From: Azospirillum lipoferum 4B
GTDB lineage: Bacteria; Pseudomonadota; Alphaproteobacteria; Azospirillales; Azospirillaceae
NCBI RefSeq assembly: GCF_000283655.1
Contig: NC_016585.1
Location: 253,001-317,000, forward strand
Reading direction: 5' to 3'
DNA: 64,000 nucleotides
The position numbers and the translations under genes are program-made. This document shows, one piece after another, positions 1-64,000 of this stretch (position 1 is the first letter of the stretch; every line of letters starts with the position of its first letter). Below the pieces are notes generated by a model. That model made no database searches, had not been told where the DNA came from, and saw only the letters and a program-made list of their open reading frames with translations.

Positions 1-189
1 GCTGACCGAAACCAGCCCGATGTCGGGCCGGCCGAGCCGGGTGTAGGCGATGGCGGCACCGGACAGATACAACGCCTCGAAACCCGCACGCGCCGCCATC
101 GAAGCGGTGAAGGCGTCGTAGACGCCGGGCGCCAGGACGACGCGGTCCTGGGCCAATCGGTCCCGGAAACTGATGCTGGGGACGGTCAT
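1..189 (-). CDS. Isocitrate lyase/PEP mutase family enzyme (partial, C-terminus outside window)
   Basis: Only the first 63 codons are present; the gene runs off the left edge. The visible N-terminus reads MTVPSISFRDRLAQ, then APGVYDAFTA, GFEALYLSGAA and RPDIGLVS. This is the pattern of the PEP mutase/isocitrate lyase superfamily (2-methylisocitrate lyase, oxaloacetate decarboxylase and carboxy-PEP mutase relatives), which cleave or form C-C or C-P bonds in 2-oxo or 2-hydroxy acids. The metal-binding and catalytic loops are outside the window, so the exact reaction cannot be assigned. It lies 95 bp downstream of livF on the same strand and may be the last gene of the gntR-liv operon. Confidence 0.75.
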   Translation of the reverse strand, partial: MTVPSISFRDRLAQDRVVLAPGVYDAFTASMAARAGFEALYLSGAAIAYTRLGRPDIGLVSVS

Positions 190-284
190 GTCAAGCGCTC
201 CCCCCGGCGCCGGTCCGCGATACGGTCGCGGCACCGCCGGGTCAGGGTTGGAAGATGTCGGGAGAGGGCCGGAGCGGGCATCGC

Positions 285-990
<706 letters not shown>

Positions 991-998
<8 letters not shown>

Positions 999-1737
999 GG
1001 GCCGCCCCCTCCGCCTTCAGCCGGGCGGCGGCGCCGTGGCCGAGATAGGCCTCGATCACGCGGGCGTCGGCGCAGACGGCGGCGGGCGGTCCCTCGGCGA
1101 TCATGCGGCCCTGGGCCAGCACATAGACGCGCTCGCACAGGTTCATCACCGCCTGCATGACGTGCTCGATCATCAGGATCGTCACCCCTTCGTCGCGGAT
1201 GCCCCGGATCACCGGGATGATGTCGCGGATCTCCGACGGGTTCAGCCCGGCCAGCACCTCGTCCAGCAGCAGCAGCTTCGGTTCGGTGGCGAGCGCGCGG
1301 GCCAGCTCCAGCCGCTTGCGCCCGGCCACCGTCAGCCCGCCGGCCGGCCGGTCCAGCTCCGGCCCCAGCCCGACACGGCGCGCCACCTCGCGCGCCTTGG
1401 CGGTGGCGTCGGCCCGCTTGGCATGGCGCAGATAGGCGCCGACCGCGATGTTCTCGCACACCGTCAGCCCGGCGAAGGGCTGGACGATCTGGAAGGTGCG
1501 GCCGATGCCGCGCTCCGCCCTTCGGTGCGGCTCCTCGGACGTGATGTCGGTGCCCTCGAAGCGGATGCGTCCGTCGGTGGGGGCGATGAAGCCGGAGATC
1601 ATCGAGAACAAAGTGGTCTTGCCGGCCCCGTTCGGACCGATCAGCCCGATGATGCCGCCGGGCTCCAGCGCCAGCGTCGCGCTGTCCACCGCCATCAGCC
1701 CGCCGAAACGCTTGGAGACGCCGTCAACGGCCAGCAT
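991..1737 (-). CDS. livG: LivG-type ABC transporter ATP-binding protein
   Basis: This 248-aa ATPase is the second nucleotide-binding subunit of the transporter. Walker A GPNGAGKT is at residues 34-41, and Walker B LLLLDE is followed by VLAGL. The signature region reads LTVAGRKR, the relaxed form common in LivG. The open frame extends further upstream, but the start at 1737 is chosen because AAGGAGG lies just before it and MLAVDGVSKRFGG is the normal family start. The longer N-terminus would overlap livM and is out of family. The gene follows livM closely and overlaps livF. Confidence 0.93.
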
Positions 1738-2722
1738 GGGAAACCTCCTTGGGTCCGCGCGCCACCATCCCGCGGCCGCGGTCGCGCAGCCGCTCCAGCA
1801 GGCCCAGGATGCCGCCGCGGGCAAAGGCGACGGCCAGCACCAGCACGCCGCCGAAGACGATCAGGTCGATGCCGGGGATGCGGCCGGCGAACTGCTTGGC
1901 CACCTCGCCCAGCCCGTGCAGGGTCAGCGCCCCCACCACCGGGCCGAAGACGGTGCCGACGCCGCCGATGATCGGGGCCAGCAGAAGCTCCACCGAAATC
2001 CAGCTGCCATAGGCGATGTTGGCGTCGATGTAGAGGAAGTATTGGGCATAGAGGCATCCGGACAGCGCCGTCACGCCACCCGACAGGGCGATGGCGCGCA
2101 GCTTCACCTTCAGGCTGTCGACGCCCAGCGCCTTGGCGGCGTCCTCGTTCTCGCGCACCGCAACCAGCTGCGCCCCGAAGCGCGACCGTTGGATCCAGCG
2201 CGTCAGCAGCAGCACCGCGGCGACGAAGGCCAGCACCAGCCAATAGAAGACGGCGCGGTCGTCGAACTGCAAGTTGACCGCGCGGACGTCCAGCTTGATC
2301 AGCAGCCCCGCCGCACCGCCGGTGAAGGAGGCGGCATTGGCGAGGATGCGGAACACCTCGGCGAAGGCCAGCGTCACCAGCGCGAAGTAGGAGCCGCGCA
2401 GGCCCGACCGGAAGCTGAGGAAACCGATGGTCCAGCCGACCGCTCCGCCCGCCGCCGTCGCCAGCACCAGCCCGGCCCAGGCGTTGACGCCATAGCGCAG
2501 CTGCAGGATCGCCGTCACATAGGCGCCGGTGCCGAAGAAGGCGGCATGGCCGAAGCTGAACTGGCCGCCGAAACCGCCCAGGATGTTCCAGCCCTGCGCG
2601 CCCAGCGATACGATCAGCGTGAAGACCAGGAAGTTCAGCACCGTGCTGGACGTCACCACCAGCGGCAGCAGGGCGGCCAGGATGGTCAGGACGGCGATCG
2701 GGATCAGGTCGCGCGCGGTCAT
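1724..2722 (-). CDS. livM: LivM-type ABC transporter permease
   Basis: This 332-aa inner-membrane permease starts MTARDLIPIAVLTILAALL and has about ten hydrophobic segments. Family signatures include FGGQFSFGHAAFFGTGAYV near the first third and the permease loop LAVRENEDAAKALGVD in the second half. The start at 2722 forms an ATGA overlap with the end of livH, so coupling is likely. It pairs with LivH to form the transport channel. The C-terminus (KEVSHAGR) overlaps the livG start region by 14 bp. Confidence 0.93.
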   Translation of the reverse strand: MTARDLIPIAVLTILAALLPLVVTSSTVLNFLVFTLIVSLGAQGWNILGGFGGQFSFGHAAFFGTGAYVTAILQLRYGVNAWAGLVLATAAGGAVGWTIGFLSFRSGLRGSYFALVTLAFAEVFRILANAASFTGGAAGLLIKLDVRAVNLQFDDRAVFYWLVLAFVAAVLLLTRWIQRSRFGAQLVAVRENEDAAKALGVDSLKVKLRAIALSGGVTALSGCLYAQYFLYIDANIAYGSWISVELLLAPIIGGVGTVFGPVVGALTLHGLGEVAKQFAGRIPGIDLIVFGGVLVLAVAFARGGILGLLERLRDRGRGMVARGPKEVSHAGR

Positions 2723-3591
2723 GCCTTGGCTCCGAACAGTCCGGTCGGCCGCACCAGCAGCACGGCGATGAAGATCAGGAAGATGCCGATCTGGCCCAGG
2801 CTGTCGCCCAGGAACAGGCCGCACAGGCTCTCCACCACGCCGATGAACAGGCCGCCCAGCAGCGCGCCGGGGATGGAGCCCATGCCGCCCAGCACCACCA
2901 CGGTGAAGGCGACCAGCACGAAGGCGCCGCCGATGCGCGGGTTGACGTAGAAGGTCGGCATCAGCAGCCCCGCCGCGACGGCAAGGCAGGCGCAGCCGAG
3001 CCCGAAGGTGACGGCATAGATGTGCGGCACGTCGATGCCGACCAGATTGGCGCCCAGCTTTTCCTTGGCGACGGCGCGGATCGCCTTGCCGGTGTCGGTG
3101 CGGTTCAGCACCAGCCACAACAGCCCAGTCACCGCCACCGCCATCCCCAGCCCGATCACCCGCGGGTAGGACAGAAGCAGCGGCCCCAGCGCCACCACCT
3201 GAAAGGAATAGTCGGTGTCGAGCGTGCGGGTGTCCGACTGGAACAGCGCCAGCAGCACATTCTCCAGCATGATCGACAGGCCCAGCGTTACCAGCAGGAT
3301 GTTGCCGTCGTCGCCATGGCTGGCCGGCCCGACGACGAAGCGCTGCAGGCCGTAGCCGAGCGCGAACATCAGCGGCACCAGCGGCAGGATGACCAGATAG
3401 GGGTCGATCCCCAGCCCGGCCCAGGCGCCCCAGACCGCGAACATCGCGCAGGTCAGCAGCGCGCCGTGGGCGAAGTTGATGATGTGGAGCACGCCGTAGA
3501 TCAGCGTCAGGCCGAGTGCGATCAGCGCATAGACCGCACCGGTCATCAGACCGTTCAGCGCCGCTTCCAGGATGATCTGAGGTGAATACAT
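2719..3591 (-). CDS. livH: LivH-type ABC transporter permease
   Basis: This 290-aa hydrophobic protein starts MYSPQIILEAALNGLMTGAV, the usual LivH N-terminus, followed by ALGLTLIYGVLHIINFAHGA, the LivH signature. Length and the number of membrane segments fit the family. A longer in-frame reading adds an Arg/Gly-rich stretch with no ribosome-binding site, so the start at 3591 is preferred. A 110-bp gap separates it from the binding-protein gene upstream. Its stop overlaps the livM start by 4 bp. Confidence 0.93.
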   Translation of the reverse strand: MYSPQIILEAALNGLMTGAVYALIALGLTLIYGVLHIINFAHGALLTCAMFAVWGAWAGLGIDPYLVILPLVPLMFALGYGLQRFVVGPASHGDDGNILLVTLGLSIMLENVLLALFQSDTRTLDTDYSFQVVALGPLLLSYPRVIGLGMAVAVTGLLWLVLNRTDTGKAIRAVAKEKLGANLVGIDVPHIYAVTFGLGCACLAVAAGLLMPTFYVNPRIGGAFVLVAFTVVVLGGMGSIPGALLGGLFIGVVESLCGLFLGDSLGQIGIFLIFIAVLLVRPTGLFGAKA

Positions 3592-3701
3592 GGCAGCCCG
3601 CGCATGAGGGGAATGACCCCCTCGCCCGTTCGGGCGGCCGGTTCGCGGCCAAGCCTGGACGGGCAAGGGGACTGCGGAGGTGCGACGGCGAAAAAAGGGA
3701 A

Positions 3702-4946
3702 TCAGGCCGCCGGGAAGTTGGCCTTCGCCTCGGCGAATGCTTCGGGGAAGATCACCTTGATGTCGCTGCCCTGGATCTGGGTGTTGATCGGGGTGGCGCC
3801 CTCGTTCTGGCCGTTCACGAACTTCGTCGGGCCATAGGGCATGATGTGGCCGGCGAAGCTGGAGGCGTTCAGCGCCTCGATGATCTTCTTGCGGTCGGTG
3901 GAGGCGGCGCGTTCGATGGCGTCGGCCAGCAGCAGCAGGTTCGAATAGTTCAGCGGCACATTGTAGGCGAAGGATTTGCCCTGGCCTTCCACCGCCTTGC
4001 GCAGGGCCAGCGCCTTGGGGTTCTTCGGATCGTGCCAGTGGTTGCAGTCGATGACGTTCTGGGCCGCCTGCGGGAATTCCTTGACGAAGCGTCCGTTCGA
4101 CGCCGCCCCGCCGAGAATGGCGTAGATGCCCTTCGGCTTGATGCGCTGCTGCTGCATCGTGCGGGCGAGCAGCACGAACTCGCCGTAGTAGTTCGACGGG
4201 ATCACCAGATCCGGGTTCAGCGAACGGATGCGCAGCGCCACGTTGGACATGTCGCGCGCCGGCGTCGGGTGGGCGATGGTTTCCAGCACCTCGAAGCCGC
4301 GCTTGGGCAGTTCGGTCTGCAGCAGCTTGGCGAGGCCGGAGCCGAACAGCCCGTCCTCATGCACCAGCACCACCGTCCTGGCCGGCTTGCCCGCCCGCTC
4401 GTTGATGGCGGTCAGGTTGTCGAGCGCCACCTGCGTGACCTTGCCGAAGCCGGGGCTGAAGCGGAAGGTGTTGGTCAGGCCGCGCGCCATGATCTGGTCC
4501 GACACGCCGACATCGACCAGATAGGGCAGGTCGTAGCGTGCCGCCGCCTGCGACGCGGCGAGGCAGATCGGGCTGGCAAAGCCGCCGACGATGGCCGACA
4601 CGCCTTCCGCCTGCATGCGTTCCACCTCCTGCGTGCCGGCTTCGGGCATGGACCGGGCGTCGCCGAACACCATCTCGATCCTGGCGCCGCCCAGGGACTT
4701 GATGCCGCCGGCCGCGTTGATCTCGTTGATCGCGATTTCGGCCCCCAGACGGCCGAGGTCGCCGTCATGGGCCAGCGCGCCGGTCACCGGCTGAAGGATG
4801 CCGATCTTCACCGCCGGGGTCTGCGCCCGCAGGATCGACGGGGCGGCCACCGGCACCGTGGCGAAGGCGGCGGCTGCGGCACCGGCCTTCAGCACGGTGC
4901 GGCGGGAAATCCCGCAAAGCGCGGGGTCCTGAACCGAACGTCCCAT
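3702..4946 (-). CDS. Periplasmic substrate-binding protein of the liv-type ABC transporter
   Basis: This 414-aa receptor has a twin-arginine export signal: SRRTVLKAGAAAAAF at residues 14-28, ending near ILRAQ. The mature part begins VKIGILQPVTGALAHDGDLG, the start of a type I periplasmic binding fold (Peripla_BP_6, LivK-like). A further family feature is GFASPICLAASQAA. AGGAG precedes the start at 4946. The start lies 5 bp after the stop of the GntR gene, showing a shared transcript. It captures the ligand in the periplasm for LivHMGF. The ligand is not evident; this family includes receptors for amino acids, amides and aromatic or short organic acids. Confidence 0.9.
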   Translation of the reverse strand: MGRSVQDPALCGISRRTVLKAGAAAAAFATVPVAAPSILRAQTPAVKIGILQPVTGALAHDGDLGRLGAEIAINEINAAGGIKSLGGARIEMVFGDARSMPEAGTQEVERMQAEGVSAIVGGFASPICLAASQAAARYDLPYLVDVGVSDQIMARGLTNTFRFSPGFGKVTQVALDNLTAINERAGKPARTVVLVHEDGLFGSGLAKLLQTELPKRGFEVLETIAHPTPARDMSNVALRIRSLNPDLVIPSNYYGEFVLLARTMQQQRIKPKGIYAILGGAASNGRFVKEFPQAAQNVIDCNHWHDPKNPKALALRKAVEGQGKSFAYNVPLNYSNLLLLADAIERAASTDRKKIIEALNASSFAGHIMPYGPTKFVNGQNEGATPINTQIQGSDIKVIFPEAFAEAKANFPAA

Positions 4947-4951
4947 AACGC

Positions 4952-5815
4952 TCAACTCCTCTGTTTGATGACCCGCGGCGCGCGGGTGGGCTTTTCGCCC
5001 GATTTGCCTTTGTTGGTCTTGTCGGCTTTGTTCTTGTCGCTGCTGCGCGGCCAGCCCAGCGCCGGGCTCCAGCGCCGTTCGCCGTCGTTGCCGGTGCGCA
5101 CGAGATCCATGTGAAAGCTGTAGCGGTCGGGCCGGTACTGCGCGTGCAGATGCTCGACGCCGCGGCCCGACGGCTCGTAGACGATGCGGGTCAGCGTCAG
5201 CAGCGGCGATCCGATCTCCAGATCCAGCGCCGCCGCGGCCTCGGGCCCGGCCAGCGTGGCGTTGATCGCCTGGGTTGCCCGGTCGGTTTCCACGCCCGAC
5301 CGTTCGATCAGTTCCAGCAGCGGGCGCGCCGCCAGTTCGGCTTCCGAATAGGTCAGGCCGATCCATTCCGGCACATGGGTGGTCAGGTAGGAGAAGGGCT
5401 CCCCGTCGATCAGCCGCACGCGCACCGACCGCTGGACCCGCTCCCCCGGCCGCAGCCCCAGGCTCGCGGCGATGGTGTCGGATGGTACCAGATAGCCGAA
5501 GGACAGCAGCCTCACGTCGGTGCTGCGCCCCATGTCGATCAGGTGCGACAGCACGTTGGACAGGTCGGCGACGATGGGCCGGACGGTGCGCGTGTCGTGC
5601 ACGAAGGTGCCGGAGCCGGGCTTGCGCTGCACCAGCCCTTCCTTTTCCAGCAGGTCGAGCGCACGGCGCACGGTGACCCGCGACACGGCATGTTCGGCCG
5701 CCAGCGTCGGCTCGCCCGGCAGGCGCGCGCCCGGCGGCAGTTCGCCGGCGACGATGCGGTCGCGCAGCAGCAGATAGATCCTGCGCGCCTTCAAAGGTTC
5801 GACCGCCGACTTCAC
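4952..5815 (-). CDS. GntR-family transcriptional regulator with UTRA domain (HutC subfamily)
   Basis: This 287-aa regulator has an N-terminal winged helix-turn-helix at about residues 10-75 (LRDRIVAGELPPGARLPGEP, then VSRVTVRRALDLLEKEGLV and GSGTFV). An UTRA ligand-binding domain occupies about 90-240 (PGERVQRSVRVRL, GEPFSYLTTHVP). The C-terminal tail is basic and Lys-rich (DKNKADKTNKGKSG). It is the first gene of the transporter operon, directly upstream of the binding protein. UTRA regulators are typically relieved by a transported metabolite. A perfect inverted repeat at 5873-5898 lies 58 bp upstream of its start and is the obvious candidate for autoregulation. Confidence 0.9.
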   Translation of the reverse strand: MKSAVEPLKARRIYLLLRDRIVAGELPPGARLPGEPTLAAEHAVSRVTVRRALDLLEKEGLVQRKPGSGTFVHDTRTVRPIVADLSNVLSHLIDMGRSTDVRLLSFGYLVPSDTIAASLGLRPGERVQRSVRVRLIDGEPFSYLTTHVPEWIGLTYSEAELAARPLLELIERSGVETDRATQAINATLAGPEAAAALDLEIGSPLLTLTRIVYEPSGRGVEHLHAQYRPDRYSFHMDLVRTGNDGERRWSPALGWPRSSDKNKADKTNKGKSGEKPTRAPRVIKQRS

Positions 5816-5872
5816 GGTGCTCCGCCTCCCCCTGTCCGTTGGAAACCGGCTTCTGTCGCTGCATCAGACAGG

Positions 5873-5898
5873 AACCTGTATGATCTATAATACAGGTT
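5873..5898. promoter_or_regulatory. Inverted-repeat operator upstream of the gntR-liv operon
   Basis: AACCTGTAT (5873-5881) and ATACAGGTT (5890-5898) form a perfect 9-bp inverted repeat around an 8-bp AT-rich spacer. On the minus strand a TTGACC hexamer lies just before it and CATACA 17 bp further on, so the palindrome would overlap the promoter. This placement suits repression by the GntR/UTRA protein encoded 58 bp downstream. The binding protein is inferred from position only. Confidence 0.65.
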
Positions 5899-6314
5899 TG
5901 GTCAACGGCGATGTTCGGAGCGTGAACGGTTCGTCAGACGAGCGGCAGAGGTGCGAATCGGTTGCCCGGAGTCGAACCGGGGGCACGCGACCTGCAATCG
6001 GTGCCGGGACCGATCCAAGCCGGTCTGAGGAACAAAGGATCGTCACAGAGCGATGCGTCGTTGTGGCAAGCGAACGCAAAAGAAGCGAAATTCCGGCTTT
6101 GCGCAATTTTTCTTGCATCAATCGGAATTGTCTTTCTGCGAGTTCGAAATGAAGCTCTACCCTGTTGCTGGAATGTAATAATATGAAAGCGCTGTCGTGA
6201 AATCAGGGTTTCCCTTAGCTTCAATCTTCGCTTTGAAATGGTATGTCTTTTATTATGGAGTGGTTATTTCCGTAACTGGACCGTGCATAGACGTCAACAG
6301 GGGGAGACAGACGA
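5899..6314. other. Intergenic region with a tRNA-3'-half-like segment, no clear gene
   Basis: About 415 bp between divergent gntR and the chemoreceptor gene. On the minus strand, 5965-5981 forms a perfect T-arm (5-bp stem CCCGG/CCGGG, loop TTCGACT). Upstream of it is CGATTGCAGGTCG, which resembles an anticodon arm with GCA but has only three stem pairs. No matching 5' acceptor or D-arm is visible, so it looks like a remnant or chance similarity. The right half is AT-richer than the surroundings and probably holds the chemoreceptor promoter, but I could not fix a -10/-35 pair. Confidence 0.35.
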
Positions 6315-8006
6315 ATGTCATGGGTCACCGACACCACCATCCGGGCCAAGGCGCTGGTCAGCTTTGCCCTGGTCATGCTGTTCACTCTCGGCCTCGGCGT
6401 CTTCGCCATCGAGCGGCTGTCCAGCGTGAACCACGAAGCGGCGGAAGTTCGGGACAACTGGCTGCCCAGCGTAAAGACCATCGGCCAGCTGCGTGCGGCT
6501 TTCGATTTCTACCGGATTCTCGAAGGCGCCCACATCTCCTCGCTGACGGCCGAGGACATGAAGGTCGAGGAAGACACCATGCAGGTGGCGCTGAGCGACC
6601 TTGCAACGGCAAAGCAGGCCTATGCGGCGCTCCTGACACCGGGATGGGAAACTGAGACTTACCGGAAGTTCGTCACGCTCTGGGAAAGCTACCTGTCCAT
6701 CAGCCAGCAGAAGCTTCTGCCCTTCTCCCGCGGGAACCAGAACGAGGCGGCGGCGGCGCTCTATCGTGGCGACTCACGCACGGCGTACCGGGCGGCCAAG
6801 AAGGTGCTGGACGAACTGACGGAGTTCAACACCAGGAACGGAGCCCAGGCGGCCACCATCGGCGAGCAGATTTATCTGAGCAGCAGAATCCTGATCGTCG
6901 TGGCGCTCGGTATCACCATGGTGGTCTGCCTGGGGGCTGCCTGGATGATGATCGCCACGGTGTCGCGGCCGATCCAGGCGATCACCGGCACGATGAGCCG
7001 GCTTGCAGCCCGCGACCTGTCGACCGAGGTCACCGGCACCGGGCGGGGTGACGAGCTCGGCGCCATGGCCCGCGCGGTCCAGGTGTTCAAGGACGGGCTG
7101 GTGCAGGCCGACCGGATGGCGGCGGAGCAGGCGGCGGAGCAGGCGGCCAAGCAGCGCCGGACCGAGAAGATCGAGCAGCTGATCTCCCATTTCGACCGTG
7201 CGGCCGCTTCCGCCCTGCGCACCGTGTCGTCGGCCGCCTCCGAGTTGGACGCGACGGCGCAGAGCATGGTGGCGATGGCGCAGCAGACCAATTCCCAGGC
7301 CGGGGCCGTCGCGGCGGCGGCGGAGCAGACCAGCGCCAACGTGCAGACCGTCGCCACCGCGACGGAGCAGATGAGCAGCTCGATCCGCGAGATCAGCCAG
7401 CAGGTCGCCAACTCCACCCGCATCGCCGGGCAGGCCGTGGAAGAGGCGTCGCGGACCAACGACACGGTGCGCGGCCTGGCCGATGCCGCCCAGCGCATCG
7501 GCGACGTTGTGGCCCTCATCACCAACATCGCCAGCCAGACCAATCTGTTGGCGCTGAATGCCACCATCGAGGCGGCGCGGGCCGGCGAAGCGGGCAAGGG
7601 TTTCGCCGTCGTCGCCGGGGAAGTGAAGTCGCTGGCCGCCCAGACAGCCAAGGCGACCGACGAGATCGCCAGCCAGATCGCCGCGATCCAGTCCGCTACC
7701 TCCGGCGCCGTCGCCGCCATCGGCGGGATCAGCGGCACCATCACCAGCATCAACGACATCTCCACCGCCATCGCGGCGGCCATCGAGGAGCAGGGGGCGG
7801 CGACCAACGAAATCTCCCGCAACGTGCAGCAGGCCGCGGTCGGCACGCAGGAGGTTTCCGACAACATCACCCAGGTGACGCAGACCGCGGGCGAGACCGG
7901 CAGCGCCGCTGGTCAGGTCCAGTCGGCCGCCGGTGAACTGGCCCGGCAGTCCGAAACCCTGCGGCTCGAAGTGGAGCAGTTCCTGTCGTCGATCAAGGCG
8001 GCGTGA
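6315..8006 (+). CDS. Methyl-accepting chemotaxis protein
   Basis: This 563-aa chemoreceptor has TM1 at about residues 12-33, a periplasmic four-helix-bundle sensor at 34-190 and TM2 at 191-213. HAMP is at about 214-266 ([20 protein letters not shown]), and a long cytoplasmic signalling domain follows to the end. The conserved hairpin tip reads [20 protein letters not shown], the CheA/CheW contact site. No CheR-binding pentapeptide is seen at the C-terminus (FLSSIKAA). GGGGAGA precedes the ATG. It is a single-gene unit; the signal sensed is unknown. Two unusual runs of [11 protein letters not shown] at 270-280 form the post-HAMP coiled coil. Confidence 0.95.
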
Positions 8007-8010
8007 CACA

Positions 8011-8046
8011 GGCGGGAGCGTCGTGCCGGCGGCCGGCGCTCCCGTC
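8011..8046. terminator. Hairpin between convergent chemoreceptor and ABC-F genes
   Basis: CGGGAGCG (8013-8020) pairs with CGCTCCCG (8037-8044), and the stem extends by further pairs on each side. There is no strong T-run, so it may act as a weak bidirectional terminator. Confidence 0.45.
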
Positions 8047-8067
8047 CAAACTCCCGGTGCTTTCGGA

Positions 8068-9690
8068 TCAGCTGTGCAGGCCCGGCGCTTCCTGGCCGGT
8101 GCTCGCCACATATTCGGTATAGCCGCCGCCATACTGGTGGATGCCGTCCGGCGTCAGCTCCAGCACGCGGTTGGACAGCGCGGCCAGGAAATGCCGGTCG
8201 TGCGAGACGAACAGCATGGTGCCCTCATATGCCCCCAGCGCCGCGATCAGCATCTGCTTGGTGTCTAGGTCCAGGTGGTTGGTCGGCTCGTCGAGCACCA
8301 GGAAGTTCGGCGGGTTGAACAGCATGATCGCCATCACCAGCCGGGCCTTCTCGCCACCCGACAGCACGCGGCACTTCTTCTCCACATCGTCGCCGGAAAA
8401 GCCGAAGCAGCCCGCCAGCGCCCGCAGCGACCCTTGGCTCGCCTGCGGGAAATGGGCCTCCAGCGATTCGAAGATGGTCTGGTCGCCGTCCAGCAGTTCC
8501 ATGGCGTGCTGGGAGAAATAGCCCATCCTGACGCTGCCCCCGACGGTGACGGTGCCGGCGTCGGGCTCGGTCGCGCCGGCGATCAGCTTCAGCAGCGTCG
8601 ATTTGCCGGCGCCGTTGACGCCCATGACGCACCAGCGCTCCTTGCGGCGGATGGTCAGGTCGAACCCCTGGTAGATCGCCCGGCTGCCATAGCCCTTGTG
8701 CACGTTCTTCAGAACCGCGACGTCGTCGCCGGAGCGCGGGGCCGGCGGGAAGTCGAAGGTCACCACCTGACGGCGCTTGGGCGGCTCGAAGCGTTCGATC
8801 TTGTCCAGCTTCTTCACCCGGCTCTGCACCTGGGAAGCGTGCGAGGCGCGGGCCTTGAAGCGCTCGATGAACTTCAGTTCCTTCGCCAGCATGGCCTGTT
8901 GGCGTTCGAACTGCGCTTCCTGCTGCTTCTCCTTCAGCGCCCGCTGCTTTTCATAGAATGTGTAGTCGCCGGAATAGCTGGTCAGCGTTCCGCCGTCGAT
9001 CTCGATGATCTTGGTGACGATGCGGTTCATGAACTCGCGGTCGTGCGAGGTCATCAGCAGGGCGCCCTCATAGCCCTTCAGGAAGCCTTCCAGCCAGATC
9101 AGGCTTTCGATGTCCAGATGGTTGCTCGGCTCGTCCAGCAGCATGGCGTCGGGCCGCATCAGCAGGATGCGGGCGAGCGCCACGCGCATCTTCCAGCCGC
9201 CCGACAGGCCGCCGACATCGCCGTCCATCATCTCCTGGCTGAAGCTGAGGCCGGCCAGAACCTCGCGCGCCTTGCCCTCCAGCTCGTAACCGCCAAGCTC
9301 GTCGAAGCGCGCCTGCACCTCGCCGTAGCGCTCGATGATGGCGTCCATCTCGTCTGCGCGGTCCGGGTCGGCCATCGCCGCTTCCAGCTCCGCCAGTTCG
9401 GCTGCGACGACGCTGACCGGACCGGCGCCGTCCATCACCTCGGCCACGGCGCTGCGGCCGGACATCTCGCCGACATCCTGGTTGAAATAGCCGATGCTGA
9501 CCTGCTTCTCGATGGCGACCTGCCCACCGTCCGGCTGCTCCTCGCCGGTGATCATGCGGAACAGGGTGGTCTTGCCCGCACCGTTGGGACCGACGAGACC
9601 GATCTTCTCACCCCGGTTCAGCGCCGCAGAGGCCTCCAGGAAAAGAATGCGGTGACCATTCTGCTTGCTGACATTGTCGAAACGAATCAT
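8068..9690 (-). CDS. ABC-F family ATPase (YbiT-like)
   Basis: This 540-aa soluble protein has two ABC ATPase domains and no membrane segments. The first Walker A, GPNGAGKT, is at residues 34-41, with signature LSGGW. The second domain has GVNGAGKS and LSGGEK. The two are joined by a charged linker (YEKQRALKEKQQEAQFERQQ). These are features of ABC-F proteins, which bind the ribosomal E site and relieve stalled or restricted translation; some give antibiotic resistance. The N-terminus (MIRFDNVSKQNGHRILF) resembles YbiT-type members. It is a single gene convergent with the chemoreceptor; the exact subfamily is uncertain. Confidence 0.92.
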   Translation of the reverse strand: MIRFDNVSKQNGHRILFLEASAALNRGEKIGLVGPNGAGKTTLFRMITGEEQPDGGQVAIEKQVSIGYFNQDVGEMSGRSAVAEVMDGAGPVSVVAAELAELEAAMADPDRADEMDAIIERYGEVQARFDELGGYELEGKAREVLAGLSFSQEMMDGDVGGLSGGWKMRVALARILLMRPDAMLLDEPSNHLDIESLIWLEGFLKGYEGALLMTSHDREFMNRIVTKIIEIDGGTLTSYSGDYTFYEKQRALKEKQQEAQFERQQAMLAKELKFIERFKARASHASQVQSRVKKLDKIERFEPPKRRQVVTFDFPPAPRSGDDVAVLKNVHKGYGSRAIYQGFDLTIRRKERWCVMGVNGAGKSTLLKLIAGATEPDAGTVTVGGSVRMGYFSQHAMELLDGDQTIFESLEAHFPQASQGSLRALAGCFGFSGDDVEKKCRVLSGGEKARLVMAIMLFNPPNFLVLDEPTNHLDLDTKQMLIAALGAYEGTMLFVSHDRHFLAALSNRVLELTPDGIHQYGGGYTEYVASTGQEAPGLHS

Positions 9691-9748
9691 ATCCGGCTGA
9701 TATCCCGTGGCGTGGTTGGCCCCTTATGCCACAGGATGCACCGGCCGG

Positions 9749-9994
9749 TCAGCAGTCGCCGAGCGACCGTTCCATTTCCGAGACCAGACGGTCGGCCAGC
9801 CGGATGGAGCGGTGCAGGTCGTCCGCGCTCATGCCAAGGCCGGGATCCTCGACCACCGGGAAGCTCTCCGCCCGGTCGACGCCCATGGCGCGCGCGCAGA
9901 CCAGCACCTCGTAGCTGCGGTTGTCTTCGTTGAACAGGCATTCGGTCTGGAAGCCGCGGGCGTCGCTTTCGGCCCACATGATCGCTTTGCTCAT
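9749..9994 (-). CDS. Small conserved-looking hypothetical protein
   Basis: This is an 81-aa acidic cytoplasmic protein (MSKAIMWAESDARGFQTECL... to MERSLGDC). The start at 9994 is chosen because the protein compares well in composition from there, and the upstream in-frame extension is Arg/Pro-rich low-quality sequence. No membrane segment or known motif is visible. It sits between adhE and the ABC-F gene on the same strand, 74 bp after adhE, and could be cotranscribed with adhE. I do not recognise its family. Confidence 0.55.
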   Translation of the reverse strand: MSKAIMWAESDARGFQTECLFNEDNRSYEVLVCARAMGVDRAESFPVVEDPGLGMSADDLHRSIRLADRLVSEMERSLGDC

Positions 9995-10068
9995 GGTTTT
10001 GATCCTTGGATGAGACGGGTTGGAGCAGGGCGGGGGAGTCCGGTTTGGCGGGCTCCCCCATCCCGCTG

Positions 10069-12777
10069 TCACTTGGCGAGCGCCGCTTCCTTGCGGGCAC
10101 CGCCATCCTTGCGCGCGGCGGGTTTCGCCTGGGCCTGGGCCTGGGCCTGGACAGGAGCGGCATCCTGGGCGGACGGCTCGGCATAGGCGCGTCCATAGTA
10201 GCTGTCGAGCAGCAGCTGCCTGATCTCGGCGACCAGCGGATAGCGCGGGTTGGCGCCGGTGCACTGGTCGTCGAAGGCGGCCTCGGCAATCGCATCGACC
10301 CGCGCCAGGAACGCCGCCTCCGGCACCCCCGCCGCCTGGATCGAGGCCGGGATCTCCAAAGCCTGCTTCAGCTCCTCGACCCAGCCGATCAGCTTCTCGA
10401 CCCGCTCATGGTCGCGGCTGCCGCCCAACTCCAGGTGCCGGGCGATCTGCGCATAGCGCGCCACCCCCTTGGGCCGGTCATACTGGCTGAACGCCGTCTG
10501 CTTGGTCGGAATGTCCGCCGCGTTGTAGCGGATCACGTTGGCGATCAGCAGCGCGTTGGCGATGCCGTGCGGAATGTGGAACTCCGCCCCCAGCTTGTGC
10601 GCCATCGAATGGCACACCCCCAGGAAGGCGTTGGCGAAGGCGATGCCGGCCAGCGTCGCCGCGTTGTGCACCAGCTCCCGCGCCTTCGGGTCCTTCGAGC
10701 CGTTGCGGTAGGCCGAGGGCAGGTTCTCCTTCAGCAGCTTCAGCGCCTGCAAGGCCTGCCCATCGGTGTACTCGTTCGCCACCACCGAGACATAGGCCTC
10801 CAGCGCGTGGGTCACCGCGTCGATGCCGCCCGCCGCCGTCAGGCCCTTGGGCATGTCCATCACCAGATTGGCGTCGATGATCGCCAGCGTCGGCGTCAGC
10901 TCGTAGTCGGCGATCGGATACTTGGTGCCGGTGCGCTCGTCGGTCACCACCGCGAAGGGCGTGACTTCGGAGCCCGTGCCCGAGGTGGTCGGCACCGCCA
11001 CCAGCTGCGCCTTCACGCCCAGCTTGGGGAAGGTGTAGATGCGCTTGCGGATGTCCATGAAGCGCAGCGCCAGATCCTCGAACGCCACCTCGGGCGCCTC
11101 GTACATCACCCAGATGATCTTGGCGGCGTCCATCGGCGAGCCGCCGCCCAGCGCCAGGATCACGTCGGGCTGGAAGGCATTGGCCAGAGCCACGCCCTTG
11201 CGCACCACCGCCAAAGTCGGGTCGGCGCTGACCTCGAAGAAGGTCTCGACCTCCAGCCCCAGCGATTTCAGCACGCGGACGCTGTCGGCGACATGGCCGT
11301 TCTCGAACAGGAAGCGGTCGGTGACGATCAGGCAGCGCTTCTTGCCGCGCAGCTCCTCAAGCGCGAAGGGCAGGCAGCCGCGGCGGAAATAGATCGACTT
11401 GGGCAGCTTGTGCCACAGCATGTTCTCCGCCCTCTTCGCCACCGTCTTCTTGTTGATCAGGTGCTGCGGCCCGACATTCTCGGAGATCGAGTTGCCGCCC
11501 CAGGACCCGCAGCCCAGCGTCAGCGACGGCGCGAGGCGGAAGTTGTAGAGGTCGCCGATGCCGCCATGCGACGACGGCGTGTTGATCAAGATGCGAGCGG
11601 TCTTCATCTTGTCGCCGAAATGGCGGATGCGCTCGGCCTGCTGGTCCTGGTCGGTGTAGAGGACCGAGGTGTGGCCGATGCCGCCCAGCGCCACCAGGGC
11701 GGCGGCCTTGTCGCAGGCCTCGGGGAAGTCCTTGGCGCGGTAGAGCGCCAGGGTGGGCGACAGCTTCTCGTGGGCGAAGGGTTCGCTGTCGGCGATGTCG
11801 GTGACTTCGGCGATCAGCACCTTGGTGGCGTACGGCACGGTGAGGCCGGCCATGGCGGCGATGGCGTGGGCGGGCTGGCCGACGATGTCGGCGTTCAGAT
11901 GGCCGTCGGTCAGCAGAACCTTGCGCACCGCGTCGGCCTCGCGGGCCGACAGGATGTAGCCGCCGTGATGGGCGAAGCGGTCGCGCACCGCGTCATAGAC
12001 GGCATCGACCACCACCGCCGACTGTTCGGACGCGCAGACCACGCCGTTGTCGAAGGTCTTGGACATCAGGATGGAGGCCACCGCGCGCTTGATGTCGGCG
12101 AACTCGTCGATGACGGCCGGGGTGTTGCCGGCGCCGACGCCGATGGCGGGCTTGCCGGAGGAATAGGCGGCCTTGACCATGCCCGGCCCGCCGGTGGCGA
12201 GGATCAGGTTGATGTCGGGATGGTGCATGACGGCGTTGGAGAGCTCCAGCGAGGGCTCGTCGATCCAGCCGATGATGTCCTCGGGCGCGCCGGCCTCGAC
12301 CGCGGCGGCGAGCACCAGGCGGGCGGCCTCGCAGGTCGATCTGCGGGCGCGGGGATGGGGGGAGAGCACCAGACCGTTGCGGGTCTTCAGCGCGATCAGC
12401 GCCTTGAAGATGGCGGTGGAGGTCGGGTTGGTGGTGGGGACGATGCCGCAGATCAGGCCGACCGGCTCGGCGATGGTGAGGATGCCGGCGTCGTCGTCTT
12501 CCGACAGCACGCCGCAGGTCTTGTCGTCCTTGTACTTGTTGTAGATGTATTCGGCGGCGAAGTGGTTCTTGATGACCTTGTCTTCCATCACGCCCATGCC
12601 GGTCTCCGCCACCGCCATCTTGGCGAGCGGAATGCGGGCGTCGGCGGCGGCCAGCGCCGCGCTGCGGAAGATCAGGTCGACCTTCTCCTGCGGATACTCG
12701 GCAAAGCGCGCTTGCGCCGCCTTCACCCGCGAGATCAGGGCGTTCAGGTCGGTGAGGGATTTGACAGTCGTAACCAT
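10069..12777 (-). CDS. adhE: Bifunctional acetaldehyde-CoA/alcohol dehydrogenase AdhE
   Basis: This 902-aa bifunctional enzyme converts acetyl-CoA to acetaldehyde and then ethanol with NADH. The N-terminal aldehyde dehydrogenase half carries the catalytic Cys context GVVCASEQSAVVV. The C-terminal iron alcohol dehydrogenase half shows the NAD loop GGGSPMDAAK and metal ligands in GGIDAVTHALEAYVS and CHSMAHKLGAEFHIPHG. The start at 12777 (MVTTVKSLTDL) has a GGGAGA site; an ATG 30 bp upstream has none. The protein is slightly longer than typical AdhE because of an Ala/Gln/Lys-rich C-terminal tail (about residues 865-902). Upstream DNA has an Fnr/FixK-like box and two palindromes, consistent with oxygen control. 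Confidence 0.95.
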   Translation of the reverse strand: MVTTVKSLTDLNALISRVKAAQARFAEYPQEKVDLIFRSAALAAADARIPLAKMAVAETGMGVMEDKVIKNHFAAEYIYNKYKDDKTCGVLSEDDDAGILTIAEPVGLICGIVPTTNPTSTAIFKALIALKTRNGLVLSPHPRARRSTCEAARLVLAAAVEAGAPEDIIGWIDEPSLELSNAVMHHPDINLILATGGPGMVKAAYSSGKPAIGVGAGNTPAVIDEFADIKRAVASILMSKTFDNGVVCASEQSAVVVDAVYDAVRDRFAHHGGYILSAREADAVRKVLLTDGHLNADIVGQPAHAIAAMAGLTVPYATKVLIAEVTDIADSEPFAHEKLSPTLALYRAKDFPEACDKAAALVALGGIGHTSVLYTDQDQQAERIRHFGDKMKTARILINTPSSHGGIGDLYNFRLAPSLTLGCGSWGGNSISENVGPQHLINKKTVAKRAENMLWHKLPKSIYFRRGCLPFALEELRGKKRCLIVTDRFLFENGHVADSVRVLKSLGLEVETFFEVSADPTLAVVRKGVALANAFQPDVILALGGGSPMDAAKIIWVMYEAPEVAFEDLALRFMDIRKRIYTFPKLGVKAQLVAVPTTSGTGSEVTPFAVVTDERTGTKYPIADYELTPTLAIIDANLVMDMPKGLTAAGGIDAVTHALEAYVSVVANEYTDGQALQALKLLKENLPSAYRNGSKDPKARELVHNAATLAGIAFANAFLGVCHSMAHKLGAEFHIPHGIANALLIANVIRYNAADIPTKQTAFSQYDRPKGVARYAQIARHLELGGSRDHERVEKLIGWVEELKQALEIPASIQAAGVPEAAFLARVDAIAEAAFDDQCTGANPRYPLVAEIRQLLLDSYYGRAYAEPSAQDAAPVQAQAQAQAKPAARKDGGARKEAALAK
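10127..10150. repeat. Hexanucleotide repeat inside adhE
   Basis: Four consecutive GCCTGG units lie in the 3' part of adhE. They encode the alternating Ala-Gln stretch (AQAQAQA) in the C-terminal tail. The unit length is a multiple of three, so changes in copy number would alter tail length without shifting frame. Confidence 0.7.
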
Positions 12778-12856
12778 GATCGGGCGTCTCCCGTCGGGTG
12801 TCGCCATGCGGCCGGCAAACGGGCCCGGAACCCGCCATATCGCGGTTCCATGCGGT

Positions 12857-12873
12857 ATGTAGGAAACCTACAT
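12857..12873. promoter_or_regulatory. 17-bp palindrome upstream of adhE (proximal copy)
   Basis: ATGTAGGAAACCTACAT is a perfect palindrome (7-bp arms, 3-bp centre) located 80-96 bp upstream of the adhE start. It shares the half-sites ATGTAG/CTACAT with the palindrome at 12995-13011, which makes both strong operator candidates for one dimeric regulator. If the Fnr-like box acts at about -41.5, this site would lie just downstream of the transcription start, a repressing position. Confidence 0.6.
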
Positions 12874-12919
12874 CGTCCCTGATGGGTTCGCAAGAGTGGT
12901 CATACCACTTGGCGAATGA

Positions 12920-12933
12920 TTGATATGGATCAT
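12920..12933. promoter_or_regulatory. Fnr/FixK-like box upstream of adhE
   Basis: TTGATATGGATCAT matches the Fnr/FixK/Anr consensus TTGAT-N4-ATCAA at 9 of 10 fixed positions. It lies 143-156 bp upstream of the adhE start in an AT-rich patch. AdhE is a fermentative enzyme, so anaerobic activation is plausible. Confidence 0.6.
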
Positions 12934-12994
12934 GTGCTGGGAAGTCTATGATCATAAATTAAGCATTGATCATATTATGGCTCTGGAATTCGTA

Positions 12995-13011
12995 ATGTAG
13001 TTTAACTACAT
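12995..13011. promoter_or_regulatory. 17-bp palindrome upstream of adhE (distal copy)
   Basis: ATGTAGTTTAACTACAT is a perfect palindrome with 8-bp arms around a single T. It shares ATGTAG/CTACAT half-sites with the copy at 12857-12873; the centres are 138 bp apart. The pair flanks the Fnr-like box. Confidence 0.6.
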
Positions 13012-13242
13012 AAAATATAGATGCAGGATTTCTGGCGATGATCGCTTCAAAAAATCGATGAAATGATGAGAATCGGCGGGATTGTTTGGCTCTCAGGGCT
13101 GGACGGAGTCGATGGCCTTCGCCCCGCGGCCGTTGAGAGCAGGCGTGGGACAGTGCCGCCGCTCAGAATCCTTGAACATCTGTGGCGGGATACAGCCTAC
13201 GCCCTTGTCGCGGCCACGGCCGCGGCGTGAGGCCGCAGGCCC
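13012..13242. other. Intergenic sequence, distal part of the adhE upstream region
   Basis: AT-rich DNA around 13012-13080 grades into high-GC sequence without a believable reading frame. The full gene-free stretch from 12778 to 13242 contains the adhE regulatory sites listed separately. I see nothing else in it. Confidence 0.5.
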
Positions 13243-13479
13243 TCAGCCGATCCGCCGGAGCGCCAGCCCCGTCGCGGCGATGCGGAACCCGCCGTCCGCC
13301 GTCTCCTCCACCGCCTCGCCGCCGTCCAGGCGGTAACTCTTCCCTTCCGGCACCCAGCCGGCGGGGCCGCGGAAGGTGACCATCTGGATGTAGCTGGTGA
13401 CCTCGACGACCGAATGGACGGTGCCATCCTCGGCCCGCGCCGCGAACCGGCCGGTCTCCATGTCCTGACGCAACGGCAT
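13243..13479 (-). CDS. Small hypothetical protein
   Basis: This is a 78-aa protein starting MPLRQDMETGRFAARAEDGT. The start at 13479 has AGGGAG nine bases upstream; a longer reading adds a Pro/Gly-rich stretch with no ribosome site. The sequence has beta-rich character (VHSVVEVTSYIQMVTFRG, then GKSYRLDGGEAVEE) and no membrane segment. It lies divergent from the beta-lactamase gene. Family not recognised; possibly a small cytoplasmic beta-barrel-like domain. Confidence 0.6.
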   Translation of the reverse strand: MPLRQDMETGRFAARAEDGTVHSVVEVTSYIQMVTFRGPAGWVPEGKSYRLDGGEAVEETADGGFRIAATGLALRRIG

Positions 13480-13654
13480 CCGCCTGCTCCCTTCGCCCAT
13501 CGCTGGCGGCCCATAGGGTGCCATGGCGCCGCCGGACCGGGGAAGCTCTTCCGCCATTAGTTTTATTTGTGGCTTCCGCGAGGAAACCTCGTTTGCCCGT
13601 GCGGCGCCCGGTTTCTATCGTCCGGCCATCGCAACGGCAAGGAAAGTGGTCGCA

Positions 13655-14542
13655 ATGATCGGAAGACGGGGTTTCCTGGTGGCGACGGGCGGGGCGCTGC
13701 TGTTCTCCGCAACCGCGGCGCAGGCGGCGAAAGGCAAGGGTTCTGCGGCCGATGGGCTGGCGGAGCGTTTGGCGGTGCTGGAGGAGCGGACCGGCGGACG
13801 GCTGGGCGTCGCGATGCTCGACACCGGAAGCGGCCGGCTGCAGGGCTGGCGCGTGGACGAGCGGTTCCCGATGTGCAGCACCTTCAAATTTCTATTGGCT
13901 GCCGCCGTGCTGAAGGGGGTGGATCAGGGCAGGGAACGGCTGGACCGGCGAATTCCGGTGACGTCGGCCGATCTGGTGCCCTATGCGCCCTTCGCGGAAA
14001 CCCGGCTGAACGGCACGCCGCCGACGGTGGCCGAGCTGTGCGAGGCGGCGATGACGCTCAGCGACAATGTGGCGGCCAACCTGCTGCTGCCGGGCGTCGG
14101 CGACCCGGCCGGCCTCACCGCCTTCCTGCGGGGCATCGGCGACAAGACCACCCGTCTGGACCGCAACGAGCCGACGCTGAACACCGCGATTCCCGGCGAT
14201 CCGCGCGACACCACCACCCCCGCCGCCATGGTGCGCAGCATGGAACGGCTGCTGTTGGGCGACGTGCTGCGTCCGGACTCCCGCCGGCAGCTTTCCGACT
14301 GGATGATCGCCAACAAGACCGGCGACAAGCGGCTGCGCGCCGGGCTGCCGGCCGGCTGGCGCGTCGGCGACAAGACCGGAACCGGCACCAACGGCACCGC
14401 CAACGACATCGCCATCCTCTGGCCGGAGAACCGCCCGCCGCTGCTGGTCGCCAGCTACCTGACCCAGACGGCGAAGGAGTTCAAGCAGCATGATTCGATC
14501 CACGCCGAGGTGGCGCGGGCGGTGGCGGGCATCGTCGGCTGA
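13655..14542 (+). CDS. Class A beta-lactamase, Tat-exported
   Basis: This 295-aa serine beta-lactamase hydrolyses penicillins or cephalosporins in the periplasm. The Tat-type signal reads MIGRRGFLVATGG, ending near AAQA. All class A motifs are present: STFK at residues 75-78 (nucleophile S75, preceded by C74), SDN at 136-138, the omega-loop Glu E172 in NEPTLN, and KTG at 240-242. AAGGAAAG precedes the start at 13655; an earlier in-frame ATG would remove the signal from the N-terminus. No regulator gene or mobile element adjoins it, so it looks resident rather than acquired. The spectrum cannot be read from sequence alone; C74 before the nucleophile occurs in some carbapenemases but also elsewhere. 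Confidence 0.95.
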   Translation: MIGRRGFLVATGGALLFSATAAQAAKGKGSAADGLAERLAVLEERTGGRLGVAMLDTGSGRLQGWRVDERFPMCSTFKFLLAAAVLKGVDQGRERLDRRIPVTSADLVPYAPFAETRLNGTPPTVAELCEAAMTLSDNVAANLLLPGVGDPAGLTAFLRGIGDKTTRLDRNEPTLNTAIPGDPRDTTTPAAMVRSMERLLLGDVLRPDSRRQLSDWMIANKTGDKRLRAGLPAGWRVGDKTGTGTNGTANDIAILWPENRPPLLVASYLTQTAKEFKQHDSIHAEVARAVAGIVG

Positions 14543-14548
14543 CGCCGG

Positions 14549-14740
14549 TCAGACCGGCGTATCGGCGGGAGCCGCATGCGGCGGCCGGGCCCATCTGACG
14601 ATGGCCCGTACGGCGTTCAGGGCGTTCACATTGTCCTGAATGGGGAAATGCCGCCGCAATTCGACGACCGCCGCCCATTCGCCGCTTTCGTGAAACGCCT
14701 TCTGAATGGCGGCGGCTTCATCCTGGCTGACGCTGAACAT
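14549..14740 (-). CDS. Small hypothetical protein
   Basis: This 63-aa protein starts MFSVSQDEAAAIQKAFHESG and is helix-rich and soluble (ELRRHFPIQDNVNALNAVRA). The start at 14740 is chosen for AAGGGG seven bases upstream; two in-frame ATGs further up lack a good site. It ends 6 bp from the beta-lactamase stop, convergent. Family not recognised; it might be a small DNA- or protein-binding helical domain. Confidence 0.6.
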   Translation of the reverse strand: MFSVSQDEAAAIQKAFHESGEWAAVVELRRHFPIQDNVNALNAVRAIVRWARPPHAAPADTPV

Positions 14741-14836
14741 TCCGACCCCTTGGCCGACCTCGCGGACCATATCGCCGATCATGCCCCGCCGCCGGCCCCG
14801 GTTGCAAGGGCGGCCTGCCGCGAGAATCGGGTTCCC

Positions 14837-15328
14837 TCACGCGCCTTCCGCTTCGGCGCCCGGTTCCAGGCCGCCGGACTCGTCGAAATAGTCGCCGGCG
14901 ACGTCCGGCCCCCATTCCTGGACCAGCGCCACCTTCTTCTGCTTCAGAACCTCCACCCGCTTTTCGGCGCGGGTGATCTCCATGCCGGCGACCAGCGGCG
15001 GGATGCCGTAATAAAGGCCCCAGCCGACGGCGGCGGCGGTATACATCACCAGCCAGGCCAGCGGGTCGGCGAAGATCTTCGCGGCGGCGCCGATGGTGTG
15101 CTGGTGCTTCCACAGATCGATGGCGAAGGGCATGCAGCCGCAGAAATTCAGCCCGCCGACGGTGATCGGCGCCGATTTGTCGGGATCGCGGTCGATGACA
15201 TAGGCAACGATGGTCGGGATCATCCCCACCCCGAACAGGATGGTGGTCGGCAGCACGATCAGCGCCGCCGGGATGATCAGCAGGATCAGCGTGAGGGCGC
15301 CGCCCTTCTTCTTTCTCTTGCGCGCCAT
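14837..15328 (-). CDS. Small inner-membrane protein next to the kinase-like gene
   Basis: This 163-aa protein has a basic N-terminus (MARKRKKKGG), then hydrophobic segments at about residues 11-45 and 83-115, and an acidic C-terminus. A Cys pair occurs in LNFCGCMPFA, followed by a cytosolic coiled-coil-like stretch (AEKRVEVLKQKKVALVQEW). It starts 38 bp after the end of the pseudokinase-like gene on the same strand and so is likely cotranscribed and may be its membrane partner. No family recognised. Confidence 0.75.
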   Translation of the reverse strand: MARKRKKKGGALTLILLIIPAALIVLPTTILFGVGMIPTIVAYVIDRDPDKSAPITVGGLNFCGCMPFAIDLWKHQHTIGAAAKIFADPLAWLVMYTAAAVGWGLYYGIPPLVAGMEITRAEKRVEVLKQKKVALVQEWGPDVAGDYFDESGGLEPGAEAEGA

Positions 15329-15366
15329 GGCGATCCCCCCGTCGATTCAGATTTTATGAGATCCGG

Positions 15367-17406
15367 TCAGAAGGCGAAGAACAGGATGATGCCGGCGACC
15401 AGCACGGTCGACAGCAGGCTCGACACGATGGCAGCGACCTGCCGGCCCGACGTCTCGATGATGGCATTGCGGTCGGAGATGGTGTGGCGGATCTTGTCCA
15501 TCTCCGCATCCGCCTCGCGATAGGCGATCTGCGCCGCTTCGAATTCCAGACGGTCGCGGCGCAGCGCCTCGGGATCGTCGACCACCTTCAGCAGTTCGGT
15601 CAGCCGGCCGTTGTGCGCGGCGGCGTCGGCCATCTTGCGCACCTCCTGCTGCTGGGGCCGGTTGTGGAAGCGGCGGAAGGCGGGATCGAGCAGAGCCACA
15701 ACCCAGGAGGCCAGATGCGTCAGCCCGTCCACCCCGGTGCGGGCCTGGATGTCGGACAGAATGGTCAGCATGGCGATGACCCGCCGCATCGGCTCCACCC
15801 CGCTGCCGAGCTGGGTGAACAGCAGCTCGTCCCCGCGCTTGTTGCGGGCGCCGAGGAAGGCGGCGATCTGGCGGTCGATGGGGTCCTTGTGCCGCTCGCC
15901 CCCGGCGGCGATCCAGTCCAGCGCCCGCAGCAACTCCGCCGGCGTCGTCGGCAGCTGCTTGGCGACCAGGGCGCTCATGCAAGGCATCGTCGGGTTCATC
16001 TCGTACAGCACGCGCTCCACCCCCAGCCCGTGGGAGGAGCGGTCGAGGAAGCCGCGCAGCTGGTCGTAGGTCTGCACCAGCGGCACGAATTCCGGCTTGA
16101 AGTCGGCCTGGACGTTGACCCAGAACATCGGCAGCTGGTTGGCGATCACCTCCGCCACCGCCTGGGGGGATTCGCCGCGCATGAAGGCGTCGGCCAGCAT
16201 GGTGGCGATGCCGTCCGGCATCATCGCCCGGCCGCGGTAGCGGATGGGCGCGGTGGGGTCGAGCGCGATGCAGACGCGCGCCACCAGCCGGTCGCCCTGG
16301 CTGCCGCCCTTGCCGCTGGAGGCGGTCTGGATGGCGTTGCTCACCGCCTCCGCCCGCACCTCGTCGCCCATCGACCGGCGCAGCCATTTGTCCAGCTCGC
16401 CGCTTTCGATGACGCTGGCGGCGGCGGGGGCATGGCGGGCGAAGGCGCGGGCCAGCGTGCGGCAGTGCCAGTATTCGGCCCCCTGGAACTCCAGCGGCCG
16501 GGCGGCGCGGCGGGAAATCTGCGGCTGCTTCGGGCTGAGCCGGCGGCCGGCCACCCACAAATCGAGGTCGTTCAGGGTCCAGCGCTGCTTGGGATCGTCC
16601 ACCAGCAGGCCGCGTACCACCTCGTTGATCGCCAGCGGCAGCCGGTGCTGCTGGACCAGGGCCGGATAGGATCCCCGCTCCATCTTCGCCTGCAGAATGG
16701 CGTCGTCGTCCAGCCCGGCCAGCGGGTTGCGGCCCAGCGCCAGGATCAGCAGGGTGACGCCCAGCGAATAGAGGTCGTCGGCGACGATGCCGGTGCCGCG
16801 GCCGGCGGGGTTGGCCATGCCACGCTCGATCGTCTCCAGCAGGACCGGCTGGCCGTAGCCGGGCTGCGTCGACACGCAGTCGCCCAGCATCAGCCCGCCG
16901 CCCGCGAGATCGCGGTAGAACAGGTTGGTCGGACGGATCGCGCCATGGACCACGCCGCGGCTCGACAGCTCCTTCAGCGCCGACACCAGCGGGTGGACGA
17001 TCTGGCGGGTCAGCTGGTCTTCCGGCATCGGGTCCAGCGTGTCGTGCAGCGATCCCATCAGCCGCTTGCCGCCCGGCCGCTCGAACACCAGGCAATAGCG
17101 CCGCCCGCGGTCCTGCGGCCAGTCCACCAGCCCCCAATCGAGCAGCCGCATGTGGGTGGCGTTGTCGAGGCTGCCCACCGTGGAGCAGATGTCCATCCGC
17201 GGCAGCATCGCCCCGTGGCAGATGATGGCGAAGGGCTCGATCCGCTTCTCGCGCAGCGCCTTGGCGGTGAAGGCGTTGCCGCCGACGGCATTCAGCAGGG
17301 GGATCGGCGCGCCGGGCTGGATTTCGTAGCGTTCGGCGAGCTTGACCGGTTCGGCGTTCGCCATCGCGGCGGTTCCCATCGTTGCAGTCTGGGCGTCGGA
17401 TGGCAT
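15367..17406 (-). CDS. Tail-anchored protein with a degenerate Ser/Thr kinase domain (probable pseudokinase)
   Basis: This 679-aa protein has a protein-kinase-like domain in its first ~300 residues and a hydrophobic C-terminal anchor (about 657-679, ending AGIILFFAF). The catalytic loop HRDxKPxN reads HGAIRPTN at 154-161, so the catalytic Asp is Ala156 and Lys is Arg158. The DFG position reads GDC (175-177). The subdomain IX motif is intact: ADDLYSLGV at 209-217. These changes predict loss of phosphotransfer and a scaffold or ATP-sensing role. The middle region is unrecognised, with a helical stretch before the anchor. The partner membrane gene follows 38 bp downstream. Start choice among three nearby ATGs (residues 1, 10, 15) is uncertain. 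Confidence 0.85.
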   Translation of the reverse strand: MPSDAQTATMGTAAMANAEPVKLAERYEIQPGAPIPLLNAVGGNAFTAKALREKRIEPFAIICHGAMLPRMDICSTVGSLDNATHMRLLDWGLVDWPQDRGRRYCLVFERPGGKRLMGSLHDTLDPMPEDQLTRQIVHPLVSALKELSSRGVVHGAIRPTNLFYRDLAGGGLMLGDCVSTQPGYGQPVLLETIERGMANPAGRGTGIVADDLYSLGVTLLILALGRNPLAGLDDDAILQAKMERGSYPALVQQHRLPLAINEVVRGLLVDDPKQRWTLNDLDLWVAGRRLSPKQPQISRRAARPLEFQGAEYWHCRTLARAFARHAPAAASVIESGELDKWLRRSMGDEVRAEAVSNAIQTASSGKGGSQGDRLVARVCIALDPTAPIRYRGRAMMPDGIATMLADAFMRGESPQAVAEVIANQLPMFWVNVQADFKPEFVPLVQTYDQLRGFLDRSSHGLGVERVLYEMNPTMPCMSALVAKQLPTTPAELLRALDWIAAGGERHKDPIDRQIAAFLGARNKRGDELLFTQLGSGVEPMRRVIAMLTILSDIQARTGVDGLTHLASWVVALLDPAFRRFHNRPQQQEVRKMADAAAHNGRLTELLKVVDDPEALRRDRLEFEAAQIAYREADAEMDKIRHTISDRNAIIETSGRQVAAIVSSLLSTVLVAGIILFFAF

Positions 17407-17516
17407 GAACGGCGGATCCCCGGGGCGTGCGAATATGCGCAGGCCTTAGGTGGCGTAAAAAGGGCAAACAAACCCTTAACATGCGCATGCGTAACACTAT
17501 CGGATTGGCCCGGAAA

Positions 17517-17550
17517 GGAAAACCCCCGCCGGGAGGGGCGGGGGTTTTCC
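17517..17550. terminator. Rho-independent terminator, phaC end
   Basis: A perfect 14-bp stem (GGAAAACCCCCGCC at 17517-17530 with its complement at 17537-17550) has a 6-nt loop and ends in TTTT on both strands. It follows the phaC stop at 17577 on the minus strand and separates it from the kinase-like gene. Confidence 0.9.
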
Positions 17551-17576
17551 GTGCGGATAATCGGGCGGCCGCAAGG

Positions 17577-19412
17577 TTACTCGTTCTTGACCTTGACGTA
17601 GGAGCCGGGGGCGTCTTCCAGGGCGGGGAGGGCGCCGTCGCCGGGCTGCCGGGCCGGGACCTTGCCGTCGGCGAACTGGCCGACCCACTTGTTCCATTCC
17701 GGCCACCAGGAGCCGGGGGTCTGCGTCGCCTTCTCCAGCCACTCGTCGGAGGTCTTGGCCAGCTTGTCGCTGGTCCAGTAGCAGTACTTGTTGGCCGCCG
17801 GCGGGTTGACGACGCCGGCGATGTGGCCGGAGGCGCCGAGCACGAACTTGACCGGGCCGCTGAACAGCTGGGCGCCGCTGTAGGTGCTCTTCCACGGGGC
17901 GATGTGGTCCTCGCGGGCCGACAGGAACAGCGCCGGGACCTTGACCTTGGTCAGGTCGATCGGAACGCCCTTCAGCGACACCGCGCCCGGCTGCGCCAGC
18001 ATGTTCTTCTGGTACATGTTGCGCAGGTAGAAGCTGTGCATCGCCGCCGGCATGCGGGTGCTGTCGCCGTTCCAGTACAGCAGGTCGAACGGGAACGGGT
18101 CCTTGCCCAGCAGGTAGTTGTTGACGACAAACGACCAGATCAGGTCGTTGGCCCGCAGCATGTTGAAGGTGGTCGCCATCTTGGCGCCGTCGAGATAGCC
18201 CTGCTCGGCCATCTGCCCTTCGATGAAGGTCAGCTGCTCCTCGTCGATGAAGATCGACAGCTCGCCGGCCTCGGCGAAGTCCAGCATGGTGGTGAAGAAG
18301 GTGGCCGACTTGATGCGGTCGTCCTTCTTGACCGCCATATAGGCCAGGGTCGAGGCGAGCAGCGTGCCGCCCAGGCAATAGCCGATGGCGTTGACGTCCT
18401 TCTCGCCGGTCGCCTTCTGGATGGCGTCGAGCGCCGCCAGCGGGCCTTCGACCATGTAGTCCTCGAAGCCCTTGGCCGCCAGCGTCTCGTCCGGGTTGAC
18501 CCAGGACAGGACGAAGACGGTGTGGCCCTGGTCGACCGCCCACTTGATGAAGCTGTTCTTCTCGCGCAGGTCCAGGATGTAGAACTTGTTGATCCAGGGC
18601 GGCACGATCATCAGCGGGCGCTTGTTCACGTCCGGCGTGGTCGGCGTGTACTGCAGCAGCTGCATCAGGCTGGTCTGGAAGACGACCTTGCCCGGCGTGA
18701 CCGCGATGTTCTTGCCCAGCTGGAAGGCGTCGTAGTCGGTCATGGAGATGCGCAGCTCGCCCTTGCCGCGCTCCAGATCCTTCAGCAGATGCTCCAGCCC
18801 CTTGACCAGATTCTCGCCGCCGCTCTCGATGGTGGCGCGCAGGACCTCCGGATTCGTCATGACGAAGTTGGAGGGCGCCATCGCGTCGACGAACTGGCGG
18901 GTGTAGAAATCGACCTTCTTGGCGGTGTGGTCGTCCAGCCCTTCGACCTGATTGACGGTCGACTGCATCCACCGGGCGCTCAGCAGGTAGGACTGCTTGA
19001 TGAAGTCGAACAGCGTGTTCTCGTCCCAGGCGGCGTCCTTGAAGCGGCGGTCGTCCTTGGCCGGGGCGATGACCGGCTGCGTCTCCTGCCCGAAGAAGCG
19101 CTGGGTGGTGCGCTGCCACAGGGTCAGGTAATCCTGCCACAGCGTCATCTGCGCCTGCATCAGCTTGGCCGGATCGGCCATCATGCGGGTGGTCATCTCA
19201 AGGAAGGCATGGCCGACGCCCATCGGATCCGGGCTCTTCGGGCCGGCGCCGTCGGAGGCCTGGCGCGCGAGGAATTCGGAAACCAGCCGCTGGCTCTGTT
19301 CGGCGATGCGGGTCATCGCCCGCGACATCTCAACCGGGTCGGGGAGCTTGACGTCGGGCACCTGGGGGGAAGCCGGGGTGGAAGCCTGGGGGGGGGCCTT
19401 GGTCTCGGCCAT
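17577..19412 (-). CDS. phaC: Class I poly(3-hydroxyalkanoate) synthase
   Basis: This 611-aa enzyme polymerises (R)-3-hydroxyacyl-CoA into PHA on granules. The lipase-like box GYCLGG holds nucleophile C346. Catalytic Asp D502 is in SAREDHIAP and His H530 in GASGHIAGV. The N-terminal PhaC domain (WDENTLFDFIKQSYLLSARW) is present and length fits class I. The start at 19412 (MAETKAPPQA) has AAGGA upstream; a 23-codon longer reading is Arg-rich and unlikely. Standalone gene with its own terminator. PHB-depolymerase-like genes lie 5 kb away. Confidence 0.96.
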   Translation of the reverse strand: MAETKAPPQASTPASPQVPDVKLPDPVEMSRAMTRIAEQSQRLVSEFLARQASDGAGPKSPDPMGVGHAFLEMTTRMMADPAKLMQAQMTLWQDYLTLWQRTTQRFFGQETQPVIAPAKDDRRFKDAAWDENTLFDFIKQSYLLSARWMQSTVNQVEGLDDHTAKKVDFYTRQFVDAMAPSNFVMTNPEVLRATIESGGENLVKGLEHLLKDLERGKGELRISMTDYDAFQLGKNIAVTPGKVVFQTSLMQLLQYTPTTPDVNKRPLMIVPPWINKFYILDLREKNSFIKWAVDQGHTVFVLSWVNPDETLAAKGFEDYMVEGPLAALDAIQKATGEKDVNAIGYCLGGTLLASTLAYMAVKKDDRIKSATFFTTMLDFAEAGELSIFIDEEQLTFIEGQMAEQGYLDGAKMATTFNMLRANDLIWSFVVNNYLLGKDPFPFDLLYWNGDSTRMPAAMHSFYLRNMYQKNMLAQPGAVSLKGVPIDLTKVKVPALFLSAREDHIAPWKSTYSGAQLFSGPVKFVLGASGHIAGVVNPPAANKYCYWTSDKLAKTSDEWLEKATQTPGSWWPEWNKWVGQFADGKVPARQPGDGALPALEDAPGSYVKVKNE

Positions 19413-19716
19413 GAGCACGGTCCTTCTTCTTTGGGCGGGTGTCGCGTCGTCGGTCACGTCGTGTCGGTCACCGTCATCCACAGTGCCCGGCTTGTACCAG
19501 ATAGGGCTTTGGGCCTTGCGGACGGGCGGCTATACAGGCTTGCGGTCGATGTTTTCAGGGGGCGTTCTGCACCATGTCGCTGTGGGTTGCGTGCGGCGGT
19601 CCGGCCTTCTGGTGCGGTGCGGGAGAAATCCGGAACCTCTCATACACCGCTGGTGTGAACATTTCATTTCACGGATCGTCGCACAAGTGCGGCGTCGCGG
19701 CCAGACACGGGGAAGG
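19413..19716. other. Intergenic region between divergent phaC and lipoprotein gene
   Basis: About 300 bp holding the two divergent promoters. I see no clear -35/-10 pair, no gene and no repeat. Confidence 0.5.
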
Positions 19717-20124
19717 ATGATGGTGACGGGCAGACAGGAGGTCGGTCGGGGCATCGCGGCGGTCGGACGGGTGTTCGGCTCCCTGATCTTTGTAATGCCA
19801 ATGGTTTTCGGGCTGACGGCCTGCAGCGACCGGGCGCTGGACACCGGCCTTCTGGGCGCCGTCACCGGCCAGCCCTCGCCGGTCAGCGACAATACGTCGC
19901 CCATCCGGAATATGACCGGCGAGCGCACGGAATATCCGAATCTGGGTACCGTTCCCCCGCGCCCGACCGATCTGTCGACGGAGGCGGAGCGCCGGCAGGC
20001 GATGGACCGTCTGGCCCAGGACCGTGCGGCATCGCGCCGCACCAAGGAGCAGACGGAGGCGATCCCGGTGCCGGAACCGCTGCCGGTCCCGCCGAAGCCG
20101 GATTTGCGGCCGGGACGGGGTTGA
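19717..20124 (+). CDS. Small predicted lipoprotein
   Basis: This is a protein of about 135 aa whose N-terminal hydrophobic segment (VFGSLIFVMPMVFG) ends in the lipobox LTAC, so the mature chain should begin at Cys and be lipid-anchored. The mature part is Pro/Arg-rich (GTVPPRPTDLSTEAERRQA, then PVPEPLPVPPKPD) and likely disordered. GGGGAAGG lies directly before two tandem ATGs and a GTG (19717, 19720, 19723); the last gives the best spacing, so the exact start is open. Monocistronic with a strong terminator. Family not recognised. Confidence 0.75.
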   Translation: MMVTGRQEVGRGIAAVGRVFGSLIFVMPMVFGLTACSDRALDTGLLGAVTGQPSPVSDNTSPIRNMTGERTEYPNLGTVPPRPTDLSTEAERRQAMDRLAQDRAASRRTKEQTEAIPVPEPLPVPPKPDLRPGRG

Positions 20125-20140
20125 GGGTGTTGGGTAGATG

Positions 20141-20172
20141 AAAAGCCCCCGGCGGGATGGCCGGGGGCTTTT
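20141..20172 (+). terminator. Rho-independent terminator after lipoprotein gene
   Basis: AAAAGCCCCCGGC (20141-20153) pairs perfectly with 20160-20172 around a 6-nt loop and runs into TTTTT. It starts 16 bp after the stop codon. Confidence 0.93.
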
Positions 20173-20202
20173 TGTGTGTGTAGGGAGGGGATGGCTGACG
20201 AT

Positions 20203-20307
20203 GCCCCCTCCCTAACCCTCCCCCGCGTTCCGCGGGAGAGGGGACTGTCATCGCTTCGCATAAGGCACCCTCTCCCACCGAAGGTGGGGGAGGGTCGGGG
20301 AGGGGGC
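20203..20307. repeat. Intergenic palindromic repeat, copy 1
   Basis: This ~105-bp element begins GCCCCCTCCC and ends with GGGAGGGGGC, so its ends are inverted repeats. Two internal hairpins (CCCTCCCCCGC/GCGGGAGAGGG and CTCTCCCACC/GGTGGGGGAG) flank a core GGACTGTCATCGCTTCGCAT. The same core appears inverted in copy 2 (26820-26922). It lies between the convergent lipoprotein and HlyD-type genes. It resembles REP/BIME elements and encodes no protein. Confidence 0.85.
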
Positions 20308-20333
20308 AAAGCGCCTTCCCCCTCAAGAACCCA

Positions 20334-21749
20334 TCACTCCTGGATGAACGCCTTCACGTAGGACTGGCTCAGCGGCTGGATCAGATAATCCAGCGGGGTG
20401 CGGGGGGAGAGCACGATGCGGGCTTCCACCGGCATGCCGGCCTTGATCTTCAGGTGGCCGACTTCGTGGGAATCGGCGTCCTTCAGGCGGATGCGGGCCA
20501 GATAATAGTCCTGGCGGGTGGCGGTGTCGGTCAGGCGGTCGGCCGAGACGTAGGACACGGTGCCGTCGATTGTGCCGACGACGCGGCTGTCATAGGCGGT
20601 CAGCTGCACCTTCACCGGCAGGTCGACGGCCATCGACTTGATGTCCTTCGGCTGGATGCGGACCTCGGCCAGCAGGGCCTTGTCGTCGGGGACGATGTCC
20701 AGCACCGGTTCGTTGGCGGTGATGGTGCCGCCGACGGCCGGGTGGCCGTAGATCACGACGTTGCCGGCGTCGGGCGCCTTGATGGTGCGGTTGTCCAGGC
20801 GGTTCCTGGCGTCGCGGATCTGCTCGGCCAGCTTCTGGGCGTCGCCGCGCGCCTTCTCCAGCTCCATCAGCACCTTCTCGCGGAAGTCGCTGCGGCGGCG
20901 GATCAGATCGCCCTGTGCCTCGACCGCCTGCTGGCGCGACTGGGACATGCGGGCTTCCAGCTCATGGTCCTGGGCGTGCAGCTGGGCGTTCTCCTTCTGC
21001 GCCGCCACCAGCTTGGTGCGGGTGGAGTTGCCGCGGTCCAGCAGGCCCTGGGTGATCTCGATGTCCTCGTCCGACAGCTTGATCTCGCGGGCGAGGAAGG
21101 CACGCTGCTTCTCCAGGCTCTTCACCTCGTCGCCGAGCGTGGCGATGCGGTCCTGGGTCAGCTTGGTTTCGGTCTCCAGCTGGTTGCGGCGGACCTGGAA
21201 CAGCTTCTCCTGGTTCTGCATGGCAGTGTCGACCGCGGGCTCATTGGCGCGGCGCGCCGCCAGTTCGGCCGGCCACTCGATGGCGGGCTTCTCGAACAGC
21301 TCGGCGGTCAGGCGGGCTTCCGACGCCAGAGTGTCGAACAGCGCGACGTTCAGCATTTCCAGCCGGGTCTGCGCCTCGGTGCTGTCCAGCCGCATCAGGA
21401 CCTGACCCGCCTCGACCCGGTCGCCTTCCTTGACCAGGATGGCACTGATCACGCCGCCTTCCGTGTTCTTCACCACCTTGCGGCCGGTTTCCGGGGCCAG
21501 CGAGCCGACGGCGCTGATCGCGCTGTGCAGCGGGGCCACCGCCGCCCAGCCGGTCATGCCGCCGAAGCCGACCGCCAGGACCAGGAAGCCGCCCAGCAGC
21601 AGGCTGCGCACACCCGTTTCCGGCATCGCCGCCCGCAGCGCATGGATCGAGGTGATGGTCGCGGTCTTGCGCGACGGCTTGCCGGCGGGGGTCTCGGGAC
21701 CGGTGTCGGAGGAGAGCGGGGTGGGGAAACCGGTGGTCATCGTGGTCAT
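20334..21749 (-). CDS. HlyD-family type I secretion periplasmic adaptor
   Basis: This 471-aa membrane fusion protein has a cytosolic N-terminus, one TM at about 48-70 (LLLGGFLVLAVGFGGMTGWA) and a long periplasmic coiled coil (about 150-310). A C-terminal beta-barrel region contains AGMPVEARIVLSPRTPLDYL, typical of PrsE/HlyD adaptors. AAGGAAG precedes the ATG at 21749. It lies 84 bp downstream of the ABC ATPase gene and forms a type I exporter with it. A TolC-type outer-membrane protein and an RTX substrate are not in the window. Confidence 0.93.
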   Translation of the reverse strand: MTTMTTGFPTPLSSDTGPETPAGKPSRKTATITSIHALRAAMPETGVRSLLLGGFLVLAVGFGGMTGWAAVAPLHSAISAVGSLAPETGRKVVKNTEGGVISAILVKEGDRVEAGQVLMRLDSTEAQTRLEMLNVALFDTLASEARLTAELFEKPAIEWPAELAARRANEPAVDTAMQNQEKLFQVRRNQLETETKLTQDRIATLGDEVKSLEKQRAFLAREIKLSDEDIEITQGLLDRGNSTRTKLVAAQKENAQLHAQDHELEARMSQSRQQAVEAQGDLIRRRSDFREKVLMELEKARGDAQKLAEQIRDARNRLDNRTIKAPDAGNVVIYGHPAVGGTITANEPVLDIVPDDKALLAEVRIQPKDIKSMAVDLPVKVQLTAYDSRVVGTIDGTVSYVSADRLTDTATRQDYYLARIRLKDADSHEVGHLKIKAGMPVEARIVLSPRTPLDYLIQPLSQSYVKAFIQE

Positions 21750-21833
21750 GGGACTTCCTTGGCTCTGTCGGGTCGGGCGTCGCCAGCCGGGGAACGGGGC
21801 CGGATGCTCAGGGCTTGGGGGCGGTGCCGGCGG

Positions 21834-23606
21834 TCAGCCGGCGGCCCCTGCCGTGGTGGCGGACGGACCGGCCTGAGGGCCGAGATTGCGGAGGCGGGCG
21901 AGGTTGACGGCACCGGGCTGTGCCTGCTGCTGCTCCGGACGAGGCAGCTCCATCGCCATGCCGTTCTTCAGGACATAGGTGTGGTCGGCCATGTCGACGA
22001 AGATCGGGGCGTGGGTCATGACGATGGTCGTCGCCCCACGCTGCTTGGCGGCCGCCACGAAGGCGCGGACGGCCTTGATGCCCAGCTCGTCCAGGCCGGC
22101 GGTCGGCTCGTCCAGCACCATCAGCGGCGGCTGTCCGAAGGCGGCGCGGGCAAGGCCGATCAGCCGGGCGCTGGCGCCGGTGATCGGGGACAGCGGGTCG
22201 TTGACCTCGGTCTCGTAGCCCATGGGGAGGCTTTCGATCCACTCGTGGATGCCGACGGACTTGGCGGCCTCCTCCACCTGTTCGCGGGTGGCTGTGGTGA
22301 AGCGGGCGATGTTGTCGGCGATGCTGCCGGGCAGGAGATCGACCTGCTGCGGCAGGTAGCCGATGCCCTGTTCGGGAGCGTCGGGGGTCAGGGTGGCGAC
22401 GGACAGGCCGCCAAGCCGCACCGTCCCCGCCGACGGGAGGGCGACACCGGCCAGCAGGCGGGCGAGGACCGACTTGCCCGAGCGGTTGGGGCCGGCGATG
22501 CAGACGGTCTCGCCCGGCTCGATGGAGAGAGTGACGCTGCGCAGGATCGGCTTCTGGTCGCGGGGGGAGACGAACAGCAGATTCTCCACCGTCAGGCGTT
22601 CGCTCTCCACCGGGACGGCGGGACGCTCCGGCTCACGCGACAGGCGCTTCAGCAGCGGCAGCAGGCGGCGGACGGCCTGGGCGGAACGGACCAGCCCGCC
22701 CCAGGCGCCGGCGGTCTGTTCGATGGGGGCGAGGCCGCGGCCGACCAGCATCGAGGTGGCGATCATGCCGCCGAAGGACAGGTGCTGCTCGATCACCAGC
22801 CAGGCGCCGATGCCCGTCACGGCGATCTGCAGGACCATGCGGACCCACTTGGTGGCGGCGCCGATGGAGGCGCTGCGCTCATAGCCCTGGTTCTGCAGGG
22901 CGCTGGCGGTCAGGAAGTCGCGGTTGACGGCATCGAGCGCGGTGTCGCCCATGCGCAGGCCGCGCACGGTGTCGGAGCGGGAGGCCAGGGCCTCGAACAG
23001 CTTCTGGGCGCGGCCGGCCGGCAGCTTGCTTTCGTCGTTGACGTCCTTGACGGCCACATAGCCGATCCAGCCCATCACCGCCATGATCGCCATCGACACG
23101 ACCAGGACCAGCGCCAGCATCGGATGGATCACGTAGATGCCGATGACGTAGAGCGGCGCCCAGGGCAGATCCATCAGCGCCGGCAGCGACGGACGGGCGA
23201 AGGCGGCCTTCAGCTCCATCAGGTCGGCGAGCGGGCCGTTGTCCGGCCGGCCGCGGCCGGCGGCGTCCAGCGCGTCGGCGGTCAGCCGGCGGCGCCACCG
23301 CACCTCCAGCGCGTTGCCGGCACGGGCAAGCAGGCGCGACCGCACCATCTCCAGCACGCCGCTCAGCGTCAGCGCCATGACCACGATGAGGGTCAGCATG
23401 ATCAGGGTGTCGTAATTGCCGGACGGAATGGCCCGGCTGAACACCTGAAGCGAATAAAGCGGCATGGCCAGCATCAGCGCGTTGATGGTGGCACTGAAGA
23501 TAAATGCACTAACAAGTACCCTGGTAAAATAAGAGCGGTTGAAAGCCGCCTCCGGCTTATCGATACCGGTCCCTTGCATAGTGTTGGACTTGGTCGAAAT
23601 AGGCAT
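21834..23606 (-). CDS. Type I secretion system permease/ATPase (PrtD family)
   Basis: This 590-aa ABC exporter has an N-terminal membrane domain (about 25-310) and a C-terminal ATPase. Walker A GPNRSGKS is at 372-379, Q-loop YLPQQ near 420, Walker B LMVLDE at 495-500 and the switch His H532. The signature normally reading LSGGQ is SPITGASARL (473-482), clearly degenerate, although the following LARA is kept. The start at 23606 has GGAGGG nine bases upstream; the upstream extension is unlikely. It exports an unknown protein with the HlyD-type partner encoded directly downstream. Confidence 0.92.
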   Translation of the reverse strand: MPISTKSNTMQGTGIDKPEAAFNRSYFTRVLVSAFIFSATINALMLAMPLYSLQVFSRAIPSGNYDTLIMLTLIVVMALTLSGVLEMVRSRLLARAGNALEVRWRRRLTADALDAAGRGRPDNGPLADLMELKAAFARPSLPALMDLPWAPLYVIGIYVIHPMLALVLVVSMAIMAVMGWIGYVAVKDVNDESKLPAGRAQKLFEALASRSDTVRGLRMGDTALDAVNRDFLTASALQNQGYERSASIGAATKWVRMVLQIAVTGIGAWLVIEQHLSFGGMIATSMLVGRGLAPIEQTAGAWGGLVRSAQAVRRLLPLLKRLSREPERPAVPVESERLTVENLLFVSPRDQKPILRSVTLSIEPGETVCIAGPNRSGKSVLARLLAGVALPSAGTVRLGGLSVATLTPDAPEQGIGYLPQQVDLLPGSIADNIARFTTATREQVEEAAKSVGIHEWIESLPMGYETEVNDPLSPITGASARLIGLARAAFGQPPLMVLDEPTAGLDELGIKAVRAFVAAAKQRGATTIVMTHAPIFVDMADHTYVLKNGMAMELPRPEQQQAQPGAVNLARLRNLGPQAGPSATTAGAAG

Positions 23607-23935
23607 AAACAGCCCTCCAATTGTCACCGGTCGGCGCAGTGCCCACTGGATGCAGGCGGGCTCAGGGAACGCGATCTTGGTAAATGGGACATTAACATTC
23701 GGAAGCGTCACAGGATTGCCACGGGATGCCACCACTTTTGCGCAGCTCTACCCCGGACTTACCTGCTCTTACGGTCCGTCTTGCGGCATTTTGCCGGAAG
23801 GGGGTGCATGACTTATTGCCGGTTGGACGAGGCGGACGGAGCCGGTATCGTGGCCGGCGTCGGACCCGGCCGGTCCGGATGCGGCGCGGCTCACCCCATT
23901 GGCCGACACAGTCGAAACCATATCCGGAGATGAGA
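23607..23935. other. Intergenic region between divergent secretion and peroxiredoxin genes
   Basis: About 330 bp of divergent promoter space. The left part (23610-23760) is less GC-rich. I find no palindrome or promoter convincing enough to list and no gene. Confidence 0.5.
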
Positions 23936-24463
23936 ATGGAAGGGCGCAAGGTCCCCTCGGTGGTGTTCAAGACCCGTGTGCGCGACGAAAGCGTGGACGG
24001 CCCCAACCCGTTCCGCTGGCAGGACGTGGCCAGCGACGAATTGTTCCAGGGCAAGCGCGTCGTCCTGTTCTCGCTGCCCGGCGCCTTCACGCCGACCTGC
24101 TCCAACGAGCAGTGCCCGGCCTTCGAACGGCTTTACGACGAGTTCAAGGATCTCGGCGTCGACGAGGTCTACTGCCTCAGCGTCAACGACGCCTTCGTCA
24201 TGTTCCAGTGGGGCAAGAGCCTGAACCTGAAGAAGGTCAAGCTGATCCCCGACGGCTCGGGCCATTTCACCCGCCGCATGGGCATGCTGATCGACAAGGA
24301 TCATCTGGGCTTCGGCTTCCGGTCCTGGCGCTATGCCATGGTGGTCAAGGACGGCGTTGTCGAGAAGTGGTTCGAGGAGCCCGGCATCAACGACGAGGGC
24401 GAGAACGGCGATCCCTACGGCGAATCCTCGCCGGAAAACGTGCTGGCCTATCTGCGCGGCTGA
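23936..24463 (+). CDS. Peroxiredoxin, Prx5 type
   Basis: This 175-aa thiol peroxidase reduces hydrogen peroxide and organic peroxides. The peroxidatic motif PGAFTPTC is at residues 48-55 (C55), with a second Cys at C60 in SNEQC. Length and the region RRMGMLIDKDHLGFGFRSWR match Prx5/PrxII-type redoxins. GGAG lies seven bases before the ATG at 23936; an ATG six bases earlier is too close to it. No fused glutaredoxin domain. Single-gene unit followed by a terminator. Confidence 0.94.
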   Translation: MEGRKVPSVVFKTRVRDESVDGPNPFRWQDVASDELFQGKRVVLFSLPGAFTPTCSNEQCPAFERLYDEFKDLGVDEVYCLSVNDAFVMFQWGKSLNLKKVKLIPDGSGHFTRRMGMLIDKDHLGFGFRSWRYAMVVKDGVVEKWFEEPGINDEGENGDPYGESSPENVLAYLRG

Positions 24464-24490
24464 CGCCGCCGATTCGACGGCCGATGACGG

Positions 24491-24523
24491 AAGGCCGGAG
24501 GGGCGGGGGCTCCGCCGGCCTTT
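24491..24523 (+). terminator. Probable terminator after peroxiredoxin gene
   Basis: AAGGCCGG (24491-24498) pairs with CCGGCCTT (24515-24522) around a GC-rich loop and is followed by TTT. The U-run is short. Confidence 0.6.
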
Positions 24524-24681
24524 CCCATGGCCGCCGAACGCCATTCGGCCCCGTCCGCGGCCGGGCAGGTTGCAAAGCATCCTGCATGTGCGTGCATCGG
24601 ATGGGGCCTGATCCTTTTCGATAGACAAATACCGTTGCCTTGCTACCTTCCGCAGTGATCATCGCGGATGAGGCGTAGCAG

Positions 24682-25719
24682 GTGGCATCGTATCGGCGGG
24701 CCCGGAATATCCTGGTTGCATGGATTGCAGCGCTGACGCTGCTTGCAGCTTTCGCCGATTGGCCGGGCGCCATGGCCGGCGAACCGGCGCCTCCGCTTCT
24801 GCCGCGCAAGGTCGTCATCGAGAAGACTTCGGCATCGGGTCTGGCGGCGGGTGCCTTCATGGCGCTCCAGTTCCATGTCGCCCATTCCACCGAGATCACC
24901 GGCGTCGGCCTGGTTGCCGGCGGTCCGTTCCTCTGTGCCGCGGAGAATCCGCTGCTGGCGGCGTCCTGCATGCAGGGCAACGCGCTTTGGCCGCGCGGGC
25001 AGTCGCTGTACGAGGCGGCGCAGCCGCTGGCCGCCGCCGGGGCGATCGATCCTCTCGACCGCCTGCCGGAGGCCCAGGTCTACCTGTTCAGCGGCCGTGC
25101 CGACATGGTGGTGAACCGCAAGGCGGTGGAGGAGGCGGAGGCCTTCTACCGCGCCGCCCGCGTCCCGGCGAACCGGATCCGCCTGGATGCGGGTCTGGAG
25201 GCCGGCAACGGCTTCATCTCGCCGGGCGCACCCAACGACTGCAACGCCAACCGCAGCCCCTACGTCAATGCCTGCGGCGACTACGACCAGGCCGGACGGA
25301 TTCTGTCGCACATCTATGGCGGCCTGAACCCGCCCGCCCCGGACCTGCCGGCGGCCAGCCCCTTCGACCAGACCCCTTTCGGCGATCCGGAACGGACCGG
25401 GCTGGCGCCGACCGGCTACGTCTTTGTGCCGCCGGCCTGTGCGGGGGGATCGGCTTGCGCGGTGCATATCGTCTTTCACGGATGCCGCCAGTCCGCGGCG
25501 GAGGTTGGCGACGCGGTGACCACCGGCGCCGGCTTCAACCGCTGGGCGGCCAACAACAATCTGATCGTGCTCTACCCGCAGCTGTCACCCCGCCGTTCGG
25601 CGGACCCGATTGCCTGCTGGGACTGGATCGGCACGACGGGGACGGATTACGCAACGAAGGGCGGGGCACAGATCGCCGCTGTCCATGCGATGTTGACAAC
25701 TCTTGCAGGGCAAAGGTGA
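24682..25719 (+). CDS. PhaZ1-like PHB depolymerase homologue lacking catalytic Ser and His (probable pseudoenzyme)
   Basis: This 345-aa protein has a signal peptide (about residues 1-32, ending AMAG) and the alpha/beta-hydrolase fold of Rhodospirillum PhaZ1-type periplasmic PHB depolymerases. The nucleophile box reads GLAAG at 53-57, where the downstream paralogue has GISSG, so the catalytic Ser is Ala55. The Asp is kept (D141 in SGRADMVV), but the His equivalent is Asn176. The conserved HGC near the C-terminus (IVFHGCRQS) is present. The start is GTG with GAGG upstream. Only 7 bp separate it from the intact paralogue. It could bind polymer, regulate its partner, or be decaying. Confidence 0.85.
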   Translation: MASYRRARNILVAWIAALTLLAAFADWPGAMAGEPAPPLLPRKVVIEKTSASGLAAGAFMALQFHVAHSTEITGVGLVAGGPFLCAAENPLLAASCMQGNALWPRGQSLYEAAQPLAAAGAIDPLDRLPEAQVYLFSGRADMVVNRKAVEEAEAFYRAARVPANRIRLDAGLEAGNGFISPGAPNDCNANRSPYVNACGDYDQAGRILSHIYGGLNPPAPDLPAASPFDQTPFGDPERTGLAPTGYVFVPPACAGGSACAVHIVFHGCRQSAAEVGDAVTTGAGFNRWAANNNLIVLYPQLSPRRSADPIACWDWIGTTGTDYATKGGAQIAAVHAMLTTLAGQR

Positions 25720-25726
25720 CCCTCCC

Positions 25727-26803
25727 ATGACCATTTCCAGCCAAGTCATTTTGAAATCGGCGCTGGCGGCCTTCGTCGTCCTGGCGTCTGTTCCCGCCGC
25801 CGCCCAAAGCAGCGCTCAAGTCAAGTTGGCCGATCTGAAGCTGAAGATCGATCCGGCGCAGACCACGGTGTCTGGCATTTCCTCCGGCGCCTATATGGCA
25901 GGCCAGTTCCAGGTCGCCTATTCGGGTCTGGTCAAGGCGGCCGGCATCGTCGCCGGCGGTCCCTATGACTGTGCCGAAGTGTCGGAAGGCGGCATCGCCC
26001 CGGCAGTGGTGGCGCTGAAGCGCTGCATGGACGTGGCGATGGGCGCGCCGAATGTCGACGCGCTGGTCGCCAATGCCAAGGCCCGCGAGACGTCGAAGGA
26101 CATCGACCCGCTGTCCAACATGGCGCAGTCGAAGATCTACCTGTTCAACGGCGACAACGATATCACGGTGAAACGTCCGGTCGCCGACGCCACCGAGCGG
26201 TTCTACAAGGCGTTGGGCGTGACGGACGCCAACTTCACCTATGTGAAGCTGCCCAAGGCGGCGCATGCCTACATCACCGACGGCTATGGCGCCGCCTGCG
26301 ACTTCATCCCGAAAGAGGGTGAGAAGAGCGAATACATCAACAACTGCCAGTACGATCAGGCCGGCGCCATCGTCCGCTTCTTCTACGCCGACGCCAAGAT
26401 CCCGAACGCTCCCGCCGCGGCCCGCCAGCCGCAGCTGTTCAACCAGGCTCCCTTCGTCGGCGACACCAGCCGCAGCGGCATGGCCAAGACCGGCTATGTC
26501 TATGTTCCGGAAGCCTGCGAGGGCGGCAAGCAGACCTGCCGCATCCATGTCGCCTTCCACGGCTGCCAGATGGCATCGAACCTGATCGGCGATCATTTCG
26601 CCGTGCATGCCGGTTACAACCGCTGGGCCGACGTCAACAACATCGTCGTGCTGTACCCGCAGATCGACGGCGCCGCCAAGCCCACCTCCAACCCCAAGGC
26701 CTGCTGGGACTGGTTCGGCTACACCGGCTACGATTTCGCCCGCAAGGGCGGCTTCCAGATGACCGCCGTCCGCAAGATGATCGGCGCGCTGGTCGGGGAG
26801 TGA
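25727..26803 (+). CDS. phaZ1: Periplasmic PHB depolymerase, PhaZ1-like
   Basis: This 358-aa exported esterase cleaves poly-3-hydroxybutyrate or its oligomers in the periplasm. The signal peptide runs to about residue 26 (VPAAAQ). The lipase-like box GISSG is at 50-54 with nucleophile S52 close to the N-terminus, as in R. rubrum PhaZ1. Candidate triad partners are D145 (NGDNDITV) and H180 (KAAHAYIT). A second conserved element is AFHGCQMAS. AAGGTGA precedes the ATG at 25727. It is the second gene of a two-gene unit with its degenerate paralogue and ends before a repeat and a strong terminator. Confidence 0.88.
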   Translation: MTISSQVILKSALAAFVVLASVPAAAQSSAQVKLADLKLKIDPAQTTVSGISSGAYMAGQFQVAYSGLVKAAGIVAGGPYDCAEVSEGGIAPAVVALKRCMDVAMGAPNVDALVANAKARETSKDIDPLSNMAQSKIYLFNGDNDITVKRPVADATERFYKALGVTDANFTYVKLPKAAHAYITDGYGAACDFIPKEGEKSEYINNCQYDQAGAIVRFFYADAKIPNAPAAARQPQLFNQAPFVGDTSRSGMAKTGYVYVPEACEGGKQTCRIHVAFHGCQMASNLIGDHFAVHAGYNRWADVNNIVVLYPQIDGAAKPTSNPKACWDWFGYTGYDFARKGGFQMTAVRKMIGALVGE

Positions 26804-26819
26804 GGGTCGGCGTTCGCTT

Positions 26820-26922
26820 GCCCCCACCCCGACCCTCCCCCGCTTCGCGGGAGAGGGTGCCTTTTGCGAAGCGGCGACAGTCCCCTCCACCGCCGAAGGC
26901 GGGGGAGGGTTAGGGAGGGGGC
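26820..26922. repeat. Intergenic palindromic repeat, copy 2 (inverted relative to copy 1)
   Basis: This ~103-bp element starts GCCCCCACCCC and ends AGGGAGGGGGC. Its core GCGAAGCGGCGACAGTCCCC is the reverse complement of the copy 1 core, so it lies in the opposite orientation. It sits between convergent phaZ1 and eno. Confidence 0.85.
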
Positions 26923-26948
26923 AATCGAAGCCCACACTCCAGCCAATA

Positions 26949-26986
26949 AAAAAGCCCCTCTCCGGCAACCCGGAGAGGGGCTTTTT
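26949..26986. terminator. Bidirectional terminator between phaZ1 and eno
   Basis: A perfect 17-bp stem (AAAAAGCCCCTCTCCGG with its complement at 26970-26986) has a 4-nt loop, with A-run and T-run ends. It serves both convergent genes. Confidence 0.95.
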
Positions 26987-26999
26987 CAACTTACCGCAC

Positions 27000-28424
<1,425 letters not shown>

Positions 28425-29207
28425 TCAGAGGAAACCCTCCACCAGGGCCGCGAATTCGGCCGGACGTTCGGCATGCAGCCAATGGCCGACCCCCTCGATC
28501 ATGCGGATTTCCGCCTTGGGGAAATGGCGGCGGATGGCGTCGTGATGCTCCGGCCGGATGTAGTCGGAGGCGCCGCCGCCGATGAACAGGGCAGGGCCGT
28601 CATAGCGGGCACCGGCGAAATCGGGGAAGCCGATCAGCCCCTCCATGTTCGCGCCGATGGAATCGAGGTTGATCCGCCAGGAGAAGACGCCGTTCTCCAG
28701 CACCAGATTCTGCATCAGGAAGGAGCGCAGCGGCGCTTCCGGCACGGCGTCGGCCAGCTGGGCCTCGACCTCCGGGCGGCGGGTGACGCCTTCCAGCTTC
28801 GCGTCCTTCATCGCGGCGACATAGGGGGCGTGGGTGTGGGTGTAGGCGACGGGGGCGATGTCGGCCACCACCAGCCGCTCGACCCGGTCGGGATGGGCCA
28901 GCGCCAGCGCCATGGCGGCCTTGCCGCCCATCGAATGGCCGACCACCGTGGCGCGGGCGAATCCGCGGTCGTCCAGGAAGCGCAGCACGTCGTCCGCCAT
29001 CTCAGGATAGCTCATGCCCTCGGCCCAGGGTGCGCCGCCGTGGTTGCGCAGGTCCAGCGCATAGACCCGGTGCCTCTCGCCGAAGCGGCGGGCCAGCGTC
29101 TGCCAGTTGCGGGCCGAGCCGAACAGGCCGTGCAGAACCAGCATCGGCGTTCCGCCATTGGCTTCGCCGGCTTCCAGATAGGTCAGGGGGAGGGCTTGCT
29201 GCGGCAT
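28425..29207 (-). CDS. Alpha/beta hydrolase, YbfF-like esterase
   Basis: This 260-aa cytoplasmic esterase has LVLHGLFGSARNW (oxyanion region, about 23-35), the nucleophile elbow GHSMGG with S92, and the His in EGVGHWLHAERP near the C-terminus. Length and LDLRNHG fit the YbfF group, which hydrolyses short acyl esters. AAAGG lies upstream of the ATG. Divergent from murJ; physiological substrate unknown. Confidence 0.9.
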   Translation of the reverse strand: MPQQALPLTYLEAGEANGGTPMLVLHGLFGSARNWQTLARRFGERHRVYALDLRNHGGAPWAEGMSYPEMADDVLRFLDDRGFARATVVGHSMGGKAAMALALAHPDRVERLVVADIAPVAYTHTHAPYVAAMKDAKLEGVTRRPEVEAQLADAVPEAPLRSFLMQNLVLENGVFSWRINLDSIGANMEGLIGFPDFAGARYDGPALFIGGGASDYIRPEHHDAIRRHFPKAEIRMIEGVGHWLHAERPAEFAALVEGFL

Positions 29208-29339
29208 GTCTGGGGCCTTTGTCCGGTGAGGTCGGAGATGGGTTCTGGACGAATGCGGGCCGCGATCCTATGACGAACGCGGTCGCATCGCTAGGATGCC
29301 GCCGGGCATCATCCGCATCACAGAAGCGACTCTGCCATC

Positions 29340-30890
29340 GTGTTCCGTCATATCCTGTCCGTCGGCGGCCTGACCCTGGCCAGCCGGGTGCTCGGTTTCC
29401 TGCGCGACGTGCTGACCGCGGCGCTGCTCGGCGCCGGGCCGGTGGCCGACGCCTTCTTCGTCGCCTTCCGGCTGCCGAATCATTTCCGCGCCCTGTTCGC
29501 GGAGGGCGCCTTCAACTCCGCCTTCGTGCCGCTGTTCTCCGGCAAGCTGGTGCAGGACGGCGCAGCATCCGCCCGCCGCTTCGCCGACGAGGTGATGACC
29601 CTGCTGGTCATCGTGCAGCTGGTGCTGCTGCTGGCGGTTCTGGCCTTCATGCCGCAATTCATGACGGTCTTCGCCCCCGGCTTCGCCGACGACCCGGAGA
29701 AGTTCCGGCTGGCCGTGCTGTTCACCAGCATCACCTTCCCCTATCTGCTGCTGATCTCGCTGGTGTCGCTCTATGGCGGGGTGCTGAACAGCATGAGCCG
29801 CTTCGGCGCCGCCGCCGCCTCCCCCATCCTGATGAATCTGAGCCTGATCGCGGCCCTTGTGGTCGGCACGCCGCTGATGCCCAGCGCCGGCCACGCGCTG
29901 TCCTGGGGCGTTCTGGCCGCCGGCGTGGCGCAGTTCCTCTATCTGGCCTGGGATGCGCGGCGGGCGGGCATGACCTTGCGGCCGGTGATGCCGCGCCTGT
30001 CCACCGACGTAAAGCGCTTCCTGACGGTGCTGGGGCCGGCAGCGCTGGGATCCGGCCTGACGCAGATCAGCCTGTTCGCCGACACGCTGATCGCCTCGGC
30101 CCTGCCGACGGGGGCGGTGTCCTACCTCTATTATGCCGACCGGCTGAACCAGCTGCCGCTGGGGGTGATCGGCATCGCCGTGGGAACCGTTCTGCTTCCG
30201 GAAATGTCCAAGCGGATCAAGAGCGGTGACGAGGCCGGCGCGGTCGACAGCCAGAACCGCGCCATCGAGCTGTCGCTGGTGCTGACCCTGCCGGCGGCCA
30301 TCGCCTTCCTGGTGGCGGGGACGCCGATCCTGTCGGTGCTGTTCCAGCGCGGCGCCTTCGGTCCGTCGGACGCCGCCGCGTCGGCGCTCACCCTGCAGGC
30401 CTATGCGCTGGGCCTGCCGGCCTTCGTGGTGATCCGCAGTCTGGTCAACGGCTTCTACGCCCGCCAGGACACGGCGACGCCGGTGCGGGTGGCGCTGGTG
30501 GCGGTCGGCATCAACGTGGCGCTGAAGCTGGCGCTGATGGGGCCGCTGGCCCAGGTCGGGCTGGCGGTCGCCACCTCCGTCGGCGCCTGGGTGAATGCCG
30601 GCCTGCTGGCGCTGCTGCTGCACCGCCGCGGCCTGTTCCGAGCCGATGCGCGCCTGACCCGCAACCTGCCGCGCATGGTGATCGCAGCATCCGCCATGGC
30701 CGGCGCCCTGTGGCTGGCGACCGAACGGCTGGCGCCGTGGCTGGGTGCCACCGGGCTGTTCGAGCGGCTGGGCGGGCTGCTGGTGCTGGCGGTGGTCGGG
30801 CTGGCGGTCTATGCCGTCGCGGCCGTGCTGCTGGGGCTGGTGCGGCGCAGCGACCTCGGCCGTCTGCGCCGCCGTAGCACCAGGTCGTGA
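29340..30890 (+). CDS. murJ: Lipid II flippase MurJ
   Basis: This 516-aa integral membrane protein with about 14 hydrophobic segments moves lipid II across the inner membrane for peptidoglycan synthesis. The N-terminus LTLASRVLGFLRDVLTAALL and the segment LPNHFRALFAEGAFNSAFVP are MurJ/MviN hallmarks, as is VLFQRGAFGPSD. The start codon is GTG at 29340 with a weak ribosome site. It ends 1 bp from the convergent sulfurtransferase gene. Confidence 0.95.
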   Translation: MFRHILSVGGLTLASRVLGFLRDVLTAALLGAGPVADAFFVAFRLPNHFRALFAEGAFNSAFVPLFSGKLVQDGAASARRFADEVMTLLVIVQLVLLLAVLAFMPQFMTVFAPGFADDPEKFRLAVLFTSITFPYLLLISLVSLYGGVLNSMSRFGAAAASPILMNLSLIAALVVGTPLMPSAGHALSWGVLAAGVAQFLYLAWDARRAGMTLRPVMPRLSTDVKRFLTVLGPAALGSGLTQISLFADTLIASALPTGAVSYLYYADRLNQLPLGVIGIAVGTVLLPEMSKRIKSGDEAGAVDSQNRAIELSLVLTLPAAIAFLVAGTPILSVLFQRGAFGPSDAAASALTLQAYALGLPAFVVIRSLVNGFYARQDTATPVRVALVAVGINVALKLALMGPLAQVGLAVATSVGAWVNAGLLALLLHRRGLFRADARLTRNLPRMVIAASAMAGALWLATERLAPWLGATGLFERLGGLLVLAVVGLAVYAVAAVLLGLVRRSDLGRLRRRSTRS

Positions 30891-30891
30891 C

Positions 30892-31734
30892 TCAGCCCTC
30901 GCTCTGCAGCGGGCGGTCCGGATCGGCGCTCCATTCCGACATCGAGCCGTCATAGAGCCGGACCCCTGGAACGCCGGCGATTTCGCTCAGCGCGAACCAG
31001 GACACCGAGGCGAGGTGGCCGGTGTTGCAGAAGGTGATGGGCTGGTCCTGCAGCGGCAGCCCGGCTTGGTCGGCCATCGCCTTCACCGTCTCGGCCGAGG
31101 CGAAGCGATGCTCCGCCGCCGAGAAGAGCGGGGCGATGTCCAGGTTCACCGCGCCGGGGATGGTGCCGGCGGCGCGGGCCTGCGGGCTCTTGGCCTTGCC
31201 GGCGAACTGCTCGGCGGAGCGGGCATCGTGCAGCGGCGTGCCGCCGGCCTTCACCGCCGCCTCGACGTCATCCAGCGTGGCGCGCAGGTCGTTGCGGGGA
31301 CGGGCGGTGAAGGTCGCCGGCTTGCGGTCCGCCGGCAGTGGATTCACCGCGCCGCCGGCCGCGGTCCAGGCGGCGAAACCGCCGTCCAGCACCGACACCG
31401 CGTCATGGCCCAGCATCTTGAAGGTCCAATAGACACGGGTGGCGTTGCCCATGTCCGACGCATTGGCGCCGGCGGCCACCAGAACCACATGGTCGCCGTT
31501 GCCGATGCCGAGACCGCCGATCAGCCCCTCCAGCACCGCCGGTTCAGGCAGCATCCCCGCCCCGCCGCCGACCACAGTCCGCCAGCCGGCCGTTGCGTAG
31601 TCGGAATGAACCGCTCCCGGAACGAAGCCGCCGCTGGGCGGGGTCCGTACGTCCAGGACGGCGATTCCTGGGCTGTCGAGCCGGCTTTTCAGCCAGGAAA
31701 TGTCCACAAGCGGAGAAATGCTGCTGTCGGTCAT
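30892..31734 (-). CDS. sseA: Thiosulfate/3-mercaptopyruvate sulfurtransferase (two rhodanese domains)
   Basis: This 280-aa protein has an inactive N-terminal rhodanese domain (about 1-125, LDVRTPPSGGFVPGAVH) and an active C-terminal one (about 150-275). The persulfide-forming Cys is C236 in FCNTGHLAS. The C-N-T-G-H loop differs from the CGSGVTA of classical mercaptopyruvate sulfurtransferases, so donor preference is uncertain. The start at 31734 (MTDSSISPLVD) is chosen from domain extent; a good ribosome site is not obvious. Convergent with murJ. Confidence 0.9.
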   Translation of the reverse strand: MTDSSISPLVDISWLKSRLDSPGIAVLDVRTPPSGGFVPGAVHSDYATAGWRTVVGGGAGMLPEPAVLEGLIGGLGIGNGDHVVLVAAGANASDMGNATRVYWTFKMLGHDAVSVLDGGFAAWTAAGGAVNPLPADRKPATFTARPRNDLRATLDDVEAAVKAGGTPLHDARSAEQFAGKAKSPQARAAGTIPGAVNLDIAPLFSAAEHRFASAETVKAMADQAGLPLQDQPITFCNTGHLASVSWFALSEIAGVPGVRLYDGSMSEWSADPDRPLQSEG

Positions 31735-31992
31735 CACGGCGAATCCGGTTCCGGTTGGTCGTTGCCCATGCGTTGCCTCAGTCGTTGCCTGACCGCAACG
31801 AATGGTCCTGCAGGCCGGCGATGCCCGCCGCGGCGGGCGGGCCGACAGTGTGGGCGAAGCGCCTGGGCGGGGAAAGCCCAATCTTGTCGCAAAGCCCGCC
31901 GGTCGGTGGCGTTGCCCGGCTACCCGGTCGGGGTGTAGAGTAGAACGTTCGTGTAATTGGCGCCCCTTTGCGGCGTGGGAGCTTGGACATCC

Positions 31993-32295
31993 ATGGCCAA
32001 CATCGACGACCTGCTCGGCGCGCCCGATCCCAACGACGGCGATGCCTCGTCCTTCGCCATCGGCGACGCACCGGTGGAGATCAAGGTCGTCATCGGCACC
32101 GCCATGCTGCGCGTCCGCGACCTGCTGAAGCTGGGCCGCGGCGCCGTCGTCGAACTCGACCGCCATCTGAAGGACCCGACCGACGTCTATGTCGAAGGCG
32201 TTCTGGTCGCCCGTGGCGAAGTGGCGATCATCGACGACAAGATCGGCGTCACCCTGACCGATTTCATCAAGTCCAGCCGCGAATGGAAGCGTTGA
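31993..32295 (+). CDS. fliN: FliN-type flagellar motor switch protein (orphan)
   Basis: This 100-aa protein consists of an acidic N-terminal segment (MANIDDLLGAPDPNDG) and one SpoA/surface-presentation domain (VEIKVVIGTAMLRVRDLLKLGRGAVVELD, then DVYVEGVLVARGEVAIIDDKIGV). These match FliN, the C-ring component that bears torque and CheY binding with FliM/FliG. It is short for FliN and has no flagellar genes beside it. GGAG lies about 12 bases upstream. It could be the only FliN of the cell or a second copy. Confidence 0.88.
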   Translation: MANIDDLLGAPDPNDGDASSFAIGDAPVEIKVVIGTAMLRVRDLLKLGRGAVVELDRHLKDPTDVYVEGVLVARGEVAIIDDKIGVTLTDFIKSSREWKR

Positions 32296-32452
32296 GCGCC
32301 GCGCTTCCACCTTGGCGATGCTTCATTCGGTAGCAGCCGCGCTCACGCTGGAGTCTTGACGGCGGGCGATGGCATCTGGTCTCGTTGTGCGCGGTCGCGG
32401 GATGTGCCGTCGCGGACGACGGCGCTCACCGGCCGGCCCGGAGAGCCAAGCC

Positions 32453-33712
32453 ATGCCCCACCAAGCGGTCTCCCCCTCCTCCTGCCTGCCGCGCCTCCAT
32501 TCGAACCCCCGCGCCGACCATGAACGGGCCTACGGCCCGTCCGAACGCGCGATCCTGAGCCGCGCCGCTTTCGAAGAGGCGATGGCGGAGATCGGCGCCT
32601 GGCCCGGCTATGCCCCGACGCCGCTGCGCTCCCTGCCGGGCCTGGCGCGGGAGGCCGGGATCGACCGGATTTGGTACAAGGATGAAAGCGCCCGCTTCGC
32701 CCTGGGCAGCTTCAAGGCGCTGGGCGGGGCGTACGCCGTGCTGCGGCTGCTGGCGCGGGAGGTGACGGCGCGGGTGCCGGGCGTGCCGGTGACGGCGCTC
32801 GATCTCGTCGTCGGCCGCTATGCCCGGGTGACGCGTACGCTGACCGTGACCACCGCGACCGACGGCAACCACGGCCGTTCGGTGGCCTGGGGGGCGCAGG
32901 TGTTCGGCTGCAACTGCGTGGTGTACGTGCCGGCCGCCTGCTCGCCCGGGCGCCGTGCGGCCATCGAGGCGTACGGGGCGCGGGTGGTGGTGATCGACGG
33001 GTCGTATGACGATGCGGTGCGCCGGGCTGCCGCCGATGCGGCCGAGCAGGGCTGGTTCGTCGTCTCCGACACCTCATACACCGGCTATATGGATGTCCCG
33101 CGCGACGTGATGCAGGGCTACACCGTGATGGTGGAGGAGGCGATCTCCCAGCTTCCCGCCAGCGAACGGCCGACCCATGTCTTCGTCCAGGGCGGCGTCG
33201 GCAGTCTGCCGGCGGCGGTCTGCGGCCATCTGTGGGAAAGCTGGGGCCGCCAGCGTCCGCGTTTCGTGGTGGTGGAGCCGCACAACGCCGACTGCCTGTA
33301 CCAGAGTGCCGTCGCCGGCCGGCCGATGCGGTCGGAGGGGGACCTGGACACGGTGATGGCCGGGCTGGCCTGCGGCGAGGTCTCGTTGCTGGCCTGGGCG
33401 ATCCTGGAACGTGGCGCCGATGATTTTCTGACGATTCCCGACGAGGGTGCCGTCACTGCCATGCGCAAGCTGGCGGAAGGCAAGCATGGCGGCCGGCCGA
33501 TCGTGGCGGGCGAGTCGGGTGTGGCCGGGCTGGCCGGGCTGCTCTGCGCCGCCGCGCATGAGGATGTGCGGCTCGCCCTCGGCCTCGCGCCCGACGCCCG
33601 CGTGCTGGTGTTCGGGACCGAGGGGGCGACCGATCCGGAGGTCTATGAGCGGATCGTCGGCCGCTCGCCGGAGATGGTGGCCGAAGACCCGGTCAGCGCA
33701 GCAGGTCGGTGA
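32453..33712 (+). CDS. dpaL: Diaminopropionate ammonia-lyase
   Basis: This 419-aa PLP enzyme of fold type II converts 2,3-diaminopropionate to pyruvate and two ammonia. The Schiff-base Lys is K88 in RFALGSFKALGG, close to the E. coli YgeX motif. TATDGNHGRSVAW carries the conserved catalytic Asp. VQGGVGSLPAAV is the phosphate-binding Gly loop, and AGESGVAGLAG is typical. GGAG lies eight bases before the start at 32453. The 3' end overlaps the convergent gene by 20 bp. Confidence 0.93.
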   Translation: MPHQAVSPSSCLPRLHSNPRADHERAYGPSERAILSRAAFEEAMAEIGAWPGYAPTPLRSLPGLAREAGIDRIWYKDESARFALGSFKALGGAYAVLRLLAREVTARVPGVPVTALDLVVGRYARVTRTLTVTTATDGNHGRSVAWGAQVFGCNCVVYVPAACSPGRRAAIEAYGARVVVIDGSYDDAVRRAAADAAEQGWFVVSDTSYTGYMDVPRDVMQGYTVMVEEAISQLPASERPTHVFVQGGVGSLPAAVCGHLWESWGRQRPRFVVVEPHNADCLYQSAVAGRPMRSEGDLDTVMAGLACGEVSLLAWAILERGADDFLTIPDEGAVTAMRKLAEGKHGGRPIVAGESGVAGLAGLLCAAAHEDVRLALGLAPDARVLVFGTEGATDPEVYERIVGRSPEMVAEDPVSAAGR

Positions 33713-34418
33713 CGATGTTGGCGCCGTCGGCGGTCAGGCGGTCGGCGGTCTCGCGGTAGTCACGGGCGCCGGAGAAGCCACCGGCCGCCGTCACCCGCTG
33801 GATCCAGGCCGGGGAGGCGCCCAGCGACACCAGCCGCTGCACCATCGCCTGGGTGGACCGCATGGTCATCCGGCCGTTCTCCGCCATGCGCGGGGCATGG
33901 ACCATGAACTCGGCACGCGGGGCCGCATAGCGGGGATAGCCGGCCAGATAGAGGCCGACGCACATGCTTTCGCAGGAGTCGCCGTCGCGCACCCGGGTTG
34001 CGACCGGGCGGCCGCCCTGACGCTCGGCCAGCACCGCGTCGATCATGCGATATCCCGCCGCCGTGAAGCCGCCGGGGCTCGACAGTTCGACCACCACCGG
34101 ATGGCGTGCAGGCAGGGCGTGCAGGGCATCGACGAAGCGGCGCTCCGCCCCCGGCGTGATGATGCCGTCCAACCGCAGGACCGTGGCCTCGCCCTGGTCG
34201 CTGCGCGACAGGATGGCGTCGGGGAATTCGGCAGAGGCCGGTGCGGCGGGCGCCGGGTTGACGGTCACCGGGGTGAGCGAGACGCTGGCCCGGTGAGTGG
34301 AGCTCGGCTGCGTGGCGGCCGGCTGCGTGGCGGCATGGCTGAACGCGGCGCCCGCCACCAGCAGCCCGCCCAGGGCCACACCGAACCCGATCTTCCGCCC
34401 CAGCGCCTGAACCGACAT
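33693..34418 (-). CDS. Periplasmic or membrane-anchored ClpP-like serine protease homologue
   Basis: This 241-aa protein has an N-terminal hydrophobic export segment (IGFGVALGGLLVAGAAF, about 13-29) followed by a ClpP/crotonase-fold domain. VELSSPGGFTAAGYRMID is the strand-helix of ClpP-like proteins. The Ser in DSCESMCVGLYLAG and the His in EFMVHAP align with the ClpP catalytic Ser and His, so it may be active. It differs from cytosolic ClpP in its export signal and Cys-flanked nucleophile. GGGGAGG sits just before the start at 34418. Substrate unknown. Confidence 0.8.
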   Translation of the reverse strand: MSVQALGRKIGFGVALGGLLVAGAAFSHAATQPAATQPSSTHRASVSLTPVTVNPAPAAPASAEFPDAILSRSDQGEATVLRLDGIITPGAERRFVDALHALPARHPVVVELSSPGGFTAAGYRMIDAVLAERQGGRPVATRVRDGDSCESMCVGLYLAGYPRYAAPRAEFMVHAPRMAENGRMTMRSTQAMVQRLVSLGASPAWIQRVTAAGGFSGARDYRETADRLTADGANIVTDLLR

Positions 34419-34649
34419 CACGACCTCCCCGCTCGACCCGTTCAGCGTGGCGGCCAAAGCTTGCCCGAGGGTTAACGGAGCGTCCGTGGCGGACTGCACA
34501 ATGGGGGTAGAAAAGCCGCAGCGCGATAAAGCGTGCGCGCGGGCGCAAAGGGCGTTAGAAGAAACAGGATTCCAAGGGTATGGCCGGGGCGCCCGTTATC
34601 GTGGCGGTCCACGGCCCGTCCCGTGCCGTGAACGTCGAAGAGCGGAACG

Positions 34650-36101
34650 ATGTCGTACATCCAGGGTGAAACGGGCGATTGGGAAGTGGTGATCGGGCTT
34701 GAGGTCCATGCCCAGGTGATTTCGAACGCGAAGCTGTTCTCCGGCTCCGCCACCGAATTCGGGGCCGCGCCGAACAGCCAGGTCAGCTTCGTCGACGCCG
34801 CTTTCCCCGGCATGCTGCCCGTCATCAACGAATATTGCGTCGAACAGGCGGTCCGCACGGGCCTGGGCCTGAAGGCGCAGATCAACCTGAACTCGGTCTT
34901 CGACCGCAAGAACTACTTCTACGCCGATCTGCCGCAGGGCTATCAGATCAGCCAGTTCCTGCAGCCGATCGTCGGCAAGGGCGAGATCGTGCTGGACCTG
35001 CCGGACGGCACCAGCCGCACGGTCGGCGTCACCCGCCTGCACCTGGAACAGGACGCCGGCAAGTCGCTGCACGACCAGCACCCGTCCAAGACCTACATCG
35101 ACCTGAACCGGTCGGGCGTGGCGCTGATGGAGATCGTGTCGGAACCCGACATGCGGAGCTCGGAGGAGGCGGGCGCCTATGTGCGCAAGCTGCGGTCTAT
35201 CCTGCGCTATCTCGGCACCTGCGACGGCAACATGGAGGAAGGCTCCATGCGCTGCGACGTCAATGTGTCGGTGCGCAAGCCGGGCGACCCCTTCGGCACC
35301 CGCTGCGAGATCAAGAACGTCAACTCGATCCGCTTCGTCATGCAGGCCATCGAGTATGAGGCGCGCCGCCAGATCGAGATCATCGAGGAAGGCGGCAAGA
35401 TCGACCAGGAGACCCGCCTGTGGGACACGACGAAGTTCGTGACCCGCTCCATGCGGTCGAAGGAAGAGGCGCACGACTACCGCTATTTCCCGGATCCCGA
35501 CCTGCTGCCGCTGGAACTCGATGCGGATTGGGTGGAGGACATCAAGAAGTCGCTGCCCGAACTGCCGGACGACAAGAAGGCCCGCTTCATCGAGGACTAC
35601 AAGCTGTCGGTCTATGACGCCGGCGTGCTGGTCTCGGAGAAGTCGAAAGCCGACTATTTCGAGGCGGTTGCCAAGGGCCGCGATCCCAAGCTGGCCTCCA
35701 ACTGGGTCACCGGCGAGCTGTTCGGCTATCTGAACAAGGCCGGCAAGGAGATCGAGGAGAGCCCGGTGTCGGCCGAGAATCTCGGCGGGCTGATCGACCT
35801 GATCGCCGACAACACCATCTCCGGCCGCATCGCCAAGGAAGTGTTCGAGACGATGTTCGAGACCGGCGAGAAGGCCGCCGACATCGTCGAGAAGAAGGGG
35901 CTGCGGCAGGTCACCGACACCAGCGCCATCGAGGGCTCGATCGACGCCGTCCTGGCCGCCAACCCCGACAAGGTGGCCGAATTCCGCAGCGGCAAGGACA
36001 AGCTGTTCGGCTTCTTCGTCGGTCAGGTGATGAAGGCGACGCAGGGCAAGGCCAACCCGGCGATGGTCAACGAAATCCTGACCAAGAAGCTGAAGGGGTA
36101 A
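34650..36101 (+). CDS. gatB: Asp-tRNA(Asn)/Glu-tRNA(Gln) amidotransferase subunit B
   Basis: This 483-aa kinase/amidotransferase subunit acts with GatA and GatC to amidate misacylated Glu-tRNA(Gln) or Asp-tRNA(Asn). Typical segments are [62 protein letters not shown] and the C-terminal YqeY-type helical domain ([11 protein letters not shown] to [10 protein letters not shown]). gatA and gatC are not adjacent in this window. A strong terminator follows. Confidence 0.98.
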
Positions 36102-36144
36102 GCGCCCGCACCCGTTCGACGGACCGCAATCGCCCTACTGTCCG

Positions 36145-36180
36145 AAAGAAAGCCTCTCGCCCGTGTGAGAGGCTTTCTTT
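36145..36180 (+). terminator. Rho-independent terminator after gatB
   Basis: AAAGAAAGCCTCTC (36145-36158) pairs perfectly with 36167-36180 around an 8-nt loop, ending in a T-rich run. It is 43 bp past the gatB stop. Confidence 0.93.
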
Positions 36181-36266
36181 CTTGGGTGCCACGCCGCGAT
36201 GCGGCAAAGCCCCAGTTGAATTTTCCCGGTTGTTATCGCCACAGTGCTGGAAACGGCGGAGGTTCC

Positions 36267-38015
36267 ATGGCGGCAGAACCGGAGATGGTGGCGCTGGCGG
36301 GTATCGCCGTCGGCGGTCTTCTGGGGGTGCTGCTGGGCCTGTATGCCGGGCGCCGGTCCGCCCGCCGGAACGCCGCGCCAAAGCCGGCCATCCATGAACC
36401 GGACATCGGCGAACGGCTGGAGATGGCGCTGGAGGCGACCGGCGCTGCGGTGTGGGATGCCGATCTGGTGGCCGGCACCTGCTGGTGGTCGGACACCTTC
36501 CCGCGCATCCTGGGTTACCGCGCCCGGCCGCCGATGCCGCCGGATTTCTGGGAGAAGCGGCTGCACGCCGACGACCGCGAGCGGGTGCTGGCCCACATCG
36601 CCTCGCATCTGGCGGGGGAGACCACCAGCTACGCCTATTCCTATCGCTTGCGGCACGAAGGCGGCGGCTGGGTGTGGATCGCCGCCAAGGGCCGCGCCTT
36701 TCGCGACGAGACCGGCCGGGCGGTGCGCTATGCCGGCATCATGACCGACATCACCGAAGCCCGCCGGCAGGAGGAACGGCTGCGCGCCAGCGAGGAACGG
36801 CTGCTGAAGATCATGGAGGCGGCGCCCATCGCGGTCAACGTCACCACGCGCGACGGCCGCTGGCTGTTCTGCAATGCCCAATCCGTCCGGCTGATGGGGC
36901 GCGACCGGTCCGAGCTGATGCGTACGCCGGTGGCCGATCTCTATGCCGATCCTGCCGACCGTGACGCGCTGATCGCCCGATTCGACCGCGAAGGTCCCTT
37001 CCGCAATGCCGAAATCCGCTTCCGCCGGCCCGACGGCAGCGTCGTCTGGGTCCTGTCGTCCTGGAACAGCATCGAACTGGACGGTGAGGCGGCTCTACTG
37101 ACCTGGCTTTACGACATCACCGACCGCAAGGCCGCCGAGTCGGCGATGGTCCAGGCGCGGGAGGAGGCGGAACAGGCGCTTGCCGACCTGCGCGAGGCAC
37201 AGGAAAGCCTGATCCAGGCCGAAACGATGGCCTCGCTCGGCCAGCTGGTGGCGGGTGTCGCGCACGAGATCAACACGCCCATCGGCATCGGCCTGACGGC
37301 GGCCAGCCATATCGGCGAACAGGCGCAGATCCTGCGCGACCGCTTCACCGGCAACACGCTGCGCCGGTCGGACTTCCTGGAGTTCCTGGACGGGTTGAGC
37401 GAGAGCAGCCGCCTGCTGATGGCCAACATCGACCGCGCCGCCTCGCTGGTGCAGAGCTTCAAGCAGGTGGCGGTCGACCAGTCTTCCGGCGACCGGCGGG
37501 TGTTCGAGCTGGGCAGCTACATCCGCGAACTGCTGTTCTCGCTCCGTCCGCGGCTGAAGCGCACCAACCTGAAGGTGGCGGTGGAGTGCGACGACGAACT
37601 GACGATGGACAGCTTTCCCGGCGCGCTGGGGCAGGTGCTGACCAATCTGGTGATCAATGCCGTCGTCCATGCCTATGGCGACGGCGACCGGACGGGTGAC
37701 AAGCCGACCGGTACGATCAGGATCACTGCGCAGCCCGATGGAGCCGAGCGGGTGCGAATCGACTTCATCGACGACGGTGCCGGCATCGCGCCGGAGCATC
37801 TGTCGAAGGTGTTCGACCCCTTCTTCACCACCAAGCGGGGGCAGGGCGGTTCCGGTCTTGGCCTGCACATCGTGTTCAACACGGTCACCGGCCCGCTGGG
37901 CGGAACGGTGTCCGTCCAGTCCTGGCCGGGGCAGGGGACCCGCTTCACCATCCTTCTGCCCCGCGAAGCCCCGGCGGTTCAGCCGACGCCGGCCGAGGAA
38001 CCGGTACCGAGCTGA
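36267..38015 (+). CDS. PAS-domain sensor histidine kinase
   Basis: This 582-aa kinase has a short TM at about residues 10-27, two PAS/PAC domains (about 46-165 and 175-290, the first with GGWVWIAAKGRAFRDETG), a coiled coil (290-320) and a DHp helix with H333 in GVAHEINTPIG. The ATPase domain has N-box LVINAVVHAY, G1 DDGAGI and G2 GGSGLGLHIV. GGAGG lies five bases before the start at 36267. No response regulator gene is adjacent, so it is an orphan kinase; the signal is unknown. Confidence 0.94.
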   Translation: MAAEPEMVALAGIAVGGLLGVLLGLYAGRRSARRNAAPKPAIHEPDIGERLEMALEATGAAVWDADLVAGTCWWSDTFPRILGYRARPPMPPDFWEKRLHADDRERVLAHIASHLAGETTSYAYSYRLRHEGGGWVWIAAKGRAFRDETGRAVRYAGIMTDITEARRQEERLRASEERLLKIMEAAPIAVNVTTRDGRWLFCNAQSVRLMGRDRSELMRTPVADLYADPADRDALIARFDREGPFRNAEIRFRRPDGSVVWVLSSWNSIELDGEAALLTWLYDITDRKAAESAMVQAREEAEQALADLREAQESLIQAETMASLGQLVAGVAHEINTPIGIGLTAASHIGEQAQILRDRFTGNTLRRSDFLEFLDGLSESSRLLMANIDRAASLVQSFKQVAVDQSSGDRRVFELGSYIRELLFSLRPRLKRTNLKVAVECDDELTMDSFPGALGQVLTNLVINAVVHAYGDGDRTGDKPTGTIRITAQPDGAERVRIDFIDDGAGIAPEHLSKVFDPFFTTKRGQGGSGLGLHIVFNTVTGPLGGTVSVQSWPGQGTRFTILLPREAPAVQPTPAEEPVPS

Positions 38016-38054
38016 TCCGGCGGCAAAAGTCCGGTGGCCGGACGGGGAGACGGA

Positions 38055-38291
38055 TCAGGCGACGTGCAGCTCGTGGAACTGGAGATGCTTGGGCCGGCGG
38101 CCGCGGCGCTTGGGAGCCGCGAAATTGGCGAGCGCCCCGTTCTCGCCGCGCAGTTCGGCATTCAGTTCCTGAACGCACCGCTGCAGCAGTTCCTTTTCCC
38201 GCTGGTCTTCGCGGTCGGTGATCTCCAGGCAGCTCAGCTTGATCTCGACGAGGTCGATCAGCGTTTCGGCGCAACGGCGTGACAGGGTCAT
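38055..38291 (-). CDS. Small hypothetical protein with basic C-terminus
   Basis: This 78-aa protein has a helical coiled-coil-like N-terminal part (ETLIDLVEIKLSCLEITD, then EKELLQRCVQELNAELR) and a basic tail (APKRRGRRPKH). GGAGG lies six bases upstream of the start at 38291. It is convergent with the histidine kinase. The KRRGRRPK patch resembles an AT-hook-like DNA-binding segment. Family not recognised. Confidence 0.7.
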   Translation of the reverse strand: MTLSRRCAETLIDLVEIKLSCLEITDREDQREKELLQRCVQELNAELRGENGALANFAAPKRRGRRPKHLQFHELHVA

Positions 38292-38516
38292 CGAATCCTC
38301 CACGGCATCGGGGTGCGGCGTCACTGTCCTGTGGGGCGGGCCTTTCGGAATCGACCTCGCACGACGGAGTTGAGCGTCACCCAGGCTTCCTGTTGGGTTT
38401 TTTGTTGCTCATGGTCGCATCATAACCGACGACCGTTAAAAAGTACCTAAAATTTTATACAGATTTGTCCCTTCCTATCGTTTTTCGGGAAAAGCGGATT
38501 TTGGCCTCCGTAAGCG

Positions 38517-38545
38517 TTGACAAGGCTACGGCTGGCCATTAGAAA
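38517..38545 (+). promoter_or_regulatory. Sigma-70-type promoter for tRNA-Ser
   Basis: TTGACA (38517-38522), a 17-bp spacer and TAGAAA (38540-38545) precede the tRNA by 43 bp. The rest of the ~295-bp gap from 38292 is AT-richer than average and shows no gene. Confidence 0.7.
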
Positions 38546-38587
38546 CCTCCCCACGCCAGCGGTGCCCCACGGGACACCGCACTGGCT

Positions 38588-38680
38588 GGAGGGGTGGCCG
38601 AGTGGCTGAAGGCAACGGTTTGCTAAACCGTCATAGGGTTTAAAGCCCTATCGTGGGTTCGAATCCCATCCCCTCCGCCA
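38588..38680 (+). tRNA. tRNA-Ser (anticodon GCU)
   Basis: The 93-nt molecule folds with acceptor stem GGAGGGG/CCCCTCC, discriminator G and encoded CCA. The D-arm is GCCGAGTGGCTGAAGGC, the anticodon arm ACGGTTTGCTAAACCGT (anticodon GCT), then the long variable arm typical of serine tRNAs and the T-arm GTGGGTTCGAATCCCAT. It reads AGC/AGU. Confidence 0.98.
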
Positions 38681-39021
38681 TCTTGGCACTCGCGCCGCTT
38701 CGCCGCGCATCAAGAAGTCAGACAAAATCAACGCTCCCGACGACGCAGCAATACCTCTGCGGCTCGTCGTCGAACGCCGGGATGCGCGTTTCAATGATGG
38801 GGCCGTTGATGGGTAGCGGTCCCGCCCATCATGTCGACCGGCTTTGCACACCCGCACCTGTCATCCGGCCCCCATCAAAGTCCCTACTGAATCGCGGCGT
38901 AGAACTGCAGCGATAGGCCGCTGGACCCACAGCCCCAACCGGCGCCGTGACATCGGCCGTGACAGGGGCCGAACGGAGCCGGACGGGACGGGGACAATCC
39001 TCACCCCGTCCCACCGCACCG
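38681..39021. other. Intergenic region after tRNA-Ser, no clear gene
   Basis: About 340 bp between the tRNA and znuA. Reading frames here lack ribosome sites and have no sensible composition. No second copy of the tRNA 3' end, integrase or attachment site is seen nearby. I see no identifiable feature. Confidence 0.5.
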
Positions 39022-39942
39022 TCAGGACGCGGGCGCCAGCGCCTTGGTGAACTGACTCAGATTGTGGCGCATCATGTCGATGTAGGTCGCGGCCGGCCCG
39101 TCCGCCGGCGACAGCGCGTCGGAATAGACCCGGCCGCCGATGCGCGCACCGGTCTCCCGTCCGATCTGCTCCAGCAGGCGCGGGTCGGCGATGGTCTCGA
39201 CGAAGACGGCCTTGATCTTCTCCTTCTTGATCTGGCGGATCAGCCTGGCGATGTCGCCGGCCGACGCCTCCGCTTCGGTCGACATGCCGACGGGGGCGAG
39301 GAAGGTCACGCCGTAGGCCTTGCCGTAATAGCCGAAGGCATCGTGCGAGGTGACGATCTTGCGGTCCTTGCGTGGGATCGGTTTCAGCGCGGCCTTGATC
39401 TCCGCCTCCACCGCGTCGAGCTTGGCCTTGTAGGCGGCATGGTTCGCCCGCAGGGTGTCGGCCTTGGCCGGAGCCACCGCGACCAGACCTTTCAGGATGT
39501 TGTCGGCGTAGATTTTGGCGTTGGCGACCGACTGCCAGGCATGCGGATCGTGGGCGTGGCCGTGACCATGCTCCTCGTGCCCCGCCTCGTCATGCTCCTC
39601 CTCGCCGGCGATGGGCTTGACGCCGGTGCTGGTGACGGTCACCGGTCCCTTGTAGCCGGAGGCCTTGACCAGCCGGTCGATCCAGCCCTCCATCCCCAGA
39701 CCGTTGACGACGACGAGGTTGGCGGTTCCGAGCGCACGGGCGTCGGCGGGGGTCGGCTCGTAGACATGGGCGTCGCCGTCGGGGCCGACCAGGGTCGTCA
39801 CCGCGACCTCGTCGCCGCCGATCTGGCGGACCATGTCGCCGAGGATGGTGAAGGTGGCGACCACCTTCACCGGTTCGGCCAGCGCGGGAAGCGCGAGCAG
39901 CGCCAGCGCCGCCGTCAGCGAAACGGCGAATATGCGTTTCAT
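39022..39942 (-). CDS. znuA: Zinc ABC transporter periplasmic binding protein ZnuA
   Basis: This 306-aa exported zinc receptor has a signal peptide to about residue 22 (ALPALAEP). The cluster-9 binding fold follows, with the His ligand region GDAHVYEPTPAD, a His/Glu-rich zinc-sensing loop (HDEAGHEEHGHGHAHDPHAW), TSHDAFGYYGKAYG and a C-terminal ETIADPRLLEQI. AAGGAG lies ten bases before the start at 39942. It is the last gene of the Zur-box operon, 32 bp after znuB. Confidence 0.95.
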   Translation of the reverse strand: MKRIFAVSLTAALALLALPALAEPVKVVATFTILGDMVRQIGGDEVAVTTLVGPDGDAHVYEPTPADARALGTANLVVVNGLGMEGWIDRLVKASGYKGPVTVTSTGVKPIAGEEEHDEAGHEEHGHGHAHDPHAWQSVANAKIYADNILKGLVAVAPAKADTLRANHAAYKAKLDAVEAEIKAALKPIPRKDRKIVTSHDAFGYYGKAYGVTFLAPVGMSTEAEASAGDIARLIRQIKKEKIKAVFVETIADPRLLEQIGRETGARIGGRVYSDALSPADGPAATYIDMMRHNLSQFTKALAPAS

Positions 39943-39974
39943 CGGGGAGTTCTCCTTGGATGGGGCCATGGACA

Positions 39975-40859
39975 TCAGGCCTCCAGATGCCGGCCGGGAA
40001 ACCAGCGTGTGCGCAGGCTGCCGATGGGACCCATCGTCAGGGACAGCAGATAGCCGGCCCCGGCGGCCAGGACGATGGACGGTCCCGACGGCAGGTTGAG
40101 GTGGAAGGACAGCAGCAGCCCGCCGATGCCCGACGCGAAGGCCAGCGCCATGGCGGTCAGCGCCAGCGTGGCGATCCCCTCGGCCCAGAAGCGGGCGGAG
40201 GCGGCCGGCAGCATCATCAGCCCCACGGCCATCAGCGTTCCGAGCGCCTGGAAACCGCCGACGAGGTTGAGGACGACCAGCACCAGAAAAAGCAGGTGGC
40301 ACAGCGCGCCCAGCCGCCCTCCCGTGCCGCCGACCGTGCGCAGGAAGCCGGGGTCGAAGCATTCCACCACGAGCGGGCGGTAGAGCAGAGCCAGCGTCAG
40401 CAGAGTGACGGTCGCGATGCCGGCGACCAGCAGCAGACCGGCGTCGTCCACCGCCAGGATGGTGCCGAACAGCACATGCATCAGGTCGACGTTGCTGCCG
40501 CGCAGCGAGACGATCAGCACGCCGCCGGCCAGCGAGATCAGATAGAAGGCGGCGAAGCTGGCATCCTCGCGCAAGGCGGTGACCCGCGACACCAGCCCGG
40601 CGAGCAGCGCCACCGCCAGCCCGGCGAGAAAGCCGCCGATGCTCATCGCCCACAAGGACAGGCCGGCGGCGAGAAAGCCGATGGCGGCGCCGGGTAGCAC
40701 GGCGTGGGACATGGCGTCGCCCATCAGGCTCATCCGCCGCAACACCAGAAGAACCCCCACCGGGCCGCAACCGAGGGACAGGGCCAGGCAGGCGGCCAAC
40801 GCGCGGCGCATGAAGGCGAATTCCAGGAAGGGGCCGACCGCGAAGTCGTAAAGGGTCAT
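39975..40859 (-). CDS. znuB: Zinc ABC transporter permease ZnuB
   Basis: This 294-aa inner-membrane permease has eight or nine hydrophobic segments. GPVGVLLVLRRMSLMGDAMSHAVLPG near the N-terminus is the ABC-3 family signature. It forms the zinc channel with ZnuC ATPase. The start overlaps the znuC stop by 4 bp (ATGA). Confidence 0.95.
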   Translation of the reverse strand: MTLYDFAVGPFLEFAFMRRALAACLALSLGCGPVGVLLVLRRMSLMGDAMSHAVLPGAAIGFLAAGLSLWAMSIGGFLAGLAVALLAGLVSRVTALREDASFAAFYLISLAGGVLIVSLRGSNVDLMHVLFGTILAVDDAGLLLVAGIATVTLLTLALLYRPLVVECFDPGFLRTVGGTGGRLGALCHLLFLVLVVLNLVGGFQALGTLMAVGLMMLPAASARFWAEGIATLALTAMALAFASGIGGLLLSFHLNLPSGPSIVLAAGAGYLLSLTMGPIGSLRTRWFPGRHLEA

Positions 40860-41626
40860 GGCGCGGACCTCCGGCAGAGGGCGGCCTTGTCATCCCAGGA
40901 TTCCGCCATGGCGCGGGCGCGGATGAGGTTGGCGGGGGCCAGCGCATCGGCGGTGCTGCCCCAGGCGACCGGCTCGCGCGCCAGCAGAAGCGTGTCGGGA
41001 AAATGGCTGCGGACCTGCTCCAGGTCATGCAGCACGGCGACCACGGTGCGTCTTTCGCCATGCCAGCGGCGCACGACATCGAGCAGGTCGGCGGTCGTCC
41101 TGGCGTCGATGGCGGTGAAGGGCTCGTCGAGCAGGATCAGGCGGGCATCCTGCAGCAGCAGGCGGGCGAACAGCACGCGCTGGAACTGGCCGGCCGACAG
41201 GGCGGCGATCGGGCGCCGTTCGAAGCCGGACAGGCCGACCGCGGCCAGCGCCTCTTCCGCCTGCCGCATCAATGCGCGCCCGATGGACCGGAAAAGCCCG
41301 ACCCGCCGCCAATGTCCAAGCAGGACGGTGTCGAGCACGTCGATGGGAAAATCGCGTTCGATCTCGGCCTGCTGGGGCAGATAGGCAATGTCGGCGGCGG
41401 TCAGGCCATGCAGCGTCACCCGGCCGTCGAGCGGGCGCAAGGCGCCGACCATCGCCTTGAGCAAGGTGCTCTTGCCGGCGCCGTTCGGGCCGACCACGGC
41501 GGTAAGCGAGCCGTCCCGGAAGCCGCCGCTCAGGTGGTGAACCGCCGGGTGCCGCCGGTATCCCAGGGTAAGGTCGGTCAGGCGGATGAGCGGCGGCGCC
41601 ATCGCATCGGGATTGAAGAACGTCAT
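40856..41626 (-). CDS. znuC: Zinc ABC transporter ATP-binding protein ZnuC
   Basis: This 256-aa ATPase has Walker A GPNGAGKS at residues 46-53, signature LSAGQF and Walker B LILLDEPF. The sequence between (YLPQQAEIERDFPIDV) is typical for metal-uptake ABC ATPases. The start at 41626 follows the stop of a 41-codon gene by one base; the longer in-frame reading overlaps that gene and is unlikely. Confidence 0.93.
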   Translation of the reverse strand: MTFFNPDAMAPPLIRLTDLTLGYRRHPAVHHLSGGFRDGSLTAVVGPNGAGKSTLLKAMVGALRPLDGRVTLHGLTAADIAYLPQQAEIERDFPIDVLDTVLLGHWRRVGLFRSIGRALMRQAEEALAAVGLSGFERRPIAALSAGQFQRVLFARLLLQDARLILLDEPFTAIDARTTADLLDVVRRWHGERRTVVAVLHDLEQVRSHFPDTLLLAREPVAWGSTADALAPANLIRARAMAESWDDKAALCRRSAP

Positions 41627-41627
41627 G

Positions 41628-41753
41628 TCAGATCGTCCAGTCCAGCGCCCAGAAGACGGCCAGCCAGAGGAGGGCGCAGAGGAGGGCGGCCACGGCGACC
41701 CGTGCCGGTGCGGAGGCGGCCAACGGCGAGCGCGGGCGGTCAATGGTCGTCAT
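41628..41753 (-). CDS. 41-aa single-span membrane protein inside the zinc operon
   Basis: A short frame encodes MTTIDRPRSPLAASAPARV, then a hydrophobic helix (VAALLCALLWLAVFWALDW) and TI. Its ATG overlaps the DUF1826 stop by 14 bp, and its stop is one base before the znuC start. This tight packing in a Zur-box operon argues for a real translated protein. The N-terminus is basic and the helix C-terminal, so it is likely a small inner-membrane protein, perhaps a transporter accessory. No family recognised. Confidence 0.7.
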   Translation of the reverse strand: MTTIDRPRSPLAASAPARVAVAALLCALLWLAVFWALDWTI

Positions 41754-42426
41754 GGTCGAGGCAGAGCAGCAGACGCGGCGCGCCGGACGGGTCGGCGGGG
41801 GGCGAACGGTGGACGAGACCCCGCCCCCGGTTGCCGGGCCACTCCTCGCCTTTCAACAGTGCGACGTGACCGGCGCGAAGCGTGCGGAGATGGCGGGGGT
41901 CCGGCAGCACGGCATCGTTGTCGCCCCGGCCCAGGGCGGAGCGGATGACGGCCCCGTTCGGCAGCCAGTGCGTTCCGCTCCCCTGGTAGGTGCAGAGCAG
42001 ACGCAGGCCGACATGGTCGACATGGAAGAACCGGCAACCGTCATCGGCCACGCTGTCGAGCCGCAGCCGGATCGCCGGGCATCCGACGATGTCGGTGTAG
42101 ACCTGCACCAGGCGGACGATGTCGCGGAGCAGCGGCCCATCGATCCAGCGGGAGGGCAGGGCCGCGGCCAGATCCTCCGCCGCATCCTCTGCCGTGGTGG
42201 CGAGACGGAAGGACGGACGGTCGACCGTTCCCAGCCTTGCGCATTGGGCGGCAATTCCGGCCGGCAGACGGCGTTGCCACACGGCCAGAGTCACGCCGGA
42301 CCGGAGAATTGCGGACAGCGCGCCGGATGTGCGGCACAGGGCGACGTGACCATCCCCTTCCCGTCGCTGGGGATGGGGCGTTGTCACGGGAGCCAGGGAG
42401 TGGGAAAGGCTGCTCATGCGGTCCAT
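41740..42426 (-). CDS. DUF1826 family protein, first gene of the zinc operon
   Basis: This 228-aa soluble protein resembles DUF1826, a family often found beside Zur-regulated genes. Segments include GLVQVYTDIVGCPAIRLRLD-like VRLVQVYTDIVGCPAIRL, FFHVDHVGLRLLCTYQGSG and the metal-ligand-like ending HRSPPADPSGAP to LDHDDH. Its function is not known; a role in zinc handling is inferred from context. The start at 42426 (or MSSL at 42417) lies 20 bp from a Zur-like box. It leads into the 41-aa protein and znuCBA. Confidence 0.8.
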   Translation of the reverse strand: MDRMSSLSHSLAPVTTPHPQRREGDGHVALCRTSGALSAILRSGVTLAVWQRRLPAGIAAQCARLGTVDRPSFRLATTAEDAAEDLAAALPSRWIDGPLLRDIVRLVQVYTDIVGCPAIRLRLDSVADDGCRFFHVDHVGLRLLCTYQGSGTHWLPNGAVIRSALGRGDNDAVLPDPRHLRTLRAGHVALLKGEEWPGNRGRGLVHRSPPADPSGAPRLLLCLDHDDH

Positions 42427-42445
42427 GGGGATCAGTGTCTCGCAT

Positions 42446-42467
42446 ACGTTATGTTATATCATAACGT
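42446..42467. promoter_or_regulatory. Zur-box-like palindrome
   Basis: ACGTTATG and CATAACGT (42446-42453 and 42460-42467) flank TTATAT. The core TGTTATATcATAAC closely resembles the Zur consensus of proteobacteria. It is 20 bp upstream of the DUF1826 start, ideal for zinc-dependent repression of the operon. Confidence 0.85.
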
Positions 42468-42552
42468 GATAGACAAGAGCGCTTTTGTGCGGCCGATCCC
42501 GGCGGCGAGAACCGGCATCCCGACCGGTCCGCATGGCCCGAACGGCCGGCGG

Positions 42553-42581
42553 TTGACAGGGCCGCGGCCTGCCTCTATCAC
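42553..42581 (+). promoter_or_regulatory. Sigma-70-type promoter for the cobalamin riboswitch transcript
   Basis: TTGACA (42553-42558), a 17-bp spacer and TATCAC (42576-42581) lie just upstream of the riboswitch, giving a start near 42588. Confidence 0.7.
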
Positions 42582-42591
42582 CACAGGCATT

Positions 42592-42791
42592 GTCGGCGGT
42601 TCTCCCAGGTGCAAGCCGGGAGATTAAAAGGGAACGACGGAAGCGACAGGCGTCCAGGCCTGATGCAAGCCGTGGCTGTCCCCGCAACTGTGAGCGGCGA
42701 GTCGGTGCCAACGAGCCACTGACCGGAGATCCATGGATCCCGGTCGGGAAGGCGGTGCCGGATGACGACCCGCGAGCCAGGAGACCTGCCT
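42592..42791 (+). ncRNA. Cobalamin (B12) riboswitch
   Basis: The conserved pieces appear in order: AGGTGCAAGCCGGGAGATTA with AAAAGGGAA, then GTGGCTGTCCCCGCAACTGT and GAGCGGCGAGTC, CCACTGACCGG, GGGAAGGC, and GACCCGCGAGCCAGGAGACC with TGCC, the B12 box. All match the class I cobalamin riboswitch. A 7-bp hairpin at 42809-42832 may be part of the expression platform. Binding adenosylcobalamin should reduce expression of the DUF1636 unit downstream. Confidence 0.96.
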
Positions 42792-42832
42792 CCGACAGCG
42801 TCACTCTGCCTTCGATCGGGGTGTGTCGAAGG

Positions 42833-43246
42833 TGCGGAAACCCGTCGTGGTGACGCGTCCATTGGCGTTGCCGCGGCCGGAGTCCGGGATGATCGATCCT
42901 CCCTGAAGCATGTCGCGGGTGAATGGTTCTCCAGGCGCGGGTTCTCGCGTCGTGGCGTCCGTTCGGCAACGCCCGTTCAATGGCTCCGGTCTCCGGGGCC
43001 GGCATGGATGTGTGGCCCCGGACGGGTGGCTTTGCGGCCGCACCGCTTGTCCGAACCCGCCTCCATGCCTGCAGCAGGACGTGGCAGAGCATGCAGACAA
43101 GCCGTTCCATCAAGCATTTGCGCCTGCGGTTCGCCCCGGTCGGCTTTGCGTCCGGTCTCGGGGTTGCGGCCGCCGCGCCGGACCGCTCGGCCTATGCCGG
43201 CCTGTCCGCGCGCGTCTGACCCGCCATTTCCGGGAGATTCCAATCC
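42833..43246 (+). other. Long leader between riboswitch and first believable gene
   Basis: About 415 bp with open frames in several phases, but none with both a good ribosome site and recognisable product. A 42-codon frame ending at 43219 (MQTSRSIKHLRLRFAPVG...) has a hydrophobic middle and a weak AGGACG site, but I cannot support it. This could be a decayed gene or an extended regulatory leader. Confidence 0.4.
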
Positions 43247-43345
43247 ATGAGCAGCGCTTCCTCCGCGCCCTTCGCCGTGACGCGGGCCGCCGACATCCCG
43301 GTGGTGCTTCCCCAATGTCCAACCATGATCCAGTCCGGAGACTGA
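43247..43345 (+). CDS. 32-codon leader ORF upstream of DUF1636
   Basis: A short frame (MSSASSAPFAVTRAADIPVV... ending QSGD) has GGGAGA nine bases before its ATG and ends 6 bp before the DUF1636 start. It may be a real small protein, a translational leader or the degraded end of a gene. It contains one Cys (PQCPT). No family recognised. Confidence 0.45.
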   Translation: MSSASSAPFAVTRAADIPVVLPQCPTMIQSGD

Positions 43346-43351
43346 CCAGCC

Positions 43352-43747
43352 ATGTCCATCGAGGTGATCGTTTGCGAAACCTGCCGGCAGCCCGGAACCG
43401 GGTCCGGCACCGGACCTGCGGCGGAGCCGGAGACCGGGTGGACCGGAGCGATGTTCGCCGCCCTGCTCGAGGGGGTTCTCGCCTCCGCCGGCGCCGACGA
43501 GGTCCGTGTCGGCACCATGCGCTGCCTGATGAGCTGCCGCCGCCCCTGCGTCGTCCACATCCGTTCGCCGGGGCGCATGGGCTATGTTCTCGGCGATCTG
43601 CCGCCCGAGCGGTCGGCCGTCGAAGCGCTCGTCGGCTATCTGCGGGCCTATGGCGCGACCGACAGCGGGGTCGTTGCGTACAGGGACTGGCCGGAGGGCG
43701 TCAAAGGGCGCTTCGTCGCCCGGATTCCCGCGCCCCCCGACCGATAA
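43352..43747 (+). CDS. DUF1636 family protein, B12-riboswitch-associated
   Basis: This 131-aa protein starts MSIEVIVCETCRQPG and has a second Cys pair in GTMRCLMSCRRPCVVHI, consistent with a small metal-binding, ferredoxin-like fold. The DUF1636 family is frequently found in cobalamin and cobalt gene neighbourhoods. Here it is the first full gene after a cobalamin riboswitch, so a role in B12 or cobalt economy is inferred. Convergent with the small cupin gene. Confidence 0.8.
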   Translation: MSIEVIVCETCRQPGTGSGTGPAAEPETGWTGAMFAALLEGVLASAGADEVRVGTMRCLMSCRRPCVVHIRSPGRMGYVLGDLPPERSAVEALVGYLRAYGATDSGVVAYRDWPEGVKGRFVARIPAPPDR

Positions 43748-43766
43748 GGCGCTTGCCCGGCCGGCT

Positions 43767-44066
43767 TCAGCCTTCCTGGAGCAGTTCGACCTCGACGAAC
43801 ACGATGTCCGCGGTGCCGTTGTTGAGGACATTGTGGCTGACGCCGGCCTTGCGGAAGTAGGACCGTCCCGGCTCCAAGGGGAACTGCCGCTCCGATCCGT
43901 CCGGATCCATTATGGTGAAGGCACCCGAGGTGATGGGCACGATCACATAGTCATAGCCATGGACATGGGCACCGGTCTCGGCTCCCGGCACCAGACGCCA
44001 TTCGGTGACACGGGTGCGTTCGCCTTCGACATGCGTCACCGAAACGGCCTGTGGGCGCGTGCTCAT
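43767..44066 (-). CDS. Small cupin-domain protein
   Basis: This 99-aa single-domain cupin contains HVHGYDYVIVPITSG (first motif with H-x-H) and GVSHNVLNNG (second motif His). GAGGA lies upstream of the start at 44066; a longer reading adds Arg-rich sequence. It could bind a metal and a small ligand. It ends 19 bp from DUF1636, convergent, and sits upstream of the OxlT cluster, but no function is assigned. Confidence 0.82.
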   Translation of the reverse strand: MSTRPQAVSVTHVEGERTRVTEWRLVPGAETGAHVHGYDYVIVPITSGAFTIMDPDGSERQFPLEPGRSYFRKAGVSHNVLNNGTADIVFVEVELLQEG

Positions 44067-44244
44067 CGCATTCCTCATCCATCGTTCGAACCTGTCCGTG
44101 GAGCGTAGCACGCAAAGCCTTGAAATGCCGGAAGGAAAGCCGTGCGGCACCTTGGCCCGCCGCACCGCTTCCATCGGTGATTCCTTGCCGTCCGATCCGG
44201 CCCCAAGGGCAGATGCGCCGGAACAGGCGTCCTTCCGGCTGCGG

Positions 44245-45552
44245 TCAGTCGGCCAGCCGGGTGGTCAGGCGCGGTGCCGTGCCGGTGGCGGCGGCGATGT
44301 AGCGGGCGCGCCGCGGCTTCAGGACGAACAGGGCGAGGAAGGCGGCCAGCGCATTGACGATGGCGACGCTGTAGAAGACGGTCTGCCAGCTGCCGGTCGC
44401 CTCGACCATCAGGTTGCCGATGGGGACCAGCAGGGCCGCCGTGCCCTTGGCGGTATAGAGCAGCCCGGCATTGGTCGCGGCGAAGCGCGAGCCGAAGGTA
44501 TCGCCGCAGCAGGCCGGAAACAGGCTGAAGATCTCCCCCCAGGCGAAGAAGACGAGGCCGGTCAGGATGACGAAGGCCAGCGGGTCGGCGCCATAGGCGC
44601 TGAGCGCCATCACGCCCGCTGCTTCGATGGCGAAGGCGATGAACATGGTGTTCTCGCGGCCGATATGGTCGGACACCCAGCCGAAGAACGGCCGCGTGAT
44701 GCCGTTCATCACCCGGTCGATGGACAGGGCGAAGGTCAGGGCCGGCAGGGTCAGGCCCAGCATGCTGACCGGCGCATCGACCAGACCCATGTCGGCGGCG
44801 ATGGGGCCGAGCTGCGCCGTCACCATCAGCCCGCCGGCGGCGACCATGGTGAACATGGCGTACATGATCCAGAAGACGGGGGTGCGCAGCATCTCCTGCG
44901 GGGTGAAGTGGCGGCGCTCGGCCGCGGCGGTCGCGGTGCCGCGGGCATAGCCCGACATCGGTGGGTCGGCCAGGAACCAGGCCAGCACCAGGATCACCAG
45001 CCCCTGGCCCAGCCCGAAGACCATGAAGGTCTGTTCGAAGCCGGAGGTCTCGATCATGGTGGCGATCGGCACCACGGTGAGGGCGGAGCCGGCGCCGAAG
45101 CCGGCGGCGGTCAGGCCGGCGGCAAGGCCGCGGCGGTCGGGAAACCATTTCAGGGCGTTGCCGACGCAGGTGCCATAGACGCCGCCGGCGCCGATGCCGC
45201 CGATCACTGCGGCGAGATAGAGCAGAGTCAGCGAATCCGCCACCGCGTTCAGCGCCCAGGACAGGGCGCACAGAACGCCGCCGACCACCACGACGATGCG
45301 CGGACCGAATTTGTCGACGAACCATCCCTCCACCGGCACCAGCCAGGTTTCGGTGACGATGAAGATGGTGAAGGCCACCTGGATCGCGGTGCGACCCCAG
45401 CCATGCTTGTCGTCGATCGGCTCGACGAACAGGGTCCAGCCATATTGCAGGTTGGCGATCATCGACATGCAGACGATGCCGATGGCCAGCTGCATCCAGC
45501 GCCCGCCCCAGGGCGCGACCTGGGCGGTGTTGCCGTGCATCTCACGCACCAT
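44245..45552 (-). CDS. oxlT: OxlT-family MFS transporter (oxalate:formate antiporter family), copy 1
   Basis: This 435-aa inner-membrane carrier has about 12 TM segments. MQLAIGIVCMSMIANLQYGW and VEPIDDKHGWGRTAIQVAF are OxlT-type N-terminal features; GGIGAGGVYGTCVGNALKWF is also characteristic. It is about 75-80% similar by eye to copy 2 at 54997. GGGGAGG precedes the start at 45552. The palindrome TGGCATGCCA lies 143 bp upstream. Substrate is probably a dicarboxylate or C2-C3 acid; oxalate is inferred from family. Confidence 0.88.
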   Translation of the reverse strand: MVREMHGNTAQVAPWGGRWMQLAIGIVCMSMIANLQYGWTLFVEPIDDKHGWGRTAIQVAFTIFIVTETWLVPVEGWFVDKFGPRIVVVVGGVLCALSWALNAVADSLTLLYLAAVIGGIGAGGVYGTCVGNALKWFPDRRGLAAGLTAAGFGAGSALTVVPIATMIETSGFEQTFMVFGLGQGLVILVLAWFLADPPMSGYARGTATAAAERRHFTPQEMLRTPVFWIMYAMFTMVAAGGLMVTAQLGPIAADMGLVDAPVSMLGLTLPALTFALSIDRVMNGITRPFFGWVSDHIGRENTMFIAFAIEAAGVMALSAYGADPLAFVILTGLVFFAWGEIFSLFPACCGDTFGSRFAATNAGLLYTAKGTAALLVPIGNLMVEATGSWQTVFYSVAIVNALAAFLALFVLKPRRARYIAAATGTAPRLTTRLAD

Positions 45553-45903
45553 GTGTTTCCTCCCCGTTTTCACCCGACAAGACCTGTTCGGACGTCCGGA
45601 CCTTTTGCTTTTTCGTGGCTTTGCCGTGCGCTTTTTGGTGTCTGGTCCGGAGAAGGCCATGGGACGGGGCGGCTCGGTGACAACTTATAGTTGCTGGCAT
45701 GCCAAATGCCCCATGCCCGCCTTAACGATCATCAGTTTGACGAACAGTGTCAATACAAAGCATTTTGCCGCGCCGCGGCGATCCGCTTTTTATCCAGCGG
45801 ATTCCGTCAGATTTCCGCGGATCGGAAAACTCCGGATCCGGAATCCGGCCGAATTGGCTAAGCCTTGCGATCGTGCTCGGCCGAATTGGAGGGAGTTGGA
45901 CCT
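45553..45903. other. Divergent regulatory region, oxlT copy 1 / thiE-like gene
   Basis: About 350 bp. TGGCATGCCA, a perfect 10-bp palindrome, is at 45695-45704, followed by AATGCCCCATGCC. No gene is seen. Confidence 0.55.
45695..45704. promoter_or_regulatory. Operator-like palindrome upstream of oxlT copy 1
   Basis: TGGCATGCCA is a variant of the TGGTATACCA motif found in front of other genes of this region. It is 143 bp upstream of the OxlT copy 1 start. Confidence 0.5.
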
Positions 45904-46545
45904 ATGCCCGTGCCCGTGCCGCCGCTGCTGGCGATCACCGACCGGCACCTCTCAACCCTGCCGCTGCCGGAGCTGGCGGACCGCCTCTTCGCGTCCGGCT
46001 TGCGCTGGCTGTCCTTGCGCGACAAGGACTTGGCCGATGCCGACCGTCTGGCTCTGGCCCGCGTGCTGCTCCAGCGGGCGCGGCCCCGGGGGGCCAGGAT
46101 CACCCTGCACGGGGACGCGGCGCTGGCGGCGGAAGCGGGGGTGGACGGGGTGCATCTGCCGACAGGCTCCGACCCGGCGGCGGCGCGTGCGCTGCTGGGA
46201 CCGGCGGCATTGATCGGGCTGTCCGGGCACGACTCGGACGGTGCCGATCTGGTGGAGCGGGCGCGCGGGCAGGTCGACTATCTCACCCTGTCGCCGGTCT
46301 TCCCGTCGGCCAGCAAGCCGGGCTATGGGCCGTGTCTCGGCATCTCGGGGTTGCGGCGATGGGCGGGGCGGGGAGTGCCCGTGGTTGCGCTGGGGGGAAT
46401 CGACGGGGTGCAGGCGGTGGCGGATTGCCTTGCCGCCGGTGCCGCCGGGGTGGCGGTGATGGGGCTGGCGATGCGCGATCCGCAGGCGCTGGGGCCGCTG
46501 CTTGCGGTGGCGGCGGGCAGAACCGCGCCGTCGCGCCCCGGTTGA
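45904..46545 (+). CDS. Thiamine phosphate synthase/TenI family protein
   Basis: This 213-aa TIM-barrel protein resembles ThiE/TenI. Visible motifs are LSLRDKD (phosphate/pyrimidine site region), LHGDAALAAEAGVDGVHLPT, LTLSPVFPSASKPGYGP and VVALGGIDG. ThiE couples hydroxymethylpyrimidine diphosphate and thiazole phosphate to thiamine phosphate; TenI-like members instead aromatise the thiazole. Assignment between them is uncertain because the N-terminus is shortened. GGAGGGAG precedes the start at 45904. No other thiamine gene is adjacent. Confidence 0.85.
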   Translation: MPVPVPPLLAITDRHLSTLPLPELADRLFASGLRWLSLRDKDLADADRLALARVLLQRARPRGARITLHGDAALAAEAGVDGVHLPTGSDPAAARALLGPAALIGLSGHDSDGADLVERARGQVDYLTLSPVFPSASKPGYGPCLGISGLRRWAGRGVPVVALGGIDGVQAVADCLAAGAAGVAVMGLAMRDPQALGPLLAVAAGRTAPSRPG

Positions 46546-46600
46546 AATCAGGCGGGCTTCCGCCGCGCCCCCCTGGACATTTCAGCGCCTTGCAAGCATC

Positions 46601-46615
46601 TGGTATGTAGGATAC
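46601..46615. promoter_or_regulatory. Operator-like site upstream of gntR/FCD gene
   Basis: TGGTATGTAGGATAC carries inverted GTAT/ATAC half-sites. Its left flank CATCTGGTAT is identical over 10 bp with the site at 54761-54770 before OxlT copy 2. It is about 100 bp upstream of the regulator start, suggesting autoregulation. Confidence 0.5.
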
Positions 46616-46707
46616 GAAAACACCGAAGGACCAGCGCCCGCGCCTGATCGGCCGGAGCCTGACCGGGCGCGCCGCAACAGCCGGCGAGACATAAGGACAT
46701 CCATTTC

Positions 46708-47397
46708 ATGACCGTTCCCGCTCTCAACGTTCAGCCCCTCGACACCGGAACGACCTTCCGCAGTCAGGTCTATCACGCGCTGAAGCAGGCGATCACGGAG
46801 ATGGACATCTACGACCACGACCGCGAGATCCGGCTGGACGAGCGGCAGCTCAGCGACAAGCTCGGCGTCAGCCGCACTCCCATCCGCGAGGCGCTGACCC
46901 TGCTGGAGCAGGAGGGCTTCATCCGCCTGCAGCCGCGCCGCGGCATCTTCGTGGTGCGCAAGACCAAGACCGAGATCATCGAGATGATCCAGGTCTGGGC
47001 GGCGCTGGAGAGCATGGCAGCCCGCATGGCCGCCGAGCACGCCCCGGCGGCGGAAATCCACAAGCTGTGGGATCTGTTCGGCAGCTTCGAGCAGCGCAGC
47101 CCGAAGGATCATGTCAGCGAATATTCCGACGCCAACATCGCCTTCCACAAGAGCATCATCCAGCTGAGCGGGTCGAAGCTGATCCAGGACGTCACCGACA
47201 ACCTGTTCATCCACATGCGGGCGATCCGCAAGCTGACCATCGGCCAGGAGGACCGGGCCGAACGCTCGATCCACGACCACCGCGCCATCATCAAGGCCCT
47301 GGAGGAGCGCAACGCCGACCTCGCCGAACGGCTGGTACGCGAGCACACCATGGGTCTGGCCGCGCATGTGCAGAAGCACTGCGATTTTCTGGAGTGA
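46708..47397 (+). CDS. GntR-family regulator with FCD domain
   Basis: This 229-aa regulator has a winged helix-turn-helix at about residues 20-85 (LDERQLSDKLGVSRTPIREALTLL-type, EQEGFIRLQPRRGIFV) and an all-helical FCD sensor domain (about 95-225) with metal-site residues in DANIAFHKSI and HDHRAIIKALEERN. FCD regulators sense carboxylic acids and bind short GTNNNAC-type palindromes. It is central in the OxlT/PanE region and is the most likely reader of the GTATAC-type sites. Ligand unknown; oxalate, glyoxylate or a related acid is inferred. Confidence 0.92.
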   Translation: MTVPALNVQPLDTGTTFRSQVYHALKQAITEMDIYDHDREIRLDERQLSDKLGVSRTPIREALTLLEQEGFIRLQPRRGIFVVRKTKTEIIEMIQVWAALESMAARMAAEHAPAAEIHKLWDLFGSFEQRSPKDHVSEYSDANIAFHKSIIQLSGSKLIQDVTDNLFIHMRAIRKLTIGQEDRAERSIHDHRAIIKALEERNADLAERLVREHTMGLAAHVQKHCDFLE

Positions 47398-47433
47398 AGG
47401 GGGGTAGGTCCTCGCTGATTGCCCCCACCATCC

Positions 47434-48900
47434 TCACGCCACCACCACCTCCCTCTGCACCGCCTCCGCCATTGGCGCATCCTCCCCGCCGATGGTCACC
47501 ACCCGCAGGGCGTTGGTCTTGCCCGGCGTGCCGAACGGAACGCCCGCGGTCACCACCAGCGACTGGCCCGGCCGGCCGATCCCGGCATCCGCCGCGGCGG
47601 TCAGCGCGCGACCGACCATCTCCGTGAAATTCGCCACGTCGTCGGTCAGCACCGCATGGACGCCCCAGGCCAGCGACAGCCGCCGCGCCGTCGCATGCTG
47701 CGCGCTGAGGCCGAGGATCGGCACGCCGGGCCGTTCGCGCGAGGCGCGCAGCGTGGTCGAGCCGGTGGTGGTGTAGGTGACGATGGCGGCGGCGCTGATG
47801 GTCTCCGCCACCTGGCGGGCGGCGGCGGTCAGCGCGTCGGGGGCGGTCGCCTCCGGGCTCGGGTGGTCGGCGTCCATGATGCGGCGGTAGAGCGGGTCGC
47901 CCTCCACCCGGCGGACGATGCGCTCCATCATCGCCACGGCCTCCACCGGATAGCGGCCGGAGGCCGATTCGGCGGACAGCATCACCGCATCGGCCCCGTC
48001 ATAGACAGCATTGGCGACGTCCGACGCCTCGGCGCGGGTCGGGGTCGGTTCCGACACCATGGATTCCAGCATCTGGGTGGCGACGATCACCGGCTTGCCC
48101 ATGGCACGGCTGAGGCGGATCATCTGCTTCTGCAGGCCCGGCACGTCTTCCGGCGGCAACTCGACGCCCAGGTCGCCGCGCGCCACCATCACCGCGTCGG
48201 AGAGCTCGATGATGCGGTCCAGCGTCGGCAGGGCCGCCGGTTTCTCGATCTTGGTCATCACATGGGCGCGCCCGCCGATCAGCTCGCGCGCCTCCAGGAT
48301 GTCCTCCGGCCGCTGGACGAAGCTGAGGCCGATCCAGTCCACCCCCAGCTCCAGCCCGAAGGCGAGGTCGCTGCGGTCCTTCTCCGACAGCGCGCTAAGC
48401 GCCAGCGCGGCCCCCGGCACATTGACGCCCTTGCGGTCGGACAGGGTGCCGCCGGCCACCACCTCCGTCTCCGCGAAGTCGGGGCCGCAGTCCAGGACGC
48501 GCAGCCGGATTCGCCCGTCGTTCAGCAGCAGGTCCAACCCCGGCTCCAGGCTGGCGAACACCTCTGCATGGGGCAGGCAGACGCGGCGGCTGTCGCCCGG
48601 CCGGCGGTCCAGATCCAGGCGGAAGCGGTCGCCGATGGCGAGATCCACCGGCCCGACGCCGAAGGTCCCGACCCGCAGCTTCGGCCCCTGGAGGTCGAGC
48701 AGCACGCCGATCGGCCGGCCCAGCCGCTCCTCGGCGGCGCGGATGCGGGCGTAGCGCTCGGCATGTTCGGCCTGGGTGCCGTGGCTGGCGTTCAGGCGGA
48801 AGACGTTCACGCCGGCCTGGGCCAGGGCGGCGATCTGGCTTTCCGACGAACTGGCGGGACCCAGCGTGGCGACGATCTTGGTGCTGCGGTGAAACGGCAT
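47434..48900 (-). CDS. pyk: Pyruvate kinase
   Basis: This 488-aa enzyme transfers phosphate from PEP to ADP. The start MPFHRSTKIVATLGPASSS is canonical. Further motifs are LLDLQGPKLRVG, SDRKGVNVPG, MTKIEKPAAL, VMVARGDLGVELP, TQMLESM and SAESASGRYP. The C-terminal allosteric domain is complete. GGAGGAAGG lies upstream of the start at 48900. In other bacteria a second pyruvate kinase is often linked to glyoxylate or tartronate pathways (with glxR); here it is divergent from a GlxR-like gene. Confidence 0.95.
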   Translation of the reverse strand: MPFHRSTKIVATLGPASSSESQIAALAQAGVNVFRLNASHGTQAEHAERYARIRAAEERLGRPIGVLLDLQGPKLRVGTFGVGPVDLAIGDRFRLDLDRRPGDSRRVCLPHAEVFASLEPGLDLLLNDGRIRLRVLDCGPDFAETEVVAGGTLSDRKGVNVPGAALALSALSEKDRSDLAFGLELGVDWIGLSFVQRPEDILEARELIGGRAHVMTKIEKPAALPTLDRIIELSDAVMVARGDLGVELPPEDVPGLQKQMIRLSRAMGKPVIVATQMLESMVSEPTPTRAEASDVANAVYDGADAVMLSAESASGRYPVEAVAMMERIVRRVEGDPLYRRIMDADHPSPEATAPDALTAAARQVAETISAAAIVTYTTTGSTTLRASRERPGVPILGLSAQHATARRLSLAWGVHAVLTDDVANFTEMVGRALTAAADAGIGRPGQSLVVTAGVPFGTPGKTNALRVVTIGGEDAPMAEAVQREVVVA

Positions 48901-49399
48901 GACGACAGCCTTCCTCCGCCCGGCCCTCGACGCGGAGGGGCGGGACTGGCGAATAATGACGCGCTGAATGGCGATGATGGCGGGATGCTGGAAGGGATAG
49001 GCCGGACGGTCAAACGCCGCCCCTCCTGTATTCCGCATCGTGAGAGTGGTTCCTCCCGCCGCGCATGGACGGGCGAAGGGCCGGGCATCGGCGGCTGGTC
49101 TATGCCACGCGGATGACCCTGCTACGGCCGGAGATCAGTTGCCGCCGCCGATTCTGCCACGGCTGGTTGAGACGGCGGCCGGTCCGGTCTGGCGGATACC
49201 GGCGGCATGCGGCTTTTTGCCACTGGAGACATCGGCCGAACATGTTAGGCTCGGGTAAGAATAGGCAAGCTTAGGCGGGTTTCCGCGATGTGAAAATTGC
49301 GCGATGGTCCTGTTGTGCGATGCGATGCGCGCAACGAAGCTCTCCTTCGACACCCTGCCGTCCAATAGGGCGTTGGGGAGGAAGCGGGAGGATCGCGGA
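48901..49399. other. Divergent intergenic region pyk / HIBADH-like gene
   Basis: About 500 bp without a believable gene. TTAGGC at 49245, ATAGGC at 49261 and TTAGGC at 49271 form a spaced direct-repeat series. GCGATG recurs several times between 49289 and 49330. No GTATAC-type palindrome is seen. Confidence 0.45.
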
Positions 49400-49975
49400 A
49401 TGGATATCGGGTTCATCGGGGGTGGGGAGGTGGCCGATGCGATCATGGACAGGCTGCGGGAGGTGGGGCACCGGCTCCATCGCCATCCCCACGCCCATGG
49501 TTGCCGGTCGCTCCGCGCCCTTGTCCAGCGGTGCGACGCCGTGATGCTGCTGCTGCCCGATGCCAGCGCCGTGGAAAGGGCGCTGTTCGCCGACGACGGC
49601 CTTGCCGCAGGTCTGTCCGGTGGTGAACTGCTGATCGACCTGTCCTCCCTGTCGCCGGAACAGGCTGCGGCCAACGCCGCCCGCATCGCGGAACTGGGTG
49701 GGCAACTGGTCGATGCACCGGTCAGCGGCGGCGCGAAGGGGTACAGAATCGACCTTGGCGGCAGCGATGCGGCCTGCGCGTGGGCGGAATCGCTGCTGCG
49801 GCTGTTTACCTCCACAGTCGAGCGGGCCGGTGGTCCAGGGGCTGGGCAGCGGGCCCGTCTGGCGCGGAGCGCAGGGCGGACTGCCGACCGGACCGGCGAC
49901 GATCCGGATGGGCTGCACCGGTTGCTGTGCCTGATGGCCTTCGACGAGGCCGATTGTGCGTTGAGCGCGGGATGA
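49400..49975 (+). CDS. Short 3-hydroxyisobutyrate/tartronate-semialdehyde reductase-like protein (truncated)
   Basis: This 191-aa protein starts with a dinucleotide-binding motif (MDIGFIGGGEVADAIMDRL) and keeps LIDLSSLSPEQ and VDAPVSGGAKG of the HIBADH/GlxR family. Normal members have about 290 residues with a second all-helical domain. Here that domain is missing, and the catalytic-Lys segment reads GPGAGQRARLARS, with Arg in place of Lys. Activity is therefore doubtful. GGGAGG precedes the start at 49400. The stop overlaps the next gene by ATGA, so translation is coupled. Confidence 0.75.
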   Translation: MDIGFIGGGEVADAIMDRLREVGHRLHRHPHAHGCRSLRALVQRCDAVMLLLPDASAVERALFADDGLAAGLSGGELLIDLSSLSPEQAAANAARIAELGGQLVDAPVSGGAKGYRIDLGGSDAACAWAESLLRLFTSTVERAGGPGAGQRARLARSAGRTADRTGDDPDGLHRLLCLMAFDEADCALSAG

Positions 49976-51684
49976 CCAGAGCCATGATGTCCGACATTAC
50001 CGCCACCCGCCTTCCCACCCCGGCCATAGCCGTGCCCCACCGCGCGCGCCAGCCGGAGGTGATCGTCCCCTTCGGTGCCGGGTTCTCCCGAAGGGCGGAT
50101 GTGGATCGCCTGGGCAACAAGGGCGCCCGGCTGGTGGAGATGGCCGGGTTCGGCATTCCGGTGCCGCCGGGCTTCATCATCGCGGCAGAGGCCGGGCAGG
50201 GGCTGGCCGCCGGGGAGCCGCTGCCGGCCGTCCTGTGTGCCGCCATCGACGAGGCGATCGCGTCGCTGGAGGACCGGGCGGGCGGGCGCTTCGGCGATGC
50301 CGGCCGGCCGCTTCTGCTGTCGGTCCGCTCAGGCGCGGCGGTGTCGATGCCCGGCATGATGGACAGCATCCTGAACCTGGGGCTCAACGACCGCACGGTG
50401 GCGGGGCTGACGGCGGCATCGGGGGATGCCTGCTTCGCCCATGACTGCTATCGGCGGCTGGTCCAGTCCTTCGGCTGCGTCGTCATGGGCGTGCCCGGCC
50501 AGCGTTTCGAGGATCTGCTGGAGGAGCACAAGCAGGAGCGGGGGCTCCAGCGCGACGGCGAGTTGACGGCGGAGGACTGGCAGGGCCTGCTGCCGCGCTT
50601 CCTGCAGCTGGTGGAGACGCGCTGCGGCCGGCCTTTCCCGCAGGATCCGGCGGAACAGCTGCGGATGGCCGTGGCGGCGGTTTTCCGCTCCTGGATGAAT
50701 CCGCGGGCCGTGGCCTTCCGCGCCCTGCATGGCATCCCGGAGGATATGGGCACGGCGGTGACGGTTCAGGCGATGGTGTTCGGCAACCGCGGGCAGGATT
50801 CCGGCACCGGCGTGCTGTTCACCCGCGATCCCTCCACCGGCGCCCCCGGCCTGTGCGGCGAGTTCCTTGCCAATGCGCAAGGGGAGGACGTGGTGTCCGG
50901 CACCCGCGATCCCGATCCGCTCAGCGCCGCCCAACCGCAACCGGACCGCTCGATGGAACTCCGGCAGCCGGCGGTCTTCGCCGAGCTGTGCGCGGTGGCG
51001 GAGCGGCTGGAGCGCGCCTTCGGCGACATGCAGGACATCGAATTCACGGTCGAGTCCGGCCGTCTGTTCATCCTGCAGTCCCGCAGCGGCAAGCGGTCGT
51101 CCGAAGCCGCCGTGCGCATCGCCGTCGACATGGCGGAGGAGGGGATCATCAGCCGGGACGAGGCGGTGCGCCGCGTCGATCCCCAGGCGCTGGACGAACT
51201 GCTGCGCCCCACCCTGGCGCCCGAGGCGCTGGCCGGCGCGCTCGCCATGGGACTGCCGGCCTCGCCCGGCGCGGTGACCGGCCGGGCCGCCTTCACGACC
51301 GAGGACGCCATTCGTCTGGCCCGCGGCGGCGCACCGGTGGTGCTGTGCCGGCCGGAAACCTCGCCGGAGGACATCCACGGCATGCATGCCGCGGCCGGTG
51401 TCGTCACCGCGCGCGGCGGCTTCACCAGCCACGCCGCCACCGTCGCCCGCGGCATGGGCCGTCCCTGCGTCTGCGGCGCCCGCACCCTGCGGATCGATGT
51501 CGAGGCGGGTGTGATGCAGGTGGGCGAGGTGACGGTCCGCACCGGCGACCTGCTGACCATCGACGGCAGCAACGGGGCGGTGGTGCTGGGCACGGCCCCC
51601 TTGCAACGGCCAGAGCCGGATGGCGCCGTCGCGCGCCTGCTGGAATGGGCGCGTGACTGCAGGGTGGGGCTCGCGGCGGATTGA
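49972..51684 (+). CDS. Pyruvate phosphate dikinase-like protein lacking the PEP/pyruvate-binding barrel
   Basis: This 570-aa protein has the PPDK nucleotide-binding domain (DRLGNKGARLVEMAGFGIPV, LLLSVRSGAAVSMPGMMDS) and the swivelling phosphohistidine domain (ARGGFTSHAATVARGMGRPC, His H487). Full PPDK has about 880 residues, the last ~350 forming the PEP/pyruvate TIM barrel, which is absent here. It may phosphorylate its own His and pass phosphate to a separate protein, or be regulatory. Start at 49972 overlaps the preceding stop (ATGA); ATGs at 49984 and 49987 are alternatives. pyk lies divergent. Confidence 0.85.
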   Translation: MTRAMMSDITATRLPTPAIAVPHRARQPEVIVPFGAGFSRRADVDRLGNKGARLVEMAGFGIPVPPGFIIAAEAGQGLAAGEPLPAVLCAAIDEAIASLEDRAGGRFGDAGRPLLLSVRSGAAVSMPGMMDSILNLGLNDRTVAGLTAASGDACFAHDCYRRLVQSFGCVVMGVPGQRFEDLLEEHKQERGLQRDGELTAEDWQGLLPRFLQLVETRCGRPFPQDPAEQLRMAVAAVFRSWMNPRAVAFRALHGIPEDMGTAVTVQAMVFGNRGQDSGTGVLFTRDPSTGAPGLCGEFLANAQGEDVVSGTRDPDPLSAAQPQPDRSMELRQPAVFAELCAVAERLERAFGDMQDIEFTVESGRLFILQSRSGKRSSEAAVRIAVDMAEEGIISRDEAVRRVDPQALDELLRPTLAPEALAGALAMGLPASPGAVTGRAAFTTEDAIRLARGGAPVVLCRPETSPEDIHGMHAAAGVVTARGGFTSHAATVARGMGRPCVCGARTLRIDVEAGVMQVGEVTVRTGDLLTIDGSNGAVVLGTAPLQRPEPDGAVARLLEWARDCRVGLAAD

Positions 51685-51705
51685 GAGTTGTGGGGTGTGG
51701 GGGAG

Positions 51706-51879
51706 TTAACCCCCCACCTAACCTCCCCCACTCTCAGCGGACCTACGGTCCGCCTGCCGCGTCAGCACAAAGCGGAGCTTTGTGCGAGAGCTGGGTGGGG
51801 GAGGGACTGCCGCCACTCTTTCGCATCAGCCCTTGTTCCCTCCCCCGCCCAGCGGGGGAGGGTCAGGGTGGGGGTCTAA
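51706..51879. repeat. Intergenic palindromic repeat, copy 3 (extended)
   Basis: This ~174-bp element starts TTAACCCCCCACC and ends GGTGGGGGTCTAA. It contains additional hairpins (GCGGACC/GGTCCGC at 51738-51754 and GCACAAAGC/GCTTTGTGC at 51765-51785) and the hairpin CCTCCCCCGCCCAGCGGGGG, which recurs in copy 4. It lies between the convergent PPDK-like and HDAC-like genes. Confidence 0.8.
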
Positions 51880-51890
51880 CCCCCCAAATC

Positions 51891-52820
51891 TCACCCCCGC
51901 ATCAATGCCTTCAGATGCGCCGCACACCCCTCCGCCAGACCGGTCGCGTCATAGCCGCCTTCCAGCGCCGAAACGACACGTCCGCCGCAGACCCGGTCGG
52001 CGAGATCGACCAGCTTGCGGGTCACCCACTCGAAATCCTCGTTCGTAAGTCCGAGTTGGGCCAGCGGGTCGCGCTTGTGCGCGTCGAAGCCGGCCGAGAT
52101 CAGCAGCAATTCGGGCTGGAATGCCTCCAGCGCCGGCAGGATCGCGCGCTCCACCGCCTGGCGGAACTCGACGGAGCCGCTGTAGGGTTCCAGCGGCAGG
52201 TTCAGGATGTTGCCGTCCACCCCGCGTTCCCACGAATTGCCGGTGCCGGGATAGAGCGGCGACTGATGGGTGGAGGCGAAGAACAGGTCGGGATCGTCGG
52301 CGAACATCGCCTGGGTGCCGTTGCCGTGATGGACGTCGAAATCGACCACGGCGACGCGCGTCAGCCCATGGATCTTGCGGGCATGTTCCGCCCCGACCGC
52401 GATGTTGTTGAAGACGCAGAAGCCCATGGCGCGGGCCGGTTCGGCATGGTGGCCGCAGGGGCGCACGGCACAGAAGGCGTTCGTCGCCTCACCGGCCAGC
52501 ACCGCATCGACCGCGGCGCAGACCGAGCCCGCCGCGCGCAGGATGGCTCCGCGCGACCCCGGCGACAGCAGCGTGTCGCCGTCCAGCCGGCGATATCCCT
52601 CGTCGGGCACCGCGGCCAGAACCGCCTCCACATACTGGCGGTCATGGACGCGCGACAGCTGATCCACATCGGCCTTGGGGGCGGACCGGCGCTCCAACGC
52701 GCGGAACTCCGGCCGGTCGAGGACCTGCCAGACGACGGCCAGCCGGTCCGGGGCCTCCGGATGGCCGGGGCCGGTGTCGTGGGCGAAGCAGTCGTGATGG
52801 GTGAAGATCAGGGTGGTCAC
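51891..52820 (-). CDS. Histone deacetylase/acetoin utilisation family deacetylase
   Basis: This 309-aa zinc-dependent amidohydrolase starts MTTLIFTHHDCFAHDTGPGHPEAPDRL. It has the catalytic His pair in RPCGHHAEPARAMGFCVFNN and the zinc-ligand motif VVDFDVHHGNGTQAMF, then LISAGFDAHKRDPLA. The family deacetylates proteins or small acetylated polyamines. The exact substrate is not readable. Convergent with the PPDK-like gene across a repeat. Confidence 0.93.
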   Translation of the reverse strand: MTTLIFTHHDCFAHDTGPGHPEAPDRLAVVWQVLDRPEFRALERRSAPKADVDQLSRVHDRQYVEAVLAAVPDEGYRRLDGDTLLSPGSRGAILRAAGSVCAAVDAVLAGEATNAFCAVRPCGHHAEPARAMGFCVFNNIAVGAEHARKIHGLTRVAVVDFDVHHGNGTQAMFADDPDLFFASTHQSPLYPGTGNSWERGVDGNILNLPLEPYSGSVEFRQAVERAILPALEAFQPELLLISAGFDAHKRDPLAQLGLTNEDFEWVTRKLVDLADRVCGGRVVSALEGGYDATGLAEGCAAHLKALMRG

Positions 52821-52891
52821 GGGGCAGCCTCTCCCATGGGAAAGGCGCCGCCGGCCTCGGTGGGCGGCGGCGCCGGGTTCGGGGCGGTGGA

Positions 52892-53347
52892 TCAGTGGGC
52901 GTAGGCGGTGCCCGCCGACGGCTCCGGCGCCGCGGCGACCGTGCCTTCCAGCTCCTGCAACTGCAGGCGGGTGAAGTCGCGGGCGCTGACGACGCCGACC
53001 AGATGGCCGTCCTCCAGAACCGGAAGATGCCTGATATGATGCCGGTCCATCAGCTGCAGGGCCTGCCGGACGCTGTCGGACGGGGCGCAGGTCACCGGCT
53101 GGCGGGTCATCAGCTGCGACACCGGCATGGACAGCAGCGGCGCCCCCCGGTCCAGCAGGGCGTGGACGATGTCACGCTCCGACAGGACGCCGGCCAGCGT
53201 GTTGCCTTCGGTCCGGCAGACGTCCTTGACGACCAGGGCGCTGATGTTCTCAGCCTTCATCAGGCCGATGGCTTCGGCGACCGTGGCGCTGGTCCGCACG
53301 GCGACGACGCGGGATTCCTTGGTGCGCAGGATATGTTCGACGTTCAT
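52892..53347 (-). CDS. CBS-pair protein, copy 1
   Basis: This 151-aa protein consists of two CBS domains (about 8-60 and 78-130), starting MNVEHILRTKESRV. It contains ALVVKDVCRTEGNTLAGVLS, which is nearly identical to a stretch of copy 2 (58657). CBS pairs bind adenosyl ligands and modulate partner proteins. AGGAG precedes the start at 53347. A TGGCATACCA-type site lies 77 bp upstream. Confidence 0.9.
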   Translation of the reverse strand: MNVEHILRTKESRVVAVRTSATVAEAIGLMKAENISALVVKDVCRTEGNTLAGVLSERDIVHALLDRGAPLLSMPVSQLMTRQPVTCAPSDSVRQALQLMDRHHIRHLPVLEDGHLVGVVSARDFTRLQLQELEGTVAAAPEPSAGTAYAH

Positions 53348-53423
53348 GGCGTGGCTCCTGTCGGCTGGCGGCTGAACGGCTGATGGGGCGGCGGGGCGCT
53401 GAGATCGCACCACGCTATGAATA

Positions 53424-53433
53424 TGGTATGCCA
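53424..53433. promoter_or_regulatory. Operator-like site upstream of CBS copy 1
   Basis: TGGTATGCCA (read on the minus strand TGGCATACCATATTCATA) matches the site before OxlT copy 2 (TGGTATACCATATTGATA) at 16 of 18 positions. Confidence 0.55.
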
Positions 53434-53615
53434 AATACAGTACGCCAATCAAACAATTTCGTCTGCCAATCGGGAATGGCGGAGCCCATCGAGGCTCAAG
53501 CTGTTGGATCCATTGCGCGAAGGGATCAGAGCGATAAAGTTGGCTATGCGGTATGTTTGCTATGCATGCAAATGGATGAGTGCATGCGGTATGCGCATGA
53601 CCGGTATCATGTACT

Positions 53616-53625
53616 TTGTATACCA
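53616..53625. promoter_or_regulatory. Operator-like site upstream of the small TM gene
   Basis: TTGTATACCA, followed by AAAAAAC, is another GTATAC-centred site. It is 96 bp before the start at 53721. Confidence 0.45.
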
Positions 53626-53720
53626 AAAAACTTGATCCGCCTTCTGCGGCGCGCCATAACACTCCGGCCAAGCCGAAGCCGTTCAATCAAAAAAAGCACC
53701 CCACCGAGACACATGGAGCG

Positions 53721-53942
53721 ATGAACATGTTGGAAATCCTGGTTCTGGCGCTTGTGCTGTCCGTCTTCGGCGGCACGGTCCATTACATCCTGTCGATGCA
53801 GGTCGCCAATGCCGGCAAGTCGCAGCGCGATTTCTCCGCGGCGCCGCTTCGCCTCGCCAACCCGACCGAGGCCGACCTGAAGGAACAGGAAGACGAACTG
53901 CCGCCGGGTCCGTCCTGGGCCAGCTTCCCGCGCGCCTTCTGA
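53721..53942 (+). CDS. Small single-span membrane protein
   Basis: This 73-aa protein starts MNMLEILVLALVLSVFGGTV and has one N-terminal TM (about residues 4-22). A soluble acidic tail follows (PTEADLKEQEDELPPGPSW). GGAG lies before two alternative ATGs (53721, 53727). Tightly followed by a strong terminator. It lies between CBS copy 1 and the acetyltransferase with a GTATAC site upstream. It may be an accessory protein of the nearby transporters, but no family is recognised. Confidence 0.7.
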   Translation: MNMLEILVLALVLSVFGGTVHYILSMQVANAGKSQRDFSAAPLRLANPTEADLKEQEDELPPGPSWASFPRAF

Positions 53943-53975
53943 GCAACGCCTTTCTGCACCCGCAACAGCGGCATC

Positions 53976-54009
53976 ACAAAAAGACGGCCTCCTCAGGCCG
54001 TCTTTTTGT
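53976..54009. terminator. Bidirectional rho-independent terminator
   Basis: ACAAAAAGACGGCCT (53976-53990) pairs perfectly with 53995-54009 around a 4-nt loop, with A- and T-runs at the ends. It serves the small TM gene and the convergent acetyltransferase. Confidence 0.94.
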
Positions 54010-54027
54010 TTGTGTGCCTGCGCTGTC

Positions 54028-54471
54028 TCAGGCGAGCGGCAGCACCAGCTGGAAGCTTTTGATGGTCATGCGCTTGCGGTGATAGAAGCGGTGGGCTTCG
54101 CCGCGCTGGATGCCGGAGATGATCTCCATCTGGGCGCAGCCGCGTTCCCGCGCCTCGTTGGCCAGCCAGTCGAACAGCTTGTCGCCCAGCCCGTAGGACC
54201 GCTTGGCGGCGCTGGTCACCAGATCCTCGACATACATGTAACGACCGCGCGACAGCGTCTCGTGCACGCGGAAGCCGCCGCAGCCGGCGATCTCGCCGTC
54301 CAACCGCAGCAGGGCGAGGTTGTAGCCGTCGTCCATCTGCCGGCGGATCTGCGCGCGGTAGGCGTCGGCGTCGGTCATGTGGGTCCGCAGCTCCTTCATG
54401 ACCGGGTAGCTGGCTGCGATATCGGCATCGTCCCGCGCCACGGCGATCTCGATGTTCTGCTGCTGGTCCAT
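54028..54471 (-). CDS. GNAT-family N-acetyltransferase
   Basis: This 147-aa enzyme has the acetyl-CoA-binding motif A region AKRSYGLGDKLFDWLANEAR (the Q/R-x-x-G-x-G/A pyrophosphate loop appears as RSYGLG) and a C-terminal segment HRFYHRKRMTIKSF. AAGGAG lies nine bases upstream of the start. Its substrate is unknown. It is divergent from OxlT copy 2 and shares a region with GTATAC-type sites, so it may be in the same regulon. Confidence 0.88.
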   Translation of the reverse strand: MDQQQNIEIAVARDDADIAASYPVMKELRTHMTDADAYRAQIRRQMDDGYNLALLRLDGEIAGCGGFRVHETLSRGRYMYVEDLVTSAAKRSYGLGDKLFDWLANEARERGCAQMEIISGIQRGEAHRFYHRKRMTIKSFQLVLPLA

Positions 54472-54603
54472 GGCGGTCGACTCCTTATCAAAATGGGTTC
54501 TGCCGGGAAGGGCCTGAGCGTCGGCCCCTGAGGCCGGGTTCTGAGAGCGTGCTCTCGGAACAGGTTCGGCCGGTGACCTTCAGGGCTCGTCCACCGCCGA
54601 CGC

Positions 54604-54613
54604 TGGCATACCA
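54604..54613. promoter_or_regulatory. Operator-like site upstream of the acetyltransferase gene
   Basis: TGGCATACCA, extended as GGCATACCATATGCC with inverted GGCAT/ATGCC. It is 133 bp upstream of the acetyltransferase start. Confidence 0.5.
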
Positions 54614-54764
54614 TATGCCAATGCGTCCGTTGCCCAAAGGCAGGCAGCGCCGCTTTCCGCGTGGCGGAAAATTCGTATGCCGAAGCCGCATACCAGCCGC
54701 CCCGAATGCGGGGAACGGAAACAGTTCGCGTGACCGACTAGCTACTTGTCTGCTGCTCGGCATC

Positions 54765-54774
54765 TGGTATACCA
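54765..54774. promoter_or_regulatory. Operator-like site upstream of OxlT copy 2
   Basis: TGGTATACCA is a perfect 10-bp palindrome, followed by TATTGATA. It lies 223 bp upstream of the OxlT copy 2 start and fits the GTNNNAC-type core of GntR/FCD operators. Confidence 0.6.
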
Positions 54775-54996
54775 TATTGATAATTCCAGACCGAACCCAG
54801 GACCGCATCGGTCTGGCGGGGGGCAAAAAACCGCCCCCGAAAGCAGTGGAGTGCCCCGAGGCCGCATCCTCGCCGCACGGCCACCGACAGCAAAGAACCG
54901 CGTCAGAACTCTGAAGCGTCAAACAAACGCTCAAGCATCAAAACAGAAGCGACGCCCGAACCGGCACAAAACCGCTTCCTAGGAGGAGATAGATAG

Positions 54997-56301
54997 ATGC
55001 AGCATACGAATTCGGAGGCGCATGGCGCACCGCTCGGCGGCCGCTGGATGCAGTTGGTCATCGGCGTGATCTGCATGTCGATGATCGCCAACCTGCAATA
55101 TGGCTGGACGCTGTTCGTAAACCCCATCGAAGAAAAGTATCACTGGGGTCGTGCCGCCATTCAGGTCGCCTTCACCATCTTCGTCGTGACCGAAACCTGG
55201 CTGGTCCCCGTCGAAGGCTGGTTCGTCGATAAATTTGGACCCCGCATCGTCGTTCTGATCGGCGGCATTCTGTGCGCGCTGGCCTGGGCCATCAACTCGG
55301 TCGCCGACTCGCTGGCACTCCTCTATCTGGGTGCGGCCATCGGTGGCATCGGCGCCGGCGGCGTCTATGGCACCTGCGTCGGCAACGCGCTGAAATGGTT
55401 CCCCGACCGCCGCGGTCTCGCCGCCGGCCTGACCGCAGCCGGCTTCGGCGCCGGCTCCGCGCTGACCGTGGTGCCGATCGCCAACATGATCCAGACCTCG
55501 GGCTTCGAGCAGACCTTCCTGGTGTTCGGTCTGGGCCAGGGCCTGATCGTCTTCGCGCTGGCCTGGTTCCTGAAGGAGCCGAACCCGGACCTGCTGCCGA
55601 AGAACAAGTCCAACATCGTGCAGAGCCGCCGCAACTACACCCCGCAGGAGACGCTGAAGTCGCCGGTCTTCTGGGTGATGTACCTGATGTTCGTCATGGT
55701 TGCCGCCGGCGGCCTGATGGCCACGGCCCAGCTCGGTCCGATCGCCAAGGACTTCCACCTCGACGGCATGCCGGTCAGCATCATGGGCCTGACCCTGCCG
55801 GCCCTGACCTTCGCGCTCACCATCGACCGTGTGCTGAACGGCGTGACCCGTCCCTTCTTCGGCTGGGTGTCCGACCATATCGGCCGCGAGAACACCATGT
55901 TCGTTGCCTTCGCCATCGAAGCCGTCGGCATCCTGGCGCTGAACCAGTGGGGCCATCATCCGGTCGCCTTCGTTGTCCTGACCGGTCTGGTGTTCTTCGC
56001 CTGGGGCGAGATCTACAGCCTGTTTCCGTCCTGCTGCGCCGACAGCTTCGGGTCGAAGTTCGCGACGACCAACGCCGGCCTGCTCTACACCGCCAAGGGC
56101 ACGGCGTCGCTGGTGGTTCCCTTCGCCAACGTGATCGTGGCTTCCACCGGCAGCTGGCAGACGGTCTTCTTCTTCGCCGCCGCGGTCAACGCCATCGCCG
56201 CCTTCATGGCCCTGTTCGTCCTGAAGCCGATGCGCGCCCGCCAGATCGCCGAGGACACCCGCCAGCCGATGGGCAAGCTGGTGACCGAGGGTGCCGACTG
56301 A
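54997..56301 (+). CDS. oxlT: OxlT-family MFS transporter (oxalate:formate antiporter family), copy 2
   Basis: This 434-aa, 12-TM carrier is a close paralogue of copy 1. Shared segments include MQLVIGVICMSMIANLQYGW, GAGGVYGTCVGNALKWFPDR and AAGFGAGSALTVVPIA. An excellent AGGAGG site precedes the start. The cytosolic loop differs from copy 1 (PDLLPKNKSNIVQS), as does the C-terminus (QPMGKLVTEGAD). A perfect TGGTATACCA site lies upstream. Family members exchange oxalate for formate or import related dicarboxylates. Confidence 0.9.
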   Translation: MQHTNSEAHGAPLGGRWMQLVIGVICMSMIANLQYGWTLFVNPIEEKYHWGRAAIQVAFTIFVVTETWLVPVEGWFVDKFGPRIVVLIGGILCALAWAINSVADSLALLYLGAAIGGIGAGGVYGTCVGNALKWFPDRRGLAAGLTAAGFGAGSALTVVPIANMIQTSGFEQTFLVFGLGQGLIVFALAWFLKEPNPDLLPKNKSNIVQSRRNYTPQETLKSPVFWVMYLMFVMVAAGGLMATAQLGPIAKDFHLDGMPVSIMGLTLPALTFALTIDRVLNGVTRPFFGWVSDHIGRENTMFVAFAIEAVGILALNQWGHHPVAFVVLTGLVFFAWGEIYSLFPSCCADSFGSKFATTNAGLLYTAKGTASLVVPFANVIVASTGSWQTVFFFAAAVNAIAAFMALFVLKPMRARQIAEDTRQPMGKLVTEGAD

Positions 56302-56311
56302 ATGGGGGGAG

Positions 56312-56347
56312 CCTGCCGTGGCCGACCGGGGGGCCAGCCACGGCAGG
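56312..56347 (+). terminator. Hairpin after OxlT copy 2
   Basis: CCTGCCGTGGC (56312-56322) pairs with GCCACGGCAGG (56337-56347) starting 10 bp after the stop. There is no T-run, so termination strength is uncertain. Confidence 0.5.
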
Positions 56348-56511
56348 GCTTAGAGATTGTCTGGCCGCCGGAGTGCAAACCGGCTGCGAAACAAACCGGC
56401 GTCGGGGCCACCGCATTGGTCCCGGCGTCGGTTTGTCGCGTTCTGGGAGCGGGTTCGCATGAACCGCATCGGAGATCCCGCATCCCGGCATAAGCCCGCT
56501 TCAAAGGCTGA

Positions 56512-56529
56512 TATTCTGTATACAGAATA
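56512..56529. promoter_or_regulatory. 18-bp perfect palindrome upstream of the TauE/SafE gene
   Basis: TATTCTGTATACAGAATA is fully symmetric with a GTATAC centre. It ends 43 bp before the TauE/SafE start. Flanks differ from the TGGTATACCA group, but the core is the same. Confidence 0.65.
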
Positions 56530-56571
56530 CGAAGGCGCCGGTCAACACGGATCGAAAGGGATGGGTCGATC

Positions 56572-57315
56572 ATGCTGAGTCTCGTCGTCCTGATGCTCGC
56601 CGCCTTCGCGTCGGGCGCGCTGAACGCCATTGCCGGGGGTGGAGCCTTCATCACCTTTCCGGCCCTGCTGTTTGCCGGCGTGCCGCCGGTGGCGGCCAAC
56701 GCCTCCAGCACGGTGGCGCTGTTTCCGGGGCAGGCGGTGAGCAGCTGGGCCTACCGGCGCGAGATCGCGGCCGGCGGTCAGGTGAATGTCCCGGTCTTCG
56801 CCGTTCTCAGCCTCGTCGGCGGGCTGATCGGCGCCTTGCTGCTTCTGCTGACGCCGAATGCGGTGTTCGCGGGCTTCGTGCCCTGGCTGCTGTTGTTCGC
56901 AACCGCCGTTTTCGCCGTGGGGGCCTATGCGCCGTGGATCGTATCGCGGCTGCGGCTGGGCGGGCGGAGCGTGCTGGTCGTGCAGTTCGTCATCTCGATC
57001 TATGGCGGCTATTTCGGTGGGGGCATCGGCTTTCTGATGCTGGCGGCGCTGACCCTGTTCGGCCTGCGCGACATCCACGCCATGAACGGGCTGCGTCTGC
57101 TGCTGGCGATGCTGATGAATGCGGCGGCGGTCGGCGCCTTCATCGTCGCCGGAGCGGTGTCGTGGCGTGAGACGACGGTGATGGCGGTGGCGGCGATGGC
57201 GGGGGGCTATGCCGGCGCCAGGGGGGCGAAACGGGTCGATCCGAAGAGTCTGAAGACTTTGGTCGTCCTCATCGGAACGGCGCTGACCCTGTACTTCTTT
57301 GCGAAGGGAGCCTGA
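56572..57315 (+). CDS. TauE/SafE-family (sulfite/organic-acid exporter) membrane protein
   Basis: This 247-aa protein has about eight TM segments and the twin TauE/SafE motifs ALNAIAGGGAFITFPALLF near the N-terminus and VISIYGGYFGGGIGFLMLAAL in the second half. The family exports sulfite, sulfoacetate or other small anions. AAGGGATGG precedes the ATG. A palindromic operator lies 43 bp upstream. In this context it may move a C2-C3 acid; this is inference. Confidence 0.88.
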   Translation: MLSLVVLMLAAFASGALNAIAGGGAFITFPALLFAGVPPVAANASSTVALFPGQAVSSWAYRREIAAGGQVNVPVFAVLSLVGGLIGALLLLLTPNAVFAGFVPWLLLFATAVFAVGAYAPWIVSRLRLGGRSVLVVQFVISIYGGYFGGGIGFLMLAALTLFGLRDIHAMNGLRLLLAMLMNAAAVGAFIVAGAVSWRETTVMAVAAMAGGYAGARGAKRVDPKSLKTLVVLIGTALTLYFFAKGA

Positions 57316-57385
57316 TCCGGTTGGAGAAAAAGCAGGTGCCGTATTCTCGTCAGTCCCCCCACATTCCGCATTGACATACGGTATG

Positions 57386-57395
57386 TGGTATACCA
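57386..57395. promoter_or_regulatory. Operator-like site upstream of the PanE-family gene
   Basis: TGGTATACCA is identical to the site before OxlT copy 2. It is directly preceded by ACATACGGTATGT (57374-57386), itself a palindrome that contains the end of a TTGACA hexamer (57371-57376). It is 148 bp upstream of the PanE-like start. Confidence 0.6.
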
Positions 57396-57542
57396 AACTC
57401 CAGGCACAGTTTGCGCAACAGACTGTTGGATGCCGCTGCAATAGCAACCGGTCAGCCGATGGATGCGGCCGGTGTGGGCAGGCTGGCGTCGTCCAGCCCC
57501 ACAGCATTCAAAAAGCGAAATCGGGGGAGAGGGGAATCCGGC

Positions 57543-58568
57543 ATGAAGATCTGCATCTACGGATCCGGGGCCATCGGCGGCTATCTCGGCGTTCGCCTGC
57601 ACCAAGCGGGTGCCGAAGTCAGTCTGGTGGCGCGCGGTGCGCATCTGGCGGCGATGCGCGAGAACGGCGTCACCCTGCTGATGGGGGAGGAGAAGACCGT
57701 CGTCCACCCCCGCTGCACCGACAACCCGGCCGAACTCGGCCCGCAGGACTACGTCATCATCGCGCTGAAGGCCCATTCCGTCCCCGGCGTCGTCCCCGCG
57801 ATGCAGCCGCTGCTCGGTGAGGACACCGCCGTCGTCACCGCCGTCAACGGCATCCCCTATTGGTATTTTTACGGCACCGGCGGCGCGTTCGACGGCCGTA
57901 CGCTGGAGACGGTCGATCCCGGTGCGGTTCAGTGGAAGGGGCTGGGGCCGGAGCGCGCCATCGGCTGCGTCGTCTATCCCGCGACCGAGGTGGTGGAGCC
58001 CGGCGTCATCCAGCATGTCTATGGCGACAAATTCTCGCTCGGCGAACCTGACGGGTCGACGTCGGACCGCGTCGTCGCCCTGTCCAAGGCGATGGAGGCC
58101 GGCGGCCTGCGCGCCCCCGTGCTCGACCGCATCCGCGACGAGATCTGGCTGAAGCTGTGGGGCAACCTGTGCTTCAACCCGATCAGCGCGCTCACCCACG
58201 GCACGCTGGAGGTCATCTGCGGCGATGCCGAAACCCGCGCCGTCGCCAAGGCGATGATGCTGGAGGCCAAGGAGATCGGCGACAGGCTGGGGGTCCATTT
58301 CCGCGTCGATGTCGAACGCCGGATCAACGGGGCCGCCGCGGTGGGGGCGCACAAGACCTCCATGCTGCAGGATCTGGAGCGCGGGCGGCCGATGGAGATC
58401 GACCCGCTGCTGTCGGTCGTCCAGGAGATGGGCCGCATGGTCGGCGTGGCCACCCCGACCATCGACGTGGTGCTCGCCCTGGTGAAGCAGCGGGGCGAGA
58501 CCGCCGGCTGTTACAGCCGGCCGCAGCCCGCGGCGGCTCCGGCACCGGAAGTGGTGGCGGCCCAGTAA
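57543..58568 (+). CDS. PanE/ApbA-family 2-dehydropantoate 2-reductase-like NADPH reductase
   Basis: This 341-aa enzyme has an NADP-binding motif GSGAIGGYLGVRL, KAHSVPG and catalytic-type residues in KLWGNLCFNPISALTHGT and KTSMLQDLERGRPMEID. Family members reduce ketopantoate or other 2-oxo compounds with NADPH. In Methylobacterium extorquens AM1 a PanE2 protein acts as oxalyl-CoA reductase, giving glyoxylate. Here it lies beside OxlT-type carriers and pnt genes, so a similar role is plausible but unproven. It is about 30-40 residues longer than biosynthetic PanE. Start at 57543 has GGGGAAT upstream. Confidence 0.88.
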   Translation: MKICIYGSGAIGGYLGVRLHQAGAEVSLVARGAHLAAMRENGVTLLMGEEKTVVHPRCTDNPAELGPQDYVIIALKAHSVPGVVPAMQPLLGEDTAVVTAVNGIPYWYFYGTGGAFDGRTLETVDPGAVQWKGLGPERAIGCVVYPATEVVEPGVIQHVYGDKFSLGEPDGSTSDRVVALSKAMEAGGLRAPVLDRIRDEIWLKLWGNLCFNPISALTHGTLEVICGDAETRAVAKAMMLEAKEIGDRLGVHFRVDVERRINGAAAVGAHKTSMLQDLERGRPMEIDPLLSVVQEMGRMVGVATPTIDVVLALVKQRGETAGCYSRPQPAAAPAPEVVAAQ

Positions 58569-58656
58569 GCAGGGCACCGCTGAGCAACGCAGGTGGCGCG
58601 GCCGGCGCGGATCCCGAAGGACCGGGCCGGCCGCAATGGAATGGGGGAGGACCATC

Positions 58657-59130
58657 ATGAAGGTCGAGGACATTCTCCGCAAGAAGGGCACGCGCATCGG
58701 CATGGTGCGCATCAACGAAACCGTCGCCACCGCACTGCGCCTGATGAAGGCGGAGAACACCGGGGCACTGGTGGTCAAGGACGTCTGCCGGACCGAGGGC
58801 AACACGGTGGTCGGCGTCATTTCCGAACGCGACGTGGTCCGCGCGCTGGTCGACCGCGGGCCCGGCATCCTGGAGCAGGCGGTGTCGGCGCTGATGACGC
58901 GCGATCCCTATTGCTGCAGCCCGTCCGACCCGGTTCGCCATGTGCTGAGCCTGATGGACGAGCATGGCATCCGCCATGTCCCGGTGCTGGAGGGATCGAC
59001 CCTGGTCGGTGTCGTCAGCGTCCGCGACCTGATCCGCCAGCAGCTGGAAGACATGCGGGCCGACGACCTCGCCCCGGTCGCAGCCGCCGGGTCGGACGGC
59101 TGGGACTTTCCGGTCGTCGCCAACCAGTAG
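58657..59130 (+). CDS. CBS-pair protein, copy 2
   Basis: This 157-aa protein has two CBS domains (about 8-62 and 80-135), starting MKVEDILRKKGTRIG. It contains ALVVKDVCRTEGNTVVGVIS, a close match to copy 1 (52892). GGGGGAGG lies seven bases before the start. It lies between the PanE-like gene and pntAA and may sense adenylate charge for this pathway. No enzymatic partner domain is fused. Confidence 0.9.
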   Translation: MKVEDILRKKGTRIGMVRINETVATALRLMKAENTGALVVKDVCRTEGNTVVGVISERDVVRALVDRGPGILEQAVSALMTRDPYCCSPSDPVRHVLSLMDEHGIRHVPVLEGSTLVGVVSVRDLIRQQLEDMRADDLAPVAAAGSDGWDFPVVANQ

Positions 59131-59348
59131 GCGGCGCGTGCGTGGCCGGCGCGGTTTCGTCGCCGGTCGCGCGGCTTCGCCCGCCCGACAGTGCCTTTTT
59201 GTGAATTTCGCCGCTTCGGCGCATCCCCGGCCATGAACCGGAAGCGGGTGGACCGATGTGGGTGGACGGATGAGGGCGGGCCATGGCCGCCACCCCCTGT
59301 CTGCTGTCCCATGCCTGCTGCCGGCGCTGGCCTTCGAAAGCAAACGAC

Positions 59349-60518
59349 ATGAAGATCGCCATACCCAGGGAGCGCCGCCCGGGCGAGCGCCGCGTCGCTG
59401 CGTCTCCCGAAACCGTCAAGAAGCTCAAAGCTCTCGGGCTGGACGTGGTGGTGGAGAGCGGGGCCGGCCTCGGTTCCAGCATCACCGACGCGGCCTTTGA
59501 GGCGGCGGGGGCCGCCATCGCCGCCGATGCGGCCTCGGCACTGGCCGATGCCGACATAGTGCTGAAGGTGCAGCGGCCGCTCATCGCCGCCGAAGGTGGC
59601 GAGGACGAGCTGGCGCTGATGCGCAAGGGCGCGCTGCTGTTCGCCATCCTCAACCCCTACAACAGCCGCGACCATGTGAAGGCCTATGCCGATGCCGGCG
59701 TGAACGCCTTCGCCATGGAGTTCATGCCGCGCATCACCCGTGCCCAGGTCATGGACGTGCTGTCCTCCCAGGCCAACCTCGCCGGCTACAAGGCCGTGGT
59801 GGATGCCGCCTCGGAATACGGCCGCGCCTTCCCGATGATGATGACCGCCGCCGGCACCGTTCCGCCGGCGCGCGCCTTCATCATGGGCGTCGGCGTCGCC
59901 GGCCTGCAGGCCATCGCCACCGCCAAGCGCCTCGGCGCCATCGTCTCGGCCACCGACGTGCGCCCGGCGGTGAAGGAGCAGGTGCAGTCGCTGGGCGGAA
60001 GCTTCGTCGCGGTCGAGAACGACGAGTTCAAACAGGCGGAGACCGCCGGCGGCTACGCCAAGGAGATGTCCGACGACTACAAGCGCCAGCAGGCCGCTCT
60101 GGTCGCCGAGCACATCAAGAAGCAGGACATCGTCATCACCACCGCGCTGATCCCCGGCCGCAAGGCGCCGATCCTGGTGACGGCGGAGCATGTGGCGTCG
60201 ATGAAGCCGGGTTCGGTCATCATCGATCTGGCGGTGGAGCAGGGCGGCAACGTCGAGGGTGCCAAGCTGGGCGAGGTGGTGACCACGGCCAACGGCGTGA
60301 AGATCGTCGGCCATGCCAACTACGCCAGCCGCATCGCCGAGTCCGCATCGCTGCTCTACGCCAAGAACCTGCTGGCGCTGCTGACCTCCTTGCATGGCAA
60401 GGAGACGGGCGTGGCCGTCAACTGGGACGACGAGATCGTCAAGGCCATCGCGCTGACCCGCGACGGCGCCATCGTGCATCCTGCCTTCGCGGACGCCCGC
60501 GAAGCGCAACCCGCGTGA
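59349..60518 (+). CDS. pntAA: NAD(P) transhydrogenase subunit alpha part 1 (NAD-binding domain I)
   Basis: This 389-aa soluble domain I binds NAD(H). [51 protein letters not shown] and [18 protein letters not shown] (dinucleotide fold) are canonical. In Rhodospirillum-type enzymes the alpha chain is split in two genes, as here. Start at 59349 with weak ribosome site. The complex transfers hydride from NADH to NADP+ driven by proton flow. Confidence 0.96.
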
Positions 60519-60531
60519 GGAGGCGGATCCC

Positions 60532-60951
60532 ATGGAACACCCGGATCCCGCAAGCAACATCGCCGCATTCCGTGAAACCCTGGCGTCGCTGACCAATCAG
60601 GTCGACGCGCTGGCCGTGCAGGTGGCACAGCTGTCGCCGGTTCCCGTCAGCGAAGTTGCCGGCCACGGCGATTTCTTCGTCACCGGCCTGACGGTGCTCG
60701 TGCTGGCCTGCTTCGTCGGCTACTACGTCGTCTGGCGCGTCACCCCGGCTCTGCACTCGCCGCTGATGGCCGTCACCAACGCCGTGTCCTCGGTCATCAT
60801 CGTCGGCGCGCTGATCGCCGCCGGTCCGGCCGGCTTCGGTTTCTCCAAGGTTCTCGGCTTCCTCGCCGTCATCCTGGCAAGCGTCAACATCTTCGGCGGC
60901 TTCCTCGTGACCCAGCGCATGCTCTCCATGTTCAAGAAGAAGGGCAAGTAA
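60532..60951 (+). CDS. pntAB: NAD(P) transhydrogenase subunit alpha part 2 (membrane)
   Basis: This 139-aa membrane subunit has an N-terminal soluble helix and three TM segments (about 42-62, 70-92, 100-122), including [20 protein letters not shown] and [18 protein letters not shown]. The start is 13 bp after pntAA, and the stop is 4 bp before pntB. Confidence 0.95.
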
Positions 60952-60955
60952 GACC

Positions 60956-62350
60956 ATGGAAACCTTGTCGGCCCTTCTCTATCTCGTCGCCTCCATCTGC
61001 TTCGTCATGGCGCTGCGCGGGCTCTCCAGCCCGGAGACCTCGCGCCAGGGCAACATCTACGGCATGGTCGGCATGACCATTGCCATCCTGACCACGCTGG
61101 CATCCCCCATCGTCCAGTCCTATTGGATGATCGTGCTGGGCATCGCCATCGGCGGCGCCATCGGCTATGTGGTGGCCAAGAAGATCGAGATGACGGCGCT
61201 GCCCCAGCTGGTCGCCGCCTTCCACTCGCTGGTCGGTCTCGCCGCCGTCTTCGTGGCGCTCGCCGCCTTCTACTCGCCGGAGGCCTACGGCATCGGCGTG
61301 GCCGGCGCCATCGCCAAGGGCTCGCTGGTCGAGATGGCGCTCGGCACCGCCATCGGCGCCATCACCTTCACCGGTTCGCTGGTCGCCTTCGCCAAGCTGC
61401 AGGGCCTCGTCACCGGCAAGCCGCTGGTCTTCCCGATGCAGCATCCGCTGAACGCGGCGCTGGGCGTGCTGACCGTCATCCTGATCATCTGGCTGGTGCA
61501 GTCGAATTCGTCGGCGGCGATGTGGCTGATCGTGCTTGTGGCGCTGGCTCTCGGCTTCCTGCTGATCCTGCCGATCGGTGGCGCCGACATGCCGGTGGTC
61601 ATCTCGATGCTGAACAGCTATTCCGGCTGGGCGGCCTGCGGCATCGGGTTCACCCTGCAGAACAACCTGCTGATCATCACCGGCGCGCTGGTGGGCTCTT
61701 CGGGCGCGATCCTGTCCTACATCATGTGCAAGGGCATGAACCGCTCGATCTTCAACGTCATCCTCGGCGGCTTCGGCGGCGAGAGTGCCGCTGCCGGCGG
61801 TGCCACCAAGGGTCCGCAGGGCTCGGTCAAGGCCGGCTCGGCCGAGGACGCCGCCTACATCATGAAGAACGCCCAGTCGGTGATCGTGGTGCCCGGCTAC
61901 GGCATGGCGGTGGCCCAGGCCCAGCATGCCCTGCGCGAGATGGCGGACAGCCTGAAGCATGAGGGCGTCGACGTGAAATACGCCATCCACCCGGTGGCGG
62001 GCCGCATGCCCGGCCACATGAACGTGCTGCTGGCCGAAGCCAACGTCCCCTATGACGAGGTGTTCGAGCTGGAGGACATCAACCGCGACTTCGGCACGGC
62101 GGATGTCGCCTTCGTCATCGGTGCCAACGACGTGACCAACCCGGCCGCCAAGACCGACCCGACGAGCGCCATCTACGGCATGCCGATCCTGGACGTGGAG
62201 AAGGCCAAGACGGTGTTCTTCATCAAGCGCGGCATGGCGGCGGGCTATGCCGGCGTGGAGAACGAGCTGTTCTTCCGGCCGAACACCATGATGCTGTTCG
62301 GAGATGCCAAGAAGGTCACCGAAGAGGTCGTGAAGGCGATGGAGGCGTGA
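60956..62350 (+). CDS. pntB: NAD(P) transhydrogenase subunit beta
   Basis: This 464-aa protein has an N-terminal membrane domain of about nine TM segments and a C-terminal NADP-binding domain III (about 290-464). Canonical motifs are VVPGYGMAVAQAQHALREM, KYAIHPVAGRMPGHMNVLLA, VIGANDVTNPAAKTDPTS and VFFIKRGMAAGYAGVENELF. It forms the proton channel and NADP site of the enzyme. A terminator follows. Confidence 0.97.
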   Translation: METLSALLYLVASICFVMALRGLSSPETSRQGNIYGMVGMTIAILTTLASPIVQSYWMIVLGIAIGGAIGYVVAKKIEMTALPQLVAAFHSLVGLAAVFVALAAFYSPEAYGIGVAGAIAKGSLVEMALGTAIGAITFTGSLVAFAKLQGLVTGKPLVFPMQHPLNAALGVLTVILIIWLVQSNSSAAMWLIVLVALALGFLLILPIGGADMPVVISMLNSYSGWAACGIGFTLQNNLLIITGALVGSSGAILSYIMCKGMNRSIFNVILGGFGGESAAAGGATKGPQGSVKAGSAEDAAYIMKNAQSVIVVPGYGMAVAQAQHALREMADSLKHEGVDVKYAIHPVAGRMPGHMNVLLAEANVPYDEVFELEDINRDFGTADVAFVIGANDVTNPAAKTDPTSAIYGMPILDVEKAKTVFFIKRGMAAGYAGVENELFFRPNTMMLFGDAKKVTEEVVKAMEA

Positions 62351-62366
62351 CGGGGGCTGTTCTATG

Positions 62367-62411
62367 AGAAGGCGCGTCGCTCCGGTTGGGGCGGCGCACT
62401 TTCTGTTTTTT
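62367..62411 (+). terminator. Rho-independent terminator after pntB
   Basis: AGAAGGCGCGTCGC (62367-62380) pairs with 62391-62404 with one mismatch and two G-T wobbles, a 10-nt loop, then TTTTTT at 62406-62411. Confidence 0.85.
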
Positions 62412-62430
62412 AGGGGTATCGCCTTCGAGT

Positions 62431-62536
62431 GCCCCCACCCTACCCCTCCCCCGCTGGGCGGGGGAGAGGATAAGTGCTTGATCGGGAAGGCAGCGGCAGT
62501 ACCTCCCCCGCCCAGCGGGGGAGGTTAGGAGGGGGC
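62431..62536. repeat. Intergenic palindromic repeat, copy 4
   Basis: This ~106-bp element starts GCCCCCACCC and ends GGAGGGGGC. It has the hairpin CCTCCCCCGCCCAGCGGGGG shared with copy 3 and a second CCCCTCCCCCGC/GCGGGGGAG hairpin. It lies between convergent pntB and uraD. Confidence 0.85.
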
Positions 62537-62551
62537 ATTCGCCAGCGGACG

Positions 62552-63064
62552 CTATCCCACCACCAGATCGTCCAGCCGGAACCCGGCAATATTGTAGATC
62601 TCCTCCAGCGCCCGGCCGAACTCCACCTCAGGCTCGTTCGCCACGCGCTCGCGCATTGCCGCCAGGATCTCCTGCTTGCTGCTGAAGCGCACCGCCATGA
62701 TGAAGGGAAAACCGAAACGCTTGCGATAAGCGCGGTTCAGGTCGCGCTGCTCCTCCGCCTCCGCCTCGGTCAGCTCGTTCAAGCCGGCCTTCGCCTGTTC
62801 GGTCTGCGAGAAGGCGGTCAGATTGGCCGGGCGGCTGGCGCGGTCGGCGAGGTCGGGGTGGGACAGGATCAGCGCCCGCTGCCGCTCCGTTCCCGCATCG
62901 CGCACGATGCCGGTCATCGCCGCGCGCAAACCCGCGGCATCGGCGAAGGGTCGCTGGTCCCAGGCGGCCTCGGCCACCCAGGGGCTTTCCTCGAACACCG
63001 CGCCCAGCGCCGCGACGAAGGCGGCGCGGTCCATACGGTTCAGATCGTCGAGACTGTAGGGCAT
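62552..63064 (-). CDS. uraD: OHCU decarboxylase UraD
   Basis: This 170-aa enzyme decarboxylates 2-oxo-4-hydroxy-4-carboxy-5-ureidoimidazoline to S-allantoin. Visible motifs are HPDLA at residues 69-73 (catalytic His H69), SQTEQAKAGL with Glu/Gln at 89-90, and KRFGFPFIMAV. GAGG precedes the start at 63064. It follows the PuuE-type gene by 8 bp, forming a ureide-degradation operon. Confidence 0.93.
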   Translation of the reverse strand: MPYSLDDLNRMDRAAFVAALGAVFEESPWVAEAAWDQRPFADAAGLRAAMTGIVRDAGTERQRALILSHPDLADRASRPANLTAFSQTEQAKAGLNELTEAEAEEQRDLNRAYRKRFGFPFIMAVRFSSKQEILAAMRERVANEPEVEFGRALEEIYNIAGFRLDDLVVG

Positions 63065-63072
63065 CGGAAGCC

Positions 63073-64000
63073 TCACTTCGGGGCGTAGGGGTGTTCGGCG
63101 ATCCAATGGCGGGCGATGTCCAGCCGGGTCGCCACCCAGACCTTGTCATGGCCCTGCACATAATCGAGGAAGCGGGCCAGCGACGCGGCGCGGCCGGGCC
63201 GGCCGACCAGACGGCAATGCAGGCCGACCGACATCATCTTCGGCGCGCTGTCGCCCTCCGCATAGAGCGTGTCGAAGCTGTCCTTCAGATAGGCGAAGAA
63301 CTGGTCGCCGCTGTTGAAGCCCTGGTTCGTCGCAAAGCGCATGTCGTTGGCGTCGAGCGTGTAGGGCACGATCAGCTGCGGCCGGCCATGGCTGTCGTCC
63401 CAATAGGGCAGGTCGTCGGCGTAGGAATCGGCGTTGTAGACGAAGCCGCCTTCCTCGGCGACCAGTCGCCAGGTGTTGGGGCTGCAGCGGCCGAGATACC
63501 AGCCAAGCGGACGCTCGCCGGTCACGCGGGTGTGCACCTCGATGGCGCGCAGCATGTGATCGCGCTCGACCTCCGCCGGCAGATGCTGGTAGTCGATCCA
63601 GCGCCAGCCATGGGTGGCGATCTCCCACCCCGCGGCCTTCATGGCGGCGACGATTTCCGGGTTGCGCTCCAGCGCCATGGCGACGCCATAGACGGTGACC
63701 GGCAGGTTGCGCTCCGTGAACATGCGGTGCAGCCGCCAGAAGCCGGCGCGCGAGCCGTATTCGTAGATCGATTCCATGTTCATGTGGCGGGCGCCGGGGA
63801 TCGGCTGGGCGCCGACGATCTCCGACAGGAAGGTTTCCGACGCCGCGTCGCCGTGGAGGACGCAGTTCTCGCCGCCCTCCTCGTAATTGATGACGAACTG
63901 CACCGCCACCCGGGCGCCGCCCGGCCAGTTGGCCTGCGGCGGGGTGGCGCCATAGCCGATCATGTCGCGGGGGTAGCCCTGGGGATGGGCGGTCTCGGTC
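63073..64000 (-). CDS. puuE: PuuE-type allantoinase (polysaccharide-deacetylase fold), 5' end outside window
   Basis: The frame is open to the right edge, reading TETAHPQGYPRDMIGYG, which matches the usual PuuE N-terminus, so the true start lies beyond 64000. An ATG at 63963 falls inside this conserved region and is not the start. The following sequence NYEEGGENCVLHGD, EYGSRAGFWRL and the metal-site region ATHGWRWIDYQ fit PuuE allantoinase, which opens allantoin to allantoate. It precedes uraD in an operon. Confidence 0.92.
   Translation of the reverse strand, partial: TETAHPQGYPRDMIGYGATPPQANWPGGARVAVQFVINYEEGGENCVLHGDAASETFLSEIVGAQPIPGARHMNMESIYEYGSRAGFWRLHRMFTERNLPVTVYGVAMALERNPEIVAAMKAAGWEIATHGWRWIDYQHLPAEVERDHMLRAIEVHTRVTGERPLGWYLGRCSPNTWRLVAEEGGFVYNADSYADDLPYWDDSHGRPQLIVPYTLDANDMRFATNQGFNSGDQFFAYLKDSFDTLYAEGDSAPKMMSVGLHCRLVGRPGRAASLARFLDYVQGHDKVWVATRLDIARHWIAEHPYAPK

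Follow-up and report, generated by a model that had tools for sequence, protein, structure and literature searches.

Putative operators of FCD-type GntR regulators in a predicted oxalate gene cluster of Azospirillum lipoferum 4B

A family of GTATAC-centred sites in a gene cluster of Azospirillum lipoferum 4B most probably represents operators of FCD-type GntR regulators (GntR1 and possibly GntR2), which would control an oxalate regulon. In this reading, to which as a whole we assign a probability of roughly 80%, each operator consists of the inverted half-sites TGGYAT/ATRCCA and, one base beyond the pair on one side, a third half-site, ATRC. The analysis concerned a stretch of 64,000 nucleotides (the window). 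The original prediction was that the GntR/FCD protein encoded from position 46708 has a local regulon of C2-acid genes under its control. Such control is supported by the operator of distant homologues, by co-occurrence in 37 genomes and by clustering, all of them sequence comparisons, and the acid could be narrowed to oxalate specifically. The local cluster was borne out, but the regulon does not appear to be only local: its predicted members elsewhere include oxc-frc and a second frc, joined in two species by formate dehydrogenase genes.

Sites and genes in the window

All eight predicted GTATAC-family sites were found at their positions in intergenic DNA, each upstream of a gene: TGGCATGCCA at 45695, TGGTATGTAGGATACGA at 46601, TGGTATGCCA at 53424, TTGTATACCA at 53616, TGGCATACCA at 54604, TGGTATACCA twice (54765 and 57386), and the perfect 18-bp palindrome TATTCTGTATACAGAATA at about 56512. 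With the starts of oxlT1 and of the small gene set at 45552 and 53721, all eight lay outside the 16 called genes (44245 to 62350; 18% of that DNA is intergenic). The agreement of two sites at 16 of 18 bases, also predicted, fits those at 45695 and 54604, compared by reading.

In related species the reported sites are conserved at corresponding positions. The core of the oxlT1 operator did not vary among 14 aligned sequences, and all 20 columns of the oxlT2 operator were invariant among ten sequences. Alignments of the cbs1, small-gene, gnat and oxlT2 sites comprised the window and nine of the 13 close loci; the core was not matched in those four site regions of L004, L005, L006 and L010, which were left out. 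Degenerate forms like that of the window precede gntR1 in the close loci shown.

Table 1. Putative operators and predicted genes in the window
Feature	Position	Strand	Evidence or remark
OxlT copy 1, oxalate/formate MFS antiporter	44245..45552	-	TIGR04259 647.6 bits (cut-off 335)
Operator TGGCATGCCAAATGC, 143 bp before oxlT1	45695..45709	+	exact 15-mer
Degenerate operator TGGTATGTAGGATACGA before gntR1	46601..46617	+	outer half-sites kept, inner lost; 15.2 bits
GntR1, FCD-domain GntR regulator, proposed oxalate regulator	46708..47397	+	Pfam GntR 53 bits (cut-off 27), FCD 89.8 bits (cut-off 24.3)
Histone-deacetylase-fold protein	51891..52820	-	Pfam Hist_deacetyl 312 bits; 71 bp downstream of CBS gene
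CBS-domain protein (CBS copy 1)	52892..53347	-	Pfam CBS 98.4 bits, on longer ORF 52892-53686
Operator TGGTATGCCAAATAC, 77 bp before CBS-domain gene	53424..53438	+	25.2 bits, the window's best (foreign matrix)
Operator TGGTATACAAAGTAC (+ strand TTGTATACCA), before small gene	53611..53625	-	15-mer, foreign matrix, alignment
Small predicted protein, 73 aa, hydrophobic N-terminus	53721..53942	+	chosen start
GNAT acetyltransferase	54028..54471	-	Pfam Acetyltransf_1 40.8 bits
Operator TGGCATACCATATGC, 133 bp before GNAT gene	54604..54618	+	15-mer, foreign matrix, alignment
Operator TGGTATACCAGATGC, 222 bp before oxlT2	54760..54774	-	15-mer, foreign matrix
OxlT copy 2, oxalate/formate MFS antiporter	54997..56301	+	TIGR04259 664 bits (cut-off 335)
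Weaker operator around TATTCTGTATACAGAATA, then ATACGAA, before TauE/SafE	56508..56533	.	16.9 and 16.2 bits
TauE/SafE-family permease	56572..57315	+	Pfam TauE 125.7 bits
Operator TGGTATACCACATAC, about 150 bp before PanE-like gene	57381..57395	-	15-mer, foreign matrix
PanE/ApbA-like reductase, proposed oxalyl-CoA reductase	57543..58568	+	ApbA, ApbA_C; PRK06522.1-4 526.7 bits (cut-off 223)
CBS copy 2 and NAD(P) transhydrogenase genes	58636..62350	+	profile matches

Both OxlT copies are candidate oxalate/formate antiporters. They also pass the L-lactate carrier model SfMCT (346.6 and 350.9 bits, cut-off 320), and members of the OxlT family can carry other substrates. The start codon of oxlT1 was picked by its ribosome-binding site. 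The CBS and histone-deacetylase-fold genes, on the same strand, probably form one operon with CBS first; the latter protein had no NCBIfam match, and profile search with the longer ORF of the small protein found no family. The PanE-like gene probably heads an operon with CBS copy 2 and pntAB, and its product is a proposed oxalyl-CoA reductase by analogy with ApbA2 of Cupriavidus necator (PMC7486775, seen in part).

The extended operator and its distribution

The operator is longer than the 10-bp palindrome originally described. That core was confirmed, but its extent was not: a third half-site follows at fixed spacing (TGGYATRCCA-n-ATRC or the mirror image). Scanning with the 10-bp word alone proved too weak. 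At up to two mismatches it had eight matches in the window against 5.4 expected, which is not significant (20 of 100 shuffles reached eight), and TGGYATRCCA occurred 16 times in the B21 genome against 12 for the reversed control. The 15-mer TGGYATRCMANATRC, at the same tolerance, had 12 matches in the window against 1.8 expected, a number reached by none of 100 shuffles. Eleven of the 12 fell on seven of the eight sites; the one at 56512, before TauE/SafE, was not matched. In B21 the third half-site accompanied all five palindromes of the cluster and only 1 of 11 others.

The same motif was recovered from other genera. Unseeded expectation maximization on the 300 bp preceding each of 22 FCD homologues from outside Azospirillum yielded TGGTATAC-MA-n-ATAC with an LLR of 151, whereas shuffled sets gave 61-68 (8 sets, 500 seeds) and 61-76 (15 sets, 1500 seeds), that is 61-76 over all 23; the real set was likewise run with 1500 seeds and again with 500. 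The 22 were drawn from 26 distant loci, leaving out L030-L032 (near copies of L029) and L053 (gene cut). Sites above 15 bits were present in 16 of the 22 regions and absent from L038, L039, L040, L050, L051 and L052. The third half was ATRC in 12 of those 16 sites, a hand count from a fit that itself favours ATRC. Distant FCD genes arranged in the order gntR-oxc-frc carried the motif upstream.

When the matrix trained on other species only (the foreign matrix) was applied to the window, six of the eight reported sites accounted for its ten best matches. Twelve matches scored at least 15 bits, 11 of them on reported sites, against an average of 0.15 in 60 shuffles of the window. The site at 46601 scored 15.2 bits (11-12th, tied with a position outside the sites), and that before oxlT1 at 45695 only 10.6 bits (about 24th, below several outside positions).

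The 15-mer occurred 212 times in 37 genomes of the genus, where the reversed control occurred twice; in 24 genomes from other genera the counts were 3 and 4, respectively. The 15-mer is present in 33 of the 37, and precisely these 33 encode the FCD protein (E <= 1e-50); Fisher's test gave 1.5e-5, ignoring kinship. Neither oxc nor the PanE-like gene is present in the four genomes without sites. Among genomes that keep sites, oxc is absent from four and the PanE-like gene from one (G037). Match positions were inspected in six genomes and clustering was seen in four, with exact matches inside this cluster in 5 of 6 cases (B21), 5 of 5 (oryzae), 5 of 5 (TSH64) and 5 of 6 (doebereinerae).

In A. 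canadense 5 of 11 exact matches lay away from any recognised oxalate gene, near resolvase, metallo-beta-lactamase-fold, EcsC and cyclase genes. Three matches in the partly scanned G007 (L116, L117) and those in L121 and L123 had no visible oxalate link either. We excluded such matches from the regulon, which beyond the window is inferred from related genomes; they may have arisen by chance, belong to other FCD proteins or mark targets that were not recognised.

Oxalate was indicated as the pathway because oxc, frc, OxlT or PanE-like genes were found in 25 of 26 distant loci and because the operator also precedes oxc-frc, frc and formate dehydrogenase genes. One mismatch off, it lies before gntR2-oxc-frc, unlinked to the cluster, in L100, L103, L105 and L113; in Azospirillum it also precedes a second frc; and an exact copy stands before formate dehydrogenase in two species (L114 and L120; TIGR01591 921.9 bits, cut-off 666). 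The PanE-like neighbours in L036, L050 and L052 are only 47-60% identical and 4-9 kb away. In the parts of the C. necator study consulted, deletion of the PanE-like gene apbA2 impaired growth on oxalate and deletion of frc-oxc abolished it (PMC7486775).

The regulators and their mode of action

By domain content, with both domains above the curated Pfam cut-offs (Table 1), the product of 46708-47397 is assigned to the FCD/FadR subfamily of GntR regulators; no NCBIfam cut-off was reached. The FCD metal site consists of Asp/Asn and three His. In all 19 aligned rows FH, (D/E)H and H(T/A) were kept, and the residue three positions before FH was Asn in 19 of 19 and Asp in the two best PDB matches. 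The conserved arginines of the helix-turn-helix (positions 28 and 38), matched by eye to the table of the FadR-subfamily survey (PMC4494728, seen in part), were retained, with ER and VSRTP(I/V)RE, in every one of the 19 rows. The motif found de novo, TGGTATAC(M)A, conforms to the consensus half-sites of that survey, TKGT/ACMA with 2-3 bp between GT and AC.

We suggest that the FCD regulator most likely represses, sitting on or beside the promoters of its targets, and that oxalate or a derived metabolite (oxalyl-CoA, glyoxylate) would bind the FCD domain and release it. In the window the predicted targets are the two OxlT carriers, the PanE-like operon with the transhydrogenase, TauE, the CBS-HDAC operon, GNAT and the small gene; elsewhere they would be gntR2-oxc-frc and the second frc, with formate dehydrogenase added in two species. 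The operator of the PanE-like gene starts a few bases after a perfect TTGACA, a usual place for a repressor, and the related FCD or GntR/FadR-type proteins NanR (PMC8012715) and GlcR (PMC11323563) are described as repressors in the sections consulted. These observations make an oxalate-dependent activator rather improbable, but the conserved DNA at the oxlT2 site (TCGGCATCTGGTATACCATATTGATAATTCCAGA) has a fair -10-like GATAAT with no good -35 by eye, and GlcC, of the FadR subfamily, is an activator (PMC11323563, in part).

GntR2, the paralogue adjoining oxc-frc outside the window, has a recognition helix nearly identical to that of GntR1. For this reason either of the two may act at a given site; GntR2 is a serious candidate and may also use the GntR1 sites. 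It could even be the main protein bound to them, with GntR1 a bystander or the regulator of something else: the site before gntR1 is degenerate whereas that before gntR2 is one mismatch from the 15-mer, and the distant genes with the motif include those in gntR-oxc-frc order. We consider this improbable. In Azospirillum genomes the identity classes are 77% or more for GntR1, 59-64% for GntR2 and 68-69% for GntR3. GntR1 is present in 33 of 33 genomes with sites, whereas G019, G027, G032 and G048 have 7, 8, 6 and 8 sites, and GntR3, but neither a GntR2 match nor oxc. The eight GntR3 loci (L021-L027, L041) showed neither the core motif nor oxalate genes. The tree was built without the truncated L053 and without three rows at 24-28%, whose long branches had distorted a first version.

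A reading of the palindromes as dispersed repeats or as chance words with no relation to one another, which the poor showing of the 10-bp word in the window and genome-wide might suggest, is scarcely credible in view of the extended motif, the match in distant homologues, the co-occurrence and the conservation of the sites.

Known systems and significance

With the FadR-subfamily operators (PMC4494728, in part) the present sites share the half-sites and the 2 bp between GT and AC. In 13 groups of that survey a weaker half-site was added 7-12 nt from the centre; here, in the distant set, the third half-site almost matches the palindrome in strength, and the ligand pathway is a different one, oxalate, for which the three sections consulted name no group. 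Escherichia coli NanR, also of GntR type, likewise has three half-sites of GGTATA type, but these are direct repeats, whereas here one pair is inverted and the spacing differs (PMC8012715, in part). Three NanR dimers bind via a 32-residue N-terminal extension; the GntR domain of GntR1 begins at residue 19.

Assignments of GntR1 to PhnR (TIGR03338, phosphonate-utilisation-associated; the best NCBIfam model, 122.4 bits, cut-off 271.5) and to NanR (the second best, 73.2 bits, cut-off 260) were rejected. The only phosphonate gene match among the scanned neighbours was a weak, below-cut-off one of the GNAT gene to aminoalkylphosphonate acetyltransferase. The glycolate regulators GlcR/GlcC exert the same GntR/FadR-type control of a C2 acid with different genes (PMC11323563, in part), and GntR1 scored only 38 bits with the GlcC model (cut-off 301). 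C. necator, as is proposed here, has a PanE-like oxalyl-CoA reductase beside frc-oxc; GntR does not occur in the main text of that paper (PMC7486775).

A text search of the literature for TGGTATACCA returned, among the matches listed, titles that looked unrelated, and no dedicated transcription factor for frc/oxc/oxlT was seen among the matches listed in the literature searched. The frc, oxc and oxlT genes themselves are well known, as are regulator switches of such kind.

Two or three FCD paralogues might share the asymmetric operator (an inverted pair with a direct repeat at 7-bp spacing) and jointly tune a genome-wide oxalate regulon, in which uptake, decarboxylation, glyoxylate formation, formate oxidation and transhydrogenation would be coupled to the acetyltransferase-CBS-deacetylase set and thereby to reversible acetylation of oxalate enzymes. 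This speculative extension probably goes too far; the set is similar in kind to Bacillus acuABC.

Oxalate is an acid common in plants and fungi, and its degradation by bacteria in soil is of importance to carbon cycling. With a predicted regulator and a defined operator the response to oxalate can be tested directly, and an oxalate sensor part would become available. The shared control suggests roles for the functionally uncharacterised TauE-like, CBS, HDAC-fold, GNAT and small-protein genes.

Sites in the window and shape of the proposed operator

The original prediction placed eight GTATAC-centred palindromes before eight genes of one region. All eight were found, all of them intergenic; the sites are real. 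The 10-bp word alone is weak evidence, and the proposed operator is longer. With up to two mismatches the word has 8 matches in the window against 5.4 expected, and in the genome of Azospirillum sp. B21 it occurs 16 times against 12 for the reversed control. Lining up the sites revealed a third half-site, giving TGGYATRCCA, one base and ATRC, or its mirror image. This 15-mer has, at up to two mismatches, 12 matches in the window against 1.8 expected, a count reached in 0 of 100 shuffles, and 11 of the 12 fall on seven of the eight sites. In alignments of five sites (10–14 sequences) 12–20 of 20 site columns were invariant, compared with 8–30 of 80–92 columns outside; four sites show this difference clearly, the small-gene site less so. 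In B21 the third half-site accompanies 5/5 palindromes of this cluster vs 1/11 elsewhere (p ~0.001).

Predicted operator sites in the window and associated genes in related loci (L-numbers, loci fetched from related genomes)
Position	Gene	Form or placement
45695	oxlT1	exact three-half-site form
46601	gntR1	outer halves retained, inner half gone
53424	CBS	exact three-half-site form
53616	small gene	one mismatch from three-half-site form
54604	GNAT	exact three-half-site form
54765	oxlT2	exact three-half-site form (left side)
56512	TauE/SafE	CTGTATACAG, A, ATAC; missed by the 15-mer at two mismatches
57386	panE	exact three-half-site form (left side)
L104:4206-4910	short PAS-domain gene	between operator and second frc
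L106:5850-6398	short PAS-domain gene	between operator and second frc

Another strong palindrome, GTTATGTTATATCATAAC, lies at ~42440-42470, upstream of a minus-strand ORF (41740-42426); it resembles a Zur box and is a candidate for one.

Probable link between the operator and the FCD regulator

The regulator search returned 54 loci. Of these, 26 lie beyond the Azospirillum group, and 22 of them were used in an unseeded motif search of the 300 bp upstream of gntR. The search yielded TGGTATACAATATACA (TGGTAT, ACMA, one base, ATAC) with a log-likelihood ratio of 151, vs 61-68 (n=8) and 61-76 (n=15) for shuffled sets. Scores exceeded 15 bits in 16/22 regions and were lower in L038, L039, L040, L050, L051 and L052. 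When this foreign matrix was applied to the window, the ten best matches fell on six of the sites (53424, 53616, 54604, 54765, 56512, 57386), and 11 of the 12 matches of at least 15 bits were on reported sites (shuffle mean 0.15). Site 46601 scored 15.2 bits, level with position 6169, and 45695 only 10.6 bits (rank ~24, below positions such as 6169, 12984 and 6239); this weak score slightly lowers our confidence in the operator reading. We nevertheless consider it probable (roughly 0.8), judging from sequence comparison, that the sites are operators of FCD-type GntR regulators governing oxalate genes.

Across 37 genomes of the genus, 212 exact copies of the 15-mer were counted vs 2 of the reversed control; across 24 genomes of other genera the counts were 3 vs 4. 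The four genomes without it (G017, G024, G044, G046) are exactly those without the FCD protein (E <= 1e-50), and they also lack oxc (E <= 1e-150) and the PanE-like gene (E <= 1e-80); Fisher's test of operator and protein across the 37 genomes gives 1.5e-5, which is too optimistic given kinship. Sites are retained without oxc in G019, G027, G032 and G048, and without the PanE-like gene in G037. Exact 15-mers lie mostly inside this cluster in B21 (5/6, the places in G001 and G002 agreeing), oryzae (5/5), TSH64 (5/5) and doebereinerae (5/6); they are scattered in A. canadense (11, five of them by genes with no visible oxalate tie) and in a strain labelled Roseomonas genomospecies 6 (8). The window resembles Azospirillum DNA: B21 encodes the same regulator at 100% identity, and its genome contains 29% of the window's sampled 31-mers.

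In a 58-row tree the window's regulator GntR1 and its paralogues GntR2 and GntR3 each formed a separate, supported group; GntR1 plus GntR3 constitute the 28 rows to one side of a branch with good support (100/98), and the placement of GntR2 lacks resolution. Four genomes without GntR2 and oxc keep 6-8 sites, thus GntR2 is not required for site persistence; GntR3 is also present in these genomes. GntR1 (at least 77% identity) is the sole family member found in all 33 genomes with sites. The distant-homologue motif, the co-occurrence and the clustering support the predicted control of the sites by the nearby GntR/FCD protein. Some record titles may be wrong: in the regulator tree L031 (by its title Mycobacterium sp. 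KBS0706) groups with Inquilinus, and L016 and L025 (Roseomonas genomospecies 6) group with Azospirillum.

Oxalate genes as putative targets

Both MFS genes of the window score far above the cut-off of the oxalate/formate antiporter model. Among the 26 distant loci, oxc or frc was found at >=70% identity in 18, a count that includes the query sources L034 and L047, and oxc directly follows gntR in 8 (many contigs are short). In 25 loci the DNA fetched, at most 10 kb, contains an oxc, frc, OxlT or PanE-like gene at some position; the exception is L028, whose stretch has none of these. In Azospirillum gntR2 (product 59-64% identical) is followed by oxc and frc, and CGGTATACCAGATGC lies upstream of gntR2-oxc-frc in L100, L103, L105 and L113. 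In TSH64 and canadense a short PAS-domain gene that precedes a second frc has a like site close to its 5′ end; the true start of this gene is unsure because the longest ORF spans the site. In two species an exact operator separates a lysR gene from formate dehydrogenase genes (alpha subunit, 921.9 bits to TIGR01591). Glyoxylate carboligase (1116 bits) near gntR in L018 is consistent with assimilation via glyoxylate. The PanE-like ApbA2 of C. necator, beside frc-oxc, supports oxalate growth (PMC7486775).

Several further features were observed. A divergent IclR-type regulator gene (L103:7850-8680) adjoins gntR2-oxc-frc. In B21 (L102:4383-5731) the gap before genes for an Nramp-like protein and a Na+/H+ antiporter contains two copies of the operator, one exact and one with a single mismatch. 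At L124:4722-4741 an exact operator sits at the 5′ end of a reading frame whose TPP-enzyme match shares 26% identity with oxc. A TPP enzyme 24-28% identical to oxc replaces it beside frc in L037, L039, L040, L042, L046 and L051-L054; in the four scanned (L037, L042, L053, L054) the nearest model was acetolactate synthase, under its cut-off, and the protein may be another enzyme acting on oxalyl-CoA or formyl-CoA. Genes for HDAC-fold (51891-52820), CBS (52892-53347) and GNAT (54028-54471) proteins lie behind the same predicted operators; as a group they are similar in kind to Bacillus acuABC. Partial or distant HDAC matches (58%, 44%) occur in L028 and L036.

Proposed mechanism and relation to known systems

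The operator begins a few bases after TTGACA at panE and directly precedes a conserved -10-like GATAAT at oxlT2, positions which favour repression; less probably, the regulator is an activator. Repression by the FCD regulator would be lifted by oxalate or a product of oxalate. The third half-site suggests that a second dimer binds or that contact is asymmetric. Extra half-sites were described statistically for 13 FadR-subfamily groups (PMC4494728), and in NanR three half-sites are bound by three dimers (PMC8012715).

An earlier paper reportedly deals with the degradation of calcium oxalate by Azospirillum sp. OX-1. In a literature search covering few subscription papers, none of those listed named, in its title or abstract opening, a GntR/FCD protein that regulates oxalate genes. 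FCD regulators that read GT-N2-AC operators are a kind already known; this FCD regulator and its proposed oxalate regulon appear to be new.
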